Positions 1-64,000 of a stretch of 64,000 nt of DNA are shown here, piece after piece. Within the stretch, counting starts at the first letter, position 1. Each line of letters starts with the position of its first letter. The notes beneath the pieces were generated by a model. The model had not been told where the DNA came from, ran no database searches, and saw nothing but the letters and a program-made list of their open reading frames with translations. This stretch comes from Chaetoderma sp. LZ-2023a. Lineage: Eukaryota; Mollusca; Caudofoveata; Chaetodermatida; Chaetodermatidae. The position numbers and the translations under genes were made by a program. The stretch is from positions 136,304,508-136,368,507 of the forward strand of contig CM067374.1 of the NCBI GenBank assembly GCA_034401795.1. Reading direction: 5' to 3'.

Positions 1-540
1 AATTTGACCAGGTCTAGATTTACTACAATAACTTAAATTGTGCTTCCTTTTAGCGGCGTTTGTACCATTATTTTTGCTGACAAACTGTTGCGATATCATA
101 GACAGCGATGTCATATCATATCACCATCTTGTCATTATAGAAATAACAAATTTAGTCCTCTGTTAGAAACTGGTACCTAAGTACACCAAAACCCTCTGAA
201 AACCGATAATGGGTATTTACACACGGTAAATTTATTTGGAGGAATTAAAAACTTTTAATGCATGTGTTAGCCTATTTGATTGGATTTGAACTACCACGAA
301 AATAGAAACATAATCATTATAAATAAATTTTTCCTATATGAAAGTCAGAGATTTCAGTTTTAATGCAAACACACTAATGCATATTGATAATTGAAATCCT
401 GGTTACAAAGCTTAAGAACACACATTTCATAGATGCAAAAATTCCGTTATGAAAACTAGCTTTCGGTTTCAAAATTACTTGTTAATTGTTCTGTATATCC
501 CGCCTTACTGGTCTAGGAGCACCATCAGTCTGTAATGCTG
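1..540. other. AT-rich sequence without recognised features
   Basis: No open frame, tandem structure or repeat family recognised elsewhere in the window was seen here. It is presumably intergenic or unrecognised old repeat sequence. Confidence 0.4.
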
Positions 541-544
541 TCTT

Positions 545-690
545 CATCCTACTACTCTTCATCATCATCATTTTACGAAACATAAACAATTGGCTTGTTA
601 TTGTCTGAGTGTTTTTTTGTTGTAGTATGGATTGGTCAGTCTAATTCGAAAGTTATTTCCTTGATGTTTCTTGATACTACCAGCGAAATT
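545..690 (-). mobile_element. LINE 3'-end fragment (family A)
   Basis: Read on the minus strand, this stretch resembles the 3' untranslated end of the LINE at 725-3030. Both carry a block with 'caataacaagccaat' followed by a short GAT-rich tail, seen here as ATC/CAT repeats at about 555-570 on the plus strand. It looks like a 5'-truncated copy of only about 150 bp. The similarity was judged by eye. Confidence 0.5.
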
Positions 691-724
691 TTTCTACAGC
701 AACTAGTTACTAATCCGACTCGAC

Positions 725-2765
725 ATAGAATAAATCAGACTTCTACACCAACTTAATGCATCAGAAGCTTGGAACTTCCTACACAAAACATTGAGCACAG
801 TGAAAGAACAGTATATACCTACAACAAAAAACCATGGCAAGAAAAAGCACCTCTGGATTGATCGGGCGGCAACAGATTCACTCAATAGCAAAAAGCGTGC
901 ATACAAAAGATACAATGAAACTAAGAAAACTACAGATTACACACTCTACAAAATTGCTAGAAACAAAGCAACAGCATGCATCAGAAAACCAAAACAGACA
1001 TTTGAACGTAAAGTGGCAACTGAAAGTAAGAAAAATCCTAAAGCCTTTTGGAACTATGTCAAGAGTAAAACAGTTCTACGTGAATCAATTAGCAAGCTAC
1101 GTAACCCTGCAAACGACACCATGACCACAGATGATACAGAAAAAGCAAACATTCTCAACACATTTTTCTCAAACATGTTCACTCCAGAAAATCTTCTTTC
1201 TACACCAATCATTAACCCCAGAAACAATGGTACCATACTAAAAGACATATTAATAACACCTATTGCCATCGAAAATAATCTAAAAGGACTCAACCCCAAC
1301 AAAAGCAATGGCCCGGATGAAATACCAGTGAGGATACTAAAAGAAGCTGCTAAAGAAATTAGTACACCACTATGCATAATTTTCAACAAGTCTCTTGAAG
1401 AAGGCATTTTACCCGACATCTGGAAAATGGCAAATGTATGCTGCATACACAAAAAAGGTTCCAAGAATGACCCAAGCAACTACAGACCAATCAGTCTCAC
1501 TTCTACATTATGCAAGGTCCTAGAATCTTTTATAAGAGACAGTATTGTAAATTTCCTGGAAACGGCTAATCTATTTACCAAATGTCAGCATGGATTTAGA
1601 CGTAAAAGATCATGTAAAACTCAACTACTAGAATACCTGGAGGATTTAACAGCCATGCTTGACTCAAACGAACCTGTCGATGCAATATATTTAGACTTTT
1701 CAAAAGCTTTCGATACTGTGCCACACCAACGACTCCAAACAAAACTGAGAAGCTATGGTATTGGCGAAAATTTAGTAAAATGGATAGGGAACTTCTTAAG
1801 CAACAGGAGCCAGAGTTAGAATTAATGATGCATCATCGGACTGGATTGAGGTGACCAGCGGCGTGCCACAAGGAAGTGTTCTAGGACCTATACTTTTTCT
1901 GATATATATATAAATGACCTACCTGATCGATTAACCTGCCACTGCAAAATATTTGCAGATGATACAAAGATGTACGGCAACCCAGCTACCAGTCAGATTC
2001 AGGAAAACATAAATAAAGTATGTAAATGGTCGCAGACATGGCAACTATCTTTCAACACAGACAAAACGCATGTCATGCACTTCGGCAGAAATAACCCTCA
2101 AACCAAATACTATATGACAGATACACCTGATCCACATCCTGTATCAACATCAGATGTAGAAAAAGATTTGGGGGTTCATGTCGACAGAAACCTCTCTTTT
2201 GACATACATATAGGGAACATTGTATCCAAGGCAAACAGTACAATATGACTAATCAAGAGATCATTTACCAACATTGATCAATCTACTTTCACGCTACTAT
2301 ACAAATCACTTGTGCGACCCATTCTTGAATACTGCAACTCAGCATGGTCTCCAAGACTGAAAAGGCAATCGCAGCTATTAGAAAGAGTACAACGCAGAGC
2401 AACAAAACTTGTCCCACAAATCAGAGAGTATAGCTACACAGAAAGACTTGAAGCCCTAAATCTAATGTCACTGAAATATAGACGGTTTCGTGGAGATTTG
2501 ATTGAAACATTCAAACTCATCAAAGATCTATATAATATTGATAAGAACTACTTTTTCGAACTGTCCAATGTCACACGGACCAGAGGTTATAGGCTCAAGC
2601 TCAACATAAAACGTAGCAGCAAAGATATTCGGAAGCACTCCTTCGCAAATAGAGTGGCACCACATTGGAATTCACTGCCAACAACAATAGTCGAAGCAAC
2701 CACAGTCGAAATATTCAAGGGCAAACTAGACATCTTTTTCAAAAAAAGAATTCGACTGAACACAA
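725..2765 (+). pseudogene. LINE reverse transcriptase (broken)
   Basis: The first open segment (791-1819) encodes a basic linker and the N-terminal half of a reverse transcriptase that would copy the LINE RNA at a nicked target. Readable RT blocks are NPNKSNGPDEIP, NYRPISLTS and YLDFSKAFDTVPH. After a stop at 1817-1819 the homology continues in another frame with the block GVPQGSVLGP near 1861 and the catalytic box FADDT at 1952-1966. The frame then runs through 1970-2248 and, after a TGA, 2312-2765. The last part contains the C-terminal signature RPILEYCNSAWSP and an FANRVAPHWNSLP block common to invertebrate LINEs. No ATG or endonuclease domain precedes it; an in-frame stop lies at about 729. 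At least three frame lesions make it a pseudogene. Confidence 0.85.
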
Positions 2766-3030
2766 TTAATTGTGGTGTGGCTTTGGACGTTGCTGTTACA
2801 CATATGCTTATACAACATATGTGAGCCGTCAATTCCCAAAGTCATAATACAATTATTACATCACAGTAGACTAATCTTGAAACAGCCTGTGCATCTACAT
2901 GAACATGCACACATGAAGATAGCTACACGTGTTGTATCCAGACCAGGGTTGCCTGCCCTACCAGTTTAGCACTGAGGCAATAACAAGCCAATGGCTTATG
3001 CCTTGTAAATTGATGATGATGATGATGATG
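725..3030 (+). mobile_element. Non-LTR retrotransposon (CR1/jockey-like), 5' truncated, with 3' tail
   Basis: This is the best preserved LINE fragment in the window. It starts in the linker upstream of reverse transcriptase (RT) and runs through the whole RT and C-terminal region to a 3' untranslated tail that ends in a (GAT)n microsatellite at about 3010-3030. A simple-repeat 3' tail is typical of CR1-like LINEs. The endonuclease domain is absent, so the copy is 5' truncated. Frame breaks at about 1819, 1910 and 2246 show that it is dead. CR1 versus jockey placement is by motif impression and would need a tree. Confidence 0.85.
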
Positions 3031-3150
3031 AACTTAACTGATGTAGAGTTTAACGTAAAGCTTATTGTCGTTTCAGTGTCATCATCATGTTCGTCATCAT
3101 CATCATCATCATCATCCATCATTATCATCATCATCACCATCATCATCATC
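3010..3150. repeat. GAT/ATC trinucleotide microsatellites at tail-to-tail LINE ends
   Basis: A (GAT)n run at 3010-3030 ends the plus-strand LINE. A second ATC-rich run at 3078-3150 starts the minus-strand LINE copy. Both are simple-repeat tails of the same LINE family meeting tail to tail. Confidence 0.75.
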
Positions 3151-3270
3151 ATTTTACGATGCATAAGCCATTGTTTTGTTATTGCCTCAATGTTTTTGTT
3201 GTATGGCTTGTTCAGTCTAATTCAAAAGTTCGTTCCTTGAAGTCGATCTCTAGTTTGTTATTGAGTGGTT
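3080..3270 (-). mobile_element. LINE family A 3' end (minus-strand copy)
   Basis: On the minus strand this reproduces the 3' untranslated end of the 725-3030 LINE, with the 'ggcttatgcatcgtaaa' type block followed by ATG/ATC trinucleotides. The coding part of the same orientation resumes at about 3857, so roughly 600 bp of other sequence lies between them. Confidence 0.6.
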
Positions 3271-3384
3271 TGACTGTTGTTGCTTGATTTAGTCTCCTCG
3301 AAACCGTTAGATTTAAGACGTTGATCTTTACCACTCCGATGTCAATATTCTATATTTTGCTGTGTCAATAACAAAGAAGCTGGT

Positions 3385-3470
3385 GTGCATTTTTCAACAA
3401 TTTGGTTGATGATGTTGTCAATGACAGCAGCGTCCCCTATCAAATTTGCTGAAAAATTAAACCAGACCAA
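3385..3470. repeat. Imperfect foldback (MITE-like)
   Basis: The left arm 'tttttcaacaatttggttga' and the right arm 'caaatttgctgaaaaa' can pair imperfectly around a loop containing 'gttgtcaatgacagcagc'. It resembles the better foldback at 40710-40800, including the theme 'ctggtgtgcatttttcaac'. Confidence 0.45.
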
Positions 3471-3482
3471 ATTTAGTTTAAT

Positions 3483-3854
3483 TTGAAAATTCAAAATTCT
3501 GACATCAGGGTAGAAAGAGCGAGCACTGATTTGTGGAAATGCTGTGGTTGCAGATGGGTGTTCCTCGTATCAGCTGTGGTGTGCCCCATCACTCATGGTT
3601 ACACCCTGCTGTGCCTAGCATTTTATTACTTGTTGACTTGTGGAGGCCTTGTTCTTATTGCTGTTGTTTTCATCTTCTGTGTTCATCGCTATCCGAGTCT
3701 CCTTCTCTACACTAGTCTCTTCATGCTACCACAAAATGCGGAGGTGGAAGCGGAGACCTATCTACTGATAATTGAAATCACTACAGAGTATATTCTGGCT
3801 GATACACAGGCTACTCCAAGATCAGTTTACTGTATTGGAAGAGTTGCAGTATGA
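3483..3854 (+). CDS. Doubtful 123-codon ORF with hydrophobic segments
   Basis: This open frame from ATG encodes a Cys-rich start and two hydrophobic stretches (around residues 26-60 and 70-80), so it could be read as a two-pass membrane protein. No family is recognised. It sits between two pieces of a minus-strand LINE, where chance ORFs are expected, and there is no sign of splice sites or promoter elements. I list it only because it lies in sequence not explained by a repeat; it is probably not a gene. Confidence 0.12.
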   Translation: MKIQNSDIRVERASTDLWKCCGCRWVFLVSAVVCPITHGYTLLCLAFYYLLTCGGLVLIAVVFIFCVHRYPSLLLYTSLFMLPQNAEVEAETYLLIIEITTEYILADTQATPRSVYCIGRVAV

Positions 3855-3856
3855 CT

Positions 3857-4390
3857 TTGTGAGATGCCTGTTCAGTCAAATTCAAATGTTCTTTATTTAA
3901 ATAGATATCTAGTTTACTCTTGAATAATTCAACTGTTGTTGCTTCGACTATTGTAGCTGGCAGTGAATTCCACTGTGGTACCACTCTGTTAGCGAAAAAG
4001 TCCTTGCAAATATCTTCGTTGCTGCATTTTATGTTGAGCTTGAAGCTATGACCTCTGGTTTGTAATACTGAGTGGTTAGAAAATGTTGTCCTTATCAATG
4101 TTATATAGGTCCCTAGTGAGTTTGAATGTTTCAATTAGATCTCCTCGAAATCGTCTATATTTCAGTGACTTTAGATTTAGTGATTCAAGTCTTTCCGTGT
4201 AGCTATACTCTCTGATTTGAGGGACGAGTTTTGTTGCTCGGCATTGTACTCTTTCTAATAGCTGTCATTTCCATTTCAGTCTTGGTGACCATGCCAAATT
4301 GCAGTGCTCGAGAATAGGTCTCACGAGAGACTTGTACAAGAGTGTGAAAGTAGATGGGCCTATGTTACTCACATGTATACTCACAGGTCC
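3857..4390 (-). pseudogene. LINE family A reverse transcriptase C-terminus (broken)
   Basis: The minus strand encodes the same C-terminal region as the plus-strand LINE at 2312-2765, including SLVRPILEHCN near 4310, REYSYTERLE near 4200 and FANRVVPQWNSLPATIVEA near 3970. Several frame breaks are present. It is a second, older copy of the same LINE family in the opposite orientation. Its upper end at about 4390 abuts a different LINE lineage. Confidence 0.75.
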
Positions 4391-4439
4391 TCTTTTGACT
4401 GTAGGGTTAAGTACCTGCTTCTGTCAGCTCCGTGTTATT

Positions 4440-5300
4440 AAACATGGTGTTTCATGCATGGTTGAGTTATAATTTTCTCATTATAGTTAAACTGTAAAGG
4501 TTGCTGTTGCCAATATTTATCTAGTACAGATTCGAATGCTTTTGCTGACTTAGCATTGACAACTGTTTCAGGCAAATCATTCCATGAGTCTACGACTCTG
4601 TATTGTGAAGAAGTTCTTCCTGAAGTTTAGCCTTGCTCGTCTTTTGTATACTTTCAGAGAATGTCATCTGGTTATACTGTTATATGACAGTGGAATAGAT
4701 AGGTTCACTTCTTCCGTATCATATTTGCCGGAGAGTATCATGTGAAGTTCTATGAGATCGCCCCTGAGTTGACGGTATGCTAAAGTTGGTAGTCTTTCTT
4801 CATAAGTTTTGTTGTATAATCCTGATATGAGTTTAGTTGCTCTACGTTGGATGTTTTCTATGGCCGTTATTTGTCTTTTTAGATGCGGGCTCCATAGTTG
4901 ATTAGCATATTCTAAATGAGGTCTTACGAAGCAGTGTACAGAATCCTGAATGAATCAATGTCAAGAAACTCCATAGTCCATCAGATTATTCCCATCATTG
5001 AATTAGCTTTGTTTATTTTATCCTTAATGTGTGAGTCAAAGGAGAGGTTACCATCGATGACTACACATGTGTCCTTTTCCTGGTGTGATACATCCATTGG
5101 TTGAACCGTTTCTCTGAGTTGGTATGGGTTTTTTTTGTGAACAGTGGAGTTTCCAATTCGCATTACCGCACATTTATCTGGATGAAAGCATAAAAGCCAT
5201 TTGTCTGCCCATTCTTGAACACGATAGATATCTTCTTGGAACTGGATAGTGTCATCGTTGTTCATTATTGTTCTGAATGTTTTATTGTGTCTTGTGTATG
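4440..5300 (-). pseudogene. LINE family B reverse transcriptase, C-terminal half (broken)
   Basis: Reading on the minus strand, recognisable RT-downstream blocks are EDIYRVQEWADKWLLCFHPD near 5200, GNLSFDSHIKDKINKAN near 5020, VRPHLEYANQLWSP near 4890 and IQRRATKLI near 4840. These are the palm and thumb region after the FADD box in CR1-like LINEs. The sequence is clearly different from family A. Internal stops and shifts are present. The open frame continues to 5493 without recognised similarity. Confidence 0.7.
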
Positions 5301-5640
5301 CCCAATTTTTACATTTGAGTGATTGGGTTGTGACACTATGTCTTCTCGGTTGAGCTAGTAGATTTAGATTCAGAAGCATTCTTTGTTTTTGCTTTTTGGA
5401 TACCAATTTACATACTTCCAATACAGGTTGTTCGCCGAAGGCATTGCCCATAGTGACACCTAACATTAAACTTACATATACAATTACACACACAGCTTAG
5501 CATAGACTGTGATATATACTTGTGAACGTACAGATGCGGTACTGAGTTAAGTAGACATGGAACAAAAAAAGAGCACACAATACGACACATCTGTTTTTCT
5601 TTTTAGTTATTGAGATTAGAAATTTGTATTTGAGGGCGGG

Positions 5641-5660
5641 TGGTGGGGGGGGGGGGGTTA
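5641..5660. repeat. Poly-G rich tract
   Basis: A run of about 14 G residues is embedded in 'gtggtggggg' context. It is low-complexity sequence. Confidence 0.8.
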
Positions 5661-5740
5661 CTATTTAGTAGTAGCACTTGTTGATGTGCGTTAGTTGGAA
5701 AGAATAAGTAGTCATGATAGCAGGAATAGTGCATTATGAT

Positions 5741-5752
5741 GTAGTAGTAGAC

Positions 5753-5829
<77 letters not shown>

Positions 5830-5857
5830 TGTCGTTGTCGTTGTCGTTGTTGTTGTG
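5741..5857. repeat. (AGT)n microsatellite followed by (GTT/GTC)n
   Basis: About 28 consecutive AGT triplets (5741-5829) pass into GTC/GTT triplets to about 5857. The long poly-Val and poly-Tyr open frames here are artefacts of this repeat. Confidence 0.95.
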
Positions 5858-6642
5858 TTTGTTATGATAGTGGCTATGACAGTGATACAGGAAGTGTGTG
5901 GTCTTGGCTATCATGTCATTATGTAATGATGGCTGTTTAGTGTGTTATCTAGATCTAGTATGTATTAAGTATGCTAGTTTTAATTGTCTTTGTATGATTT
6001 TAGTGTTAGTATTTTTTCGTGTGTTTGTTTATCTGTTTTATTCCACGCTTTGATGGCACCAATTAAAATTCTACGTTTTCCGTGTCTGTTTATGTGTATC
6101 TAATGTGGAGATCATGTTTGTTCCTAGTGTTGTGTGTGGCTTTCGATGTTGTTTGCAAAGCTGTGGATTATAGCTTTAGGTAGGATTTTGTGATTAAAGG
6201 CTCTGGCAATGTTTATCATCTGTGACTTACCAATGTCTGTGAGTTTAAGAAGCTTTTTGTGTTTTGAATATGTTTTGACCCTTTGCTGCTTTTGAAAACA
6301 TTTTAATGCATTTTTTCTGCATGCTTTGTTATTTGTGTTAATTTGCCTCTTTGTGTATTAGTCCAGATGACATTGCAGCGTGTGAGGTGTGGGAGGATCA
6401 ATGTGGAATACAGGGTTTTAATAGTGGCTTGTGTTAGGTATGGCTATAGTCTTTGAATGACCCCATGCCTCTTGCCACTTTAGCTGTGACTACCTCAATT
6501 TGTTTGCCCCAGGTCGGGTTCTTGTCTAAATAAATTCCTAAGAATTTAGCAAAAGGAGCTTCCTCAATTTCGTTTTTATTAATATAGATTTTTAGAATAC
6601 TATTGTGTATTGATTGTCTAGACTTTGAAAATAGCATATATA

Positions 6643-8288
6643 CACCTGTGCAAAAGTTAAGCACCACCCTATTTTTACGCACATGCGAGGGTATATTCAT
6701 GTGCTATGAAGAAAGCAATAGCATAAACATGTATGTACCCATCCATCTTAGTGCAAGAGGTAATAATGCAACTAGAGGAATGCTGATTATGATGGTGGGG
6801 AAACACTGTATGTTTTTGTTTGAACTTGAAAACGAGGCCTGAATATGGTTACGTTGACACAACTGACAACTATTGCCCTACAGTTGACACACATGGCTAG
6901 ATTGTCATTAATGGTGTCTGAAAACGAAGTTTAACATCTGTGCACGAGTTTGAGACTGTCATTATTAATACCGGGTATATCCACCTTGTGCCTGGATGAC
7001 GGCCTGGACACGACGTCTCATGCTGGTCACCAACCAACTGATACGCCATTGTGGTATTCGTTGCCATTCAAGATGGAGTGCGTCTGTTAATTCCTGTAGG
7101 TTCTGCACAGGAGGATCCCTCCTTCTCACCATGTTTCCCAGAATGTCCCAGATATGCTCAATAGGGTTCATGTCAGGGCTCCTTGCTGGTTTCGATGGCA
7201 TTCTGGCGGAGGTATTCATGCACAGCTCTAGCACGATGTGGTCGGGCGTTGTCATCCATGAATATAGGGTGGGTTCCAGGTGCATGATTTACAAAATGAG
7301 GGACCACAACTCTATCCAGTATGGAATCTTGATATCTTTGTCCATTTAGTGTTCCAGGTACAGTCAACAGATCCAGCTTACAATCAAATGAGATGCACCC
7401 CCATATCATAACGGAACCTCCACCAAATGGAACTTCTTCCATGATGTTACGTTGGTCGTACGCAGTGCGTCTGGACCTCCATACACGAGTTCGACCATCT
7501 GTGGCATGAAGCAGGAACCGACTTTCATCGGACCAGTGTACCCATCTCCAGGATCTCATGTTCCAGTGTCTTCTTTCGTTGCACCACCTCAGACGCTCCT
7601 CTTTGTGGTGTGCAGTGAGGAGAGGACGTCTGACAGGTCTCCTAGCTTTCATGCCAGCAGCATACAGTCTCCTTTTGACGGTAGACATTGACACTCTATT
7701 GCGCGTTTCCCATTGCTGGCTGAGCACTCTGCTGATGGTGAATGGAGATCTCCTAACAAGGCGTACTAGGGCTCGATCATCACAGGCAGTAGTCTTCTTC
7801 GGTCTTCCAGATCTAGGCCTGTCCTTCACCTCGTTAGTTTGCCCATGTTTTGCAATCAAACGACTGATTACAGTATGGTTAATGTTCAGCTGTCTGCCAA
7901 TCTCTCTGCATGACATACCAGTGGTATGCATGCCTATGATTTGCCATTTCACACGATCACTTAACCTTCGTCTTGCCATAGCGGTTCACAATCAAGAGCT
8001 AATTCTCTCTGTACAAATAAACCACGGTCATGAACACAAAATTCCTAATCTTGTCGCCTAAATCTGTATGTAATGTTCTACACCTCAAACTGGACTTTTA
8101 CATAACTGAACACGTGTGCTGTTTCCCGCCACGCACGGACATCAAGCGGCGTGAAGTCATGCATGCATGTGCATTTCGTACTTGGAATTATGTCAGCTAA
8201 CGCGGGGACAAAAAGTATGTCAACCTAGTTGTACCATCATGTTTCTACGTTCTATTGTTTTTGCTGGTGCTTAACTTTTGCACAGGTG
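6643..8288 (-). mobile_element. Tc1/mariner-family DNA transposon
   Basis: The element is bounded by 24-bp inverted repeats reading CACCTGTGCAAAAGTTAAGC at the left (from 6643) and its complement at the right (to 8288), followed by matching CACCA/TGGTG. TA dinucleotides flank both ends (6641-6642 and 8289-8290), as expected for a Tc1/mariner target duplication. It is 1646 bp long and contains one transposase gene on the minus strand with untranslated spacers on each side. Confidence 0.93.
6965..7979 (-). pseudogene. Tc1-like transposase, one frameshift
   Basis: A DDE transposase would excise and reinsert the surrounding element at TA sites. The frame opens at ATG 7979 and runs 268 codons. 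The N-terminal 60 residues form a helix-turn-helix (MSCREIGRQLNINHTVISRL) followed by a GRPKKTT linker. The first catalytic Asp lies in HWSDESRF, preceding an FGGGSVMIWGCIS block, and the second in FMDDNARPHRA. The frame then shifts at about 7180-7200 into the one that carries RSPDMNPIEHIWDILG with the catalytic Glu and continues to 6965. The order and spacing fit the DD34E Tc1 group, with a few bases probably missing at the shift. The catalytic residues are all still present, so decay seems recent compared with the host LINE. Confidence 0.9.
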
Positions 8289-8375
8289 TATAGTTTGTTT
8301 TATCGACAATAGCATATAGTTTGTTTTATCAACATGTAATGCATATAGTTTGTTTTATCAACATTTAATGATAGC
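8289..8375. repeat. Short tandem duplication beside the Tc1 insertion
   Basis: The block 'atagtttgttttatc' occurs three times with spacing of about 30 bp immediately right of the transposon. It lies within LINE family C coding sequence and extends it, so it is a local duplication of the insertion-site flank. Confidence 0.65.
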
Positions 8376-8786
8376 TTGTTTACTTTGAACCAATTAATAA
8401 CTTCTTCCATTTCTTTATTTACTCTTTCATATAATACGTTTTTGTCGGAGCAAAAGGCATTGGTTTCATCGGCAAACAGTATTAGTGACAAATTGTGGCA
8501 GAGGGTCGAGAATTGCTCCCTGAGAAAAACCACAGGTTAATTTCCCGTTTTCAGAGCAGGTTGCATTAAATTGCATGCATTGTGTTCTATCAGTGAAGTA
8601 GCTCTGAATTCAGGCAAGTGCACATCCTCGGATTCCATAATAGGTCAGTTTTCCTAATAAAATATTGTGTTTGATAGTATCAAAGGCTTTCGAAAGGTCC
8701 AAGAAGATGCCCAATATATGATCTTTCTTTTCAATTGATTCAATTAGTTTTCTGTCATTTCAACTAGTGCGAGCATTGTTGATATA

Positions 8787-9233
8787 CTAGGACTTGCCAG
8801 TCAGGATACACGATCGCTTGTGGTGTAGCTTGAAGCAGAAGTCGCGTGTAACTTCCTCCAAGGCGGCTAATAATGGGTTTGTTATGGGAAATGCATGTAG
8901 TGTGTCAAGAATAACCTTAGTAGACTCCACATCTGAATGATCATTCATAGTGTGATGGTACCTAGCTACAAGTATGTTGTCAGTTTTCTTTATGGATGGC
9001 ATTTGGGACGACTCAAGGCTGGAACACCGTAACAGAAAGTGTTCTGTAGTTTCAGCTACAGAATTGTGCAAAGGACAATTTGTGTTCGGGGCATGATTCC
9101 GTGTATGACCACCATATAGATTATATCTTTGAGTCAGTAGTTTTGACTTCACACTGGCCTTAGCGACGGTTAAAGAATTTGTATTATTTGTTTCCCATAC
9201 AGAATGGCATCGTCCCATGGTACAAGAATGCAT
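8787..9233 (-). pseudogene. LINE family D C-terminal zinc-knuckle region
   Basis: This 148-codon minus-strand frame has the Cys/His arrangement CPLHNSVAETTEHFLLRC, which is the terminal domain found downstream of RT in many invertebrate LINEs. A preceding block (LLTQRYNLYGGHTRNH) fits the same region. The RT itself is not present above 9233. It ends exactly where the family C fragment begins, suggesting one LINE piece was inserted next to another. Confidence 0.65.
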
Positions 9234-9379
9234 ATTAAGATAGGTTATTGTGATCTTGGATGAAACTCCTTCAATGAGAAGATTTCACCAATCGCTGTCA
9301 ATCTTTTGACGCACTGTTGCTTCCAGAATATTTTGAAGGTTGATGCTTTACGAGCTCAAAGGTTGATACTGAATCAGAA

Positions 9380-10800
9380 ATTGTCTTATGAAGCGAAGTA
9401 GTAAATCGCACAAACCTGGGTTGATGAACAAGACACTATTAAAACGATAAAACAAAAACATGATCTCTGGAAGCGACATAGGTTTAGTAATTCGCCATAT
9501 AACTATGTTGTGTATGTCAGACAATGCACTTTCACAATCCAGCAATGTAAGGCATCACACAGGAAATATGAAAAGGATCTCGTTAAAAATTGTAAGGGAA
9601 ATCCCAAAAGGTTTTATAGTTACCGATACATTCGTAATACACAAAAAGTTAATATCACTGTCAGTAAACTAGAAAAAGAGGATGACATCATGGCTAGTGA
9701 TGATCTTGAAAATGCAGATTGATTGTAAACTTTTCAAATATTTGTAAAGGATGAAGATAACATCATGCCAGATTTTCCAGATAGGGTATCAGATGAGGAA
9801 ACTATTCACGAAATAGTCTTTACAGAAAACGATATTATTAACAAACTAAGATTACTAAAGGAAGATAAAGCCATGGGCCCCAATGAAATACATCCAAAAT
9901 TATTGAAGGAATGTGCAGAGGACATCACGAAACATATACATATATTGATCACGTGCTCACTATTAAAAGGATATTTACCCAGCAGCGGGAAAACCGACAC
10001 TGTCGTACCTTTTTGTTTAAAAAGGAAGTAAAAAGTTACCTGAAAATTACAGACCGATTTCTCTCACTTGCATAATATGCAAAGTAATGGAATCACCTAG
10101 TAGAGATAAATTAAATGAAACACTTTTACATAAATAACCTGTTTACGTTACATCAACACAGGTTAATAAAAAAAACCCAGAACATGTCTAACCAACTTAC
10201 TAGACATTTGAAAATTGGACTAAGTGCCTAGACCAAGGCCCGTGCATAGATAACATTTTTCTCAAGTATAAGGCCTTTTATAGTGGTCCCCATAAAAAAC
10301 TTATCCACAAATTGCATGCCTATGGTATTAGGGGTAGCGTTTTAGTGTGGATCAAGGAATTTCTACAAAATCGACAAATGAAAGTCTGTGTTAGGGGAAG
10401 CTTCTCTGAATCTATTGATATAAGTAGTGAGTTTCCATATAAAGCTTTTTGTAGATGACAGCAAAATTTGGAATGAAATATGCAATGCATCTGATAATCA
10501 GCAATTACAGTCTCGCCTAGATATCCTTTGCAATTGGGCAAAACCATTGGATATTGGGTTTTGACACTGACTAGTGCAAAGTTGCTTAAGTATATTACGA
10601 CTTATGACCCTTAAACAGTGTAGATTAAGACAGGATATGATAGAGACATATAAAATACTAACAGGTAAGGAAAATATAAACCTAGGCCAATTCTTCCTCC
10701 CTGCTGTTAAAATGCGTCTATGTAGAAATTCTAAGAAAACTATTCAAACCTAGGTGTAGAACCCAATTGATAAAGCTTTCTTTAGTCAAAGAATTATATG
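9380..10800 (+). pseudogene. LINE family E reverse transcriptase (broken)
   Basis: A plus-strand LINE can be followed through at least four frames. The linker is at 9380-9722 (QCKASHRKYEKDLVKNCKG then NPKRFYSYRYI). RT block 0-1 is at 9765-10020 (KLRLLKEDKAMGPNEIHPKL). Block 2 is at about 10030-10070 (LPENYRPISLTC). A HAYGIRGSVLVWIKEFLQNR block lies at about 10310-10375, and a C-terminal QCRLRQDMIETYKILTG region near 10615-10665. The catalytic FADD region is missing or deleted between about 10430 and 10600. It is an old, heavily damaged copy. Confidence 0.75.
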
Positions 10801-10859
10801 TCATTGAGATAGCCTAGCTGATCATGTGGTCAACGCAAAAAACACAATACAATTTTAAG

Positions 10860-11166
10860 AAGTAATTAGATCGGATCTTGGAGGGAAATGGATATATAAA
10901 TAGGCCTACAACTTATCTTCGTCCATCAAATGTAACTGTAACTAACTGTAACTGTATAATGCCCCATCTGTGGGAAATAGTTCTTTACTGCAAGTTGGTG
11001 TCTGATGACGTTTGTCTCAACAGAGCACGGCGTGACATGTTTATGAATAATGCCAGCATCCTCTTGTGTAGATGTCCTTCAGTCATGCTCTGTAGAAGTC
11101 GTCCAGCATTTGAACGTCAGTTTTTGATACAACAACAGCTCTATGGACCATGTAGAAGGACTGGAG
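10860..11166. other. Unassigned spacer between LINE fragments
   Basis: A 98-codon plus-strand frame (10878-11174) exists but has no recognisable domain. Nothing else is supported here. Confidence 0.3.
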
Positions 11167-11600
11167 TCACGTAGATTTCACAGATCTTTGTTGAATTTTT
11201 GGATTAATGCCATTTAGGCTGTGATGGCCAGCCCCTGTTAGACAGTATGCTGCGTGACATGCAGAGTCAATATGGGCAGTGATTGTTGTCTTGTTCTTAC
11301 CATTACTCGAACGAGAGATACCAAGATGTGTCTCCCCTGATGATAATCTCAAATCGGGAGCCATTTAATTGCAATGAAACTGCAGTTTTAGGTATTACCG
11401 CTTTGGTTTTTGCTGTACTGAGATGTATCTCTCATCTGCAGCATCTTGCTCAGCTAGGTTAATCATCAGTTGCATTTGCAAAGTACTAGATGTTGTGAGT
11501 GCTAGATCGTCTACGCACACAATTGCTCCAGTGCAGATTGATCCTATTCGAAACCCTTGCTGGATGAGCTTCCAGCTTGTTTAGAAGGATGTTACTTCAC
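11167..11600 (-). pseudogene. Reverse transcriptase fragment (LINE family F)
   Basis: On the minus strand, a CVDDLALTTSS block near 11505 corresponds to the RT catalytic YADD box and its downstream residues. It is followed, after a stop, by SGETHLGISRSSNGKNKTT and IDSACHAAYCLTGAGHHSLN (11364-11200), which matches the post-palm region of another LINE class. The box has Val-Asp-Asp, so both Asp residues survive. It is a short internal fragment. Confidence 0.65.
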
Positions 11601-11889
11601 TGTTTGAAGAGATCAGGTTGAAGGAACTCACAAACGCATTGTAGTCGGGTAACGGAAAGGACTAGCCAACCAGGAAACAGTGGGAACTGGCAATCCCCTG
11701 ACACACAAGACCCGAGTAAGATCGGCTAAGTCCCGATTTGCCTCCTCTGCGCATGAAGTTTTCTCATAGGGCAGGACATGGCCACGTATGTGTGATACTA
11801 CTGACTGGGTGGACACTTTTTAGGTTGTACATATTATCAAAACCGATCACATGCCTAATTAATTCAGCTCTTATGCACTTGACGCTGTA

Positions 11890-13208
11890 GACCAATGCAC
11901 CCTTATCACACCACCCAAGCCCAATAATCCACCTGCCCCCACGCCAGCCAATCTGCTCCTCAACAGAATACAGAAAATCCTATCCAATGTTACTCTATGC
12001 CGCATCTGGGACAAGATCGATGAATTCACTAGATCATGTCAAAGTAGCTTCAAACATGGACGCAGTTACGCAGATATTGTATGGGCTCAACGCATGCTTG
12101 TGTCGGTAGTCATGTCCAAACCCTGGGATTTCCACAACATGGGCATTGACATGTCACGAGCCTTCGATACAATTAATCGCTCAAATATCCTAGATGTACT
12201 GCGCACCGCCAGTTGCAATGAAGATGAGCTACAACTAGTGAGACTACTGCTTGCAGACACTAAGCTGAGAGTACAAGTCAAGTCAGTGAAGTCTGCAGAT
12301 TTTATGACATCAATCGGCTCCCCACATCGAGATGGTCTATCTCCGGTGCTTTTCACCTGTTACCTTGCTGCTGTAATGAAATCCGTATGGGAAAGTTCCA
12401 CAAGACCAAACCCACCAGTGTCTATACTAGGTATGCCGCTGGAGATGGAATATGCCGATGATGTGGACTTTAGAGATGAGGAAAAGAAACCCCTTGACAA
12501 ACTTCTCCCAATAGCTCAAAGCAAACTGAAAATTGAGAATCTCTTTATGAATGAATCCAAAACTGAGTTCACCCACATATACCTAGCTACAATGCATGAA
12601 ACTAAAGAAAATGACGATCCACTTCGTGGCGGCGAACCATGGAGGAAAAGTAAAATCCTGGGCTCACTGCTTTGCAGTACTGCTGACATTGCCACATGCT
12701 GCGTCATGGGAAACAGCTTTCCAGTCCTTCTGGAAGCTATGGATTCGTAGATCAAAGATGCCCTTGATTAAAGGCTACGTTTCTACAATGCAACCTGTGT
12801 ATCCTTGATGCTGTATAACTGTAATAGCTGGGCAGCTCCAAAGGCAGCTCTAGACAAACTATATGCCTGCAATCGCAAACACCTACGCAGCATCACTGGA
12901 CACCGATGGCCAGACAGCATAATTTCAAACGATGATCTATACAAGATGTGTAATACGCTGCCACTGTATGTAACTTCGCCCAGCAAAGATGGTCGATGTT
13001 TGGCCATGTGCTAAGGATGCCAGAAGACACATCAACACAGAGAACCTTGGAATTCACCCTACTCAGACCCAGCAAATACAAAACCAGGCGAGGACGTCAT
13101 TGCATAAATCTGCTAAGAGTGCTACAGGGTGACCTCAAGAAAGCAGGACTCGGTACACTCAAGTCAAAAATAGACCTGAGGAAGCTAAGGAATATGGCTG
13201 AAGACTGA
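11890..13208 (+). pseudogene. LINE family G reverse transcriptase and C-terminal region (broken)
   Basis: The main frame (12094-12750) reads MGIDMSRAFDTINRSNILD, then GSPHRDGLSPVLFTCYLAAV, then the catalytic MEYADDVDF near 12450. These are RT blocks 3-5. Upstream, 11930-12090 carries FKHGRSYADIVWAQRMLV. Downstream, 12805-13014 (CNRKHLRSITGHRWPDSI) and 12996-13208 (MFGHVLRMPEDTSTQRTL) form the C-terminal region in two more frames. The later block is a feature of endonuclease-RT proteins of animal LINEs. The Asp pair is intact but the gene is frameshifted at about 12750 and 13000. Confidence 0.8.
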
Positions 13209-13668
13209 TTGCAGCTGTAGGATGTTTCTACTACTACAGGCGCAGAGTACAGTAATCATACATACATATATTCTTACTAATAAATGGCATATGATCAAAA
13301 TATCCCTGAGGAAAACGGGCAAAATACCAAACCAAAAGGAATCCCAGCAAAACCTTCCACTGCCCCTTGTGTTTCCCAAGGAGACTTGTGTACGGAAACG
13401 TCGCGCCTCGACAAGAAACCCTGTCTCCTGTGGTGCATCAGTGTGTTCGTTAAAACTGGCGCCCGATGTGAGGCTGCTAACCACTAAGAGAATTCTTCAA
13501 GTTCTCACCACCGTCAAACACTGCCACCAGATATGGACTTGCCAACCATCCCAAGACAAACAAACTTAGGAAATATAGGACATCACAACTGTTTAGCAGA
13601 ACACCTACAACAGGCAGAGAATCAAATACAGCCTAGTTCAGAAACATTAGGACAAGTTCACAGAGCAA
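13209..13668 (+). other. Probable gypsy 5' leader or unassigned spacer
   Basis: Open frames of 67-115 codons are present but show no domain. It separates the LINE above from the gypsy gag and may include the gypsy 5' untranslated region. No long terminal repeat matching the 3' side (21.2-21.8 kb) was seen. Confidence 0.3.
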
Positions 13669-14740
13669 ATGACTAACTCTGAGGATGCAGGAATCCAGAC
13701 AGAAGTCTTACAGACTCATCAGCAAAGCATTAGCGGACGCATATTAGACACGTTGCAACCAGTACAACACATACTAATGCAGGAGTCACACACACAAACA
13801 GAGGACTATGGGCTAGGATATACTTTGTACACCATGACTGGCGCAATGAATCAGGAAAGTGATGAGCCACCAAGATATCCAGCACCCAACTCCAGTACCC
13901 TGGGCGTGAATGGCTCACCCTGCCAGCACCAACCACTGTGCCCATGAACACTACAAGTAAATCTGTGTGCCTGCCAAACTTTGATGATGAGGTTAACTGG
14001 TCAAACTATCTTAGTCAATTTGAAGTGATAGTCGACTTAAACAAATGGGATGATGAAGAAAATGGTGCGCACCTAACGTCCACGCTCATGGTCAAGATGC
14101 TCAGCATGCTTCCTGACATACAATCATCCTACCATACCTCTTATCAACATTTGAAGGAAGCCTTACCATTACGCTTTGGCAACTGTGCCGAAGAGGAAAC
14201 TAACAGAATCCAGCTACGTTCCTTGCGCTGCAGAAGCAAACAAACTCTGCAAGAATTGGCTCAAGATATACATAGATTAGTAATGCTTGCGTACCCCATG
14301 CTTGATGGTGCTTCTGCAGAATACATTCGTGTGGATGGTTTCAACTAATTTTTGTCAAATACGCCAGAAGTGAAAGACATTAAATGAACACAAGCTCCCT
14401 CAATTCTGCTGTCAATACAGCAATCAGAATTTAGGGATATCTTTCTCGTGAACGCATAACACACGGGGACCAACATCGCCCTGTGCATGCAGTCACTGAT
14501 GCATCAATCACCACTGAGCAACACAGCGCTTGATAAGTTAGTAAGTTTGCTGGGAAAAAACAATCTCTAGAACAGTAGAGTCCATCTGCGGAATAGAGTA
14601 AACCAGGCAAGCAGAATGCACAGAGCCCTGGTGATGCTGTGCTAAGTAAAATACTAGCACTACAGGAAAAACAACAGAGTCCAGATAGTGCACCAAAATC
14701 GAAGTCCAATCAAAATTCTCAACAATCATAGTCCGCCTAA
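13669..14740 (+). pseudogene. Gypsy gag, N-terminal part
   Basis: Two overlapping frames (13669-13947 and 13938-14348) encode a capsid-like region with KSVCLPNFDDEVNWSNYLSQ, a typical gag start in invertebrate gypsy elements (a 'W..YL..FE' pattern), and a helical stretch ending in CRSKQTLQELAQDIHRLVML. After a stop at 14348 weakly similar sequence runs on to about 14740. The capsid would form the cytoplasmic particle that packages element RNA. Confidence 0.65.
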
Positions 14741-14853
14741 AGACAGAGACCTACCATAAATGTATTTGCAATGCAATCATGAAGCTCGACTTGACGACTT
14801 TGCAAGGAACTATGAAGCTTGACTTCAAACAAATAAATATAGAAGGCCTTATC

Positions 14854-15870
14854 AACAAGAGGCACAAGGGCCTGTAAGGCTAACCTGGACCATTAGGATT
14901 TGAACCATTTGCATTTAAATATCAGTAGACATGATGGATAAAAATCCAGGTGGCCACCAAAGAAACTGAACAGTTAAAATTCTCATTTGATATGTTTAAG
15001 CCTACCGTCATAGGATCATTTCACCCAAGTTTCGTTGAAATTGGCCCACTAATTAAGGGGGACCGTTTTGAATGGTTCTAGAAATGGCCACCAAAAATTG
15101 ACCTCCCAAATTTAGAATAGAAGTTCTAGAGCCTACCACTATAGAATCCTTCCAGTCAAATTTGGATAAAATCCACCAAGCAGTTATGTAGAAGATGCAT
15201 TTGGACAATTTCCAGTAAATCCTTAATAAAATCTGATTTTCAACAAAAAAAATTGATCCGTTAAAATTCTGAATATATGTTCTGGAGCCTACTGTGATAG
15301 TGTCTGTCTAGCCAATTATGGTTGAAATCTTTCAAGCGGTTAATGAGTGTTTAGACAATTTCCGGTAAACTTTTAATAAAATCTAATGTTTTCAGCCAAA
15401 AAATGGACCAATCAAAATTATATGTAGAAGTTCTGAAGCATATCCCCCCATAAGCGCCTTCCAGCCTAAGTAAGTTGCGATCTGCCGAGAGGTTAATGAG
15501 GAGTAGCGCTTTGAGAATTTCTGGTTAATTTTTCATAAAATCTAAGGTTTTCACCAAAAAATCTAACCAATCAAAATTCTATATACATGTTCTGAACCAG
15601 AAAGCATTAGGGACCTTCTAGCCAAATTAGGTTGAAATCTGCCAAGCGGTTAATGAGGAGTAGTGTTTTGACAATTTTCGGTAAGTTTTTCATAAAGTGT
15701 AAGATTTTAACGCAAAAAATTGACCTATCAAAATTCTGTATACAGATTCCGAAGCCTATCCCATAGTGTACATCTAGCCAAATTCGCTTGAAATACGCCA
15801 AGCGGTTAATGAGTACCATTTTTAAACAAAAGTTGACGTATGGATGATGGATGACAGACGGTCGTCATGC
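14854..15870 (+). mobile_element. Pearl-like element inserted in gypsy gag, 3' end degraded
   Basis: It begins with 'caacaagaggcacaagggcc', the 5' end of the family described at 25284. It contains about six diverged core units marked by 'gaccaatcaaaattct' (about 15110, 15250, 15405, 15565 and 15725). Each unit carries 'ccaagcggttaatgagga' at its other landmark. It stops near 15870 after 'aaaagttgacg' without the usual terminal hairpin. Confidence 0.8.
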
Positions 15871-16160
15871 ATATTAGTGACCTTGACCTTTCAACTCTTG
15901 ACCAAAACATCATTGTGTGCTGCCGTGTCATTATAAGGAGTGCCCAAGTTTGGGTCCAGTATGATTAACCAAACCTGAGATATAAACAAACCAGAGCCAT
16001 CAGAAGACGTCATATCTCACACACACATTTAAGATAAACATACATCAAGAGTGGGCATATATGTAACGTTAATTGTAAAGGAGTAAAGGACAATATTTTA
16101 GAAAAACTAATCAATGAAAAATGCAACTCCTCCTAAAACCTAAATTCCTTTGTCACTAAG
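15871..16160. repeat. Interspersed repeat fragment with 'gaccttgacctttcaactct'
   Basis: The stretch with 'gaccttgacc' and 'gattaaccaaacctgagata' matches the units at 17100-17400 and 53370-53620. It is a further piece of that family, outside the main array. Confidence 0.5.
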
Positions 16161-16164
16161 TGTA

Positions 16165-17060
16165 ATGCAGTTTATGTATCGGCTATAAGATATTTAAAGG
16201 GTGATAACTCTGTAATGAATAAGATTTTTGGCCGCGAAAAAAGCACATGCACATCTGCACATGATACTGATAATGTGGACAAAATTTAGTTAATCCATTG
16301 AGACCTGAGTTGCGTTGACAAGAAATGATTGTCAGAGATGGATGGGCCGACAGACGAACATACATACATTTTGGACAGACGGATTGACGTACGTGTATAC
16401 GGATAGCACATGCACATCTTCACGTGGTCATGATAACACTTAACAAGTTTCAAAAGAATCGGAGCTAAACTGTAGGAGTTGCGTTGACAAGAAATGATTG
16501 GCAATGCAGTTTATGTATCAGCTTTAAGAGATTTAAAGGGGGAATAACTCTGTAATAAACAATTTTTGGTCGCGAAAAAAGCACATGCACATCTGCACAT
16601 GATACTGATAATGTGGATAAAATTTAAAGCTAATCGATTGAGACCTCTAGGAGTTGCATTGACAAGAAATGCTTGTCAGAGATGGATGGACTGACAGACG
16701 GACATACAAACATTTTGGACAGATGCATGGACGTACATGCACAGGGGTAGCACATGCACACCTTCACGTGGTAATGATAACACTTACTAAGTTTCAAAAG
16801 AATCGGAGCTAAACTGTAGGAGTTGCGTTGACAAGAAATGATTGGCAATGCAGTTTATGTATCGGCTTGAAGATATTTAAAGGGGGATGACTCTGTAACA
16901 ATGTTTCGGTCGCGAAAAAAGCACATGCACATCTTCACATGATATTGATGATGTGCACAAAATTTTAAGTTAATCCATGGAGACCTCTAGGAGGAGTTGC
17001 ATTGACAAAACGGGGACAGACGGACGGACGGACAGACGGATGGACAGACGGGCATGCTGA
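16165..17060. repeat. Three tandem units of about 345 bp
   Basis: The landmark 'gcagtttatgtatcggctt' recurs at about 16168, 16506 and 16850. 'gcacatgcacatctgcaca' recurs at about 16240, 16580 and 16917. Each unit ends in 'gttgcgttgacaagaaatga' and a run of 'gacagacgga'. The last unit ends in 'atcgctatagcaccccgtct'. It lies inside the gypsy gag split and has no coding capacity. Confidence 0.8.
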
Positions 17061-17094
17061 TCGCTATAGCACCCCGTCTTCCAGACCAGGAGGA

Positions 17095-17515
17095 TAAAAA
17101 GTTGAGCTAAACGGAAATTGTTAATGTTGAAAAAATAAGGTGTTTACCAAGGTCACAATGACCTTGACCTTTTGACCTCAACGCAATTATGTTCATTAAA
17201 AGGAGGCAAGTTTGCCTCCAGTGTGATAAACCAAACTAAAGATATAAAAAGTTGAGCTAAACAGAAAATGTTCATGTTGAAAAAAAAAAGTTTTTTACCG
17301 AGGTCACAGTGACCATGAGCTTTTGAGCCCAAGGTCATCCTGAGATGCTGTATCATTATAAAGAAGCATGTCTCCATTATGATTAACCAAAGCTCAGATA
17401 TAAACGTAAAAGTTGAGCTAAACGGAAATTGGATGACGCAGCCACCACCACCGCCGCCGGATGACGAGCAGAGGGTATCGCAATAGCTCGTTTTACTTCA
17501 TAAAGTCGAGGTAAA
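17095..17515. repeat. Three tandem units of about 120-130 bp ending in a CG-rich tail
   Basis: 'agttgagctaaacggaaatt' recurs at about 17099, 17245 and 17410. Each is accompanied by 'aggtcacagtgaccttgacc'. The array ends with an ACC/GCC-rich tail and 'aaagtcgaggtaaaaac', similar in layout to 53370-53690. Confidence 0.7.
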
Positions 17516-17529
17516 AACAGACAACAGGT

Positions 17530-17960
17530 GGCAGTTATAATGCCCACTGCCAATGCTGACAGTCAGTTAGATGAGTGCATCAATGTTCTGGAAGAACAGA
17601 TAGCCGTTTTAACACAGCTACTACAAGCTAATATGCAGATGCAGCAACAGTTGGCATCTCTTTCTCAATAGATCTATACCATGATGCAGCCTAGGGTGCC
17701 TTCACATCCGAGCGCTTCCACTCCACAGCAGTGCTCCAACCAGACATCAACGTACATGCCACAAAGAAGTTATTACAACTCTGCACAAGCACCACACGGT
17801 CCACGCCGCCGCTGTCACCAGCTTGGACCCTGCCAGAAGCATTGCCCATTATTGAGCACTCAAAACTTAGAAGAGTCAGCGAACACTGACAAACATTTTA
17901 AACTAACCAGGGTTGTGTGCGGTGGGCGACCCACAAGCCATCTCCTCAAGTAGTATAGTT
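17530..17960 (+). pseudogene. Gypsy gag, C-terminal part with decayed zinc knuckle
   Basis: The frame opens with a glutamine-rich coiled stretch (LTQLLQANMQMQQQLASLSQ) and, after a stop, 17681-17953 gives a Pro/Gln-rich region and CHQLGPCQKHCP, which looks like a damaged CCHC knuckle that would bind element RNA. It is separated from the N-terminal part of gag by about 2.8 kb of inserted repeats. Confidence 0.55.
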
Positions 17961-18111
17961 TACACATCTAAACGCCAAGCATGTGAGTGCCAAGCGCCCG
18001 CTTAGTGCCACCCAACATCATGGTTAGCGTAAGACCAAGAAAACGTTCAGCAGACCATGTCCAGAATGTCACCACTCCTCTGCAATTTGTCTTATAAAAT
18101 TTCAGAGGAAA

Positions 18112-18460
18112 ATGAAGCAAGAAATGTTCACGTTTGAAAAGCAGCAGGATAAACGCTTTGCTGTTCCGCTTGAAGGCTTTGGTACTGCACAAAACCAGCA
18201 GAGACATACGCAAACTATGCAAATCCCTCTCTGTATAAATGGCATAGATGCCTGGGAAACAATTGACACTGGTGCCGGCGTCACAGTAGTACGCCCTGAT
18301 CTATACGCACTGATGCCCAATCAACAACAGTTAGAGTTGCAGTACTCTGATGTTATATTGCACGAAGCCAGTGGCCAAGAAATGCAATGTCTTCGCATTG
18401 CGCTCATGCAAATTAGTATTGAAGGCATGACATTTCAACAAAGTTTACATAGCTGAAATC
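18112..18460 (+). pseudogene. Gypsy aspartic protease
   Basis: A 114-codon frame carries the active-site motif IDTGAGVTVV with the catalytic Asp at about 18264, preceded by MQIPLCINGIDAWETIDTG context. Retroviral-type proteases mature Gag-Pol. The later glycine-containing flap is less clear. A frameshift at about 18456 separates it from the following linker. Confidence 0.7.
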
Positions 18461-18469
18461 CATATAACA

Positions 18470-18900
18470 GCGTTAATTGGCACTGATTTCTTGAAGGCTC
18501 AAGATGCGGTCATCAGTTTCAAAGATGGCGAGCTAGAACTTAATCAGCAGTGCATCCCTATCGTGCGGTTGCCCTGAGTTTGGTCATTGTACACTCTTGC
18601 TAGCACATGACGCCAATCTACCGCCTCAGAGTGAAAAGATTGTATGGGCTAATGTAAACTGTGTAAGCACTCAAACTCGATACACAATCTCAGAACCATC
18701 AAGAGAATTTATGGACCAGTACATTATAGGTCTGCCTAGAACGATGGTAAGCGCATGCGATGCGCAAGTACCAGTGATATGTTTTAATGTGAACAACTTC
18801 CCCGTTCAACTGTCAAATGGAGAGGTTTGTGGGCACTTGCAGCCAGAACTGATGTGCAGATTTTAACAGAGTCAAACGAGCATATAAAGACATCTTTTCC
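18470..18900 (+). pseudogene. Gypsy protease-RT linker
   Basis: Frames at 18475-18580 ('GTDFLKAQDAVISF'-type) and 18597-18866 encode the region between protease and RT seen in gypsy Pol. The blocks LPPQSEKIVWANVN and PVICFNVNNFPVQLSNGEVC are typical of that linker. No catalytic function is assigned. Confidence 0.55.
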
Positions 18901-19660
18901 TCCAGTGATTTTGATTTAGGAACCTGGTCTGCCACAGTATTGACCCAGGTGATCATAGGCCCATTAGACAACCTGTCAGATGACTTCCAATGCACAAGGC
19001 GAAGCAAGCAAGCAAGTCGAAGACATGCTTACCACCGGAATAACAGTGCCTTCTGCATCACCCTAGGAAAGTCCCATAGTACTTGCCACTAAGATGGATC
19101 ACTACGCATGTGTCGACTATAGGCGCCTGAATGCCATATACAAGAAAGATGCCTATTAGTTACCACGTATAGGCCAGGCCCTGGACTCACTTGTGGGCGC
19201 TCAGTGGTTCTCCACTCTTGACTTGTATGTTGATACTGACACGTAGCCATGTAGGCTTCTGACAAAGAGAAGATTTCCTTTGACCATAGGGATGGCCTGT
19301 TTCAGTTTTGGCCTTCTAATGCTCCTAGCACTTTTGGAAAACTGATGGAATGCGTTCTTACGCAACTCCAATGGCAACTTTGTCTATGTTCCTTAGACGG
19401 GGTCATAGTCTTTGCAGCTGGTACCGGATAGATTTGCCATTGCCAATCTCAAACCTGGTAAATGGCATCTGTTCAAAGAAAGTGGGAACTTTCTGGGACA
19501 TATTATCAGCGTCAAAGGTATAGCTACTGATCTTGAGAAAATTAGTGCAGTACAGCATTGGAAAACTCTAAGGAACCTGACTAAACGGGTTTTGTCGGAC
19601 TTTGCCGGTACCAACGACAATACATTGAGCACTTCTCTGACATTGCACATTCATTGCACC
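18900..19660 (+). pseudogene. Gypsy reverse transcriptase, catalytic Asp lost
   Basis: RT blocks appear in several frames: KMDHYACVDYRRLNAIYKKD near 19090-19150, QWFSTLDLYVD near 19203, and LCSLDGVIVFA near 19390-19420, where the usual Y-L-D-D box reads S-L-D-G. The thumb block FLGHIISVKGIATDLEKISA follows at 19490-19550. With the second catalytic Asp replaced by Gly and many stops, it cannot act. Confidence 0.75.
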
Positions 19661-19669
19661 GACTAACTG

Positions 19670-19995
19670 GGAAAGATACTCCTTTTGAGTGGGCAGAAGC
19701 GCAAGAAAGTGTGTTTCAGATGTTTAAAGAATGCCTGACAAGCACTCCTATCCTTGTGTATCCTGAACGTAACTCTCAGTTTATTTTAGAGAATTTAAAC
19801 TGGGCATTGACCATGCTTCTCTGAAATGGCTGAAAGAAGAGAAAAATCCAGAAGGCCAGATAGCATGCTGGAAAGAAGCATTGTAAAGTTACCAATTTAT
19901 TGTTCGGCATCATCCTGGATGCCAACAGGGTAACGCTGATGCTCTAAGCAGGGCCTACTCAATGTGCAAGCATCTGATGGCATTCTTAGCGTCGC
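19670..19995 (+). pseudogene. Gypsy RNase H region
   Basis: TPFEWAEAQESVFQMFKECL followed by TSTPILVYPE is the tether before RNase H. IDHASLKWLKEEKNPEGQIA and HHPGCQQGNADALSRAY near 19910-19960 are the RNase H C-terminal blocks, with the last catalytic Asp in NADALSR. The centre (the first RNase H Asp and Glu) appears deleted. Confidence 0.7.
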
Positions 19996-20039
19996 CACTG
20001 CCTGGCTTCTTGCTGGCTAGAGGCCCATCAAAGAAGGTG

Positions 20040-20930
20040 TATCATATCAGCCTTCTGAGCTGAAGTATTTCTATCAGAGATACGATCAGTTAGTTTACAC
20101 AATGATCTTCTTTATTACGGCGTGCGCTTGGCCATTGGCCTGGCATCCACACACCCGTACCTGACTGGGTGGATCGGTGCGAGTCCTGTCAGAAGCACAC
20201 CACTGGCCCCAAAACCCAGCACACTACCATATGCACCTGTATTGTAGGAGCGCCAATGAAATGTGTGGCCATAGATATCATAGGGCCCCCCCACCCCCCT
20301 ACCTACTACACACGATGGCAATAAAATATCATTGCCATACAAGACTATTTTACCAAGTGCATTGAAGCACTAGCCATTCCTGATGTGGAAGTAGACACAG
20401 TATCGAGCGTCATAGTCGAACGAGTCTTTGTGTCCCTACTGAAATCCACAGCGATCAGGGAGACAATTTCGAGAGCCATCGGTTCGGTTCATCTCTTGTG
20501 CATCAAGAAAACCTGTTCCACACCATTTCACCCACATAGTTATGGCATGGTTGAGCATTTTAGCGGGACACTGGCAGCTATGCTCTGTAAGGAAATTGTG
20601 ATTGGGACATATGCCTTCCTTACGTGATGATGGCCTACCGAACCTCAGTACATTGTAGCACAGGTTTTACTCCTGCCTCCACTATGTTCGGTAGAGAGTT
20701 GCCACTGCCAGTGGACGTGATGATGCCAAGTCTAGCACACGAGTTAAACAGTCTCTAATTAGACATAGAGCTTCTGCGTAGGCGTCTAGTAGAAGCCTAT
20801 CAGACACTCAGGGACGAGCTACAAATCATGCACAGATGTCATAAGTCATGGCACGATAGGCAGGTTCATGGTGAACCTTACCAGTCCGCTGACAGAGTGT
20901 GAGTGCAAGTCCCACGCACCAAGGGCCTGG
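20040..20930 (+). pseudogene. Gypsy integrase core (broken)
   Basis: Remnants are an integrase-core start near 20270 (MKCVAIDIIG-type, frameshifted by a C run at 20285-20300), a 'DQGDNFES' DDE block near 20455, and 'CSTPFHPHSYGMVEHFSGTL' around 20517-20575, which holds the catalytic Glu position in the family pattern 'HPQ.dG..E'. The HHCC zinc finger is not readable. It would have inserted element DNA. Confidence 0.65.
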
Positions 20931-21217
20931 CTAAAAAACAATGCAAATGGAAGGGCTCGCTACGTGGTGGCTAATGGATGTTACCTATGCCCTGATAGGC
21001 CTGGCTGGTACTGTACATGCTCTTTACTTTGATAAACTAAAGCCGTATCACGGAGAATGGGAAGAATCTAGTAACACAGATGATTCCATGCACAGTATGG
21101 CCACCCATACTGATACAACAGATCTAGCCAGTACATCACCCATCAACCCCAATGCTCACAGAGCATCCAGTACTACCATGCCAGCAAATGGGTATGACGT
21201 CAGGCAGCACCAGTAAT
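20890..21217 (+). pseudogene. Gypsy integrase C-terminal tail
   Basis: RVWVQVPRTKGLAKKQCKWK-type sequence at about 20895 continues into the 91-codon frame at 20941 with ALYFDKLKPYHG. This is the post-core SH3-like tail that ends many gypsy Pol proteins. The rest of the frame is low complexity and ends at 21216. Confidence 0.6.
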
Positions 21218-21410
21218 TGCCTAGTTAACAAGGAGTAGCATTTTAAACGATTTCCCGACATTTTTTTGGAAAATTGAAGATGGCTGGCGAAAAAAATTGA
21301 CCAATCAAAATTCTGAATTGGTCCGAGCCTAAATGAGATGCGATTTGAGGGATGGATGGATGACCGCCATGGCATAAGCTCACTTGGCCCTGCGGGCCAG
21401 GTGAGCTAAT
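21217..21410 (+). mobile_element. Pearl-like element 3' end
   Basis: It contains one core unit ('gaccaatcaaaattctgaat') and the terminal sequence 'gccatggcataagctcactt' with the hairpin TTGGCCCTGCGGGCCA and then 'ggtgagctaataa'. The 5' part is missing. It directly follows the gypsy integrase tail. Confidence 0.8.
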
Positions 21411-22290
21411 AATATCCTCTTCTGGGTTGCGCTAACCTCACTTATCCTGGTCTATAAGTGTCAAACTGTCTACCAAATTGAGGCCAGACTGCCAGACATG
21501 TAGGCAGTAAAAAACTATATTTGTAGGTCTAACACGATTGTTTGGCGAATTCAGATCAGTACTATATATGAACTTCCAAGTAAACAGTTAAACAACCGCC
21601 CTCTTCGGTACACTTTGGACTCGCTTGAAGGAGTTGCTGGGTGATATACCAGACATAACACCACTATCCATCCCAGTCGATCAGTGATCAGGCAGCATCT
21701 CCATCAATCCACAACCAACCTCACCATCATCATGAGGAATGCAAATAAAGCTTGGACGTGGATAGTCGGTCCAAACCTCTCATTCTGGAACAAGCGACTG
21801 AACCTTGCTGTTTGCTGTAACCCAGTGTGATGAAAGAGAATGGACTTACTCCAATCATATACACATACAGCTTTGCTTATTTCCATGTGTACTACAGTCA
21901 TATACACATACAGCTTTGCTTATTTCCATGTGTACTACAGGGAGACAAATCCTGCAGCTATGTGCAAGCATGTCCGATATGAACAACTCATGGCACTCTC
22001 CAGCAAAATGTGGCACACGTCTGATTGCATTGCAAGACAAAAATGTTCAGTGTTGAACAAATATATATCTTATCATAATGATACTCTAAGTGTGTGGAAG
22101 GACAGGTGTATGGATGGGTGGGTGAACAGGTGGGTGGATTGATGGACAGATGGATGCGTGGATGTACGGGTGGATGGACAGATAGATGGAGGAGACAATC
22201 AGGAGAAACCAACATCATCTGAGTAGCTCTTTAATGGTTAAGTCAGACAAAACTGGCCTCGACAGTGGCCTTGAGGAATGTATATTTGAA
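21411..22290. other. Unassigned region with a 43-bp duplication and GGAT repeats
   Basis: No gene is supported. It contains a short tandem duplication at 21855-21940 and a degenerate (GGAT/GGTG)n region at about 22095-22190. Confidence 0.4.
21855..21940. repeat. 43-bp tandem duplication
   Basis: Two perfect or near-perfect units begin at 21855 and 21898 with 'tcatatacacatacagcttt'. The lack of divergence suggests a recent event. Confidence 0.9.
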
Positions 22291-22298
22291 GGGCAAGA

Positions 22299-22440
22299 CA
22301 TTATTTTTGAAAATTTACCACAGGAATGCCTAGCTCGATAACCGAGACAGTCATACCAGTGATAGATTTTCAAAAAGTCTCCCACACCTACAGAGCTCTA
22401 AACTTTTTCCTGCAAATGGACATTCAATAAGCAAATATTT
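22299..22440. repeat. Foldback repeat, family 1
   Basis: Arms 'gaaaatttaccacaggaatg' and 'cataccagtgatagattttc' flank a core related to GACTGGCTCG. 'cctgcaaatggacattc' follows, as in the other family 1 members. Confidence 0.75.
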
Positions 22441-22790
22441 AGATTTTTGTGACCAAATTTGACCATTAAATGGTTAATTGCAACAAGTTAATATATTTCA
22501 TCAGAGCATCAAGTGGAACATACGGTTGTGGTAAAGATCACAACAGCAAAACTGGCGTTATTATCATGAAATGAAATACAATTTCTTTAATGGCAATGAT
22601 CGTGATCTTAAAATCAAGTGTTCTTCAGGCACTCAACCTCACCCCTCCCTCCCTCACCCCACCCCCAACAGTACCGGATTATGCCTTACCAGGGCCAGGG
22701 GCAAAGAATATTTGTGGAGTTGAGTGGAAGCAAAAGGCAAAACCAAAGGGCGATGGCATCTCCTGCACTTCTAGACGTAAATATGGACCA

Positions 22791-22952
22791 TCAGTTGGCT
22801 GTTAAATTATTCTTTTTTAGACATTTAATTTTGTTTTTTTGTTCAGTAAATTTTTTGAGCCGTTCAGTTGCGAAAACAGGACTGGATAAAAAGCTGAATG
22901 AATAAAAAATGAAATTAAATATCTAAAAAGAGAATAATTTAACAGCCAACTG
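22791..22952. repeat. Long inverted repeat (MITE-like hairpin)
   Basis: The left arm starting 'cagttggctgttaaattatt' (22792) pairs with the right arm ending 'aataatttaacagccaactg' (22952). The stem is about 40 bp and the loop about 80 bp. A related sequence ('gagttgggtgttaaattatt') occurs at about 54017. No target duplication was identified. Confidence 0.8.
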
Positions 22953-23204
22953 TAGAGCCATGGTTACATGGCCATACTGTCATAAGGTGATATCGTACAT
23001 ATTTCATACAAAGAATAATTTTAAATGACTGGTTTTTCACGTGGGCTTGAGGGATGCTGAATGACCACTGGCCAATACAGTTTGTCATCACTCATCATCA
23101 GAAAACTCAAACAGAAAAGGAACCCATTACTAAAGAATAATACCGAAACAATATATAATAGACAATAAGACGAACATTGTAAGTCTGTAGTGCTCATCCT
23201 CTGC

Positions 23205-23768
23205 GGTGGATCCAGAAATTATTGAAGGGGTGTCCCTTGCGGTAGGTCTGGATGGGACCTTAGGAGGGCCTCTCTCCTCCCCCTCTTGCTAAAGGGGGTG
23301 TTGGTGGGTTTCGGGGGGAGGGGTGCTCCCCCATAGAAATTTTGTGAATTTAAAACTGTTGAGATGCGATTTCCAGCTTTCTGAGTGGAAATATTGAGTT
23401 TTACTTTACCTGTAATTTAGAACATTCTTGGAGATAATCAAGCAGTCAAAGGAAATCTATGGTACGACAAATAATAAGATTGTGAACATGCTTTAACTTA
23501 GTTTTAAAATTGCATCAGTTGGTGTTGCCTTCACTACCTTAGAGAATAAGTGTAATTCTGCAATGCACACTTCATACATTTATTGGTATTTTGCATTACT
23601 TAACCCGTATGATTGTCTTGAAATTGAGATTTTCTGGCTTCAGGGTTCAAAGGGCCATAATTTTCAATGACATCTTCATGACTTATGAGAAAACGTTTTA
23701 GTTAAGGGGAGGGATGGCGAGGGTCTGGGAGAGGTGGCCAGAGCCACCCCCTTGAATCCGCCACTCAT
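23205..23768. mobile_element. Probable non-autonomous element with GGATCC-type inverted ends
   Basis: The left end 'gcggtggatccagaaatt' and the right end 'cccccttgaatccgccactc' are imperfect inverted repeats around GC-rich subterminal runs ('gggggaggggtgctccccca'). About 150 bp further right a second similar end occurs ('cccctattataatccgctac', 23932-23955). No coding capacity or clear target duplication. Confidence 0.45.
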
Positions 23769-23769
23769 T

Positions 23770-24515
23770 CTTATTGTCCATTAAGAATTATGGAATATAC
23801 AATTGTGTGGGGATGTATGGCCCACTCTATGCTATGGTGTATTATTTTCTGCTTATTCACTCAAAATAATTTTGACAGAAAAAAATTGGGGGCTGGTCAA
23901 GATTTGGGGCCACGGGCCAATGCCCCCGCTGCCCCTATTATAATCCGCTACTGCAAACCTACCATACACCCCCACCCCAAGATGAAGATCCAAGGGTAGA
24001 TGAATGGATGGACATACAGATGGAGTATTTTAGTGTTGTATTTTACTATGCTACTATGTATTCCTGTATACAGTACAGCTCATATGTAAGATAACATGTT
24101 TGGAAGAGAAAAACATGTAAGTTAGTACAATTTTGAACATGATGTAAGAAATGTTTTGTTGAATATTTTGGGCTTAATTTGAATGGAAGCCATTCCAAGT
24201 CCACAATATTCAACAGTATGTTTTCTTTTTTTAAACATGTTAAGCTATTCCTAAGCTGTATTGTACACATGTGCGATGTTCCATGACACAACAGTCTGTA
24301 ATTTCATCATTAAACTTATGCTGAGGGAATAAATGGATGGTATCTTATACTGTAACTGGTTTGAAAACTGATGCCATATTTACTAAGAGGCATCCGTTTC
24401 GAGCTATGCCCCGTCCATTTCTAGCAATTCCACACCAACATCTAGTTAAGCACGTTTTGTGCGTGTTGGCATCAATTTATATACATTGAAACCTGAATTC
24501 CCAGAATCCCCAATT
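23770..24515. other. Unassigned AT-rich sequence
   Basis: Apart from the second GGATCC-type end near 23932-23955 and a short GGATGGAC run near 24005, nothing is supported. Confidence 0.35.
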
Positions 24516-24517
24516 CT

Positions 24518-24592
24518 AGGTTGAATATTTTGAAACTAAGTTGACTGGATACTGTTGCCACCCAGTCAAATTAGTTTCAAAATATCAGTAGA
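24518..24592. repeat. Foldback repeat, family 2
   Basis: Arms 'gaatattttgaaactaagtt' and 'aattagtttcaaaatatcag' pair over about 30 bp around the centre 'gactggatactgttgccacccagtc'. Confidence 0.85.
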
Positions 24593-24680
24593 CATACAAA
24601 TCGTACACTTTACAGACTTTTGACAGAGCTAGATAGATCATTTATTACGCATTATGATGTCAGCCTAACTGTGACGTAAT

Positions 24681-25059
24681 GCACCTTTCCAGGTTATCCA
24701 TCCACCATCTGACATCATAATCAACTCCACGACGTGTAAGATGACGTCATAATCATGACATCGTGAATGATTCAAAATAGTCCGTTTTTAACTCTTAATA
24801 GTCTGACACGTTGTATGAATTGTATGTCTTTACCATTCAGTAAACTTCTGTTAAATATTTTAAAAACTAATTTGATTGGATGCTGCCATAGACAGCGTCC
24901 AGTCAAATTAGTTTCAAAATATTTAACAGCTTACCTGTAATTTTCTAGAAATTGATAGACAGGGAGTTCAGAGATCAATCGATCCCAACACGGACGTCGT
25001 GTGGGTAAGACTTAGATTGTGATGGGCGGGGAATAGGTAAAAGTGGAAAGGTCCATTGA
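24681..25059. mobile_element. Composite MITE with central family 2 foldback
   Basis: It begins with 'cacctttccagg' and ends with 'gtggaaaggtccattgag', inverted relative to each other. The middle carries 'tgacatcataatcaactcc' and a family 2 foldback (24853-24930), then 'gggagttcagagatcaatcg' and 'gggcggggaataggt'. The same order occurs at 31946-32285, 31488-31839 and 40025-40391. Confidence 0.75.
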
Positions 25060-25283
25060 GTATTACATCATATACCCGAGTGCCAGATCTGATCTTTCCA
25101 TTACCTGATGTAAAACCGGTCTATCTGAGTGAATAATTTCTGTACAAAGTAAAACCAATAAGCCTTGCCATGTATGTAAATAGCTTCTAATGACAAGTAT
25201 ATATGATCTTAATACAAAATGTAAGTAAAATGGACTAAGCATTTCTACAATAATTTGACTGGAAATTGGTTGATTCAGTCAAA

Positions 25284-26850
25284 CAAGAGGCCCAAGGGCC
25301 TGTGGCGCTCACCTAGACCATTGGCATTTAAACCATTTGCATTTAAATAGACATGATGGATGATTTTCGGAAAATCCAAAATGGCCACCAAAAAATTGAC
25401 CAATCAAGCCCCTCGTTTAATATGTTGTAGCTAACCATCATAGGATCGTTCCACCCAAGTTTTGTTGAAATCAGGCTATTGATTGAAGGAGTACCATTTT
25501 TAAATGGTTCCGGAAAACTTTCAGAAAATTTGATCAATCAAAATTCTATATGCAGCTTCTAAAGCCTACCGCCCTAGGCTCGTTCCAGCCACCGAATAAA
25601 TTGACCAATCAAAATTCTATATACAAGCTCTGAAGCATAGCACTTTAGGGTTCTTCCAGCCAAGTTTGCTTGAACTCGTTCAAGCGATTAATGAGGAGTA
25701 GCCGTTTAACTGATTTCCCAAAATTTTCAGAAAATTCAAGATGACCACCGGAAAAATGGACCACTCAAAATTCTGTATAAAAGTTCTGAAATCTACCAGC
25801 CTAGTATCCTTCCATCCAAGTCTGGTTGAAATTGCTCAAGCAGTTATTGAGTAGGGTTTAAAACAATTTCTCGCCATTTTTCAGAAAATCCAAGACAGTT
25901 GGCCGAAAAAATTGACAAATCAAAATTCTGTATACAGGTTCTGAAGCCTACTAGGCATGGGATCTTCCATCCAAGTTTGATTGAAATCGGTCCAGTGGTT
26001 ATCGAGTAGTACTTTTAAGTAATTTCCAGAAAATCCAAGATGGCCGCCAGAAAAACTTACCAATCAAAATTCTGTAAACATGTTTTGAAACCTACCAGCC
26101 TAGTATCCTTCCAGCCAAGTATGGTTGAAATTGCTCAAGCAGGTAATGAGGAGTAGCGTATTAAATGATTTCCCACCATTTTTTGGAAAATTCAAGATGG
26201 CCACTGGAAAAATGGACCAATCAAGTCTGTATACAAGTTCTGAAGGATACCACATTAGGGTTCTTTCATTCAAGTTTAATTGAAATCGGCCCAGTGATTA
26301 TCGAGAAGTAGGCTTTTAAGTAATTTCCACAAATTTTCAGAAAATCCAAGATGGCTGATGGAAAAATTGACCAATCAAAATTCTGTATACAAGTTCTGAA
26401 ACATACCAGTGTACTATCTTCCCAGCTAAGCCTGGTTGAAATTGTCCTAGCAGTTAATGAGGAGTAGTGTTTTAAACGATTTACCGCAATTTTTCAGAAA
26501 ATTCAAGATGGCTGATGGAAAAATTGACCAATCAAAATTCTGTATACAAGTTCTGAAACATACCAGTGTACTATCTTCCCAGCTAAGTCTGGTTGAAATT
26601 GTCCAAGCAGTTAATGAGTAGTGTTTTAAACGATTTACCGCAATTTTTCAGAAAATTCAAGATGGCCGCCGAAAATAATTGATCAATCAAAATTCTGTAT
26701 ATAAGTTCTGAAGCCTACCCCATAGGGTCTTTCCAGCCAAATTAGGTTGAAATCTTCCAAGCGGTTAATGAGTAGTGTTTTTAAGCAAAAGTTGACGGAC
26801 GGACAGACGGTCGCCATGCCATAAGCTCGTTCTGGCCAGGTGAGCTAACA
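25284..26850 (+). mobile_element. Pearl-like element, complete, with tandem core
   Basis: It starts with ACAAGAGGCCCAAGGGCCTG and 'tggcgctcaccta', and ends with 'gccataagctcgttctggcc' then AGGTGAGCTAACA. In between are about ten core units marked by 'accaatcaaaattctgtata' at about 25399, 25532, 25603, 25757, 25912, 26060, 26213, 26369, 26525 and 26679; spacing is 148-156 bp for most. There is no ORF. The architecture (unique ends, tandem core of about 155 bp) resembles the non-autonomous pearl elements described in bivalves. Family identity is inferred. Confidence 0.85.
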
Positions 26851-26859
26851 ATACAAGCG

Positions 26860-28050
26860 ACAATTGCTCAAGATTTTGACGACCATCTGCTCAGCATGCA
26901 GCTAACTTAGACGTATTTAACGGTCTGTACTCATCAATCAGTGGCCAAAATTTGGTTTCAATTGTCAAGATTTGCCTAGAAAATTGAAATCTTTACTTAG
27001 TCAAAGTCCATTTGTAGACCAAGTGAAGACTTCTTTTAAAAGTTTATCACTAGAATGACTGACTCGGTTATCGGTAGTCATTTCAATGGTAAAAACTCAA
27101 AAAGAACTTCTTAGCCTACAACTGGACATTTCGTAAAGAGCAGTTTTCTAGGCAGCAAAATCTGATTTCAGCCAAAATGGTTTCAAAATATTCATCTGCT
27201 TATCTGAATGCATAGATTAAAATCGTAGCAATATCAGGTATGAGTCAGAGTGCATGGTTTATCGATATATATCGCAATTTAACAAAATGAAATTGGAAAA
27301 TCATGAACAATTTGTGGAGTTGTTTATTAATCTATATGACACATTTATTATACTAGATTGCTCAGTCAATAACGCGACATCACAAATTCCCACATTCACA
27401 GCTTTGACCTCTTGACCCCCTGGGGAGTGTAGCCAAACGTAAATCTCATCACACAATACACAATTTATTATATAAGTAATCCACATACCAAATTTGGTTG
27501 AATTCCACACAAGTTTAGCAGACCTAGTGCGATGGAGTTTTAAAGATATTTGACCTTTTGACACAAGGGAGCCACCCCCCCCCCCCCCTTCACCCCAGCA
27601 GAGCAACACCCAAATGTTGTCTCGCAATGCGCAATCATATGGGTAAACCACATTCCAAACTTGTTATACATTAAAGACATACAATTCGCACACTTTACGG
27701 ACTACTCAGTACCCATGCCGAAGCTAGATAGGTCATTACGATGTTTGATCGTGATGTCAAGCTACATGTGACGTAATTGATTATGACGTTATATACTCGA
27801 GTGACAGAGCAGATCTAGCACTTTTATTTATATGATAAAGTGTCAAAAACCGTTTCGGTTTAACATTTAAAATTATCAACCAAGTTTATCAAAGCTCGTT
27901 CAAACTGATATTTACTAAACTGTGTTGATATTTTTCACATTATTTCACATTTATTTAATTTTCAATATTACAAGGGAGCTCTTTCACCCATTATTGCCTA
28001 AATTTGATCATGAATATCAAAATATTTAATGTCAATTTGCAGGCAAAGTG
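26860..28050. other. Repeat-rich intergenic sequence downstream of CSN6
   Basis: It contains a family 1 foldback (27030-27110), a poly-C tract at about 27570-27590, and a composite-MITE fragment at about 27690-27850. 'tttatt' at 27950-27955 would read AATAAA on the minus strand and is a weak candidate poly(A) signal for CSN6, about 535 bp past the stop codon. Confidence 0.35.
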
Positions 28051-28059
28051 AAGAATATT

Positions 28060-28160
28060 TCTGAAAATATAGTACTGGAATGACTGGCTCGATCACCGAG
28101 CCAGTCATTCCTGTCGTAAATTAAAAAAAATAGTCTTCTCTTAGCCTGTAAATGGACATT
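28060..28160. repeat. Foldback repeat, family 1
   Basis: The centre 'gactggctcgatcaccgagccagtc' is a near-perfect palindrome with outer arms 'atatagtactggaat' and 'attcctgtcgtaaatt'. 'cctgtaaatggacattcg' follows. Confidence 0.85.
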
Positions 28161-28489
28161 CGTAAAGACCATTGCAGAGGCCGGTTTTGGTCGGCTTCGT
28201 CATCAAAGGGTTAATTTCCATATTACAAGGGAGCTCTTCTGAGATCCTCTAATCATGTATGACAGCAGTCTATAGTTGCAACTTTCCATCAAACCGCTTG
28301 CAAATTATGCAAGTAACTGCCTTGAAATGATGCCTCAGAAAGGAAATTCTGCTACATAATCCAAGGATAGCTATAGCAGTACACCCAAGTTCTACAGCAC
28401 AGATCCTGGCACATATATCACAACGGCTCTGAGAGCTTCACTTGTCAATCACAGTTTGATTGGTCATGTTCACTGATCACTGGTAAGTA

Positions 28490-28576
28490 TCATTGACTGG
28501 CGGATGTGAATAAAAATCCACGCACTCGTCTCCCAACTCCTTCTCGTCCGTACAAAACATTGAATTTGTTTATAAA
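28490..28576 (-). CDS. cops6: cops6 terminal exon i
   Basis: Acceptor 'ctctttcag'. It encodes [20 protein letters not shown] then FLFTSASQ and TGA. The family usually ends shortly after the RGxxF motif; here five extra residues (TSASQ) follow. Confidence 0.94.
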
Positions 28577-31500
28577 CTGAAAGAGAGAAATACATCACAG
28601 TCAAAAACACCAAACGTACAAGCCTTTTAACACTCAGGTCGGCCAAAAACGGCTTCTACAATGAGCTTGGCCATGTCCATTTGCAGCCCAAGAGAAAATA
28701 ATTTTTGAAAATTTACCACTACTGTTAAATTTTCAAAAAATGTTTTCTCTTGGTCTGCAAATGGACATAGAAAATTTTCTTGAACAAATTTGAGGATTAG
28801 AGAGTTAAAACATTAAATGACTAACACAATGGCTAATACCAGGCACATGCTAATACCAGGCACATGCTAATACCAGACACAGGCTAATACCAGACACAGG
28901 CTAATAACCGGCACAGGCTAATACCAGGTACAGGTTAATACCAGGCACAGGCTAATATCAGGAATGTGCTAATAACAGGAACAGGCTAATATCAGGCACG
29001 TGCTAATAACAGGCACAGGCTAATACCAGACACAGGCTAATACCAGACACAGGCTAATACCAGACACAGGCTAATATCAGGCACATGCTAATACCAGACA
29101 CAGGCTAATACCAGACACATGCTAATACCAGACACAGGCTAATACAAGGCACAGGCTAATACCAGACACATGCTAATACCAGACACAGGCACAGAATAAT
29201 ACCAGGCACGTCACTTCTGTAAACACAGGCTAATACCAGGCAAAGGCTTATACCAGGCACGCGTCTCTTCTGTAGACACAGGCTAATACCAGGCACATGT
29301 CTCTTCTGTAAACACAGGCTAATACCAGGCACGTGTCTCTTCTGTAGACACAGGCTAATACCAGGCACAGGCTAATACCAGGAACAGGCTAATACCAGGC
29401 ACATGTCTCTTCTGTAAACACAGGCTAATACCAGGCGTGTCTCTCTTCTGTAGACACAGGCTAATACCAGGCACGTGTCTCTTCTGTAGACACCGGCTAA
29501 TAAAAGGCACGTGTCTCTTCTGTAGATACAGGCTAATACCAGGCACATGTCTCTTCTGTAGACACAGGCAAATACCAGGCATGTGTCTCTTCTGTAGACA
29601 CAGGCTAATACCAGGCATGTGTCTCTTCTGTAGACACAGGTTAATACCAGGCACAGGGTGGCACAAACACAGGCTAATACATGTACCAGGCACAGGGTGG
29701 CACCAAACACAGGCTAATACCAAACACAGGCTAATACCAGGCACAGGGTGGCACAAAACACAGGCTAATACCAGGCACAGGGTGGCACCAGGCACACAAT
29801 GGCACCAGACACACAGTGGCACTAGACACAGGGTGGCACCAGACGCAGGGTGGCACCAGACACACAGTGGCATCTGACACAGGCTGCCAGTCGCACCAAG
29901 CACAGGATGGCACCAGACATGCGGTGGCATCAGACACTGGCTGACACCAGACTGTGTGGCACCAGACACAGGCTAACACCAGAGGCTGGGTGGCACCACA
30001 CACACGCTGACACCACACACAGGGTGGCCCCACCTGTACTCACATTCTCTCTGGTATTAACGTCTCATTGTCTCCTGTTTAACCAACAGATGTTTTGCTA
30101 TAATAGTAGCCATCTAAACCCAGAGTGAATCACCTCCCCATGGAGGATGAGTCATGTGACTGTGGTCATCCAGTCACAATGCATGATATGGGTACTAGAA
30201 AATCAACCTCTGTTGCTTCATGTATGCATGCAGTACTGCCGGTCAGGTAGGGAGGCTGGATGACACTTAAGTAAGGAAGGCAGTTAGAAAGGCAAGATGA
30301 GGTGAGTATCACAAGCCAAGTGGAACATGTGGCTGACATCCTTGATGCCATCACATACACATCTATATATTAATTCCTTAAATATCTGTAATTTAACAAC
30401 ACTAGAGACAATGATTTCTTAGTTAGTTGCCTAAAAGTCAACAGCTTCAAAATGACAAAATGAAGCATTTTCTTTCCAAATTGGTTCCAGTACAGTGGAA
30501 GATTCAAAGGATCCAGTATATATCAGATAAACTGCATTTATACAATACAAAGAGTCAATCCAGGGCATAAATCTTGGGGGTAAATCTGATGAATATCTTA
30601 CCGTTGCTTATTACAAGATTTGGTGTTAACATATCAAGATATAACACTACAGTAGCATTGCTTAATTGAGCTGAAAATTATCCATAATTGTTCTAAAGAA
30701 ACAATGAATAAGATCTTCTCACCCATCAATAGTCCTTATATTTACCTCCCTGAAACCAGGAGGTTGGATTTTTAAAGCTTTGTGGTAAATCAGATGCATA
30801 GCTGTCAGACGTATGCACACACAAATAGAAGCGAATGCAATACACTCGCCATCAGATGGCAATAGGATAATAAGGTACATCCTGATTCACCACACACAAC
30901 CACCACAAAAAATAAAGTAATCATAGTGAAGTTTACAAGTACATACCTGATTGATTGAACTGCAGCTTTTTGTTATTGTGCCGAGATATGCCATCAGACT
31001 GACATCATTACATTGCTAAATATACAAATTAACAATGAGGGCTTGAAATTAGTACGGATAAACACAGAAATGAACAATTAACAACTAGTAGTTTTTCAAA
31101 GACAGGTCTCTTGGTCTGTAAATTAGACAAAGGAAAATTTAGATTTTTCTTAACAAATCTTGACAATTAGACGTCTGACCGCTAAATTTTTGCTGACATC
31201 ATGTTCTAGGGGTTATATCTCTGGATATGATAAATATATTCAGAACAATTTGACTGAAAGTTGTTGGTGGCTAGCCCACCCACAACTTTCAGTCAAATTG
31301 TTCCAAAAATTTTCAGCAAGTTCAAAGTTTTTGCTCATTGAAATTATTATCCGATGGCTTGTAGCAGGGAGACATATTCAAATATTCAACAGCTTACCTA
31401 TGTTGTCTATTGGCAGTTCATATTATATTGGTATTTCAGGACCACTAGTTACATCAATATTAATCTTAAGTTCTTTTACTTGTAATTCACCTTTCCAAAG

Positions 31501-34500
31501 TACCCACCCATCATATGATGTCACAAAGAACTGCGTGATGTGTACAATGACATCATAATGAATGACGTCGATAAGTACATCGCGAACACATATTTGAAGA
31601 TGGTCTATGCGTTGTTGTACAAATTGTTTGTTTTTACTATTACATAAATATTCTGTTGAATATTTTGAAACTAATTTGACTGGGCGCTGTTGCTTATAGG
31701 CAGCAATAGCACCTCCCTGTATAGGTTTCAGGAAATTGATAGCTAGCGCATTTGGGGGATCGATTAATCCCAACACGGCGAGGTGTGGGTGGAGCGTAGC
31801 TAGTGGGCGGGGCATGGCTAAAAATGGAACGGTCCATTATATGAGCAGATTATATATTATAATTAGATTTTAATCATTAGCCCATGATTTAGCCAATCCT
31901 GACAGATTTCAATTTTACTATCACATGTGTAGGTTGGTCCTTAGACAATGGATCTTTCCAGAGTAATGACATCATAATCAGCTAAGCGGCGTGTAGGATG
32001 ACATCATAATCATTACATCATAAATGATTCTATAAAACCCGCCTTTAACTCTTAATAGTCCGACACGTTGTAGGAATTGCATGTCTCTACTATTTAATCA
32101 ACATGTTGTTGAATATTTTGAAACTAATTTGACTGGGCGCTGTTGCTGCCATACTTTACCTGTATAGTTTTCTGGAAATCGATAATCAGGGAGTTCAGAG
32201 ATCGATCAACGTCAACATGAGCGAGGTGTGGGTGGAGCTTAGATTGAGATGGGCAGGGCATAGCCAAAAGTGGAAAGGACCATTGACAGCTGAAATTTTT
32301 TTAATTGCCAGATCGGAATTACCATAGGTGAATGACATGGAATGCAGGAAATTTCAATTTCCCTTTCTCCGAGATCTAACAATACTCACCATTCTGTTAC
32401 TTTCTGATACACAGCTGGCCTTGACAGCTGACTCTAGGACTATAGACCTAGAAAGCTTTACCGACTCCTTGGAACCGGGTACTCGGCTCCCAACTGCCGA
32501 GTACCCGTCTACCATAGAGCTCATATTGTTTGCATAGCCACCAAACAAGAGAAATCCATGGCTTGCCTCCGTGGGGCTGGGAGGCTGGGTCCGTAACAGA
32601 TTGGCGAGTATTGTTAGATCTCGGAGAAAGGGAAATTGAAATTTCCTGCATTCTCCTTCGATCAATACTCACCATTCTGTTACTTTCTGATATACACCAG
32701 ATTTGTTCAGTAACCTGGTGGGAAGGGGCAAGCCATAAATGCTACTTTTGCCCCTTGGAGAAAGATTTAGACATAACAACTTGACTAATGGAGACCTAAA
32801 AGGACCGTCAAGTTATCGGAACCGAATCACATTCACGTCACTGCCCCCGCCCACCCCCCTTTTTCTCCTAAGAAAAGAGAGAGAACTCACGAACATGTAC
32901 CTCGCCTGAAACACAAATATGCCAAGAGGGTTAACTGCTCTTTGCATATATTAGCCTGGGAATGAGCATAAATATATAAGATGAATGATCATGATATATA
33001 GACATAATACAAAACACTCTCAATCGTGAATTACCTCATGATATTTGGAATTCAGACCTGGAGCCTCCAACCATTCACTTGTCCAGCCTCAGTGACACAA
33101 CTGGTTGATATCCTCTCGCTCGACCATGCCTGCTTCTAAATTCTCTCTTACAAATGCCAAAAAAGGAAGAAGAGCAGTGCGGTCATATAGCTATCGTCTC
33201 AAACAGCTAAAGCGAGTGGAATGGCGAAGTCTGACACATCCCTCATATAGTAATCCGTGAAAGAGGACTCACAGTGCCCTTGTGCGACAGCCATGATGTC
33301 CTTAAATGGAACACCATTGTCAAGGGCGGAAGAGGCGGCTAATCCTCTAACAACGTGCCCTTGCGCCTTGCACTTGGAGCCCAGTCAGAATCTCACGGGT
33401 AATCTGAATGCATTCGACTACCCAACGAGAGATAGAATCCATGGATGCGGCGCCATATGGTAGATCCACAGATGTCTATCATTCGACCGTAACGAGTCTG
33501 TCCGTTTTGTACTTAGTCAAAGCACGGACTGGGCACCAGACACTGGCATCACGATCCAACCTACTTAGTTTCGGTATAACGATCGGTTTGCCGGGATATC
33601 TCAAAGATCGAGATCTTTGACATAAACCCTGCTCTTGGCAGAAGACGCAGACCCTCTCTGGAGACAATAAATCGGTCCCTCTGCTGAAAGTGCATGGATC
33701 ACACTGCGCCTTCTAGCTGAGGAAGCTGCCAATAGAAAGACCGCCTTTAGAGTCAAATGCTTTAGACTAGCCGAACGCAACGGTTCGAAAGGGTGCTTGG
33801 CCAGTACATTAAGCAGTAAAGATAGACTCCAGGCTGAAATGACTACCGGTTGTCTCGGTCGGAGATTGCTCATTCCCTTCACCATTCCGGGTGTCCAGAC
33901 AGGTGCCAAAGACAGATTCTGCGGTGGAAAGTCCCACCACTCCGGCATGTACCCCTGGGATAACCATCCCGGGACCAGACTATCTGACGTCACACCTCGC
34001 CAGGCCTCGACGAAACGCATGAGCCTTCCGCCCACCATAGACGCCTCGACGTCTAACAGGGTTGTCCGGCTCGCGGTCCGGTCCACACACCCCCCCCTTT
34101 CTTAACGAGAGAGAGAGAGAACCATTTCCGTCTTGGCTCGGCAGGTATAACCGGCACTGCTGTTCCTGTCGCACAGGTGCGGTCCAGGCGGATATGAAGG
34201 GAGCCCTCGTACCCTCAGGTACGATCTGCTCCCTTCTTTCCGCCCTTGGAGGACTTACCCTTACCCCTCCCCCTGCCCTTCCCGCCTCTAGGGCGATCAT
34301 GAGCAACAGTGGGGAGGGTAGGGGCCTCCACAACCTTCCTGGCTTTCTTAGCCGGCGGCGGCTGAGAAAATCCAGACGAAGCAGAAGTCGCAGTAGGCTT
34401 AGCTTTCGCCTTGCCTTTCTGCTTCTTCTGCATCTTCGAAAGTTGGACAGCTAACGGTTTCCCTACAGCCCCTAGTGCGTGCGCTTGCCGCACTCGCTCC

Positions 34501-37500
34501 AGCTGTCGGCCTACCACCAACCGATTCTGCGCAATGCTGGCAGTGTCCTCTAGGATGGCCCGCGCCTGGCCACCGAAGATGCTAGGCCCTGTCAGGGGTG
34601 TCCCAAGAAGACGCTCCCTGACTGCCGTAGCCGGATGCATATGGTCAAGAACCATTTGCCTCCTGGACTTTGTCACACGCGCCTGCACCCTTGCCAGTGC
34701 GTCCATAGACAGCACCAAGCCGTCATTGACGCACGAAAGCGCCACAGGTGGCACAGGGTGGCCTGCCCCCGCTTCAGCCCACACCGACTGAAGAAGGCGA
34801 TACGATTGGTTGACAGCACTCATAGCTGCCCTCACACCCACATCGCATAGGGACAGGACTTCATCCTGGTGTGCCTGGGACTTGTCCACAAGTGCCGGAC
34901 CGGGGCCACCCGCTCCAGCACTCTGAACACCCAGTACCCAGCGGTCATTCTCGGTGACCGACGGGACAACACCATACCTGTCGTATTCCCCCCGTGGAAT
35001 ACGACCCCTCACCCGCACCTCCATGGAGGCCGCAAGAAGCTGGCCCTTGTTCATGCGTTGTTTGCTATACATAGTATCAAGCAACACCATAAACCATGGA
35101 TCCAGTCCAAAAGACTGGATCAGGGCTGCGGGCAAGATCCCCGTCCTAATCGATGCACCGATGGACGGGGTACATCCTCCTCGGCCGTGGTCGAAACCAC
35201 AGACGGGTCCACCCTGGCTAGCCAAGCCAGAGCCTCAGACCAATCCGTCTCCGAGGAGGACACTCCCGTGAACACGTCACCCGTTGACATGTTCACGGCC
35301 CTACCAGCAATGGCCATTGGAGCCATTGCTGATATGCCAGGAACTCCGGTACCGTACGGTTCCGCCGCCACCCCATGGAACACACCAGTCCATGGAGTAG
35401 GCCTGCACGGAAACCGTGCGGACCCGTAGCGGTTAAGGAACCGTGGACAAACACGGGCACCAACGGCACCCCATGTCTGACCGCCGGACCAGGCGAGATA
35501 GGTGAGTACCATGCCTGGCCGGCCACACCCGTCACCGTGGCGGTTGGCAGCAAACCAACCATCACGGGACCGGTGCCCGGTACTGGAGTGGCCTCAACCA
35601 CGGGCGGAGCCGCTGCCTTGGCTTGCGCCAGGCCAGACAGATGGGAGGTCAGGTTCCATCAGGACGGAATCAACCTCCATGCTCTCCACCCGCGGCCTCA
35701 CAGACCGCAGCACACTCTCCTCCTCGGCCTCCTCATCTTCAGACCCCTAAGAGTCGTCACTAGACAAGGAAAACCGTGGTGGACGGCTCCCATGCCTGAC
35801 GGACCGGCCACCGCTACTGGACCACCCGGAGGTGGCCGCAGAGAGACAGAACCCATCAGGCCGGAGCCCGACGGGACTGTCAGGGGGCTGTACGAAACGG
35901 CTCCCTCGGTGTCCAGTCCAGAACCCTGTCCAAGGACAGGGTCCGAATCAAACATGGGGAGAGACTGCCCTACAACTTTTGGCAGCAGGGACGACACCAG
36001 CGTGGGCAGAACGCTATGCAAGACACCTTGCCTAGCCGGACCAAACCATGCCGGCGGTGCCATTTCCGCCACCTCCAGTTGCAGACGTGGAATGCCCCCA
36101 CGGGCCGAAACGGACGCTCCACGATTTACTTTCGGACCGCCTGACCCCGCGTCAGACCCTGCCAAGTCTTTCTGGCAAGGAACTTAAGCATCATATCGAC
36201 CGACCACACCGCGCAAACGTTACACCTACTGTCAAGACTATACTTAGTACAGTGGAAACAGACATGGTCCTTGTATAGAACCCGTACAATATGTGGCACT
36301 CGACACATGATGGCGGGGATGGCTTGGCCTATAAACCAAACCTACAATAAGTCAGCGGAACGAAACAAAAGTGGAAGGCAGACAATTAATTTTCAAATAA
36401 TTTGACCATAAATTAACTGCAAACCCTCCCGCATTGATTATGACAAGAACGAAGCGGGCATAAATACACCCATAAATTGATCCTCCACGATGTATAACGG
36501 AACCAGGAATCATATCGCATAGCATTCGGGGTATATTTACCAATCAATATAAATTATACTCCTAACGAAAGCCGACACGATATGTGAAGAAACAACAAAA
36601 TGAAAACAAACTGCTGTAGCACACGGTAAAACCGCAGACCACGCATCACTCAAGAATTTTGACACCACCGATCATTCCAAACCGATCATGATCACACGTA
36701 AACTTGACCATTCCAAAGTTTTCTGGTACCATTTTTAGTATGCAGCACCCAGAACAAGATCCACGAATTAATGAACAAATTTTCTTCACATAAACATCCG
36801 AGCATCACGGGTGTGACATCACCCGCTCGGACCCTATGGAGAACGACGTCAGCCGATATTCGTGTTAGAAATACCATAGCAAACACCTATTTTCATATCT
36901 GCCGATCGCCTGTTGGGATTTAAAGAAGGCGATCGTCTGCCATATCACGTTGTTAGCACACGTCCAAGATTCTATGGGGTCAGAAATTGGGACATGCGAC
37001 ACAACGAAATTTAGAGACCTAAGTCTTTTAACTATGGATAATAAGGAATAATACAACCTGGTCATCACTGGCGGTATTCTCCATTTTATCCAGTTAGATC
37101 CTTTCAAGAACGCACAAACTATCAAATCACAGTATAAAAGACTTAGATTTCTTTTCAAAAACTGTAATCTTTCTCCTGCAAAAAAACGTGGACAGCTCTT
37201 GTCGCTATGCAAACAAGAATGAGCTCTATGGTAGACGGGTACTCGGCAGTTGGGAGCCGAGTACCCGGTTCCAAGGAGTCGGTAAAGCTTTCTAAGTCTA
37301 TAGTCCTAGAGCCAGCTGTCAAGGCCAGCTGTGTATCAGAAAGTAACAGAATGGTGAGTATTGATCGAAGGAGAATCCTTGTGCCGACAAGACATCATTC
37401 AACTGCTATTATATGCACTTTGTTAATTGCATAATTTCCAATATATTGCACAAATCATCATTAACCCTTTAATGGCCAAGCCATCTTCAGCAGCGCTCTT

Positions 37501-40500
37501 GAAGAATATCCATTTGCAGGTTGAGAGCAGACTATGTTTGAAAATTTCCCACTGAAATGGGGAAATTTCCAGAAATAATCTCTTGGCTTGCAGATGTGCA
37601 TTCAATGACCAAGTTAAGAATTTCTTTATAAATCTTGACCATTAGAGTTAACATATATTACAGCACTTCTCAGAAATAACTTTGAATTTTAAATTGTTTC
37701 CAAATCAAAATAAAACCCACTGTTGAATATTTTGAAGATAATTGGATTGCCTGTCCTAAAATCGAATTATGTTCAAAACAGTCAACGGAACATTTCTTAC
37801 ATGGTGTTCAAAATTGTACTTAGTAACATGTATCTGCCTTGGAAACATTGATCTACCTCCTTATGCGCTATATTGTACCACTAACACAGCAAGCTTTCTG
37901 TAACACTATATATTGCACAGTAAGTTTGTCCTAGAACAGTGCATTCTTACATTAAAGAAGTCCTCTTTAAACCTGTTACTGTCGAGTACGGGTAAACGAT
38001 GGCACATACTGTACGCTTCACGTAAGATATCATGCTCTTTGGGTAATTCACCTACAAGAACAAAACAACCCATAATAACTATAGAAACATGAAGAATGAT
38101 GGTTTCCACGGGGATGACATGCAAATGGTAACAGAAAACGTGTATGTATGATTTTTCAACATATATTGATTGCATTAAAAAAATATCACAATTTTATAAG
38201 ATGTTATTTTGACGAACAAGAATGCCATTGAATGCCCCATCTCTCCTGTGTATATCTCTGAGACTACTTGTCTGATTTTGCTCATATTGTAGCACAAGAA
38301 AGGATGTAACACTAGGATTCCACGACTTTGGGTGACCAAAAAAATGTTGACAATCCAAAGAATTCTGGAAAATCCGAAATCTTTATACAATGTGACAAAA
38401 ACAGGAGGGTCTGTAATCGTACATCTTCTATTTTTGATTTTAAATCATCACCATAACATATTATAGACAAACTTAACAATCTATGTGTTGGTAAAACCAG
38501 TTAATTATTCCATCGAATCGCCATATAATTTTCTTTCTTTCGCTGCAGACCCCGAGTCTGTCGTCAAATACCAAGTAGACCTATACTTAGTTGCAGTGTT
38601 AGGCAATAATCAGTGAACATAATTCTTTTTAATTCTAGAGTTAGTAATTTCAATTAATTATAAGGTCAGGCGGTGTAATAATGTTTCCTTTTTGATTCGG
38701 TTGTCATGTTTAATTAAAGAAAATAAAGCAACAGCATTCCAGATTGTTATATTTTGAACTGTGCGTTCTGTTGATTATTCTTACATGCATATGTAAATCA
38801 TACATTCTGAATGCAACTATAAACTGTACTATAGGATGAGTTTACGCCATCACTCTGTCACTACTCGAAGCTACCATTCTATGTATGTGGATTGCCCAGT
38901 ATCTCCCTAGGTATTAATATTAGCGGCTTCGAGCTAGTTGGATAATGACCTAAACTCGTCCTACAAATGGAGGCTATAAGCGGAAGCCGCTACATCACGT
39001 GATTTATATTTTTTCTCGGCGACATTTTATGTAAATTTATGATGAAATAAACGATGTTTATTAAACTATATGCAATATTTAGGCAGTTCCAATTAATAAT
39101 TTCACTCCCGCGATGATGGATATAAGGTATACCTTAAGCATGGACGTAGGGTGGTAAGAATTTGTCGCATGAAATAGCGTTCTACTTTCGTGCTAATTTT
39201 TAAATCATTTATTTCAACTTTTTCTAGAAATTCCAAGTCCCGGTTTGTGTCACTTGTCACGTTACCCCGGTTTATACTTTTGGGAATTTGGACATACATG
39301 TACGATTTAATTGAAAATGTTTCAAAGCAAATATCGTGCAAGCGTAGCCAGTTTTTTAGATACTGCTTCAGGTCAGACAGACAGGAACACAGACACACAT
39401 GATTAGGCTTGTGCGATTATTGCGTTGAGAATTATTAAAAGATAATTGTGATTACTCGATTAATCAGCTTGGATACAAATTACCAAGACATAACAACAAA
39501 AGAAAATCAATGACGGAAATTGCAATGGTGTTTAGAAAAGCCCATTTGCAGTGCTTGAGAAGACTACCGATCGCATGAAAAAGTAATTGAAAGTCAGGTT
39601 TTGAAATATTTTATGCAATAGAAAATATTCACGATTAGACGATTATTTAATTTTTAATCATATAAATTCACGATTTAAAACATAATCGCAATTTTCGATT
39701 TAATCACGTAATCGCGCAAGCCTAGACCGGATCGCAATACATGGTTCCCTTACCGGGTGACAGTAAAAATCTATGCGAAGAGAAAGAATAGCATTCACTT
39801 AGCAATTCTCCATGCAAAGAATTCCAACTTTTTATTTACCAATCATGACCATTAATCCTTTAAAAGCCAAAAGCCACCTCTGCAGTGGTCTTAAGAAATC
39901 TCCAGACAACCATTTAGGAAAACATACCATTCAGTAACCGCACCAGTTACTCCCATGAGAAATATCTAAAAATGCTCTTCTCTTGGTTGGCAAATGGACA
40001 TTTTCTATGAGGAATTGAAATTCACATTTTCAGAGTACCCACCCATCATATGATATCATAATTAACTATGTGATGTGTAGAATGACATCATAATGAATGA
40101 CATCATGAATGACGTCGATAGGTACGTCACGAACGCATATTTGAAGACGGTCTATACGTTGTTGTACAAATTGTATGTCTTTACTATCTAATAAATATTC
40201 TGTTGAATATTTTGAAACTAATTTCACTAGGTGCCCAGTCAAATTAGTTACAAAATATTCAACAGCTTCCCTGTATAGTTTTCAGTAAATTGATAGTTAT
40301 GGTATTCGGGGATCGATCAATCCCAACACGGCGAGGTGTGGGTGGAGCTTAGCTAATGATGGGTGGGGCATAGCTAAAAATGGAAAGGTCCAATATGTAT
40401 GAGCCGACTTGTCTATAGAAACATTTCTGGTGACTGTGACTGACCTGCATTGACAGCTTCAATGTACTGTAGTATGATCTTAACACGACTGTACAGCATC

Positions 40501-43500
40501 TTCACTGAGTTATGCTGTGCTATCAAGTGCTCAGCAACTGTAAACAATAGATATACATACTGTACATACTCAATCTCACACACAGACATGCAGGGAGATA
40601 GATGATGTAACGGGTAAACAGAATTATGCATGGATGGCAAAAAACTGATTAACCCATACCACTCTGTTATCAAAATTAAAATTTTTTTTTATTAATTTGA
40701 AAGATGAACTGGTGTTCATTTTTCAACAAATTTGCTGGGAGATGGTGCTGTCGTAGACAGCAACATCTTCCAGCAAAATTGTTTGAAAATGTACACCAGT
40801 TTCTTTTGATACTTACACAGTAAAAGATATAATATTGACATTAGTGTGCTAAGAGATAACCAGAAATTATTACCAGCATTTCAGGAGACATGTTTCAAAG
40901 GTTTAACGTGTTGAACAAGCGACATCTGTTGAACAAGCGACATCAAATAGTGAAACTTAAGGAAGCATTTTAGTCAAATGAAATTGTATAATTGTTTGTT
41001 ACTTAACTTTGGACCAAATGGTAAAAGTTATCCCTGCGACTGAGATACAGTTGCGTTATCAAATGTCTTAGCAAATATAAATTTAGTTTCCATTGCGAGT
41101 TCAGAACCTTTCTTCTCTTACAGTTTAACTTTCAGAACCTTTCATATTTCTATATTAAGACACGTGCAGAGTTACTCTGTAAATGACGAGTTTCTTCAGT
41201 CATCAGCTGGCAATGGATACACTTGTCTAGCAGAATAATAGAATATTTTTATTCTTCCGAAAAAGTATGATTCAGACATTTGTAATAAACTCCCAGAAGT
41301 GAGCTTGGTATCCCAGAAGTGAGCTTGGTATCCCAGAAGTGAGCTTGGTATCCCAGAAGTGAGTTTGGTATCCCAGAAGTGAGCTTTGTATCCCAGAAGT
41401 GAGCTTGGTATCCCAGAAGTGAGATTGCTAAATGCCCACATGACAATGTCCACATTTCAGAATTTGTAACTCACCATTTCTCATATTAAAACCATACTGT
41501 AGACCCGTAATACTGAAATCAATGAATCACATTCCTTTCTCATCAGATTCCTCAGACACAAAGTATAACAATTTCCTCTGACAAAACCGACACAAAAACA
41601 CTATTTTCTCAGGCAACATTAACACAAAAAATGCAATGACTATTTAATAAACATTCTATTGAATATTTTGAAACTAGTTTGACTGGACTCAGTCAAATTA
41701 ATTACAAAATATTCAACAGTTTCCCTGTATACATTAACACAAAAGATGTAATTTCCTCAGACAAAACTACCACAAATTACTTCTTTGATGTGATTGACAG
41801 TAAAATATTAAACAAAAAAATATGTATGTTGGATTCTAGTAGTCTGGTCAGCTCGTGTTCAAAGGAACAATAAACACTCCTTGAAATTCTGACAATTTTG
41901 CCACAGCACAAAAATGCTGTAGCAGAACTGGTTCACCACGGCACCACTACAGCATTTTTTTAAATTTCATTAATTTTAATCTGTAATCTACTTTTAGTGA
42001 ATTGTAGAAACTTGCTTTAATGTGATATCATGATGGATATCTTGCATCTATGATAAAATCATATTTAATGCTTTAACACTCATATCAGGCAAAAATTACT
42101 TCTACAGTCATCTTAACAAGTCTCCATTTGCAGAACAAGACTATTTTTTGAAAATTTAGCACTAGAATGACTGGCTTGATAACCAGTGGTCATTCCAGTG
42201 GTAAATTTTCAAAAACAGTCATCTCTTGGTCTGCAAATGAACATTTTCTGAGAGAATTAAAATTTTCTTGAACATATTCGAGGGTTAAAGGGATAAGTAG
42301 CTAGGCCTCCAATTTTCTTCTATAGCAAATATAATTAACTTTTCCACAGCTTTTATCACAGCTTTGCTGATTGCTGTGGCGAACTTCGAGAGCTGAATAA
42401 ATACAATAAAATTACTAACTGTTAATGATCAAGCCGATCATACATGACTTTTTGTAGGATGACATCATAATCAACTACCGCCTGTAGCTAAGTTCGTCAC
42501 AAATGCTTAATTGATGAAGGACTAAGCGCTGTTGTATGAATTGTATGTATTTAATAAACAAGCTGTTGAATAACCTGAAACTAATCTGACTGGGTTATGG
42601 CAGCCACAAAAACCAATCAAATTAGTTTTAAAATATTCAACAGCTTACTGTATATTTTTATGGAAATTGAGTCAGGGAATGATCGATCTCAACACCAGCG
42701 AAGCGTTGGTGGAGCTTAGACCTAAGATGGACAGAACATAGCTAAAACTGGATTCCTCCATTTTGAAGCTCTAACACTGGACAGTCTGGTCTAATAACCG
42801 AGTCATTCATTCCAGTGATAAATCTTTAAAAAGTACTGTTCTCCTGGCCTTCAAATGGACATTCACAATGCATACATAGAGCACTGCATGCTGGGATACC
42901 TGATGAGTTTGTGGTCATGTCTGTTGATGACATCCGGGCCACGTGGTCGACGCCTATTCTTTCAGCTTCCTCAGTAGCCAGCGTATAGTGTAGCTCGACA
43001 AACAGCATTGTGGCCTGTCACAGAAGAGAAGCCATTATAAGTGTACGAATTGCATGACTTTGATGGATTTACTAATTAATAAACATTCTGTTGAATATTA
43101 TGAAACTAATTTGTGTTGGCACTGTTGCTGCCATAAACAGCAAAAGCTCCATTCAAATTAGTTTCAAAATATTCAACAGCTTACCTGTATAGTTAGCTTG
43201 AAACTGTGATCCTAGGAATTCACGATTCAAAGTATATAAATCTATTCAAACACATGCAAAACATGGGCGGAGCTTACCTAGAAATGGGCGGGGTATAGAT
43301 ACAAATTATGGATCCCTTTATTGCTTGAGTAGTGACTGTGTGATTGAAGCAAATGAACGGCTTCTATCACATAAGAGACTTAAATGATCTGAATGTACAA
43401 ACAAACACAACTATTTTGGAAATTTTGAATAATCAGATTAACGTTGCTGAAATTAATGTGAGCAAAACACATTCAACAATAGGACTCCTCTGGAAGATGT

Positions 43501-46500
43501 CCTTTAGGCATATCAGATCCATCAATATTCAAACATGATATAGCCTGAACATTTGTTAAGAGAGGGATTCATTTCTAACAATGTCTTACCTATTTCTAGC
43601 TAATGCTTTGCCTGAGCTGGGATCGATCAAAATCTGAATTACCAGAATCCAAATATCAATGTATGCTGTTGAATATTTAAAAATTAATTTGGCTGGGTAG
43701 TTCCCAATTAAATTAATTCAAAATATTCAACAGATTGTTTATTAAATAGTAAAGACATATTTTCAAAATAGTCTTCTTGCGGTCTCCAAATGGATGCATA
43801 TCAAATGGGCAGTGTGCGTGCGTGCGTGCGTGAGTGAGTGGGTGAGCGAGTGAGGCGAGTCTTACCTCTCCATTGACGAGATCAATCACCGACTCAAACA
43901 CGGAAACAGGTAACTGTAATGTAATCACACATTGCTTACTTACTACATTATAAACACTCATAGAGTTAGTCATTTTATAGTCTTCCCCCGAATATGGATT
44001 TTTATCACCACAGTGCCGCAAGATTACTGTCTGGGTGTCTGTTTCCAGCATGATAACTCAAGTTCTGGTCTGCAGTGAACTTCATTGTGTGTGAGTTGGG
44101 TTTTTTTGGGAGGGGGTGTCTCATAATTTTAGGTCCACAGGTAAATGTCATCAACATGGGTGGTTGGCTGTGACTCTAACCTCTGAATACTCGTAGCCTC
44201 AATTTGGAAGTGTCACTCCATACCGCTAAACCACCCTCTCATACCTGCTTATGTTAAATACATCTAAATATGACAAAGTATGCATATTATCAATATCTGT
44301 ACTCATGATTGCCTCCCACTTGGTGTGATATTAACATTTCTAATTGACATGTTGAGTGGGGGTTGGGGTGGGGTGGGGGGGGGGGGGGGGGAGGGAAGAA
44401 ACACACACCTATCCTAAGCTTGAGATGTTGGAGGTGGGGGGGGGGGGCATATGCCCAACCTGGGCTTGAGATCCATGGCAGAGGACAACATGCCGATCCT
44501 GAGATTAACAACCTGACTTGACATTAATGAATTATAATCAAAATGGATTACTTACATCTGTTTTTCTTGACAGAGGGTTTAACTTGAGCAGGATTGGACT
44601 TTCATTGATTTGACAGATCTGTAATAGCAGAACAAATAATGAAAATAATTAGCAAATGAGTTTTGTTTCTAAGAGGTAGAGAAATTTTGCTTTCATGAAT
44701 ACGTTTTTGCTATCTCTAAGACTTTCTCTCATAATTTGATAAAACTTACTAATACAAATCGCCATCTTTTAATGGTCAAGCCGGACGTTGAGGAATGTCC
44801 ATTTACTGACCAAGAGATGATTTTTGAAAATTTACCACTGTAAACAAGCCAGTCATTCCAGTTGTAAAATTTTAACAAGAGGCCCAAGGGGCCTGTATCG
44901 CTCATCTGGACAATAGGCATTTCAACTAGAATGCTCTTTATCAACAAGATGGCCAGCAAACCGTTTATCCGACAGTTTCGAAAATTGCAAATTTGAGATC
45001 AGAATACCCCAAAAAACATATAAAACCAATTTTGGCCTCAAAATCCATCAAATAAAAAAATCCAACATGGTTATCAAACATGCTATATTTTTATTGTCCC
45101 ACAGTGGCCATGTTTTTTGACGGATCAACCTCTCTTGAACAAACTTTAATGGCCCTTAGGCCCTAATCATATCTGCCAAATTTCGGTCCGATCCCTTCAG
45201 CGCTTCTGGAGAATAAGTAATTTTCGCTACAACTAGGTCAACCAAGATGGCCGCTTAACCATTTGACCAAATTGGCCGATCGGGTTCATTTGAAAAAACT
45301 TAGATCTATATATGCCTATGAATGCTTCCTCCCAAATATAATTGAAATCGGCCCAGTGGTTCTTGAGAATAAGTCGTTTAAAGAATTCCCCATTGCTTTA
45401 CTATGGGCCCATTGCTTTAATATGGGAGCCTATGGCGGGAAAACAAACCAAGATGGCAGCCAAACGGTTTATTTGACAGTCTCGAAAATGGCATATTTGA
45501 ACTCGCCACACTGATAAGCACATATAAAGCAATTTTCGCCATCAAAATACATCAAATACAAAAAAGACAATATGACCAACAGACGCTAAATTCTGATTGG
45601 CTGATGGCGGCCATGTTTTTTAACGTACAAACTTCCCTTGAATGGACCTTGGTCCCTAAGCATATTTACCAAATTTCAGACCTATCACTTCAGCGGTTCG
45701 GGAGAAGTCATTTTCGCGAAAACTAGGTCATCCAAGATGGCCGCGAGGCAAATAGGCCAATCAGGTTGCCTTGAACACACTTGGGTCTACCGTTGCAATA
45801 GATGATGTGTTATGCGTTTTGAATCAATTCCTCCAGCGGTTTCAGAGAAGATTTTTTAGTGTTTCTAAAAACCGGCTATTTTGGCCGGCGGCCATCTTGG
45901 ACTTTGGCCAATCGGCTTCATTTGAACAAACTTGAATCTCTATGCCCTAGGGATGCTTCCTGCCAAATATAATTGAAATCGGCCCAGTGGTTCTTGAGAA
46001 GAAATCATTTTAAATGAAAAGTTGACGGACGGACGAGACGATGGACGGTCGCCACGACATAAGCTCACTTGGCCTTTCAGGCCAGGTGAGCTAAAAATCA
46101 TCTCTTGGCTTGCAAATGAATGAGGATTTTAATTGTCTTGACTATTAGCCCTTTCACCGATGAATTTGCCACATCTCATTTTCACGGCAATCATATAGGA
46201 AAACTGTTAAATATTTGCCCCAGGTGGCAATGGCTTCCAGTCCAAAAAAATTTCAAGAGATTCAACACAATAAGTTTTATATCGTAAAAAATTTAATTTT
46301 TCAGGAATTTGTCATTGAAATGGCTAAATAAGATATAGTGAGGGCTAAATAAGATATACATGTAGTGATGGCTAAATAAGATATAGTGAGGGCTAAATAA
46401 GATATACATGTAGTGAGGGCTAAATAAGATATAGTGAGGGCTAAATAAGATATACATGTAGTGAGGGCTAAATAAGATATAGTGAGGGCTAAATAAGATA

Positions 46501-48947
46501 TACATGTAGTGAGGGCTAAATAAGATATAGTGAGGGCTAAATAAGATATACATGTAGTGAGGGCTAAATAAGATATAGTGAGGGCTAAATAAGATATACA
46601 TGTAGTGAGGGCTAAATAAGATATAGTGAGGGCTAAATAAGATATACATGTAGTGAGGGCTAAATAAGATATAGTGAGGGCTAAATAAGATATACATGTA
46701 GTGAGGGCTAAATAAGATATAGTGAGGGCTAAATAAGATATACATGTAGTGATGGCTAAATAAGATATAGTGAGGGCTAAATAAGATATACATGTAGTGA
46801 TGGCTAAATAAGATATAGTGAGGGCTAAATAAGATATACATGTAGTGAGGGCTAAATAAGATATAGTGAGGGCTAAATAAGATATACATGTAGTGATGGA
46901 TAAATAAGATATACATGTAGTGAGGGCTAAATAAGATATACATGTAGTGATGGCTAAATAAGATATAGTGAGGGCTAAATAAGATATAGTGAGGGCTAAA
47001 TAAGATATACATGTAGTGAGGGCTAAATAAGATATACATGTAGTGAGGGCTAAATAAGATATACATGTAGTGAGGGCTAAATAAGATATACATGTAGTGA
47101 GTGCTAAATAAGATATACATGTAGTGATGGCTAAATAAGATATAGTGAGTGCTAAATAAGATATACATGTAGTGATGGCTAAATAAGATATAGTGAGTGC
47201 TAAATAAGATATACATGTAGTGATGGCTAAATAAGATATAGTGATGGCTAAATAAGATATAGTGATGGCTAAATAAGATATAGTGAGGGCTAAATAAGAT
47301 ATAGTGAGGGCCTCCTTAACTACAGTGTTCATACATCTCCTACAGAATAAAATTCCATTCTCCAGACTTACTTCGACAGCAAATTTCAGACCCATGTCAT
47401 GATCCATTGAATCTGTCTCTTTCCAAATGTAAATCTTTTTAAGAACACTGATAAAATTAGTAACTAAGATCTGAAATATTTCGAAGATTATCTGTTTTAC
47501 ACAAGAGCTGGAATCACAGATGATGATATTTCAATCTCCCATACATTTTATGACTTGGAAAAGTGTTTCTGATATTTCCCTACTTATTTTAGAGTTTCAA
47601 ACCTGCATTTAGCCAACCAGTATTATTGTAGACGCCATCTTTGATTACCAAGTCTGGAAGTTCACACAGAAAACATACTTATGACCAATGTTAAGTCTGT
47701 TACATGGGTAGCTGGTTGCGTACTACAATGTCTGATACTGACGACTCATCACATGTCAGTTTCTCATCTATTTCTGTACTACAATGTCTGATACTGACGA
47801 CTCATCACATGTCAGTTTCTCATCTATTTCTGTACTATAATGTCTGATACTGACGACTCATCACATGTCAGTTTCTCATCTATTTCTGTACTATAATGTC
47901 TGATACTGACGACTCATCACATGTCAGTTTCTCATCTATTTCTGTACTATAATGTCTGATACTGACGACTCATCACATGTCAGTTTCTCATCTATTTCTG
48001 TACTAGAATGTCTGATACTGACAACTCATCACATGTCAGTTTCTCATCTATTTCTGTACTATAATGTCTGATACTGACGACTCATCACATGTCAGTTTCT
48101 CATCTATTTCTGTACTATAATGTCTGATACTGACGACTCATCGCCTGTCAGTCTCTCACCTGTTTGTGTACTATGTCTGATACTGACGACTCATCACCTG
48201 TCAGTCTCTCACCTGTTTGTGTACTATGTCTGATACTGCCGACTCATCGCCTGTCAGTCTCTCACCTGCTTATGTACAATGTCTAATACTGACGACTCAT
48301 CACCTGTCAGTCTCTCACCTGTTTGTTTACTATAATGTCTGATACTGACGACTCATCACCTGTCAGTCTCTCACCTGTTTGTTTACTATGTCTGATACTG
48401 ACGACTCATCACCTGTCAGTTTCTCACCTGTTTGTGGACCACTATGTCTGCTGGAGATGGCTCCTCACCTGTAGTGTACCAGCCAAGAAAGTCCATATCA
48501 CTAAAAACTTGTTTAACTGAAATAAGAAAACACAACTTTGACGTGATAGAAGGCAAGGCATAGATATATCTGTATTTAATTACAAAATCTTTTGTTGCAC
48601 ACACACATTTTTTAAACACGTAAAACTTAATGAATAACGAAATATGTACGTTACTATGGTTACTCACAATGTTTTGATTACGAGATATTTGTGTTACTAT
48701 GGTCACTCAGTTTGCTGACAAAGAAAGATTGTATTACTATGGGTACTCAGTCTGCTCATAACAAGACATTTGTGTTCCCATGGTTACTCTGATAAGATAT
48801 ATATCTATTACTCACACTGTTCCTCCTTCAGTTGGTAATACTCCGTGTCTATAACAATATCGTTGTCGACTTTATCAAACAGCAATTCAAATGAATTCAT
48901 CACTTCAATATTCCGCCCCTTCTGCTTGCCTATCAGTGCACCAATAA
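28490..48947 (-). CDS. cops6: COP9 signalosome subunit 6 (nine of its exons)
   Basis: CSN6 is a non-catalytic MPN-domain subunit of the COP9 signalosome, the nuclear and cytoplasmic complex that removes NEDD8 from cullin-RING ligases; it pairs with the catalytic subunit CSN5. Joined exons encode 264 residues from [20 protein letters not shown] (mid-MPN) to a stop at 28490-28492. Recognisable family blocks are [107 protein letters not shown] and [17 protein letters not shown]. The position where CSN5 has the JAMM histidines reads WYTT, as expected for inactive CSN6. All introns are GT-AG and phases agree. Human CSN6 has 327 residues, so roughly 60 N-terminal residues lie upstream, probably past 64 kb. 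The C-terminus carries a few extra residues after the usual ending. The introns are swollen by TEs, but the coding exons show no lesion. Confidence 0.96.
28690..28760. repeat. Foldback repeat, family 1 short form
   Basis: 'ttgaaaatttaccact' pairs with 'aaattttcaaaaaatg' across a small loop lacking the GACTGG core. 'tctgcaaatggacat' follows. It lies in the intron upstream of the last cops6 exon. Confidence 0.75.
28836..30022. repeat. Three-zone minisatellite (17/36-bp units)
   Basis: Zone 1 (28836-29215) repeats a 17-bp unit 'gctaataccaggcacag'. Zone 2 (29215-29650) repeats a 36-bp unit in which the 17-mer is fused to 'gtgtctcttctgtagacac'. Zone 3 (29650-30022) repeats 'ggtggcaccagacacag' variants. 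The long Cys/Leu-rich open frames on both strands are products of this array. It lies in the cops6 intron between exons h and i. Confidence 0.95.
30030..30947. other. cops6 intron sequence without recognised repeats
   Basis: Nothing beyond short AT-rich sequence is seen between the minisatellite and exon h. Confidence 0.4.
30948..31016 (-). CDS. cops6: cops6 exon h
   Basis: A 69-bp phase 0-0 exon encoding [20 protein letters not shown] and INQ. Acceptor 'tatatttag', donor 'gtatgtactt'. Confidence 0.95.
31248..31312. repeat. Foldback repeat (TTGACTGAAAGTTGTTG type)
   Basis: 'gaacaatttgactgaaagtt' pairs with 'aactttcagtcaaattgttc' around 'gttggtggctagcccaccca'. A related variant is at 62740-62830. 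Confidence 0.88.
31488..31839. mobile_element. Composite MITE (left copy of a pair)
   Basis: It carries 'cacctttccaaag', 'tgatgtcac', a half family 2 foldback (31655-31700), 'cccaacacggcgaggtgtgg' and 'atggaacggtccatta'. The foldback has lost its right arm. Confidence 0.7.
31946..32285. mobile_element. Composite MITE (right copy, TIRs visible)
   Basis: The ends 'caatggatctttccag' and 'gtggaaaggaccattg' are inverted repeats of about 15 bp. The interior has 'gacatcataatcagctaagc', a half foldback at 32110-32150, and 'gggagttcagagatcgatca'. No target duplication is evident. Confidence 0.75.
32343..32530. repeat. DIRS copy 1, left inverted terminal repeat
   Basis: It contains 'caatactcaccattctgtta', 'gctttaccgactccttgg' and an internal hairpin 'cgggtactcggc' / 'gccgagtacccg' at about 32477-32508. 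The complement occurs at the right end of the element. Confidence 0.9.
32592..32691. repeat. DIRS copy 1, internal complementary region
   Basis: It reads as the complement of the extreme left end ('gttagatctcggagaaaggg') fused to the complement of the extreme right end ('attctccttcgatcaatact'). This is the classical arrangement by which DIRS elements restore their ends, and it records the sequence of a circle junction. Confidence 0.9.
33250..33900 (-). pseudogene. DIRS copy 1, tyrosine recombinase remnant
   Basis: The frame at 33601-33890 encodes [35 protein letters not shown] and [16 protein letters not shown], the N-half of the recombinase catalytic domain including the first Arg. Downstream (to about 33250) the [11 protein letters not shown] region and the C-terminus survive in pieces, with several lesions. 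The N-terminal part is deleted, with the junction at about 33885. Confidence 0.85.
33890..36345 (-). pseudogene. DIRS copy 1, ORF1 (gag-like), broken
   Basis: Three or more frames (36126-36308, 35698-36165, 35120-35512, 34215-35225) reproduce ORF1 of the better copy. These contain a Cys-rich start ([22 protein letters not shown]), a Pro/Gly-rich middle, an Ala-rich helical region, and a basic tail ([33 protein letters not shown]). Gag-like proteins of DIRS elements are thought to bind element RNA. Frame lesions exclude function. Confidence 0.8.
37207..37375. repeat. DIRS copy 1, right inverted terminal repeat
   Basis: It is the complement of 32374-32530, including the 12-bp-stem hairpin, and ends at 'gatcgaaggagaa' (37375). 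The flank continues 'tccttgtgccgacaag'. Confidence 0.9.
37500..37950. repeat. Degenerate foldbacks in cops6 intron
   Basis: A short family 1 form is at 37530-37580 ('gaaaatttcccactg' / 'gggaaatttcca'). A degenerate family 2 form starts at 37721 ('gttgaatattttgaagata'). Confidence 0.55.
37951..38051 (-). CDS. cops6: cops6 exon g
   Basis: A 101-bp exon from phase 1 to phase 0 encoding [20 protein letters not shown] and [14 protein letters not shown]. Acceptor 'ttcttgtag', donor 'gtaagaatgc'. The next intron, 6.9 kb, contains the defective DIRS-like element. Confidence 0.95.
38052..38828. other. cops6 intron, AT-rich, no recognised feature
   Basis: Nothing supported was seen between exon g and the foldback at 38829. 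Confidence 0.4.
38829..39060. repeat. Foldback element with ATAGGATGAGTTTA ends
   Basis: 'ctataggatgagttta' (38829) and 'taaactcgtcctaca' (38951) are inverted. A tail 'acatcacgtgatttatattt' and 'tttctcggcgacatt' follows. It is a diverged sister of 49351-49545. Confidence 0.8.
39404..39724. mobile_element. hAT-like non-autonomous element
   Basis: The ends 'taggcttgtgcgattattgc' and 'gtaatcgcgcaagccta' are inverted repeats of about 18 bp, with further AT-rich complementary blocks inside ('cgattaatcagc', 'cgatttaatcacg'). TAGGC-type ends suggest hAT. An 8-bp target duplication is not clear here. Confidence 0.65.
40025..40391. mobile_element. Composite MITE with complete central foldback
   Basis: It shares 'acccacccatcatatgat', 'cccaacacggcgaggtgtgg' and 'gtggggcatagctaaaaatg' with the pair at 31.5-32.3 kb. 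The central foldback at 40200-40268 is intact, with arms 'gttgaatattttgaaactaa' / 'ttagttacaaaatattcaac'. Confidence 0.75.
40445..40537 (-). CDS. cops6: cops6 exon f
   Basis: A 93-bp phase 1-1 exon encoding [20 protein letters not shown] and [11 protein letters not shown]. Acceptor 'tgtttacag', donor 'gtcagtcaca'. It starts the C-terminal helical region used for complex assembly in this family. Confidence 0.95.
40708..40802. repeat. Foldback around a GACAGCAACATC-type core
   Basis: Arms 'tggtgttcatttttcaacaa' and 'ttgtttgaaaatgtacacca' pair. The inner arms 'gatggtgctgtcg' / 'gacagcaacatc' pair again, giving a nearly continuous 90-bp palindrome. Confidence 0.88.
41285..41427. repeat. 20-bp minisatellite
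   Basis: The unit 'tcccagaagtgagcttggta' is repeated about seven times with two or three substitutions. It lies in the cops6 intron between exons f and g... upstream side reading on the gene strand is exon e-f; coordinates place it in intron e/f. Confidence 0.93.
41655..41725. repeat. Foldback repeat, family 2 (short loop)
   Basis: 'ttgaatattttgaaactagt' pairs with 'ttaattacaaaatattcaac' across the very short centre 'tgactggactcagtca'. Confidence 0.88.
41905..41957. repeat. Small palindrome AAAAATGCTGTAG
   Basis: 'aaaaatgctgtag' (41911) pairs with 'ctacagcattttt' (41946) around a loop of about 23 bases. Confidence 0.8.
42125..42250. repeat. Foldback repeat, family 1
   Basis: Arms 'tgaaaatttagcactagaat' and 'attccagtggtaaattttca' flank 'gactggcttgataaccagtg'. 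'ggtctgcaaatgaacatttt' follows. Confidence 0.85.
42430..42880. repeat. Composite MITE with family 2 foldback, plus family 1 half
   Basis: A family 2 foldback sits at 42563-42645 inside composite-MITE sequence ('gatgacatcataatcaact', 'aagcgttggtggagctta'). A half family 1 unit follows at 42795-42870, just before exon e. Confidence 0.7.
42900..43014 (-). CDS. cops6: cops6 exon e
   Basis: A 115-bp exon encoding [20 protein letters not shown] and [18 protein letters not shown], ending with one base of the next codon. Acceptor 'tgtgacag', donor 'gtatcccagc'. It closes the MPN domain. Confidence 0.95.
43030..43320. repeat. Composite MITE with family 2 foldback
   Basis: The foldback at 43088-43182 has arms 'gttgaatattatgaaactaa' / 'ttagtttcaaaatattcaac'. 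It is followed by 'aaacatgggcggagcttacc' and 'gggcggggtatag'. Confidence 0.75.
43335..43590 (-). repeat. Interspersed repeat, uninterrupted copy (empty site)
   Basis: The reverse complement of this stretch aligns with 49535-49615 joined to 50187-50345, including 'ttaacaaatgttcaggctat' and 'aaaggacatcttccagagga'. It shows the pre-insertion sequence at 'atatcaga' (43510-43517). Confidence 0.88.
43668..43737. repeat. Foldback repeat, family 2
   Basis: 'gttgaatatttaaaaattaa' pairs with 'ttaattcaaaatattcaac' around 'tttggctgggtagttcccaa'. Confidence 0.82.
43866..43913 (-). CDS. cops6: cops6 exon d
   Basis: A 48-bp microexon-sized phase 0-0 exon encoding [16 protein letters not shown]. Acceptor 'acattacag', donor 'gtaagactcg'. 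Confidence 0.95.
44354..44450. repeat. Poly-G tracts
   Basis: Two G-rich runs (about 44376-44392 and 44436-44449) within G/T-rich sequence. Low complexity; assembly errors are possible here. Confidence 0.85.
44556..44618 (-). CDS. cops6: cops6 exon c
   Basis: A 63-bp phase 0-0 exon encoding [20 protein letters not shown] and D. Acceptor 'attacag', donor 'gtaagtaatc'. It matches the family segment normally ending in LNPMTKHTD, with a lineage-specific SRKTD ending. Confidence 0.94.
44800..46130. repeat. Family 1 foldback split by a pearl-like element
   Basis: The left part ('gaaaatttaccactg', 'agccagtcattccagttgta') ends at about 44873. The right part ('aaaaatcatctcttggcttg') resumes at about 46093, as in uninterrupted family members. 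Confidence 0.85.
44874..46093 (+). mobile_element. Pearl-like element, second subfamily
   Basis: It starts 'aacaagaggcccaaggggcc' and ends 'cacttggcctttcaggccag' then GTGAGCTAA. The core is built from 'caagatggccgc' and 'aaattggccaatcggcttca' units instead of the 155-bp unit of the 25284 copy. Two to three units of about 350 bp can be followed. No ORF. Confidence 0.85.
46310..47312. repeat. Higher-order 21+27-bp minisatellite
   Basis: A 21-bp unit 'gctaaataagatatagtga' (plus gg) alternates with a 27-bp unit containing an added 'catgta', giving a 48-bp higher-order period over most of the array. Only 'gatgg' for 'gaggg' and similar point variants occur. The 307- and 368-codon open frames on the minus strand are repeat artefacts. 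It lies in the cops6 intron b/c. Confidence 0.97.
47313..47720. other. cops6 intron between two minisatellites
   Basis: No feature is supported here. Confidence 0.4.
47721..48427. repeat. 56-bp minisatellite made of copies of cops6 exon b and its donor
   Basis: About 13 units of 53-59 bp run up to the exon b donor. Read on the gene strand, each exon-proximal unit contains 'cagacatagt' and 'caaacaggtgaga', which is the end of exon b plus its donor. Five units (about 48156-48375) keep the CAG/GTGAGA donor. About seven more distal units have 'atgaga' in place of 'gtgaga' and so have lost the GT. Confidence 0.93.
48428..48516 (-). CDS. cops6: cops6 exon b, beside its own minisatellite
   Basis: The acceptor is 'tatttcag'. 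The exon completes a Phe codon and encodes [20 protein letters not shown] and ADIVVHKQ, ending in phase 0 at CAG before donor GTGAGA (48427-48422). The 56-bp tandem array at 47721-48427 begins exactly at this donor. Confidence 0.96.
48517..48815. other. cops6 intron a/b
   Basis: A near-repeat 'tactatggttactca' / 'tactatgggtactcag' recurs three or four times (48650-48790). Nothing else is seen. Confidence 0.45.
48816..48947 (-). CDS. cops6: cops6 exon a (first in window)
   Basis: The acceptor 'ttgcag' precedes TTATTGGTGCAC, so a G from the upstream exon completes the Val codon (phase 1). It encodes VIGALIGKQ through YYQLKEEQ plus one base. The donor is 'gtgagtaata'. This is the centre of the MPN fold. 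Confidence 0.95.
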
Positions 48948-49029
48948 CTGCAAGGAAAGTTCAACACTACTACTATCTCAACAAATGAATTGACCCTTTA
49001 CGGTTTTGAAGTCGCTGGGTTTACAGAAC

Positions 49030-49115
49030 AAGATGACTATTTTTTAAATGTTACCACTGGAATGACTGGCTCGATAACCGAGCCAGAAATTCTGGTGATA
49101 AATTTTCAAAAATAA
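49030..49115. repeat. Foldback repeat, family 1
   Basis: 'aatgactggctcgataaccg' and 'agccagaaattctggtgata' form the core. The flank 'aaattttcaaaaataatctt' is typical. Confidence 0.85.
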
Positions 49116-49258
49116 TCTTCACTAGATTTCCCAATAACAATTTCTTAGCAGTTTTAAAACAGAAAATGTATCTAATAGAAGTTGCATCAAAATTTCAGCA
49201 GTTTGTTTATACATTTTTTGTGAGTTAAATAAATTATAAATGTTAAATAAAACTAAAT

Positions 49259-49278
49259 TATATATATATATATATATA
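49259..49278. repeat. (TA)n microsatellite
   Basis: About ten TA dinucleotides. Confidence 0.95.
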
Positions 49279-49350
49279 GTACTTTACGAGTTCCCGAGCC
49301 CAGTATATTAAGTTCGTAAAACGCAGACAATTCTAGAGAGCATTAATCAG

Positions 49351-49545
49351 CTTCCGCTATAGGATGAGTTTACACTGTCACTCTCGTTGCTACTTGAAGC
49401 TCCCCTCCTATATATGTGGATTGCGCAAGTATTAGTGTCTTTGTGCTACTCGCGCAACAACATAAACTCGTCCTATAGCGGAAGCTAATATATCACATGA
49501 TTTCTATTTTTTCTCGACATTTTTTTAGAAATGGGTGGGACATTG
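49351..49545. repeat. Foldback element with perfect 22-bp arms
   Basis: 'cttccgctataggatgagtt' plus TA (49351-49372) is perfectly inverted at 49463-49484. The tail 'tcacatgatttctatttttt' follows as in the sister copy at 38829-39060. Confidence 0.92.
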
Positions 49546-50345
49546 TTAGAAAGGACTCCCTCTCTTAACAAATGTTCAGGCTATATCATGTTTGAATATT
49601 GAGAAGATCTGATATTAGTGTTGTTCCGATTAATCAATTTGATCGATGATTGATTGGTTTGTATGTTCAACCAACAGATCGATCATGATTTCAGAAATCG
49701 ATTTTGGTTGTTTATAAATTGACATTATTAATATATTTTAACTGGTCAAGCTAGAAAATGAATACTTTTTGGAAAATAATTTAAATTTAATTGTTAGACC
49801 TATATAGTATTACTCCTTAGTCTAAGACATTAATTCTTTCAGCACTGGAACAGTATGTTAATTTCAAAGCAACCATACCAATAAGCTTCCAGTCAAATTA
49901 GTTTCAAAATATTCAACAGATTATTTCTTAAATTATTAAGAATCTGTCATACCTGCGACTTGGTTTGAAAGGGGTAATTATCCTTGAACATGCTATAATT
50001 ACCGCATTCAAAATGGGTAAAAAATTATAACCTGTTATGATCAATCATTAATTGATCATTGGTTAGTAGATAAATCCAGTAAAATGGGTAAAAATGAGAC
50101 CCTGTTATTATCGATCATTAATTGATCATTGGTTAGTATATAAAACCCATCATCGATCACAAAAATAGAACCAATTCCCAACGCTATCTGATATGCTAAA
50201 GGACATCTTCCAGAGGAGTCCTATTTATTGTTGAATGAGTTTTGCTCACATCAATTCCAGCAAAGCTAATCTGATTATTCAAAATAGTTATGTTTGTTTA
50301 TTTGTACATTCAGATCATTTAAGTCTTATGTGATCAGGGTTCTAT
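49535..50345 (+). repeat. Interspersed repeat interrupted by a hAT-like element
   Basis: The halves 49535-49615 and 50187-50345 align to the reverse complement of 43335-43590. The join falls at an 8-bp duplication. Confidence 0.88.
49616..50186. mobile_element. hAT-like non-autonomous element with 8-bp target duplication
   Basis: The 571-bp insertion is flanked by TCTGATAT at 49608-49615 and 50187-50194. Its ends start TAGTGTTG and, from the other side, TAGCGTTG, a short imperfect inverted repeat. It includes a half family 2 foldback at 49885-49922 and a duplicated 'attaattgatcattggttag' block. No transposase. Confidence 0.87.
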
Positions 50346-50364
50346 ATATTAACAATTATCAGGG

Positions 50365-50545
50365 TTGGTGTCAATTCCGATTGGAATTGGAATTAATCAG
50401 TCAATTCCAATTCAATTCTGGAATTGGAATTGATAAATCTGAGGACTCGGGAATTGGAATTGATAAATTTTAGGACACCGGAATTGGATTTGGAATTGAT
50501 AATTTGAATTGACCGGAATTGATAGATTCCAATTCAGTTCCAAGC
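50365..50545. repeat. GGAATT-rich degenerate repeat
   Basis: 'gaattggaattga' and variants recur. The start 'cagggttggtgtcaattccg' resembles terminal sequence of some hAT-like elements, but no opposite end or target duplication was identified. Confidence 0.6.
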
Positions 50546-50959
50546 AATTCTGGTCATATTTGTCATAGATTTACTGAACATTGTTGGCTATAAAATGTAC
50601 GTGTAATATCTGTATTACACACTGCTCTTTATATGTCCTTAATACATTTCATCATAAATGATCTATATGATACCATTTACCACATTTCATTCTATATGCA
50701 GGTTAGTGATATTTTTTATGCCAGCTGTTATTAGATGCTTTATTGAATATTTTACAGTTTATTTGACTGAATACTTTTGTCTCCTATGGCTGCCACTGTT
50801 TCTATTAAAATTAATTTTAACAACTTAGTTATATGTTTAGTTTGAAAACTAGAGTTTGAGATACTGATAATTCAGTGATGAGCAAGTTAGCCCTTAACCC
50901 TTTTAACACCTAAGCTGGCCAAAACACCTTCTGCAATGAGTGAGAAATGTCCATTGGCA

Positions 50960-51070
50960 GGCCAATGGAAGATTTTATTTTTTAATTTACCACTGGAGTG
51001 GCTAGCTGGATAACTGAGCCAGTAATTCCAGTGGTAAATTTTTAAAAATAATCTCTTGATCTCTGAATTG
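50960..51070. repeat. Foldback repeat, family 1
   Basis: 'aatttaccactggagtggct' pairs with 'gccagtaattccagtggtaa' around 'agctggataactga'. Confidence 0.82.
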
Positions 51071-51305
51071 ACAAAATAAAGATCTGATAAATGCTATGAA
51101 CTTTAATACATAATTGAATTGATTCAATTCTCCCTGACCAGTGACCAATTAATCTTTTTATCCTATGCTAGCTTTGTACCTCCTTTATTCAAAGCCTCTG
51201 ATCTTGAACTTATATCATTCTGCATTCCCTGGAAACAGGGTTTCATCTCTATGAAATCATGCCATCTTTAAAATCATACAAATTAGTTAAAATGATTTCA
51301 AATAT

Positions 51306-53367
51306 ACAAGAGGCCCAATGGGCCTGTATCGCTCACCTGGCATTTCAACTAATCTTACTTAAGTTTTACATCCATCGGTGTCACTTCCAATGACTTTCAG
51401 TCAAATGGTTTAGGTTTCGAGATATTTACAACAATCTCTGGACTGTTTTCTTTTGCATTAGTGATTTTGAACAATGTTTAAGTGAAAGTAGATGATATCA
51501 GTGCTAACTACAGATGATTTCTTAACTGTCTCACTGCTGCAAGCCAGTGCAGCCAATAATTTCAATTTTCAAAAGCTCTTGACTTTTAGTCATATTCATC
51601 AGAAAAAACTTGGAATTAAGCTATAATTAAGCCAAATGAACTAAAAATAAGATCTGCTGAATGTTGACTTTTTGGACAATAATTTGACTGAAAGATATTA
51701 CTACCTATTGGCAACAACAATTTTTATTCTAATTGTTTTAAATATTCAATTTCAATTGTGAAAACCTCTGGAGGGTACCACCATCAGATCCTTTCAGCCA
51801 AATTTGGTTTAAATCGGTCAAACCATTAAGAAGCAATTTGCTGGATGGACGGACGACGGATGGCCGCCATGGCATTAGAGCTGGGCGGTATTGATATTTA
51901 CATGACGGTATCGGTACCATGAAAAAATACCGCGGTACCACGGTATACAGTCATCTGAGCTTGAGGCATGCCACGAAATTAGAACAATTTTTCCCATTTC
52001 CTTTTCACTTTCATCTCCAATCAACGGTAAATATAGGTAAAATAAATAAATCGGCTTCCTGATTTAGAGAAGAAAAACATGGCTATTGCGACTGTTTAGT
52101 TTCACAATTTTATTAGGTCACTATTTTTATTGACGTAATATCATTCACGGGAATATCGGTCAAAGGGTGTGGTCGACTCGCTAACTATAACCTGCTGTTT
52201 GAGACATTGGGATGCACTATTTTCAATCTGGATTGTTCTTGCTATTAATGCGTGCGACCAGCAAACGGTAAATTTTATTTTGGCAGTCGAGCGCTTTGAT
52301 AAACAGAGTCCAGACAAAATCCGCGAGTATTCAAACGGGGCGCGTATTGTACTCTTTTATTTCTGTTGGAGTCGTATATTCTGTTTACTCGCGAAAACAG
52401 ACCTATACACATACATATAACACGACATTGAATATAGCCGATTCCAAAGCCTCTGATAATTACCGAGTACCCGATGTGCAGACTCGTTACTCGCCATGCT
52501 TCACGTGAACAATGCGTGTAAAAAGCTATTTCCGCGAACTTCCGACGTGTAGCCAGTAGAAAAATGAATTACAAAAACTAAAACACTATAATTTTTTGGT
52601 GTCGTTACTTAAACTGGATTTAATCCTTAAAGAAATTTCTTAAAACAAGCCCAAAAAATAAAAAATAACGACTTCAACGCTGCTCGTTGTTAATAAATTA
52701 GCACGTGATCAAAACGGCGCGAGCAAATACTACGTTTTAGTAAACTTTCATTGATAAATTCAGCATAGTAATGTATTTTCCCACGGTCTAGTTCATGAAC
52801 AACCAATCAGATACCTCTTTACGAGATTGCTGTTGTGTTTGAATAGCACGCAGTTTGTATGTTATTTTGTTATTCTACCGTGTTTGTTCGGTGACAAAAT
52901 GCTTGGAGTAATAAATTACAAATAATAGAAACTGGAATAGGGAATATATTATAGTGTAATTACTACCAGCGGACGGCCAGAGAATGAGTTTAGATGTTTT
53001 AAATAAAGCAATTTTACTGTGAGACTTTCAAGACGTACGTTTGACATACAATTCTGCCTGTCATTATTTTGTAATTGACGTCTTGATGTGTGTTTTTACA
53101 ACGACCCTTTCACCTCAACTCGGCTAATAGTTAGGGATACCTGTATTTTTGGCACTATTAGCACTTATTCACCCTTGGTCAAGTCAGATTTTATGAATAT
53201 ATTTCTCAAATATTGCTCAAACATTATGGACGGTATTCACGGTATTTGGAAATGTCAACGGTCACGGTATCGGTTGATGGTATACCGCGGTCCTCACGGT
53301 ACTACCGTCAGACCGCCCAGCTCTACATGCCATAAGCTCACTTGGCCTTTCAGGCCAGGTGAGGTAA
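51306..53367 (+). mobile_element. Pearl-like element containing a hAT-like insertion
   Basis: The 5' end 'acaagaggcccaatgggcct' is at 51306. The 3' end, after the hAT, is 'cataagctcacttggccttt' then CAGGCCAGGTGAGGTAATAA. The interior from 51350 to 51600 is the same as 54180-54420, defining a third core type. A family 2-like foldback sits at 51680-51760. Confidence 0.85.
51876..53325. mobile_element. hAT-like non-autonomous element, 1450 bp
   Basis: Perfect 14-bp inverted ends TAGAGCTGGGCGGT are flanked by 8-bp target copies CATGGCAT (51868-51875) and CATGCCAT (53326-53333), differing at one base. Subterminal 'acggtatcggtacc' and 'ataccgcgg' repeats occur on both sides. Open frames up to 115 codons show no transposase similarity. 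Confidence 0.92.
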
Positions 53368-53369
53368 TA

Positions 53370-53690
53370 ATGTACCCAAGTCTAGTTGCAATAGGCTTAA
53401 CCAATCCTGAAATATACGCTGAAAAGTTTTGCTAAACATAAAATCTTAATGTTGAAAAAGCAGTTCTGTATCAAGGTCACAGTGACCTTGTGACCCCAAC
53501 ATCACCATGCTGCTTCCTAAGATTAAAGGTAACCATGTATCCAAGTTTATTTGCAATAGGCTTAACCAATCCTGAAATATAAGCTGAGAAGTTTTACTAA
53601 ACGCAGAACCTTAATATTGACGCCGGCGCCGTTGGAAAAGTAATACCTGTCTCGCTTTCTGCTTCGCAACCGAGACAAAAAACTGATTTT
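53370..53690. repeat. Two tandem units with GTCTCG hairpin end
   Basis: 'caataggcttaaccaatcct' recurs at 53390 and 53555. The end 'gtctcgctttctgcttcgca' plus ACCGAGAC can fold as a GTCTCG/CGAGAC hairpin. Layout matches 17095-17515. Confidence 0.7.
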
Positions 53691-54136
53691 CCACGACTTT
53701 CCAGCCCTGGAATTTATATTTTCAAATTCCATGACTTTCCATGATTAGGGAGGCTGTTTCAGATTGGTGTAGCACATACAGTGAATGTATTTTTGTGTAG
53801 CGATGTTCTGTGTCTTTGTGGATATCTTTTTTGAATTGCCATATGGTTGATCTTGATGTCATGTTCAGTGGCGTAGCCAGGTTTTAATGTGCAGGGGAGA
53901 AAAGCAGTATTAAAAAGGTGGCATGGGCATGGGTGGTAGTGGGATCAGGGGAAAATGGTGTAAATCTATATGCTCTCACATGGCCTCTCCTGTATTTCCA
54001 GAGGTAAATATAGACCATGAGTTGGGTGTTAAATTATTATATGTTGAACACCTGAAGTTGGATGGGAACTGAAATTGGAGGTGTGGTAGGGGTTTCTCCA
54101 GCCCGACCTGGCTAGTGGGTGCCACTACATGCTTTA
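53691..54136. other. Unassigned, with a GTGGCGTAGCCAGG end
   Basis: 'cagtggcgtagccaggtttt' at about 53866 looks like a transposon end and 54000-54060 resembles the hairpin element at 22791. Boundaries are not clear. Confidence 0.35.
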
Positions 54137-55040
54137 ACAAGAGGCCCAATGGGCCTGTATCGCTCACCTGGAACATTGGCATTTCAACTAATCTTACTTA
54201 AGTTTTACATCCATCGGTTTCACCTCCAATGACTTTCAGTCAAATGGCTTAGTTTTCGAGATATTGACAACAATCTCTGGACTGTTTTTTGCACTAGTGA
54301 TTTTGAACAATGTTTAAGTAAAAATAGATGATATCAGTGCTAACTACAGCTGGTTTCTTAATTGTCTCACTGCTGCAAGCCAGTGCCGCCAATAATTTCA
54401 ATTTTCAAAAGCTCTTCACTTGTTGAATATTTTGAAAACAATTCAGGTTCAGAGATATAACCTTTGGAATATGTTGTCTGCAAAAACTCAGTCAGACGGT
54501 TATTAGAGGTTTAAATACAATTGAAGTAAATGGTCTCTAAAGGCAGGTAGGTGGTCTTTATAGCAGGTTATTCCCCACCACCACACAATCCATTTAACAC
54601 ATGCCCATCTGGCTGAATCACCAAGTTAGCAGCAGAGGTAGGCCTTAGGCAGCAACAACTTTCACTGCTGCGTAAGGCAGCAACAACTTTCAATCAAATA
54701 CATTTCAAAATATTTTTAAGAGCATAGATGTCAGAGCACATAATACATATATTTCGGCAATATTGGAAAGGTTAATCCGTTAATTGGAATTTAATATCTA
54801 GTTTGGCAATACAATCTGACATAGTGATAAATCAATGAACGGTGGAAACAAACATATATTTGCCCTATGAAAGTGAGACTGCAAATTTTTAAGGAGTGGT
54901 AACTCTGGCATTTGATGTCCTATCAGTATCATTTTCACAACACAGATATTAGATGCCGACATTAACATTGTGACCAAGTTTGGTGTCAATCCATCAAGAA
55001 ATAACAAAATGAGCCGCCATTCTTGGTGAGACAGACAGAC
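54137..55040 (+). mobile_element. Pearl-like element, 5' part, interrupted by DIRS copy 2
   Basis: The 5' end 'aacaagaggcccaatgggcc' and core sequence shared with 51306-51600 run to 'gagacagacagac' at 55040. The continuation is probably 61307-61954, which ends in the family 3' hairpin. Confidence 0.7.
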
Positions 55041-55205
55041 TGAAGGAAATTTAAATTTCCCTTTCTCCGAGATCTAACAATACTCACCATTCTGTTACTT
55101 CTGATATACAGCTGGCCCTGACAGCTGGCTCTAGGACTATAGACTTAGAAAGCTTTACCGACTCCTTGGAACCGGGTACTCGGCTCCCAACTGCCGAGTA
55201 CCCGT
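55041..55205. repeat. DIRS copy 2, left inverted terminal repeat
   Basis: It begins 'tgaaggaaatttaaatttcc', contains 'caatactcaccattctgtta', and has the same 12-bp-stem hairpin (about 55171-55202) as copy 1. Confidence 0.9.
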
Positions 55206-55288
55206 CTACCATAGAGCTCATATTGTTTGCATAACTACCAAACAAGAGAAAACCATGGCTTGCCTCCGTGGGGCTGGGAAGCTGGGTC

Positions 55289-55390
55289 CGTAACAGAATG
55301 GTGAGTATTGTTAGATCTCGGAGAAAGGGAAATTTAAATTTCCTTCATTCTCCTTCGATCAATACTCACCATTCTGTTACTTCTGATATA
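55289..55390. repeat. DIRS copy 2, internal complementary region
   Basis: It joins the complements of both extreme ends: 'gttagatctcggagaaaggg' then 'attctccttcgatcaatact'. The junction 'ccttcattctcc' matches this copy's own left end (GAAGG) while copy 1 has the GCAGG version. Confidence 0.9.
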
Positions 55391-55542
55391 CACCAGATTT
55401 GGTCAGTAACCTTGTGGGAAGGGGCAAGCCATCAACTGCTACTTTTGCCACTTGGAGAAAGAGCTAGACTTAAAACTTGATTAATGGAGACCTAAAAGGA
55501 CCATCAAGTTCACGGAACCGAATCACATTCGCATCACTGCCT

Positions 55543-55559
55543 CCCCCCCCCCCCCCCCC
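55543..55559. repeat. Poly-C tract in DIRS copy 2
   Basis: A run of about 17 C residues where copy 1 has CCCCCGCCCACCCCCC. It is low complexity and prone to length error. Confidence 0.85.
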
Positions 55560-55900
55560 GACCGTTTCTCCTAAGAAAAGGGAGAGAACTCACGAACATG
55601 CATCTCGCCTGAAAACACAAATATGCCAAGAGGGTTAACTGCTCTTTGCATATACACATGTATTAGCCTGGGAATGAGCATGAATATATAAGATGAATGA
55701 ACATGATATATAGACATAATACAAAAAACTCTCAATCTTGAATTACCTCATGATAAATGGATTCCAGATGTACCGCCTCCAACCATTCACTTGTCCGGCC
55801 ATCAGAGACACAATCTGGTTGTCATCCTCTCGCTCGACCATGTCTGCTTCTTAATTCTTTCTTACCAAAGTCAAAAAGGAAGAGCAGTGTGGTCGCTTAA

Positions 55901-56935
55901 CTATCGTTTCAAAACAGCTAAAGCGAGTGGATTGGCTGTGCCTGAGACATCCCTCATATAGTAATCCGTGAATGAGGACTCACAGTGCCATTGTGCAACG
56001 GCCATGATGTCCTCTAACGGAACATCACTGTAAAGGGCGGTCGACGCGGCTATTCCTCTAACATTGTGTGCCCTTGCGCAAATGCACCTGGTGCCCAGTC
56101 GCCATCTCATGAGTAGTCTGAATGCATTCGACTACCCAACGAGAGATAGTATCCATGGATGCGGCGCCATAAGGCTTCTTATGGCAGATCCATAGATGTC
56201 TATCGTTCGACCGTAACGAGTCTGTCCATTTTCTGTACTTAGTCAAAGCACGGACCGGGCACCAGACACTGGCATCACGATCAAACCTTGTTAGTTTCAG
56301 TATAATGATCGGTTTGCCGGGATATCTCAAAGATTGATTCTTTGACATAAACTCGTCTCTTTGCAGAAGACGCAGACCCTCTCCGGAGACAATAAATCGG
56401 TCCCTCTCTGCTGAAAGTGCATGGATCTCACTGCGCCTTCTAGCTGAGGAAGCTGCCAATAGAAAGACCGCCTTTAGAGTCAAATGCTTTAGACTAGCCG
56501 AACGAAACGGTTCGAAAGGGTGCTTGGCCAGTACATTAAGCACTAAAGATAGACTCCAGGCTGGAATGACTACCGGTTGTCTCGGTCGGAGATTGCTCAT
56601 TCCCTTCACCATCACATTTAACTGGGCCACCTCTGGACTATCCCTGTTGGCTAGACAAGGGATAACTGATGCCAAAGCTGACTTGTATCCAGCAATTGTG
56701 ACGGGAGCTAGTCCTGAAAAGAACAGCTCACAGAGAAAGTCTATTTGCTGAATAGTGGATTGAAAGGTATCAATACCCTTTTCTTCACACCAGTCTGTAA
56801 ATCTGCTAATCTTGTTGTTATATGACTTGAAGGTTGACCTCCTTCTCGCAGCCGCGATGAAATCAGCAGCTTGTCGAGAAAAGCCTTCCGACGCGGAACG
56901 TTGTTTGATAACATCCACGCAGTCAATTTGAACAT
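55901..56935 (-). pseudogene. DIRS copy 2, tyrosine recombinase (one frameshift)
   Basis: This enzyme would insert the circular element DNA by site-specific recombination. The N-terminal core-binding domain (RRSTFKSYNNKISRFTDWCE) spans residues 25-120. The catalytic domain contains [17 protein letters not shown] (first Arg), CPVRALTKY, then, after a frameshift at about 56085, RAHNVRGIAAS (His-x-x-Arg box) and [12 protein letters not shown], which provides the tyrosine nucleophile. It ends at 55901. All four recognisable active-site positions survive. The start overlaps the end of the RT frame (56923-56935), as usual in DIRS elements. Confidence 0.92.
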
Positions 56936-58600
56936 TTCGGGACGCTCGTGTAGGAAGCGTCCCGTGGCCTAATCTCGGGTAACTGCACTGGGTTTTCCAC
57001 CAGCAGATCTAGAAGATCCGTGAACCACGCCCTGCTGGGCCAATACGGCGCTATTAGCAGGATCAGGCACGGTTCCTCTCTGATCTTCACCAATACCTTC
57101 GGCAGAAGAATGGTGGGTGGGTACGCGTAAGCGTGCATCCCTCTCCAGCTTATCGCCAGAGAGTCTGTATCGACGGCATTTGGATCTGGAATCGGCGAGA
57201 CATGAGTCATGATTTGAGCATTTTCCCGTGTGGCGAACAAGTCCACGTTGGGTTTGCCCCAATGCTCGAAGATCCTTCTTAGAACTGGAGGGTTGAGGGA
57301 CCATTCTGTTGGCAGAATTATCTGTCTGCGAGACAAAGCATCTGCCAGAATGTTCAATCGCCCAGGAATGTGAGCTGATTTCAAAACAACCGAGTAATTC
57401 CTGCACCATTGAATCAAGTGCCACACTTTGATACACAGTGTGGGTGACTTGGTCCCGCCTCGGCCATTTATGTATGATACTACCGTCGAATTGTCCAACC
57501 ATATCAATATCACCTTGCCCATGATCATTGGAAGAAACTCTTCCAACGCCAGTTCCACTGCCATCATTTCCAACAGATTGATATGCAGTTGGCTCTCCTG
57601 GAGAGTCCATGTGCCCGAGACCTGGTGCTCTCCCAGGCAGGCCCCCCACCCCTCCAGCGATGCATCCGTGTACACGGACAGCTGGGGGTGGGGTAGGTGC
57701 TGCGAAACCCCATCTAGGAGATTCTGACACTTTTTCCACCATACAAGATGCGACATTATTGGCTCCACAACTGGCTCCAGTTTTGACAGGGGTTCTGTTC
57801 TCTGTTTCCACAGAGACATCAGATACAACTGGATAGGTCTTCGCATTAGAGCAGCGTACGGGATCACCTGCTCCATGGAGACCATCATGCCCAGCATCTG
57901 AAGAAACCGCCTCGCCTGAATGTGGTTTCCCAATCGAAAACTCTTGAGGATGGCTAACAGAGAAACCACTCCTCGAGATCGAATCGCATCCCTAAATAAA
58001 CGAAATGTTGAGTGGGTGTCAACTCGGATTTCTCCTTGTTGACTATCCAGCCTAGATCTGAAAGTAACTTCAGAGTCAAAGCAGTATCCACCTCTAACCT
58101 GGCTGCCGTGTCTGCCTTGATCAGCCAATCGTCTATGTAGGTGTGTAGCACCACGTTCTCTTTTCTGAGAAACGCTGTCACCGCAAGGACCACTCTTGTG
58201 AAAACCCTTGGAGCTGTCGACAGGCCAAATGGGAGGACAATAAACTCCCATACTTGATTCTGAAACGCAAATCTCAGAAACCTGTGACAACTCCTGTTCA
58301 TTGGAATGTGGAAATATGCATCTTTCAGATCGATCGACACGCACCACATTCCCTTCCTCAATCCTGCCATTACCGACCTCGGCGTTTCCATCTGGAACCG
58401 AGGCGTATGGATAAACCAATTTCATGGCCTGAGATTGAGTATGGGTCTCCATCTCCCTGTGCTCTTGGGAACAAGGAACATATTTGAATAGAAGTCTGGA
58501 GTGTTCTGGTTTGCTGGTTTTATTGCTCCCTTCAGAAGCAAACCTGACACTTCGTTTTGAATGGCTTCTAACTTGTCTGGTTCCTTGGTACGGGTGTCCA
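56923..58600 (-). pseudogene. DIRS copy 2, reverse transcriptase and RNase H
   Basis: RT blocks on the minus strand are FYSNMFLVPKSTGRWRPILN near 58450, VSIDLKDAYFHIPM (58303-58345), FVLPFG-type WEFIVLPFGLSTAPRVF near 58220, and the catalytic TYIDDWLI (58121-58143). An in-frame TGA sits at about 58420 and a frameshift at about 57960-58020. RNase H follows in the 560-codon frame, with Asp in YTDASLEGWG (57645-57675), Glu in LLEMMAVELALE, Asp in LIWLDNSTVV and the last Asp in LADALSRRQI. The segment after RNase H (VDLFATRENAQ to APYWPSRAWFTDLL) is a conserved block of DIRS elements sometimes described as methylase-like; I see no methylase motif I can vouch for. Confidence 0.92.
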
Positions 58601-60790
58601 GACACGTGCCAAAGACAGATTCTGTGGTGGAAAGTCCCACCACTCCGGCATGTATCCCTGGGATAACCATCCCAGGACCAGACTGTCTGACATCACACCT
58701 CACCACGCCTCGACGAAACGCATGAGCCTTCCACCCACTATAGATGCCTCGACGCCTAATGGGGTTGTCCAGATCGCGGTCCGCTCCCCCCTCTCTTAAC
58801 GAGAGAGAGAGTACCATTTCGGTCTTGGCTCGGCTGGTCTAACTGGCACCGCTGTTCCTGTCACACGATCCGCTCCCTTCTTTCCGCCCTTTGAGGACTT
58901 ACCCTTCCCGCCTCTAGGGCGATCAGGAGCAACATTGGGGAGGGTAGGGGCCTCCACAACCTTCCTGGCTTTCTTCGCCGGCGGCTGAGAAAAGCCAGAC
59001 GAAGCAGCAGCCGCACTAGGCTTAGCTTTCGCCTTGCCTTTATGCTTCTTCTGCTTCTTGGAAGGTTGCACGGTCAGCGGCTTCCCTACAGCCCCTAGTG
59101 CGTGTGCTTGCCGCACCAGCTAGCTGTAGGTTCACCGCCAACCGATTCTGCGCAATACTAGCCGTGTCCTCTAAGATGGCCCGCGCCTGGCCACCAAAGA
59201 TGCTAGGACCTGTCAGGTGCGTCCCAAGAAGACGCTCCCTGACGGCCGTAGCCGGACGCATATGGTCAAGAACCATTTGCCTCCTGGACTTCGTAACACG
59301 CGCCTGCACCCATGCCAGTGCGTTCATAGACAGCACCAGGCCGTCATTGATGCACGAAAGCACCACAGGTGGCACAGGGTGGCCTGGCCCCGCTTCAGCC
59401 CACACCGACTGAAGAAGGCGATAAGAATGGTTGACAGCACTCATGGCTGCCCTCACCGCAAAGGGACAGGACTTCCTCGTGGTGTCCCTGGGATTTGTCC
59501 ACCAGTGCCGGGGCGGGGCCACCCGCTCCAGCACTCTGGACACCCAGAACCCATCGGTCATCCTCAGTAACCGACGGTACAACACCATACCTGTCGTATT
59601 CCCCCCGTGGAATATGACACCTCGCCCGCACCTTCCTGGAGGTCGCAGGGAGCTGGCCCTTGGTCATGCGTTGCTTACTATAAATAGCCTCGAGCAACTC
59701 AATAAACCGTGGATCCAGTCCAACGGACTGGATCCGGGCTGCGGGCAAGATCCCCGTCCTGATCGATGCCACCGATGGACGGGGCGCATCCTCCACAGCC
59801 GTGGTCGAAACCACAGACGGGTCTACCATGGCTAGCCAAGCCAGAGCCTCAGACCAGTCTATTTCCGAGGAGGACACACCCGTGAACACGTCACCCGTTG
59901 ACATGTTCACGGACCTACCAGCCACGGCCTCCCGGCTAGGAGCCGTGGCTGACACGCCAGGAACTCCGGTACCATACGGTTCTGCCGCCAACCCATGGAA
60001 CACCGTGCGGACCCATAGCAAACACAGAACCGTGGCCAGCCACGGGCGCCAACGGCACCCCATGTCTGACCGCCGGACCAGGCGAGGTAGGTGAGTACCA
60101 CGCCTGGCCCAGCACACCCGTCACCGTGTTGGTCGACCTCCATATTCTCCACCTGTGGCATCACAGGCCGCAGCAACCTCTCCTCCTCGGCCTCCTCATC
60201 TTCAGACCCCGAAGAATCGTCACTAGACGAGGAAACCGTGGAGCCATCCTGGCGGACGGCTCCGATGCCTGACGGACCGGCCACCGCTACTGGACCACCT
60301 GGAGGTGGCCGCAGAGAGACAGAACCCGTCAGGCCGGAGCCCGACGGGACTGCCAGGGGGGGCCGTACGACGGCTCCCTCGGCGACCAGTCCAGAACCCC
60401 ATCCAAGGACAGGGTCCGAACCAAGCATGGGGAGAGACTGCCCAACAACTTTCGGCAGCAGGGACGACACCAGCGTGGGCAGAAAGCCCTGCATAGCCGG
60501 ACCAAACAATGCCTGCGGTGCCATCTCCGCCACCTCCAGCTGAATACGTGGAGCGCCCCCAAGGGCCGAAACGGATGTGCCACGATTTAATTTTGGTCTG
60601 CCTGACCCCGCATCAGACCCCTTCTGGGCAAGGAACTTCATCATCATATCAACGGACCACACTGCACATATATTACACCTATTGTCAAGGTTACACAACG
60701 TACACCGAAAGCAGACATGGTCCTTAAACAGGACCCGGACGAACTTGTGGCACTCGTCACATGATGGCGGGGCTGGCTTGGCCTATAAAT
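58600..60790 (-). pseudogene. DIRS copy 2, ORF1 (gag-like)
   Basis: It starts near 60785 with a Cys-rich segment: CDECHKF, then HVCFRCTLCN, then RCNICAVWS, giving a series of CxxC pairs that could bind zinc. A Pro/Gly-rich section, an acidic Ser-rich patch ([20 protein letters not shown] near 60200), an Ala-rich helical region and the basic tail [16 protein letters not shown] plus [16 protein letters not shown] follow. At least two frame breaks (about 59900 and 59100) occur. The product would package RNA in the cytoplasm by analogy with retrotransposon Gag. Confidence 0.8.
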
Positions 60791-61209
60791 AAGCACAAAC
60801 CTACAATAAGCAAGCGGAACAAGACAAAGATGGAAGGCAGACAATTAATTCTCAAATATATTGCCCATAAATTAACTGTAACCCTCCCGCACCCCACCCG
60901 CAACGTTACAGCAAAGATCGCATTGATTATGATGATAAGAACAAAGCGGGCCTAAATACACCCATAAACTGATCCTCAAGGATGTATCACGGAGCCAGGA
61001 ATCATATCGCATAGCATTCGGGGTATATTTACCAATAAATATAAATTATACTCCTAACGAAAGCCAAAACGATATGTGAAGAAACAACAAAATGAAACAA
61101 ACTGCTGTAGCACACGGTAAAACCGCAGACCACACATCTTAATCAAGAATTTTGAAACCACCGATCATTGCAAACAGATTGTGATAACACGCAAAACTTG
61201 AAATCTGGT

Positions 61210-61306
61210 ACCATTTTAGCTTTCTAAGTCTATAGTCCTAGAGCCAGCTGTCAGGGCCAGCTGTATATCAGAAGTAACAGAATGGTGAGTAATGATCGAA
61301 GGAGAA
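61210..61306. repeat. DIRS copy 2, right inverted terminal repeat
   Basis: 'gctttctaagtctatagtcc' to 'gatcgaaggagaa' complements 55041-55152. The outer part present in copy 1 (hairpin and 'ggagtcggtaaag') is absent, and it joins directly to 'ggtaccattttagctttcta'. Confidence 0.88.
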
Positions 61307-61954
61307 AGATGGATGGACGGACATACAGAAGACAGATGTGGTCATCGCTATACGACCGCTGACTGACAAGTAAGCGGAGTTAAGAAAACCAATTTTGGCT
61401 TCAAAATCCATCAAATAAAAAAAATTTAATATGGCAGCCAAACACGCGAAAATTTGATTGGTCCACGGCGGCCATGTTTTTTACCGATCAACTTCCCATG
61501 AACAAACTTTAATGGCCGTTAGTCCATAATCATATCCCCAAAAATTTCAGCCCGATCCGCTCAGCGGTTCTGCAGAATAAGTCGTTTTCACGAAAACTAT
61601 GTCATCCAAGACGGCCGCCGAACCATTTGGCCAATCAAGTTCCTTCGAACAAACTTGGTTCAGCTCTTGCCCTATATGATATTTCGTGAGTTTTGAATCG
61701 ATCCACCAAGTGGTTTCGGAGAAGATTTTTAAAGCCATTTCCTAAAATGGGCCAAAATCCAAGATGGCCCGATCGGCTTTGTTTGAACAAACTTGGATCC
61801 TTATGCCCTAAGGATACTTCCTGCCAAATATAATTGAAATCGGCCCAGTGGTTCTTGAGAAGAAGTCGTTTAAAAAAAAAAGTTGACGGATGGACGCCGG
61901 ACAGACGATCGCCATGACATAAGCTCACTTGGCCATTCTGGCCAGGTGAGCTAA
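61307..61954 (+). mobile_element. Pearl-like element, 3' part after DIRS copy 2
   Basis: It resumes with 'agatggatggacggacatac' and core units with 'ttcaaaatccatcaaataaa' and 'aagatggcc', ending 'cacttggccattctggccag' GTGAGCTAA. It probably completes the element begun at 54137, although its core is of the 44874 subfamily. Confidence 0.75.
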
Positions 61955-61989
61955 TAGATTGATAAGAAGTGAATCTTATTACCGTATTT

Positions 61990-62100
61990 AACTGGAAATA
62001 AGGGTTGTGTAAGCTGTTGCTGTCAATTATATAACAGCAACAGCACTGTCTATGACAGCAATGGTCTTCAGCAATGGTGTTTACAAACTGTACAGCAGCC
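61990..62100. repeat. Palindrome CTGTTGCTGTCAATTATATA
   Basis: 'ctgttgctgt' / 'acagcaacag' at 62014-62043 forms a near-perfect hairpin. Further copies of ACAGCAA and TTGCTGT nearby extend the fold. Confidence 0.75.
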
Positions 62101-62384
62101 TTTCTAATAATGGCTTTGTAACAATTAATCTTTAGACATTGGTGTGACAAGGGTTGACTAGTCAGGCTGAAAACTGTTGCTGCACTTGACAGTAACAGAT
62201 ATCGTCAGAAAACTATTATCAAAATGTCCGTCACCATGCTACATGCTATCCAACAAAACTTGTGAATAACGCAATATTTACTGAACTAAATTTATTGCTA
62301 GAATTAATTGGCTTTAACCCTTTAACCCTCAAATTTATTCAAGACAATTTAAATTTTCTCAAAGAAAATGTCCACTTGCAGACC

Positions 62385-62500
62385 AAGAGAAGACTATTTT
62401 TGAAAATTTATCACTGGAATGACTGGCTCGGTTATCGAGCCAGTCATATCAGTGGTAAATTTTCAAAAACTGTCTTCTTTTAGTCGGCAAATGAACATTT
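62385..62500. repeat. Foldback repeat, family 1 (best copy)
   Basis: 'tttgaaaatttatcactgga' and 'tcagtggtaaattttcaaaa' are arms, with the central palindrome 'gactggctcggttatcgagc' and its partner. Length about 75 bp of stem plus loop. Confidence 0.9.
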
Positions 62501-63000
62501 CTCAAGATCACTGCAGAAGCCTTTTTTTGCTGATATGAGTGTTAAATGGTTAATGATAAATGAATTAAATAAATCTTTTAGAATCAGTATGTGAATATGG
62601 TACACTTCATCAGCTCACTACCTCACAGGGTATTAATTTCATTTCAATCTTGGGAATTGTGGTTTTAAATTACAAGATGTTTTCCTATGCTGGTTAAATA
62701 TCTAAGATACATGTATGTATTGTGTGTGCTGACATCTATAACTTTGAATATTTTGATATTTATTTGACAGAAAGTTGTTGCATTCTAAGGCAGCAATGAC
62801 TTTCAGTCAAATTATTATTTTGAACTAGTGAACAACTGCTGTGAGTTTGGTCACTCTGTCAAATGATTACAAGGGTTTTAGAATGCAGTTAAACATGCTA
62901 TAACGACCACCTGTACTAAATGCCAATTTTACTACATGCTGCCAAGGTGTTTATCTGATAGATTCAGAAATGACATGGTTGAAATCAGCATACTCATAAC
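62500..63000. other. Intron or intergenic sequence with one foldback
   Basis: A TTGACAGAAAGTTGTTG-type foldback lies at 62740-62830. Nothing else is supported. Confidence 0.4.
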
Positions 63001-63004
63001 CCCG

Positions 63005-63563
63005 TACTAAACAAATTTTGGCTTCAAAATCCATCAAATAAAAAAATCCAATATGGCCGCCAAACATGCTGTATTTTGATTGGCCCACTGCGGCCATGTT
63101 TTTTTAACGGATCAACTTCCCTTGAACAAACTTTAATGGCCCTTAATCCCTAATTATATCTGCCAAATTTTGATCCCTTCAGCGGTTCCGGAGTTGTTTT
63201 CGCTAAAACTAGGTCAACCAAAATGGCCGCTGAACCATTTGACCAATCAAGTTCCCTTGAACAAACTTGGTTCAGCTCTTGCCCTAGATCATATTTCATG
63301 GCGTTTGCTTTAATCCACCAAGCGGTTTCAGAAATTTCATAAAATCGGCCAAAATCCAAGATGGCCACCGGCCAAATTGGCCAATCGACTTCATTTCAAC
63401 AAACTTGGATCCCTATGCCCTAAGGATCCTTCCTGCCAAATATAACTGAAATCGGTCCAGTGGTTCCTGAGAAGTCGTTTAAAGAAAAAAGTTGACGGAC
63501 GGACGGACGCCGGAGTGTCGCCATGGCATAAGCTCACTTGGCCATTCTGGCCACGTGAACTAA
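63005..63563 (+). mobile_element. Pearl-like element, 5' truncated
   Basis: It starts inside the core ('ggcttcaaaatccatcaaat') and ends 'cacttggccattctggccac' GTGAACTAA, with 'ggacggacggacgccgg' before the end. Core units match those at 61307-61954. Confidence 0.85.
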
Positions 63564-64000
63564 AAAAACCATATGGCCACCAAACGCACTATGTTTTGAT
63601 TGGCCCACGGCGGCCATGCTTTTTGATGGATCAACTTTCCTTGAACAAAGTTTAATGGCCCTTACTCCCTACCCATATCTGCCAAATTTCGGTCAGATCC
63701 CGTCAGTGGTTCTGGAGGTCGTTTTCGCTAAAACTAGGTCCATCAAGATGGCCGCCAAACCATGGGACCAATCAAGTTGCCTTGAACAAACTTTGTTCAG
63801 CTCTTGCCCTAGATCATATTTCATGGAGTTTGTTTCAATCCACCAAGCGGTTTCGGAGAAGATTTAAAAAAAAAATCGGCCAAAAATCAAGATGGCCACC
63901 AGCCAAATTGGTTGGTCGGCTTCGCTTGAACAAATTTGAATCTCTACAACCTAAGGATGCTTCCTACCAAATATAATTGAAATCGGCCCAGCAGTTCTCG
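63564..64000 (+). mobile_element. Pearl-like element, cut by window end
   Basis: Immediately after the preceding copy, the same core sequence ('gccaccaaacgcactatgtt', 'gcggccatgctttttgatgg') begins again and runs to the window end. Confidence 0.8.

Follow-up and report, generated by a model that had tools for sequence, protein, structure and literature searches.

The COPS6 locus and the array adjoining exon b

The window, a 64,000-nucleotide stretch of Chaetoderma sp. LZ-2023a DNA, carries on its minus strand COPS6 (CSN6), an animal gene in which the 89-nt exon b (48428..48516) directly abuts a tandem array. Exon b and the next exon, exon c (44556..44618), were placed by tblastn with COPS6, which was also among the grounds for placing the preceding exon a (48816..48947); exons a and b together give a Pfam JAB match, and the reading frame is open through the joined exons, exon c included. 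Among the best 120 of 998 matches of the protein, many of which come from bivalves and other invertebrates of marine habitats, the best is 77% identical. For a retroelement fragment, the best two comparisons, with 57% and 62% identity, are no closer than that of COPS6.

Read directly, the boundary between exon b and the intron of about 3.8 kb that separates it from exon c is ...CAGACATAGTGGTCCACAAACAG/GTGAGAAACTGACA (the slash marks the junction), with 48428 as the last exon base. The true donor, GTGAGA, is followed three codons on by an in-frame stop (V R N stop, 48416..48427; direct reading and frame test). Donor scoring also finds an inner donor-like site, CAG/GTGAGG, within exon b (48463..48471, last base before GT at 48469), 41 nt upstream of the true donor and scoring slightly above it (90.3 and 89.9).

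The array consists of roughly 13 units in tandem, each 53 or 56 bp long, running from 48413 to 47712 with no gap after unit 0, the source segment (48414..48469, minus strand), which direct reading and alignment resolve into 42 exon nucleotides and 14 intron nucleotides (GTGAGAAACTGACA); the true donor is thus part of the first unit. A preliminary description of the locus had proposed roughly 13 units of 56 bp, copied from the last 45 or so exon bases plus the donor. TRF agrees on period and copy number (56 and 13.0, at 47720-48433), but units 1, 3, 4, and 5 are 53 bp long and only units 2 and 6–12 are of 56 bp, unit 13 being a diverging edge; the copied piece does hold the exon end with its donor, but its extent is 42 exon and 14 intron bases.

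All the intact donors of the array, 5/13, lie in the five units closest to the exon, units 1–5 (type A, 48146..48413, minus strand; direct reading and donor scoring), each with CAG/GTGAGA in a 9-mer identical to that of the true donor, as had been described. The last exon-like bases before these decoys are 48375, 48319, 48266, 48213, and 48160; the outermost two were already correctly placed, while the middle three had been given as 48318, 48265, and 48215. The GT to AT change reported for the distal units was confirmed in all seven full units 6–12 (type B, 47754..48145, minus strand; direct reading and motif scan), which read TAG/ATGAGA, so that G to A at donor position +1 is joined by CAG to TAG and the donor is dead in 7/7; the start of unit 6 resembles type A. 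Unit 13 (47698..47753, minus strand) is recognisable to about 47712 (..GTAGTACGCAACCAG), its tail having diverged. It has the exon base at three columns where the type B majority differs and, with 21 differences over 56 columns, is the unit furthest from the exon.

Relationship of the units to the exon end

Units 1–12 align over their full length with the last 42 nt of exon b and the 14 intron nt at 71–79% identity. In global alignment, units 2, 5, and 12 stand about 9 s.d. above dinucleotide shuffles; no shuffle of 5000 did as well for any of them, and the refuting outcome named beforehand for the proposed origin, a unit-to-exon similarity no better than shuffled sequence, did not occur. The 42 coding bases alone give z values of 6.2–6.5 with the same units (0/5000 shuffles), and the first 21 coding bases alone a weaker signal, with 8/5000 shuffles reaching the score. 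An ungapped scan of the window with the exon 42-mer matches 27–30 bases in the 56-bp units and unit 13 and at most 24 outside the array; the 53-bp units, where a gap is needed, reach 23–26. A 21-base motif of the donor plus its tail, allowed up to three mismatches, occurs 13 times, namely 12 times in the array and once at the true donor, and in none of 100 shuffles. Sorting the exon–unit differences by codon position (5/1/7 in unit 12, for instance) yields at most a hint of selection.

The peptides encoded by the units were compared with a CSN6 profile built from 119 homologue segments (98 distinct), picked by Gln14, which for that reason is present in 119/119. Among 61,142 stop-free 14-mers of the window, the unit 2 peptide ranks 2, behind the exon alone, and that of unit 13 ranks 11. 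Val10 is common to the exon, unit 12, and unit 13 and is found in 0/119 homologues; Val stands at the tenth codon in two of the nine units having one, the rest having Ile or Leu. At positions 2 and 7, where exon b has Glu and Ala, the units carry Asp2 (13/13) and Ser7 (12/13), the majority residues of the family (76/119 and 77/119 homologues, respectively).

The alignment statistics, the CSN6 profile, the shared Val10, and one search of the 2.44-Gb assembly with a tool that skips very common words, which found the array nowhere but at the COPS6 locus and so met no copy at an unrelated locus, the second refuting outcome named beforehand, together support the derivation of the units from the exon end and its donor. 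That an unrelated satellite landed at the donor by chance might be entertained, as the window abounds in tandem repeats (TRF lists 36 rows), but this was rejected: in six comparisons, of whole units or of their coding part, none of the 5000 shuffles equalled the score, and in a control of 17 array stretches against nine exons (both strands, long arrays in part, self-overlaps left out) the array–exon pair scored 59 and any other pair at most 26. We give it practically no credence. The opposite direction, in which an intronic satellite already present was captured as the exon end, has nothing in its favour past the similarity itself and is scarcely credible. It was rejected on the CSN6 profile and on the antiquity of the exon end, where Pro4 (111/119), Asp8 (118/119), Ile9 (115/119), and His12 (119/119) are near-universal in the homologues, whereas unit 1 lacks Pro4 and His12.

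We consider it likely that the array arose by tandem duplication across the boundary of COPS6 exon b and its intron, with subsequent homogenisation in two blocks, that the first donor is the one most likely spliced, and that the decoys are probably tolerated. A short germ-line tandem duplication would have copied the last 42 nt of exon b with the donor and 14 intron nt; this piece has similar ends, ACT-ACAGG on the exon side and ACTGACAGG on the intron side, which makes a start by copying between short matches likely. The number of units may then have grown by unequal exchange or slippage, and homogenisation would have produced one block with the donor intact (type A) and another descended from a single unit that had lost it (type B).

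Donor choice and the fate of the decoys

The true donor and the five decoys each score 89.9, sharing one 9-mer and one U1 pairing energy, and no donor as strong occurs in 2977 bp of the remaining intron. Every type A decoy, if used, would lead to the same early stop, HKQVRN* (5/5), the TGA being read after GTG AGA AAC; the earlier statement that the first decoy would bring in a TGA three codons into the intron thus holds. Among 11 donor-like sites tested, the true donor alone leaves the exons further downstream in an open frame. RNA structure was rejected as a cause of donor choice: the predicted unpaired probability is 0.015 at the true donor and 0.008–0.062 at the decoys. As predicted pairing gives the true donor no advantage, the case for its use rests on the need for the protein: splicing most likely takes place at the exon-attached first donor, since that donor alone gives the full-length product. 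Transcripts captured by the five decoys would probably be destroyed as early-stop mRNA, and the array is probably tolerated rather than functional.

Another way to use the units would be as substitute mini-exons, exon b ending at the inner donor (48469) and its normal end being replaced in frame by a single unit, with TGACAG as the entry and CAG/GTGAGA as the exit. The score of the inner site would allow this, and the swap leaves the frame of the later exons open with all five type A units; the would-be acceptors, however, have 4/14 pyrimidines in 5/5 cases, compared with 8–12/14 in eight real COPS6 acceptors, and the open frames follow from the 3-nt steps in unit length with no need for selection, which makes such use very improbable. 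A poison-donor role, in which splicing at the type A decoys occurs with a controlled frequency and the array lowers CSN6 output to a level set by its copy number, would draw on the match of the decoys to the true donor in 9-mer and pairing energy, on their common truncated end, and on the position of the intact donors nearest the exon. Clonal homogenisation accounts equally well for the intact block, and none of the 119 homologous proteins, though from other species, has an insertion after the HKQ junction, whose residue pattern 118/119 fit (P0111 fails by having Cys for Ser); this role appears unlikely. Its extended form is a more doubtful speculation: the ladder would act as a brake on a core subunit of the COP9 signalosome, the share of early-stop mRNA being set by the count of intact type A units, type B marking selection that eased the load, and the array of the preceding intron, described below, being a second such event in the gene. 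If so, strong donors themselves may seed minisatellites.

Other arrays and known systems

Among the 33 TRF rows of the window with a period of 12 or more (overlapping rows included), only that of the COPS6 array holds more than one strong donor, with six, the true donor and the five decoys. In 230 kb of the same contig three or more strong donors were found in 1/52 arrays, L013, which has six in 2.5 kb (period 157) and indicates that donor-rich arrays are not unique to the COPS6 locus. Repeat and alignment scans also detect a degenerate array of about four 41-bp units in the intron preceding exon b (48620..48787, minus strand), one unit junction of which reads AACATTGTGAGTAA, compared with AACAGTGTGAGTAA for exon a and its donor. 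Judged from sequence, it is possibly a second donor-seeded array, as a lead only. The end of exon a with its donor scores 23 against it, a value reached by 1/500 shuffles, but exon a with its flanks also gives 23, a score that lies within what 200 shuffles produce (up to 25), and four pairs of unrelated sequences give 22–26. Aligned with the final 60 bases of exon a, the intron itself scores 18 (96/500 shuffles reach this), the junction 14-mer occurs twice in the window with its own site counted (a number that 11/100 shuffles reach), and 19/138 window tiles score at least 20 as self-repeats. Kinship of the two arrays of the gene was not supported (local score 21, reached by 39/500 shuffles).

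With a true donor, five identical 9-mers 53–56 nt apart, and seven donor-dead copies, the COPS6 array amounts to a natural experiment in how donors are chosen, and RNA from the animal would show how position alone picks among identical donors. A coding exon end that becomes a minisatellite is also a route by which introns can gain decoy splice sites.

Internal tandem repeats at exon–intron boundaries that can alter splicing are described in human segmental duplications (PMC2812944). As outlined there, they differ from one recent paralogue to another and are backed by transcripts, whereas the COPS6 array is known from the DNA of one gene and one allele. In intron gain by tandem duplication, as summarised for the Rogers model, the duplicated segment crosses an exon/intron boundary, and in an example from potato a cryptic donor within the exon took over as the new donor. 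The COPS6 segment likewise spans such a boundary, and its type A units contain the AGGT expected of that process (CAG/GTGAGA); unlike in the model so outlined, it is the donor side that is copied, without a polypyrimidine tract. The eight AG sites examined in the array have 4–6/14 pyrimidines, against 8–12/14 at the eight real acceptors, and none of them is a new acceptor with such a tract; read as mutually exclusive tandem exons, type A units keep the frame (5/5) and have donors, with poor acceptors.

The closest counterpart is a minisatellite of human IFI6 (6-16, G1P3), which Turri, Cuin and Porter reportedly described in 1995 as supplying several splice donors. Its units are said to be about 12 bp long, extra units adding a few in-frame residues. 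Like it, the COPS6 array abuts a donor and has several units with an intact one, the COPS6 donors here being predicted from DNA. Its units, in contrast, are of 53 or 56 bp and include 42 nt of copied coding exon, added units bring no extra in-frame residues as all five strong decoys lead to a stop, and one block of units with a dead donor has expanded. The kind of array is therefore already known from IFI6; new in COPS6 are the unit size, the exon content, the truncating products, and the donor-dead block.

An exon-derived array in COPS6

The array is a minisatellite derived from an exon and carrying a splice donor, a reading that is well supported. Its host gene is COPS6 (COP9 signalosome subunit 6, CSN6), whose exons lie on the minus strand from 48948 to 28508 (tblastn), with the first one upstream of the window, at 8578-8718 of L003, another locus from the same contig. 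The joined exons keep the frame open for 259 codons, solved CSN6 chains are matched over the whole length by the 260-residue joined translation, and exons a and b are assigned to JAB/MPN (Pfam). Exon f, at 40445, appears to end with a poor donor, GTCAGT, yet the joined frame runs on into the next exon.

Exon b (48516-48428, minus strand) closes with ..DIVVHKQ, its donor being CAG/GTGAGAAACTGACA, and next on the same strand come the units: 53 bp each in units 1, 3, 4 and 5, 56 bp each in units 2 and 6-12, and a recognisable stretch of about 42 nt in the edge unit 13. The preliminary description had the units copied from the end of exon b with its donor, and units 1-12 indeed align as counterparts of the last 42 nt of the exon plus 14 nt of the intron, with an identity of 71-79% to the exon b segment. 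The similarity is better than that of shuffled sequence: for units 2, 5 and 12, neither the whole-unit score against the exon nor that of the coding 42 nt was equalled by any of 5000 dinucleotide shuffles. Over the first 21 nt alone it is weaker, 8 of 5000 shuffles reaching the score. When a 700-base array query was compared with the 2.44-Gb assembly (very common words skipped, one candidate region scored), this single search matched the array at the COPS6 place only, at no unrelated locus, and as two pieces, the second of which, by its coordinates, is units 12-13 against exon b and the start of unit 1 (82%).

Two blocks of units and a possible order of changes

With gaps ignored, units 1-5 (type A, with the donor intact) show 0-6 pairwise differences and units 6-12 (type B) 0-4, as against 5-9 between the types. 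The GT to AT change ascribed earlier to the distal units is present, as G to A at donor +1, in all seven type B units, which also have C to T at -3 and, at column 36, C to G. Because all seven have the same three changes, the donor was probably lost in one unit, which was then multiplied. Unit 6 resembles type A at its start and type B at its end. At three columns where the type B majority differs, unit 13 has the base of exon b, a pattern that would fit an old unit at the edge of the array; overall, it is the unit most different from exon b (21/56), owing to its tail.

At the protein level, a CSN6 profile was built from the best 120 of 998 relatives, 119 of which yield the 14-residue segment (98 distinct), P0112 being left out for extra residues within it. 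Among 61,142 stop-free 14-mers of the window (mean -42.7, s.d. 8.1), exon b ranks first (29.7), unit 2 second (11.3) and unit 13 eleventh (-5.4); units 1, 3, 4 and 5, with a lost codon, and units 6-12, with a stop, are outside this ranking. Val10 is shared by exon b and units 12 and 13 and occurs in none of the 119 homologues; the other 56-bp units have Leu (unit 8) or Ile (the remaining six) there. Asp2 (13/13 units) and Ser7 (12/13) are the family majority, found in 76 and 77 of the 119 homologues, respectively, while exon b has Glu2 and Ala7, a pairing seen in one of the 119. The simplest order suggested by these sequences would be Val10, then the duplication, then Glu2/Ala7 in the exon; changes within the units are a possible alternative.

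A ladder of donors

Scored with the Shapiro-Senapathy table, the true donor and the five type A decoys reach 89.9 each, with identical U1 pairing energy. A site inside exon b, CAG/GTGAGG, 41 nt upstream, scores 90.3, and four CAG/GTGATG sites are weaker (76.9). In 2977 bp of the remaining exon b-c intron there is no site matching the true donor's strength, and predicted accessibility gives the true donor no advantage over the others. Among the 33 TRF rows of the window with a period of at least 12, only the COPS6 array has more than one strong donor. Three or more were found in one of 52 non-overlapping arrays from 230 kb of the same contig, at the outside locus L013 (six in 2.5 kb). These six donor-like sites are those of the L013 array at 5131-7652; arrays of about 155-157 bp occur there and at 15307-15813 and 25598-26784 of the window.

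Of 11 donor-like sites joined in silico to exon c, only the true donor keeps the frame open. The inner exon b site shifts the frame, and the nine others lead to a stop at HKQVRN*, which bears out the early in-frame stop foreseen for decoy use. By inference, a protein stopped there would lack its C-terminal half as well as the later part of the MPN fold. Most likely the array has no function, and the chief value of its ladder of identical donors is as a test bed.

Neighbouring repeats and known minisatellites

The intron behind exon b contains a second minisatellite (46322-47311, 48 bp, about 20 copies), 0.4 kb past the array and with no strong donor. Between exons a and b, at 48620-48787, lies a degenerate array (about 41 bp x 4) that is absent from the TRF rows. 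Its best run scores 20.0, while 60 shuffles reach 12.2 at most, although 19 of 138 window tiles score as high; one of the array's junctions is similar to the end and donor of the preceding exon. Several overlapping 17-57-bp arrays of the GGCTAATACCAGGCACA type lie at 28831-30032, in the last COPS6 intron found. It is also worth mentioning two retroelement-like regions, at about 56061-60782 and 34001-36341 (the scan ended at 34000), with open frames similar by eye. We take the former to be, likely, a DIRS-like element, because the proteins matched by its 56070-57008 frame include carriers of PF00589.

The COPS6 array can be considered a variant of an already known kind, from which it differs. 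Among the matches listed from the open-licence literature, judged by titles and abstract openings and with COPS6 not a query word, none describes a minisatellite made of an exon end and its own donor, which is no claim of absence from print. Minisatellites located at exon-intron boundaries (PMC2812944) and intron gain through duplication spanning a boundary (PMC4974935) have been described. The minisatellite of human IFI6, as cited in PMC4526556 and PMC3618361, provides several splice donors; like it, the COPS6 array holds several donors in a tandem repeat.
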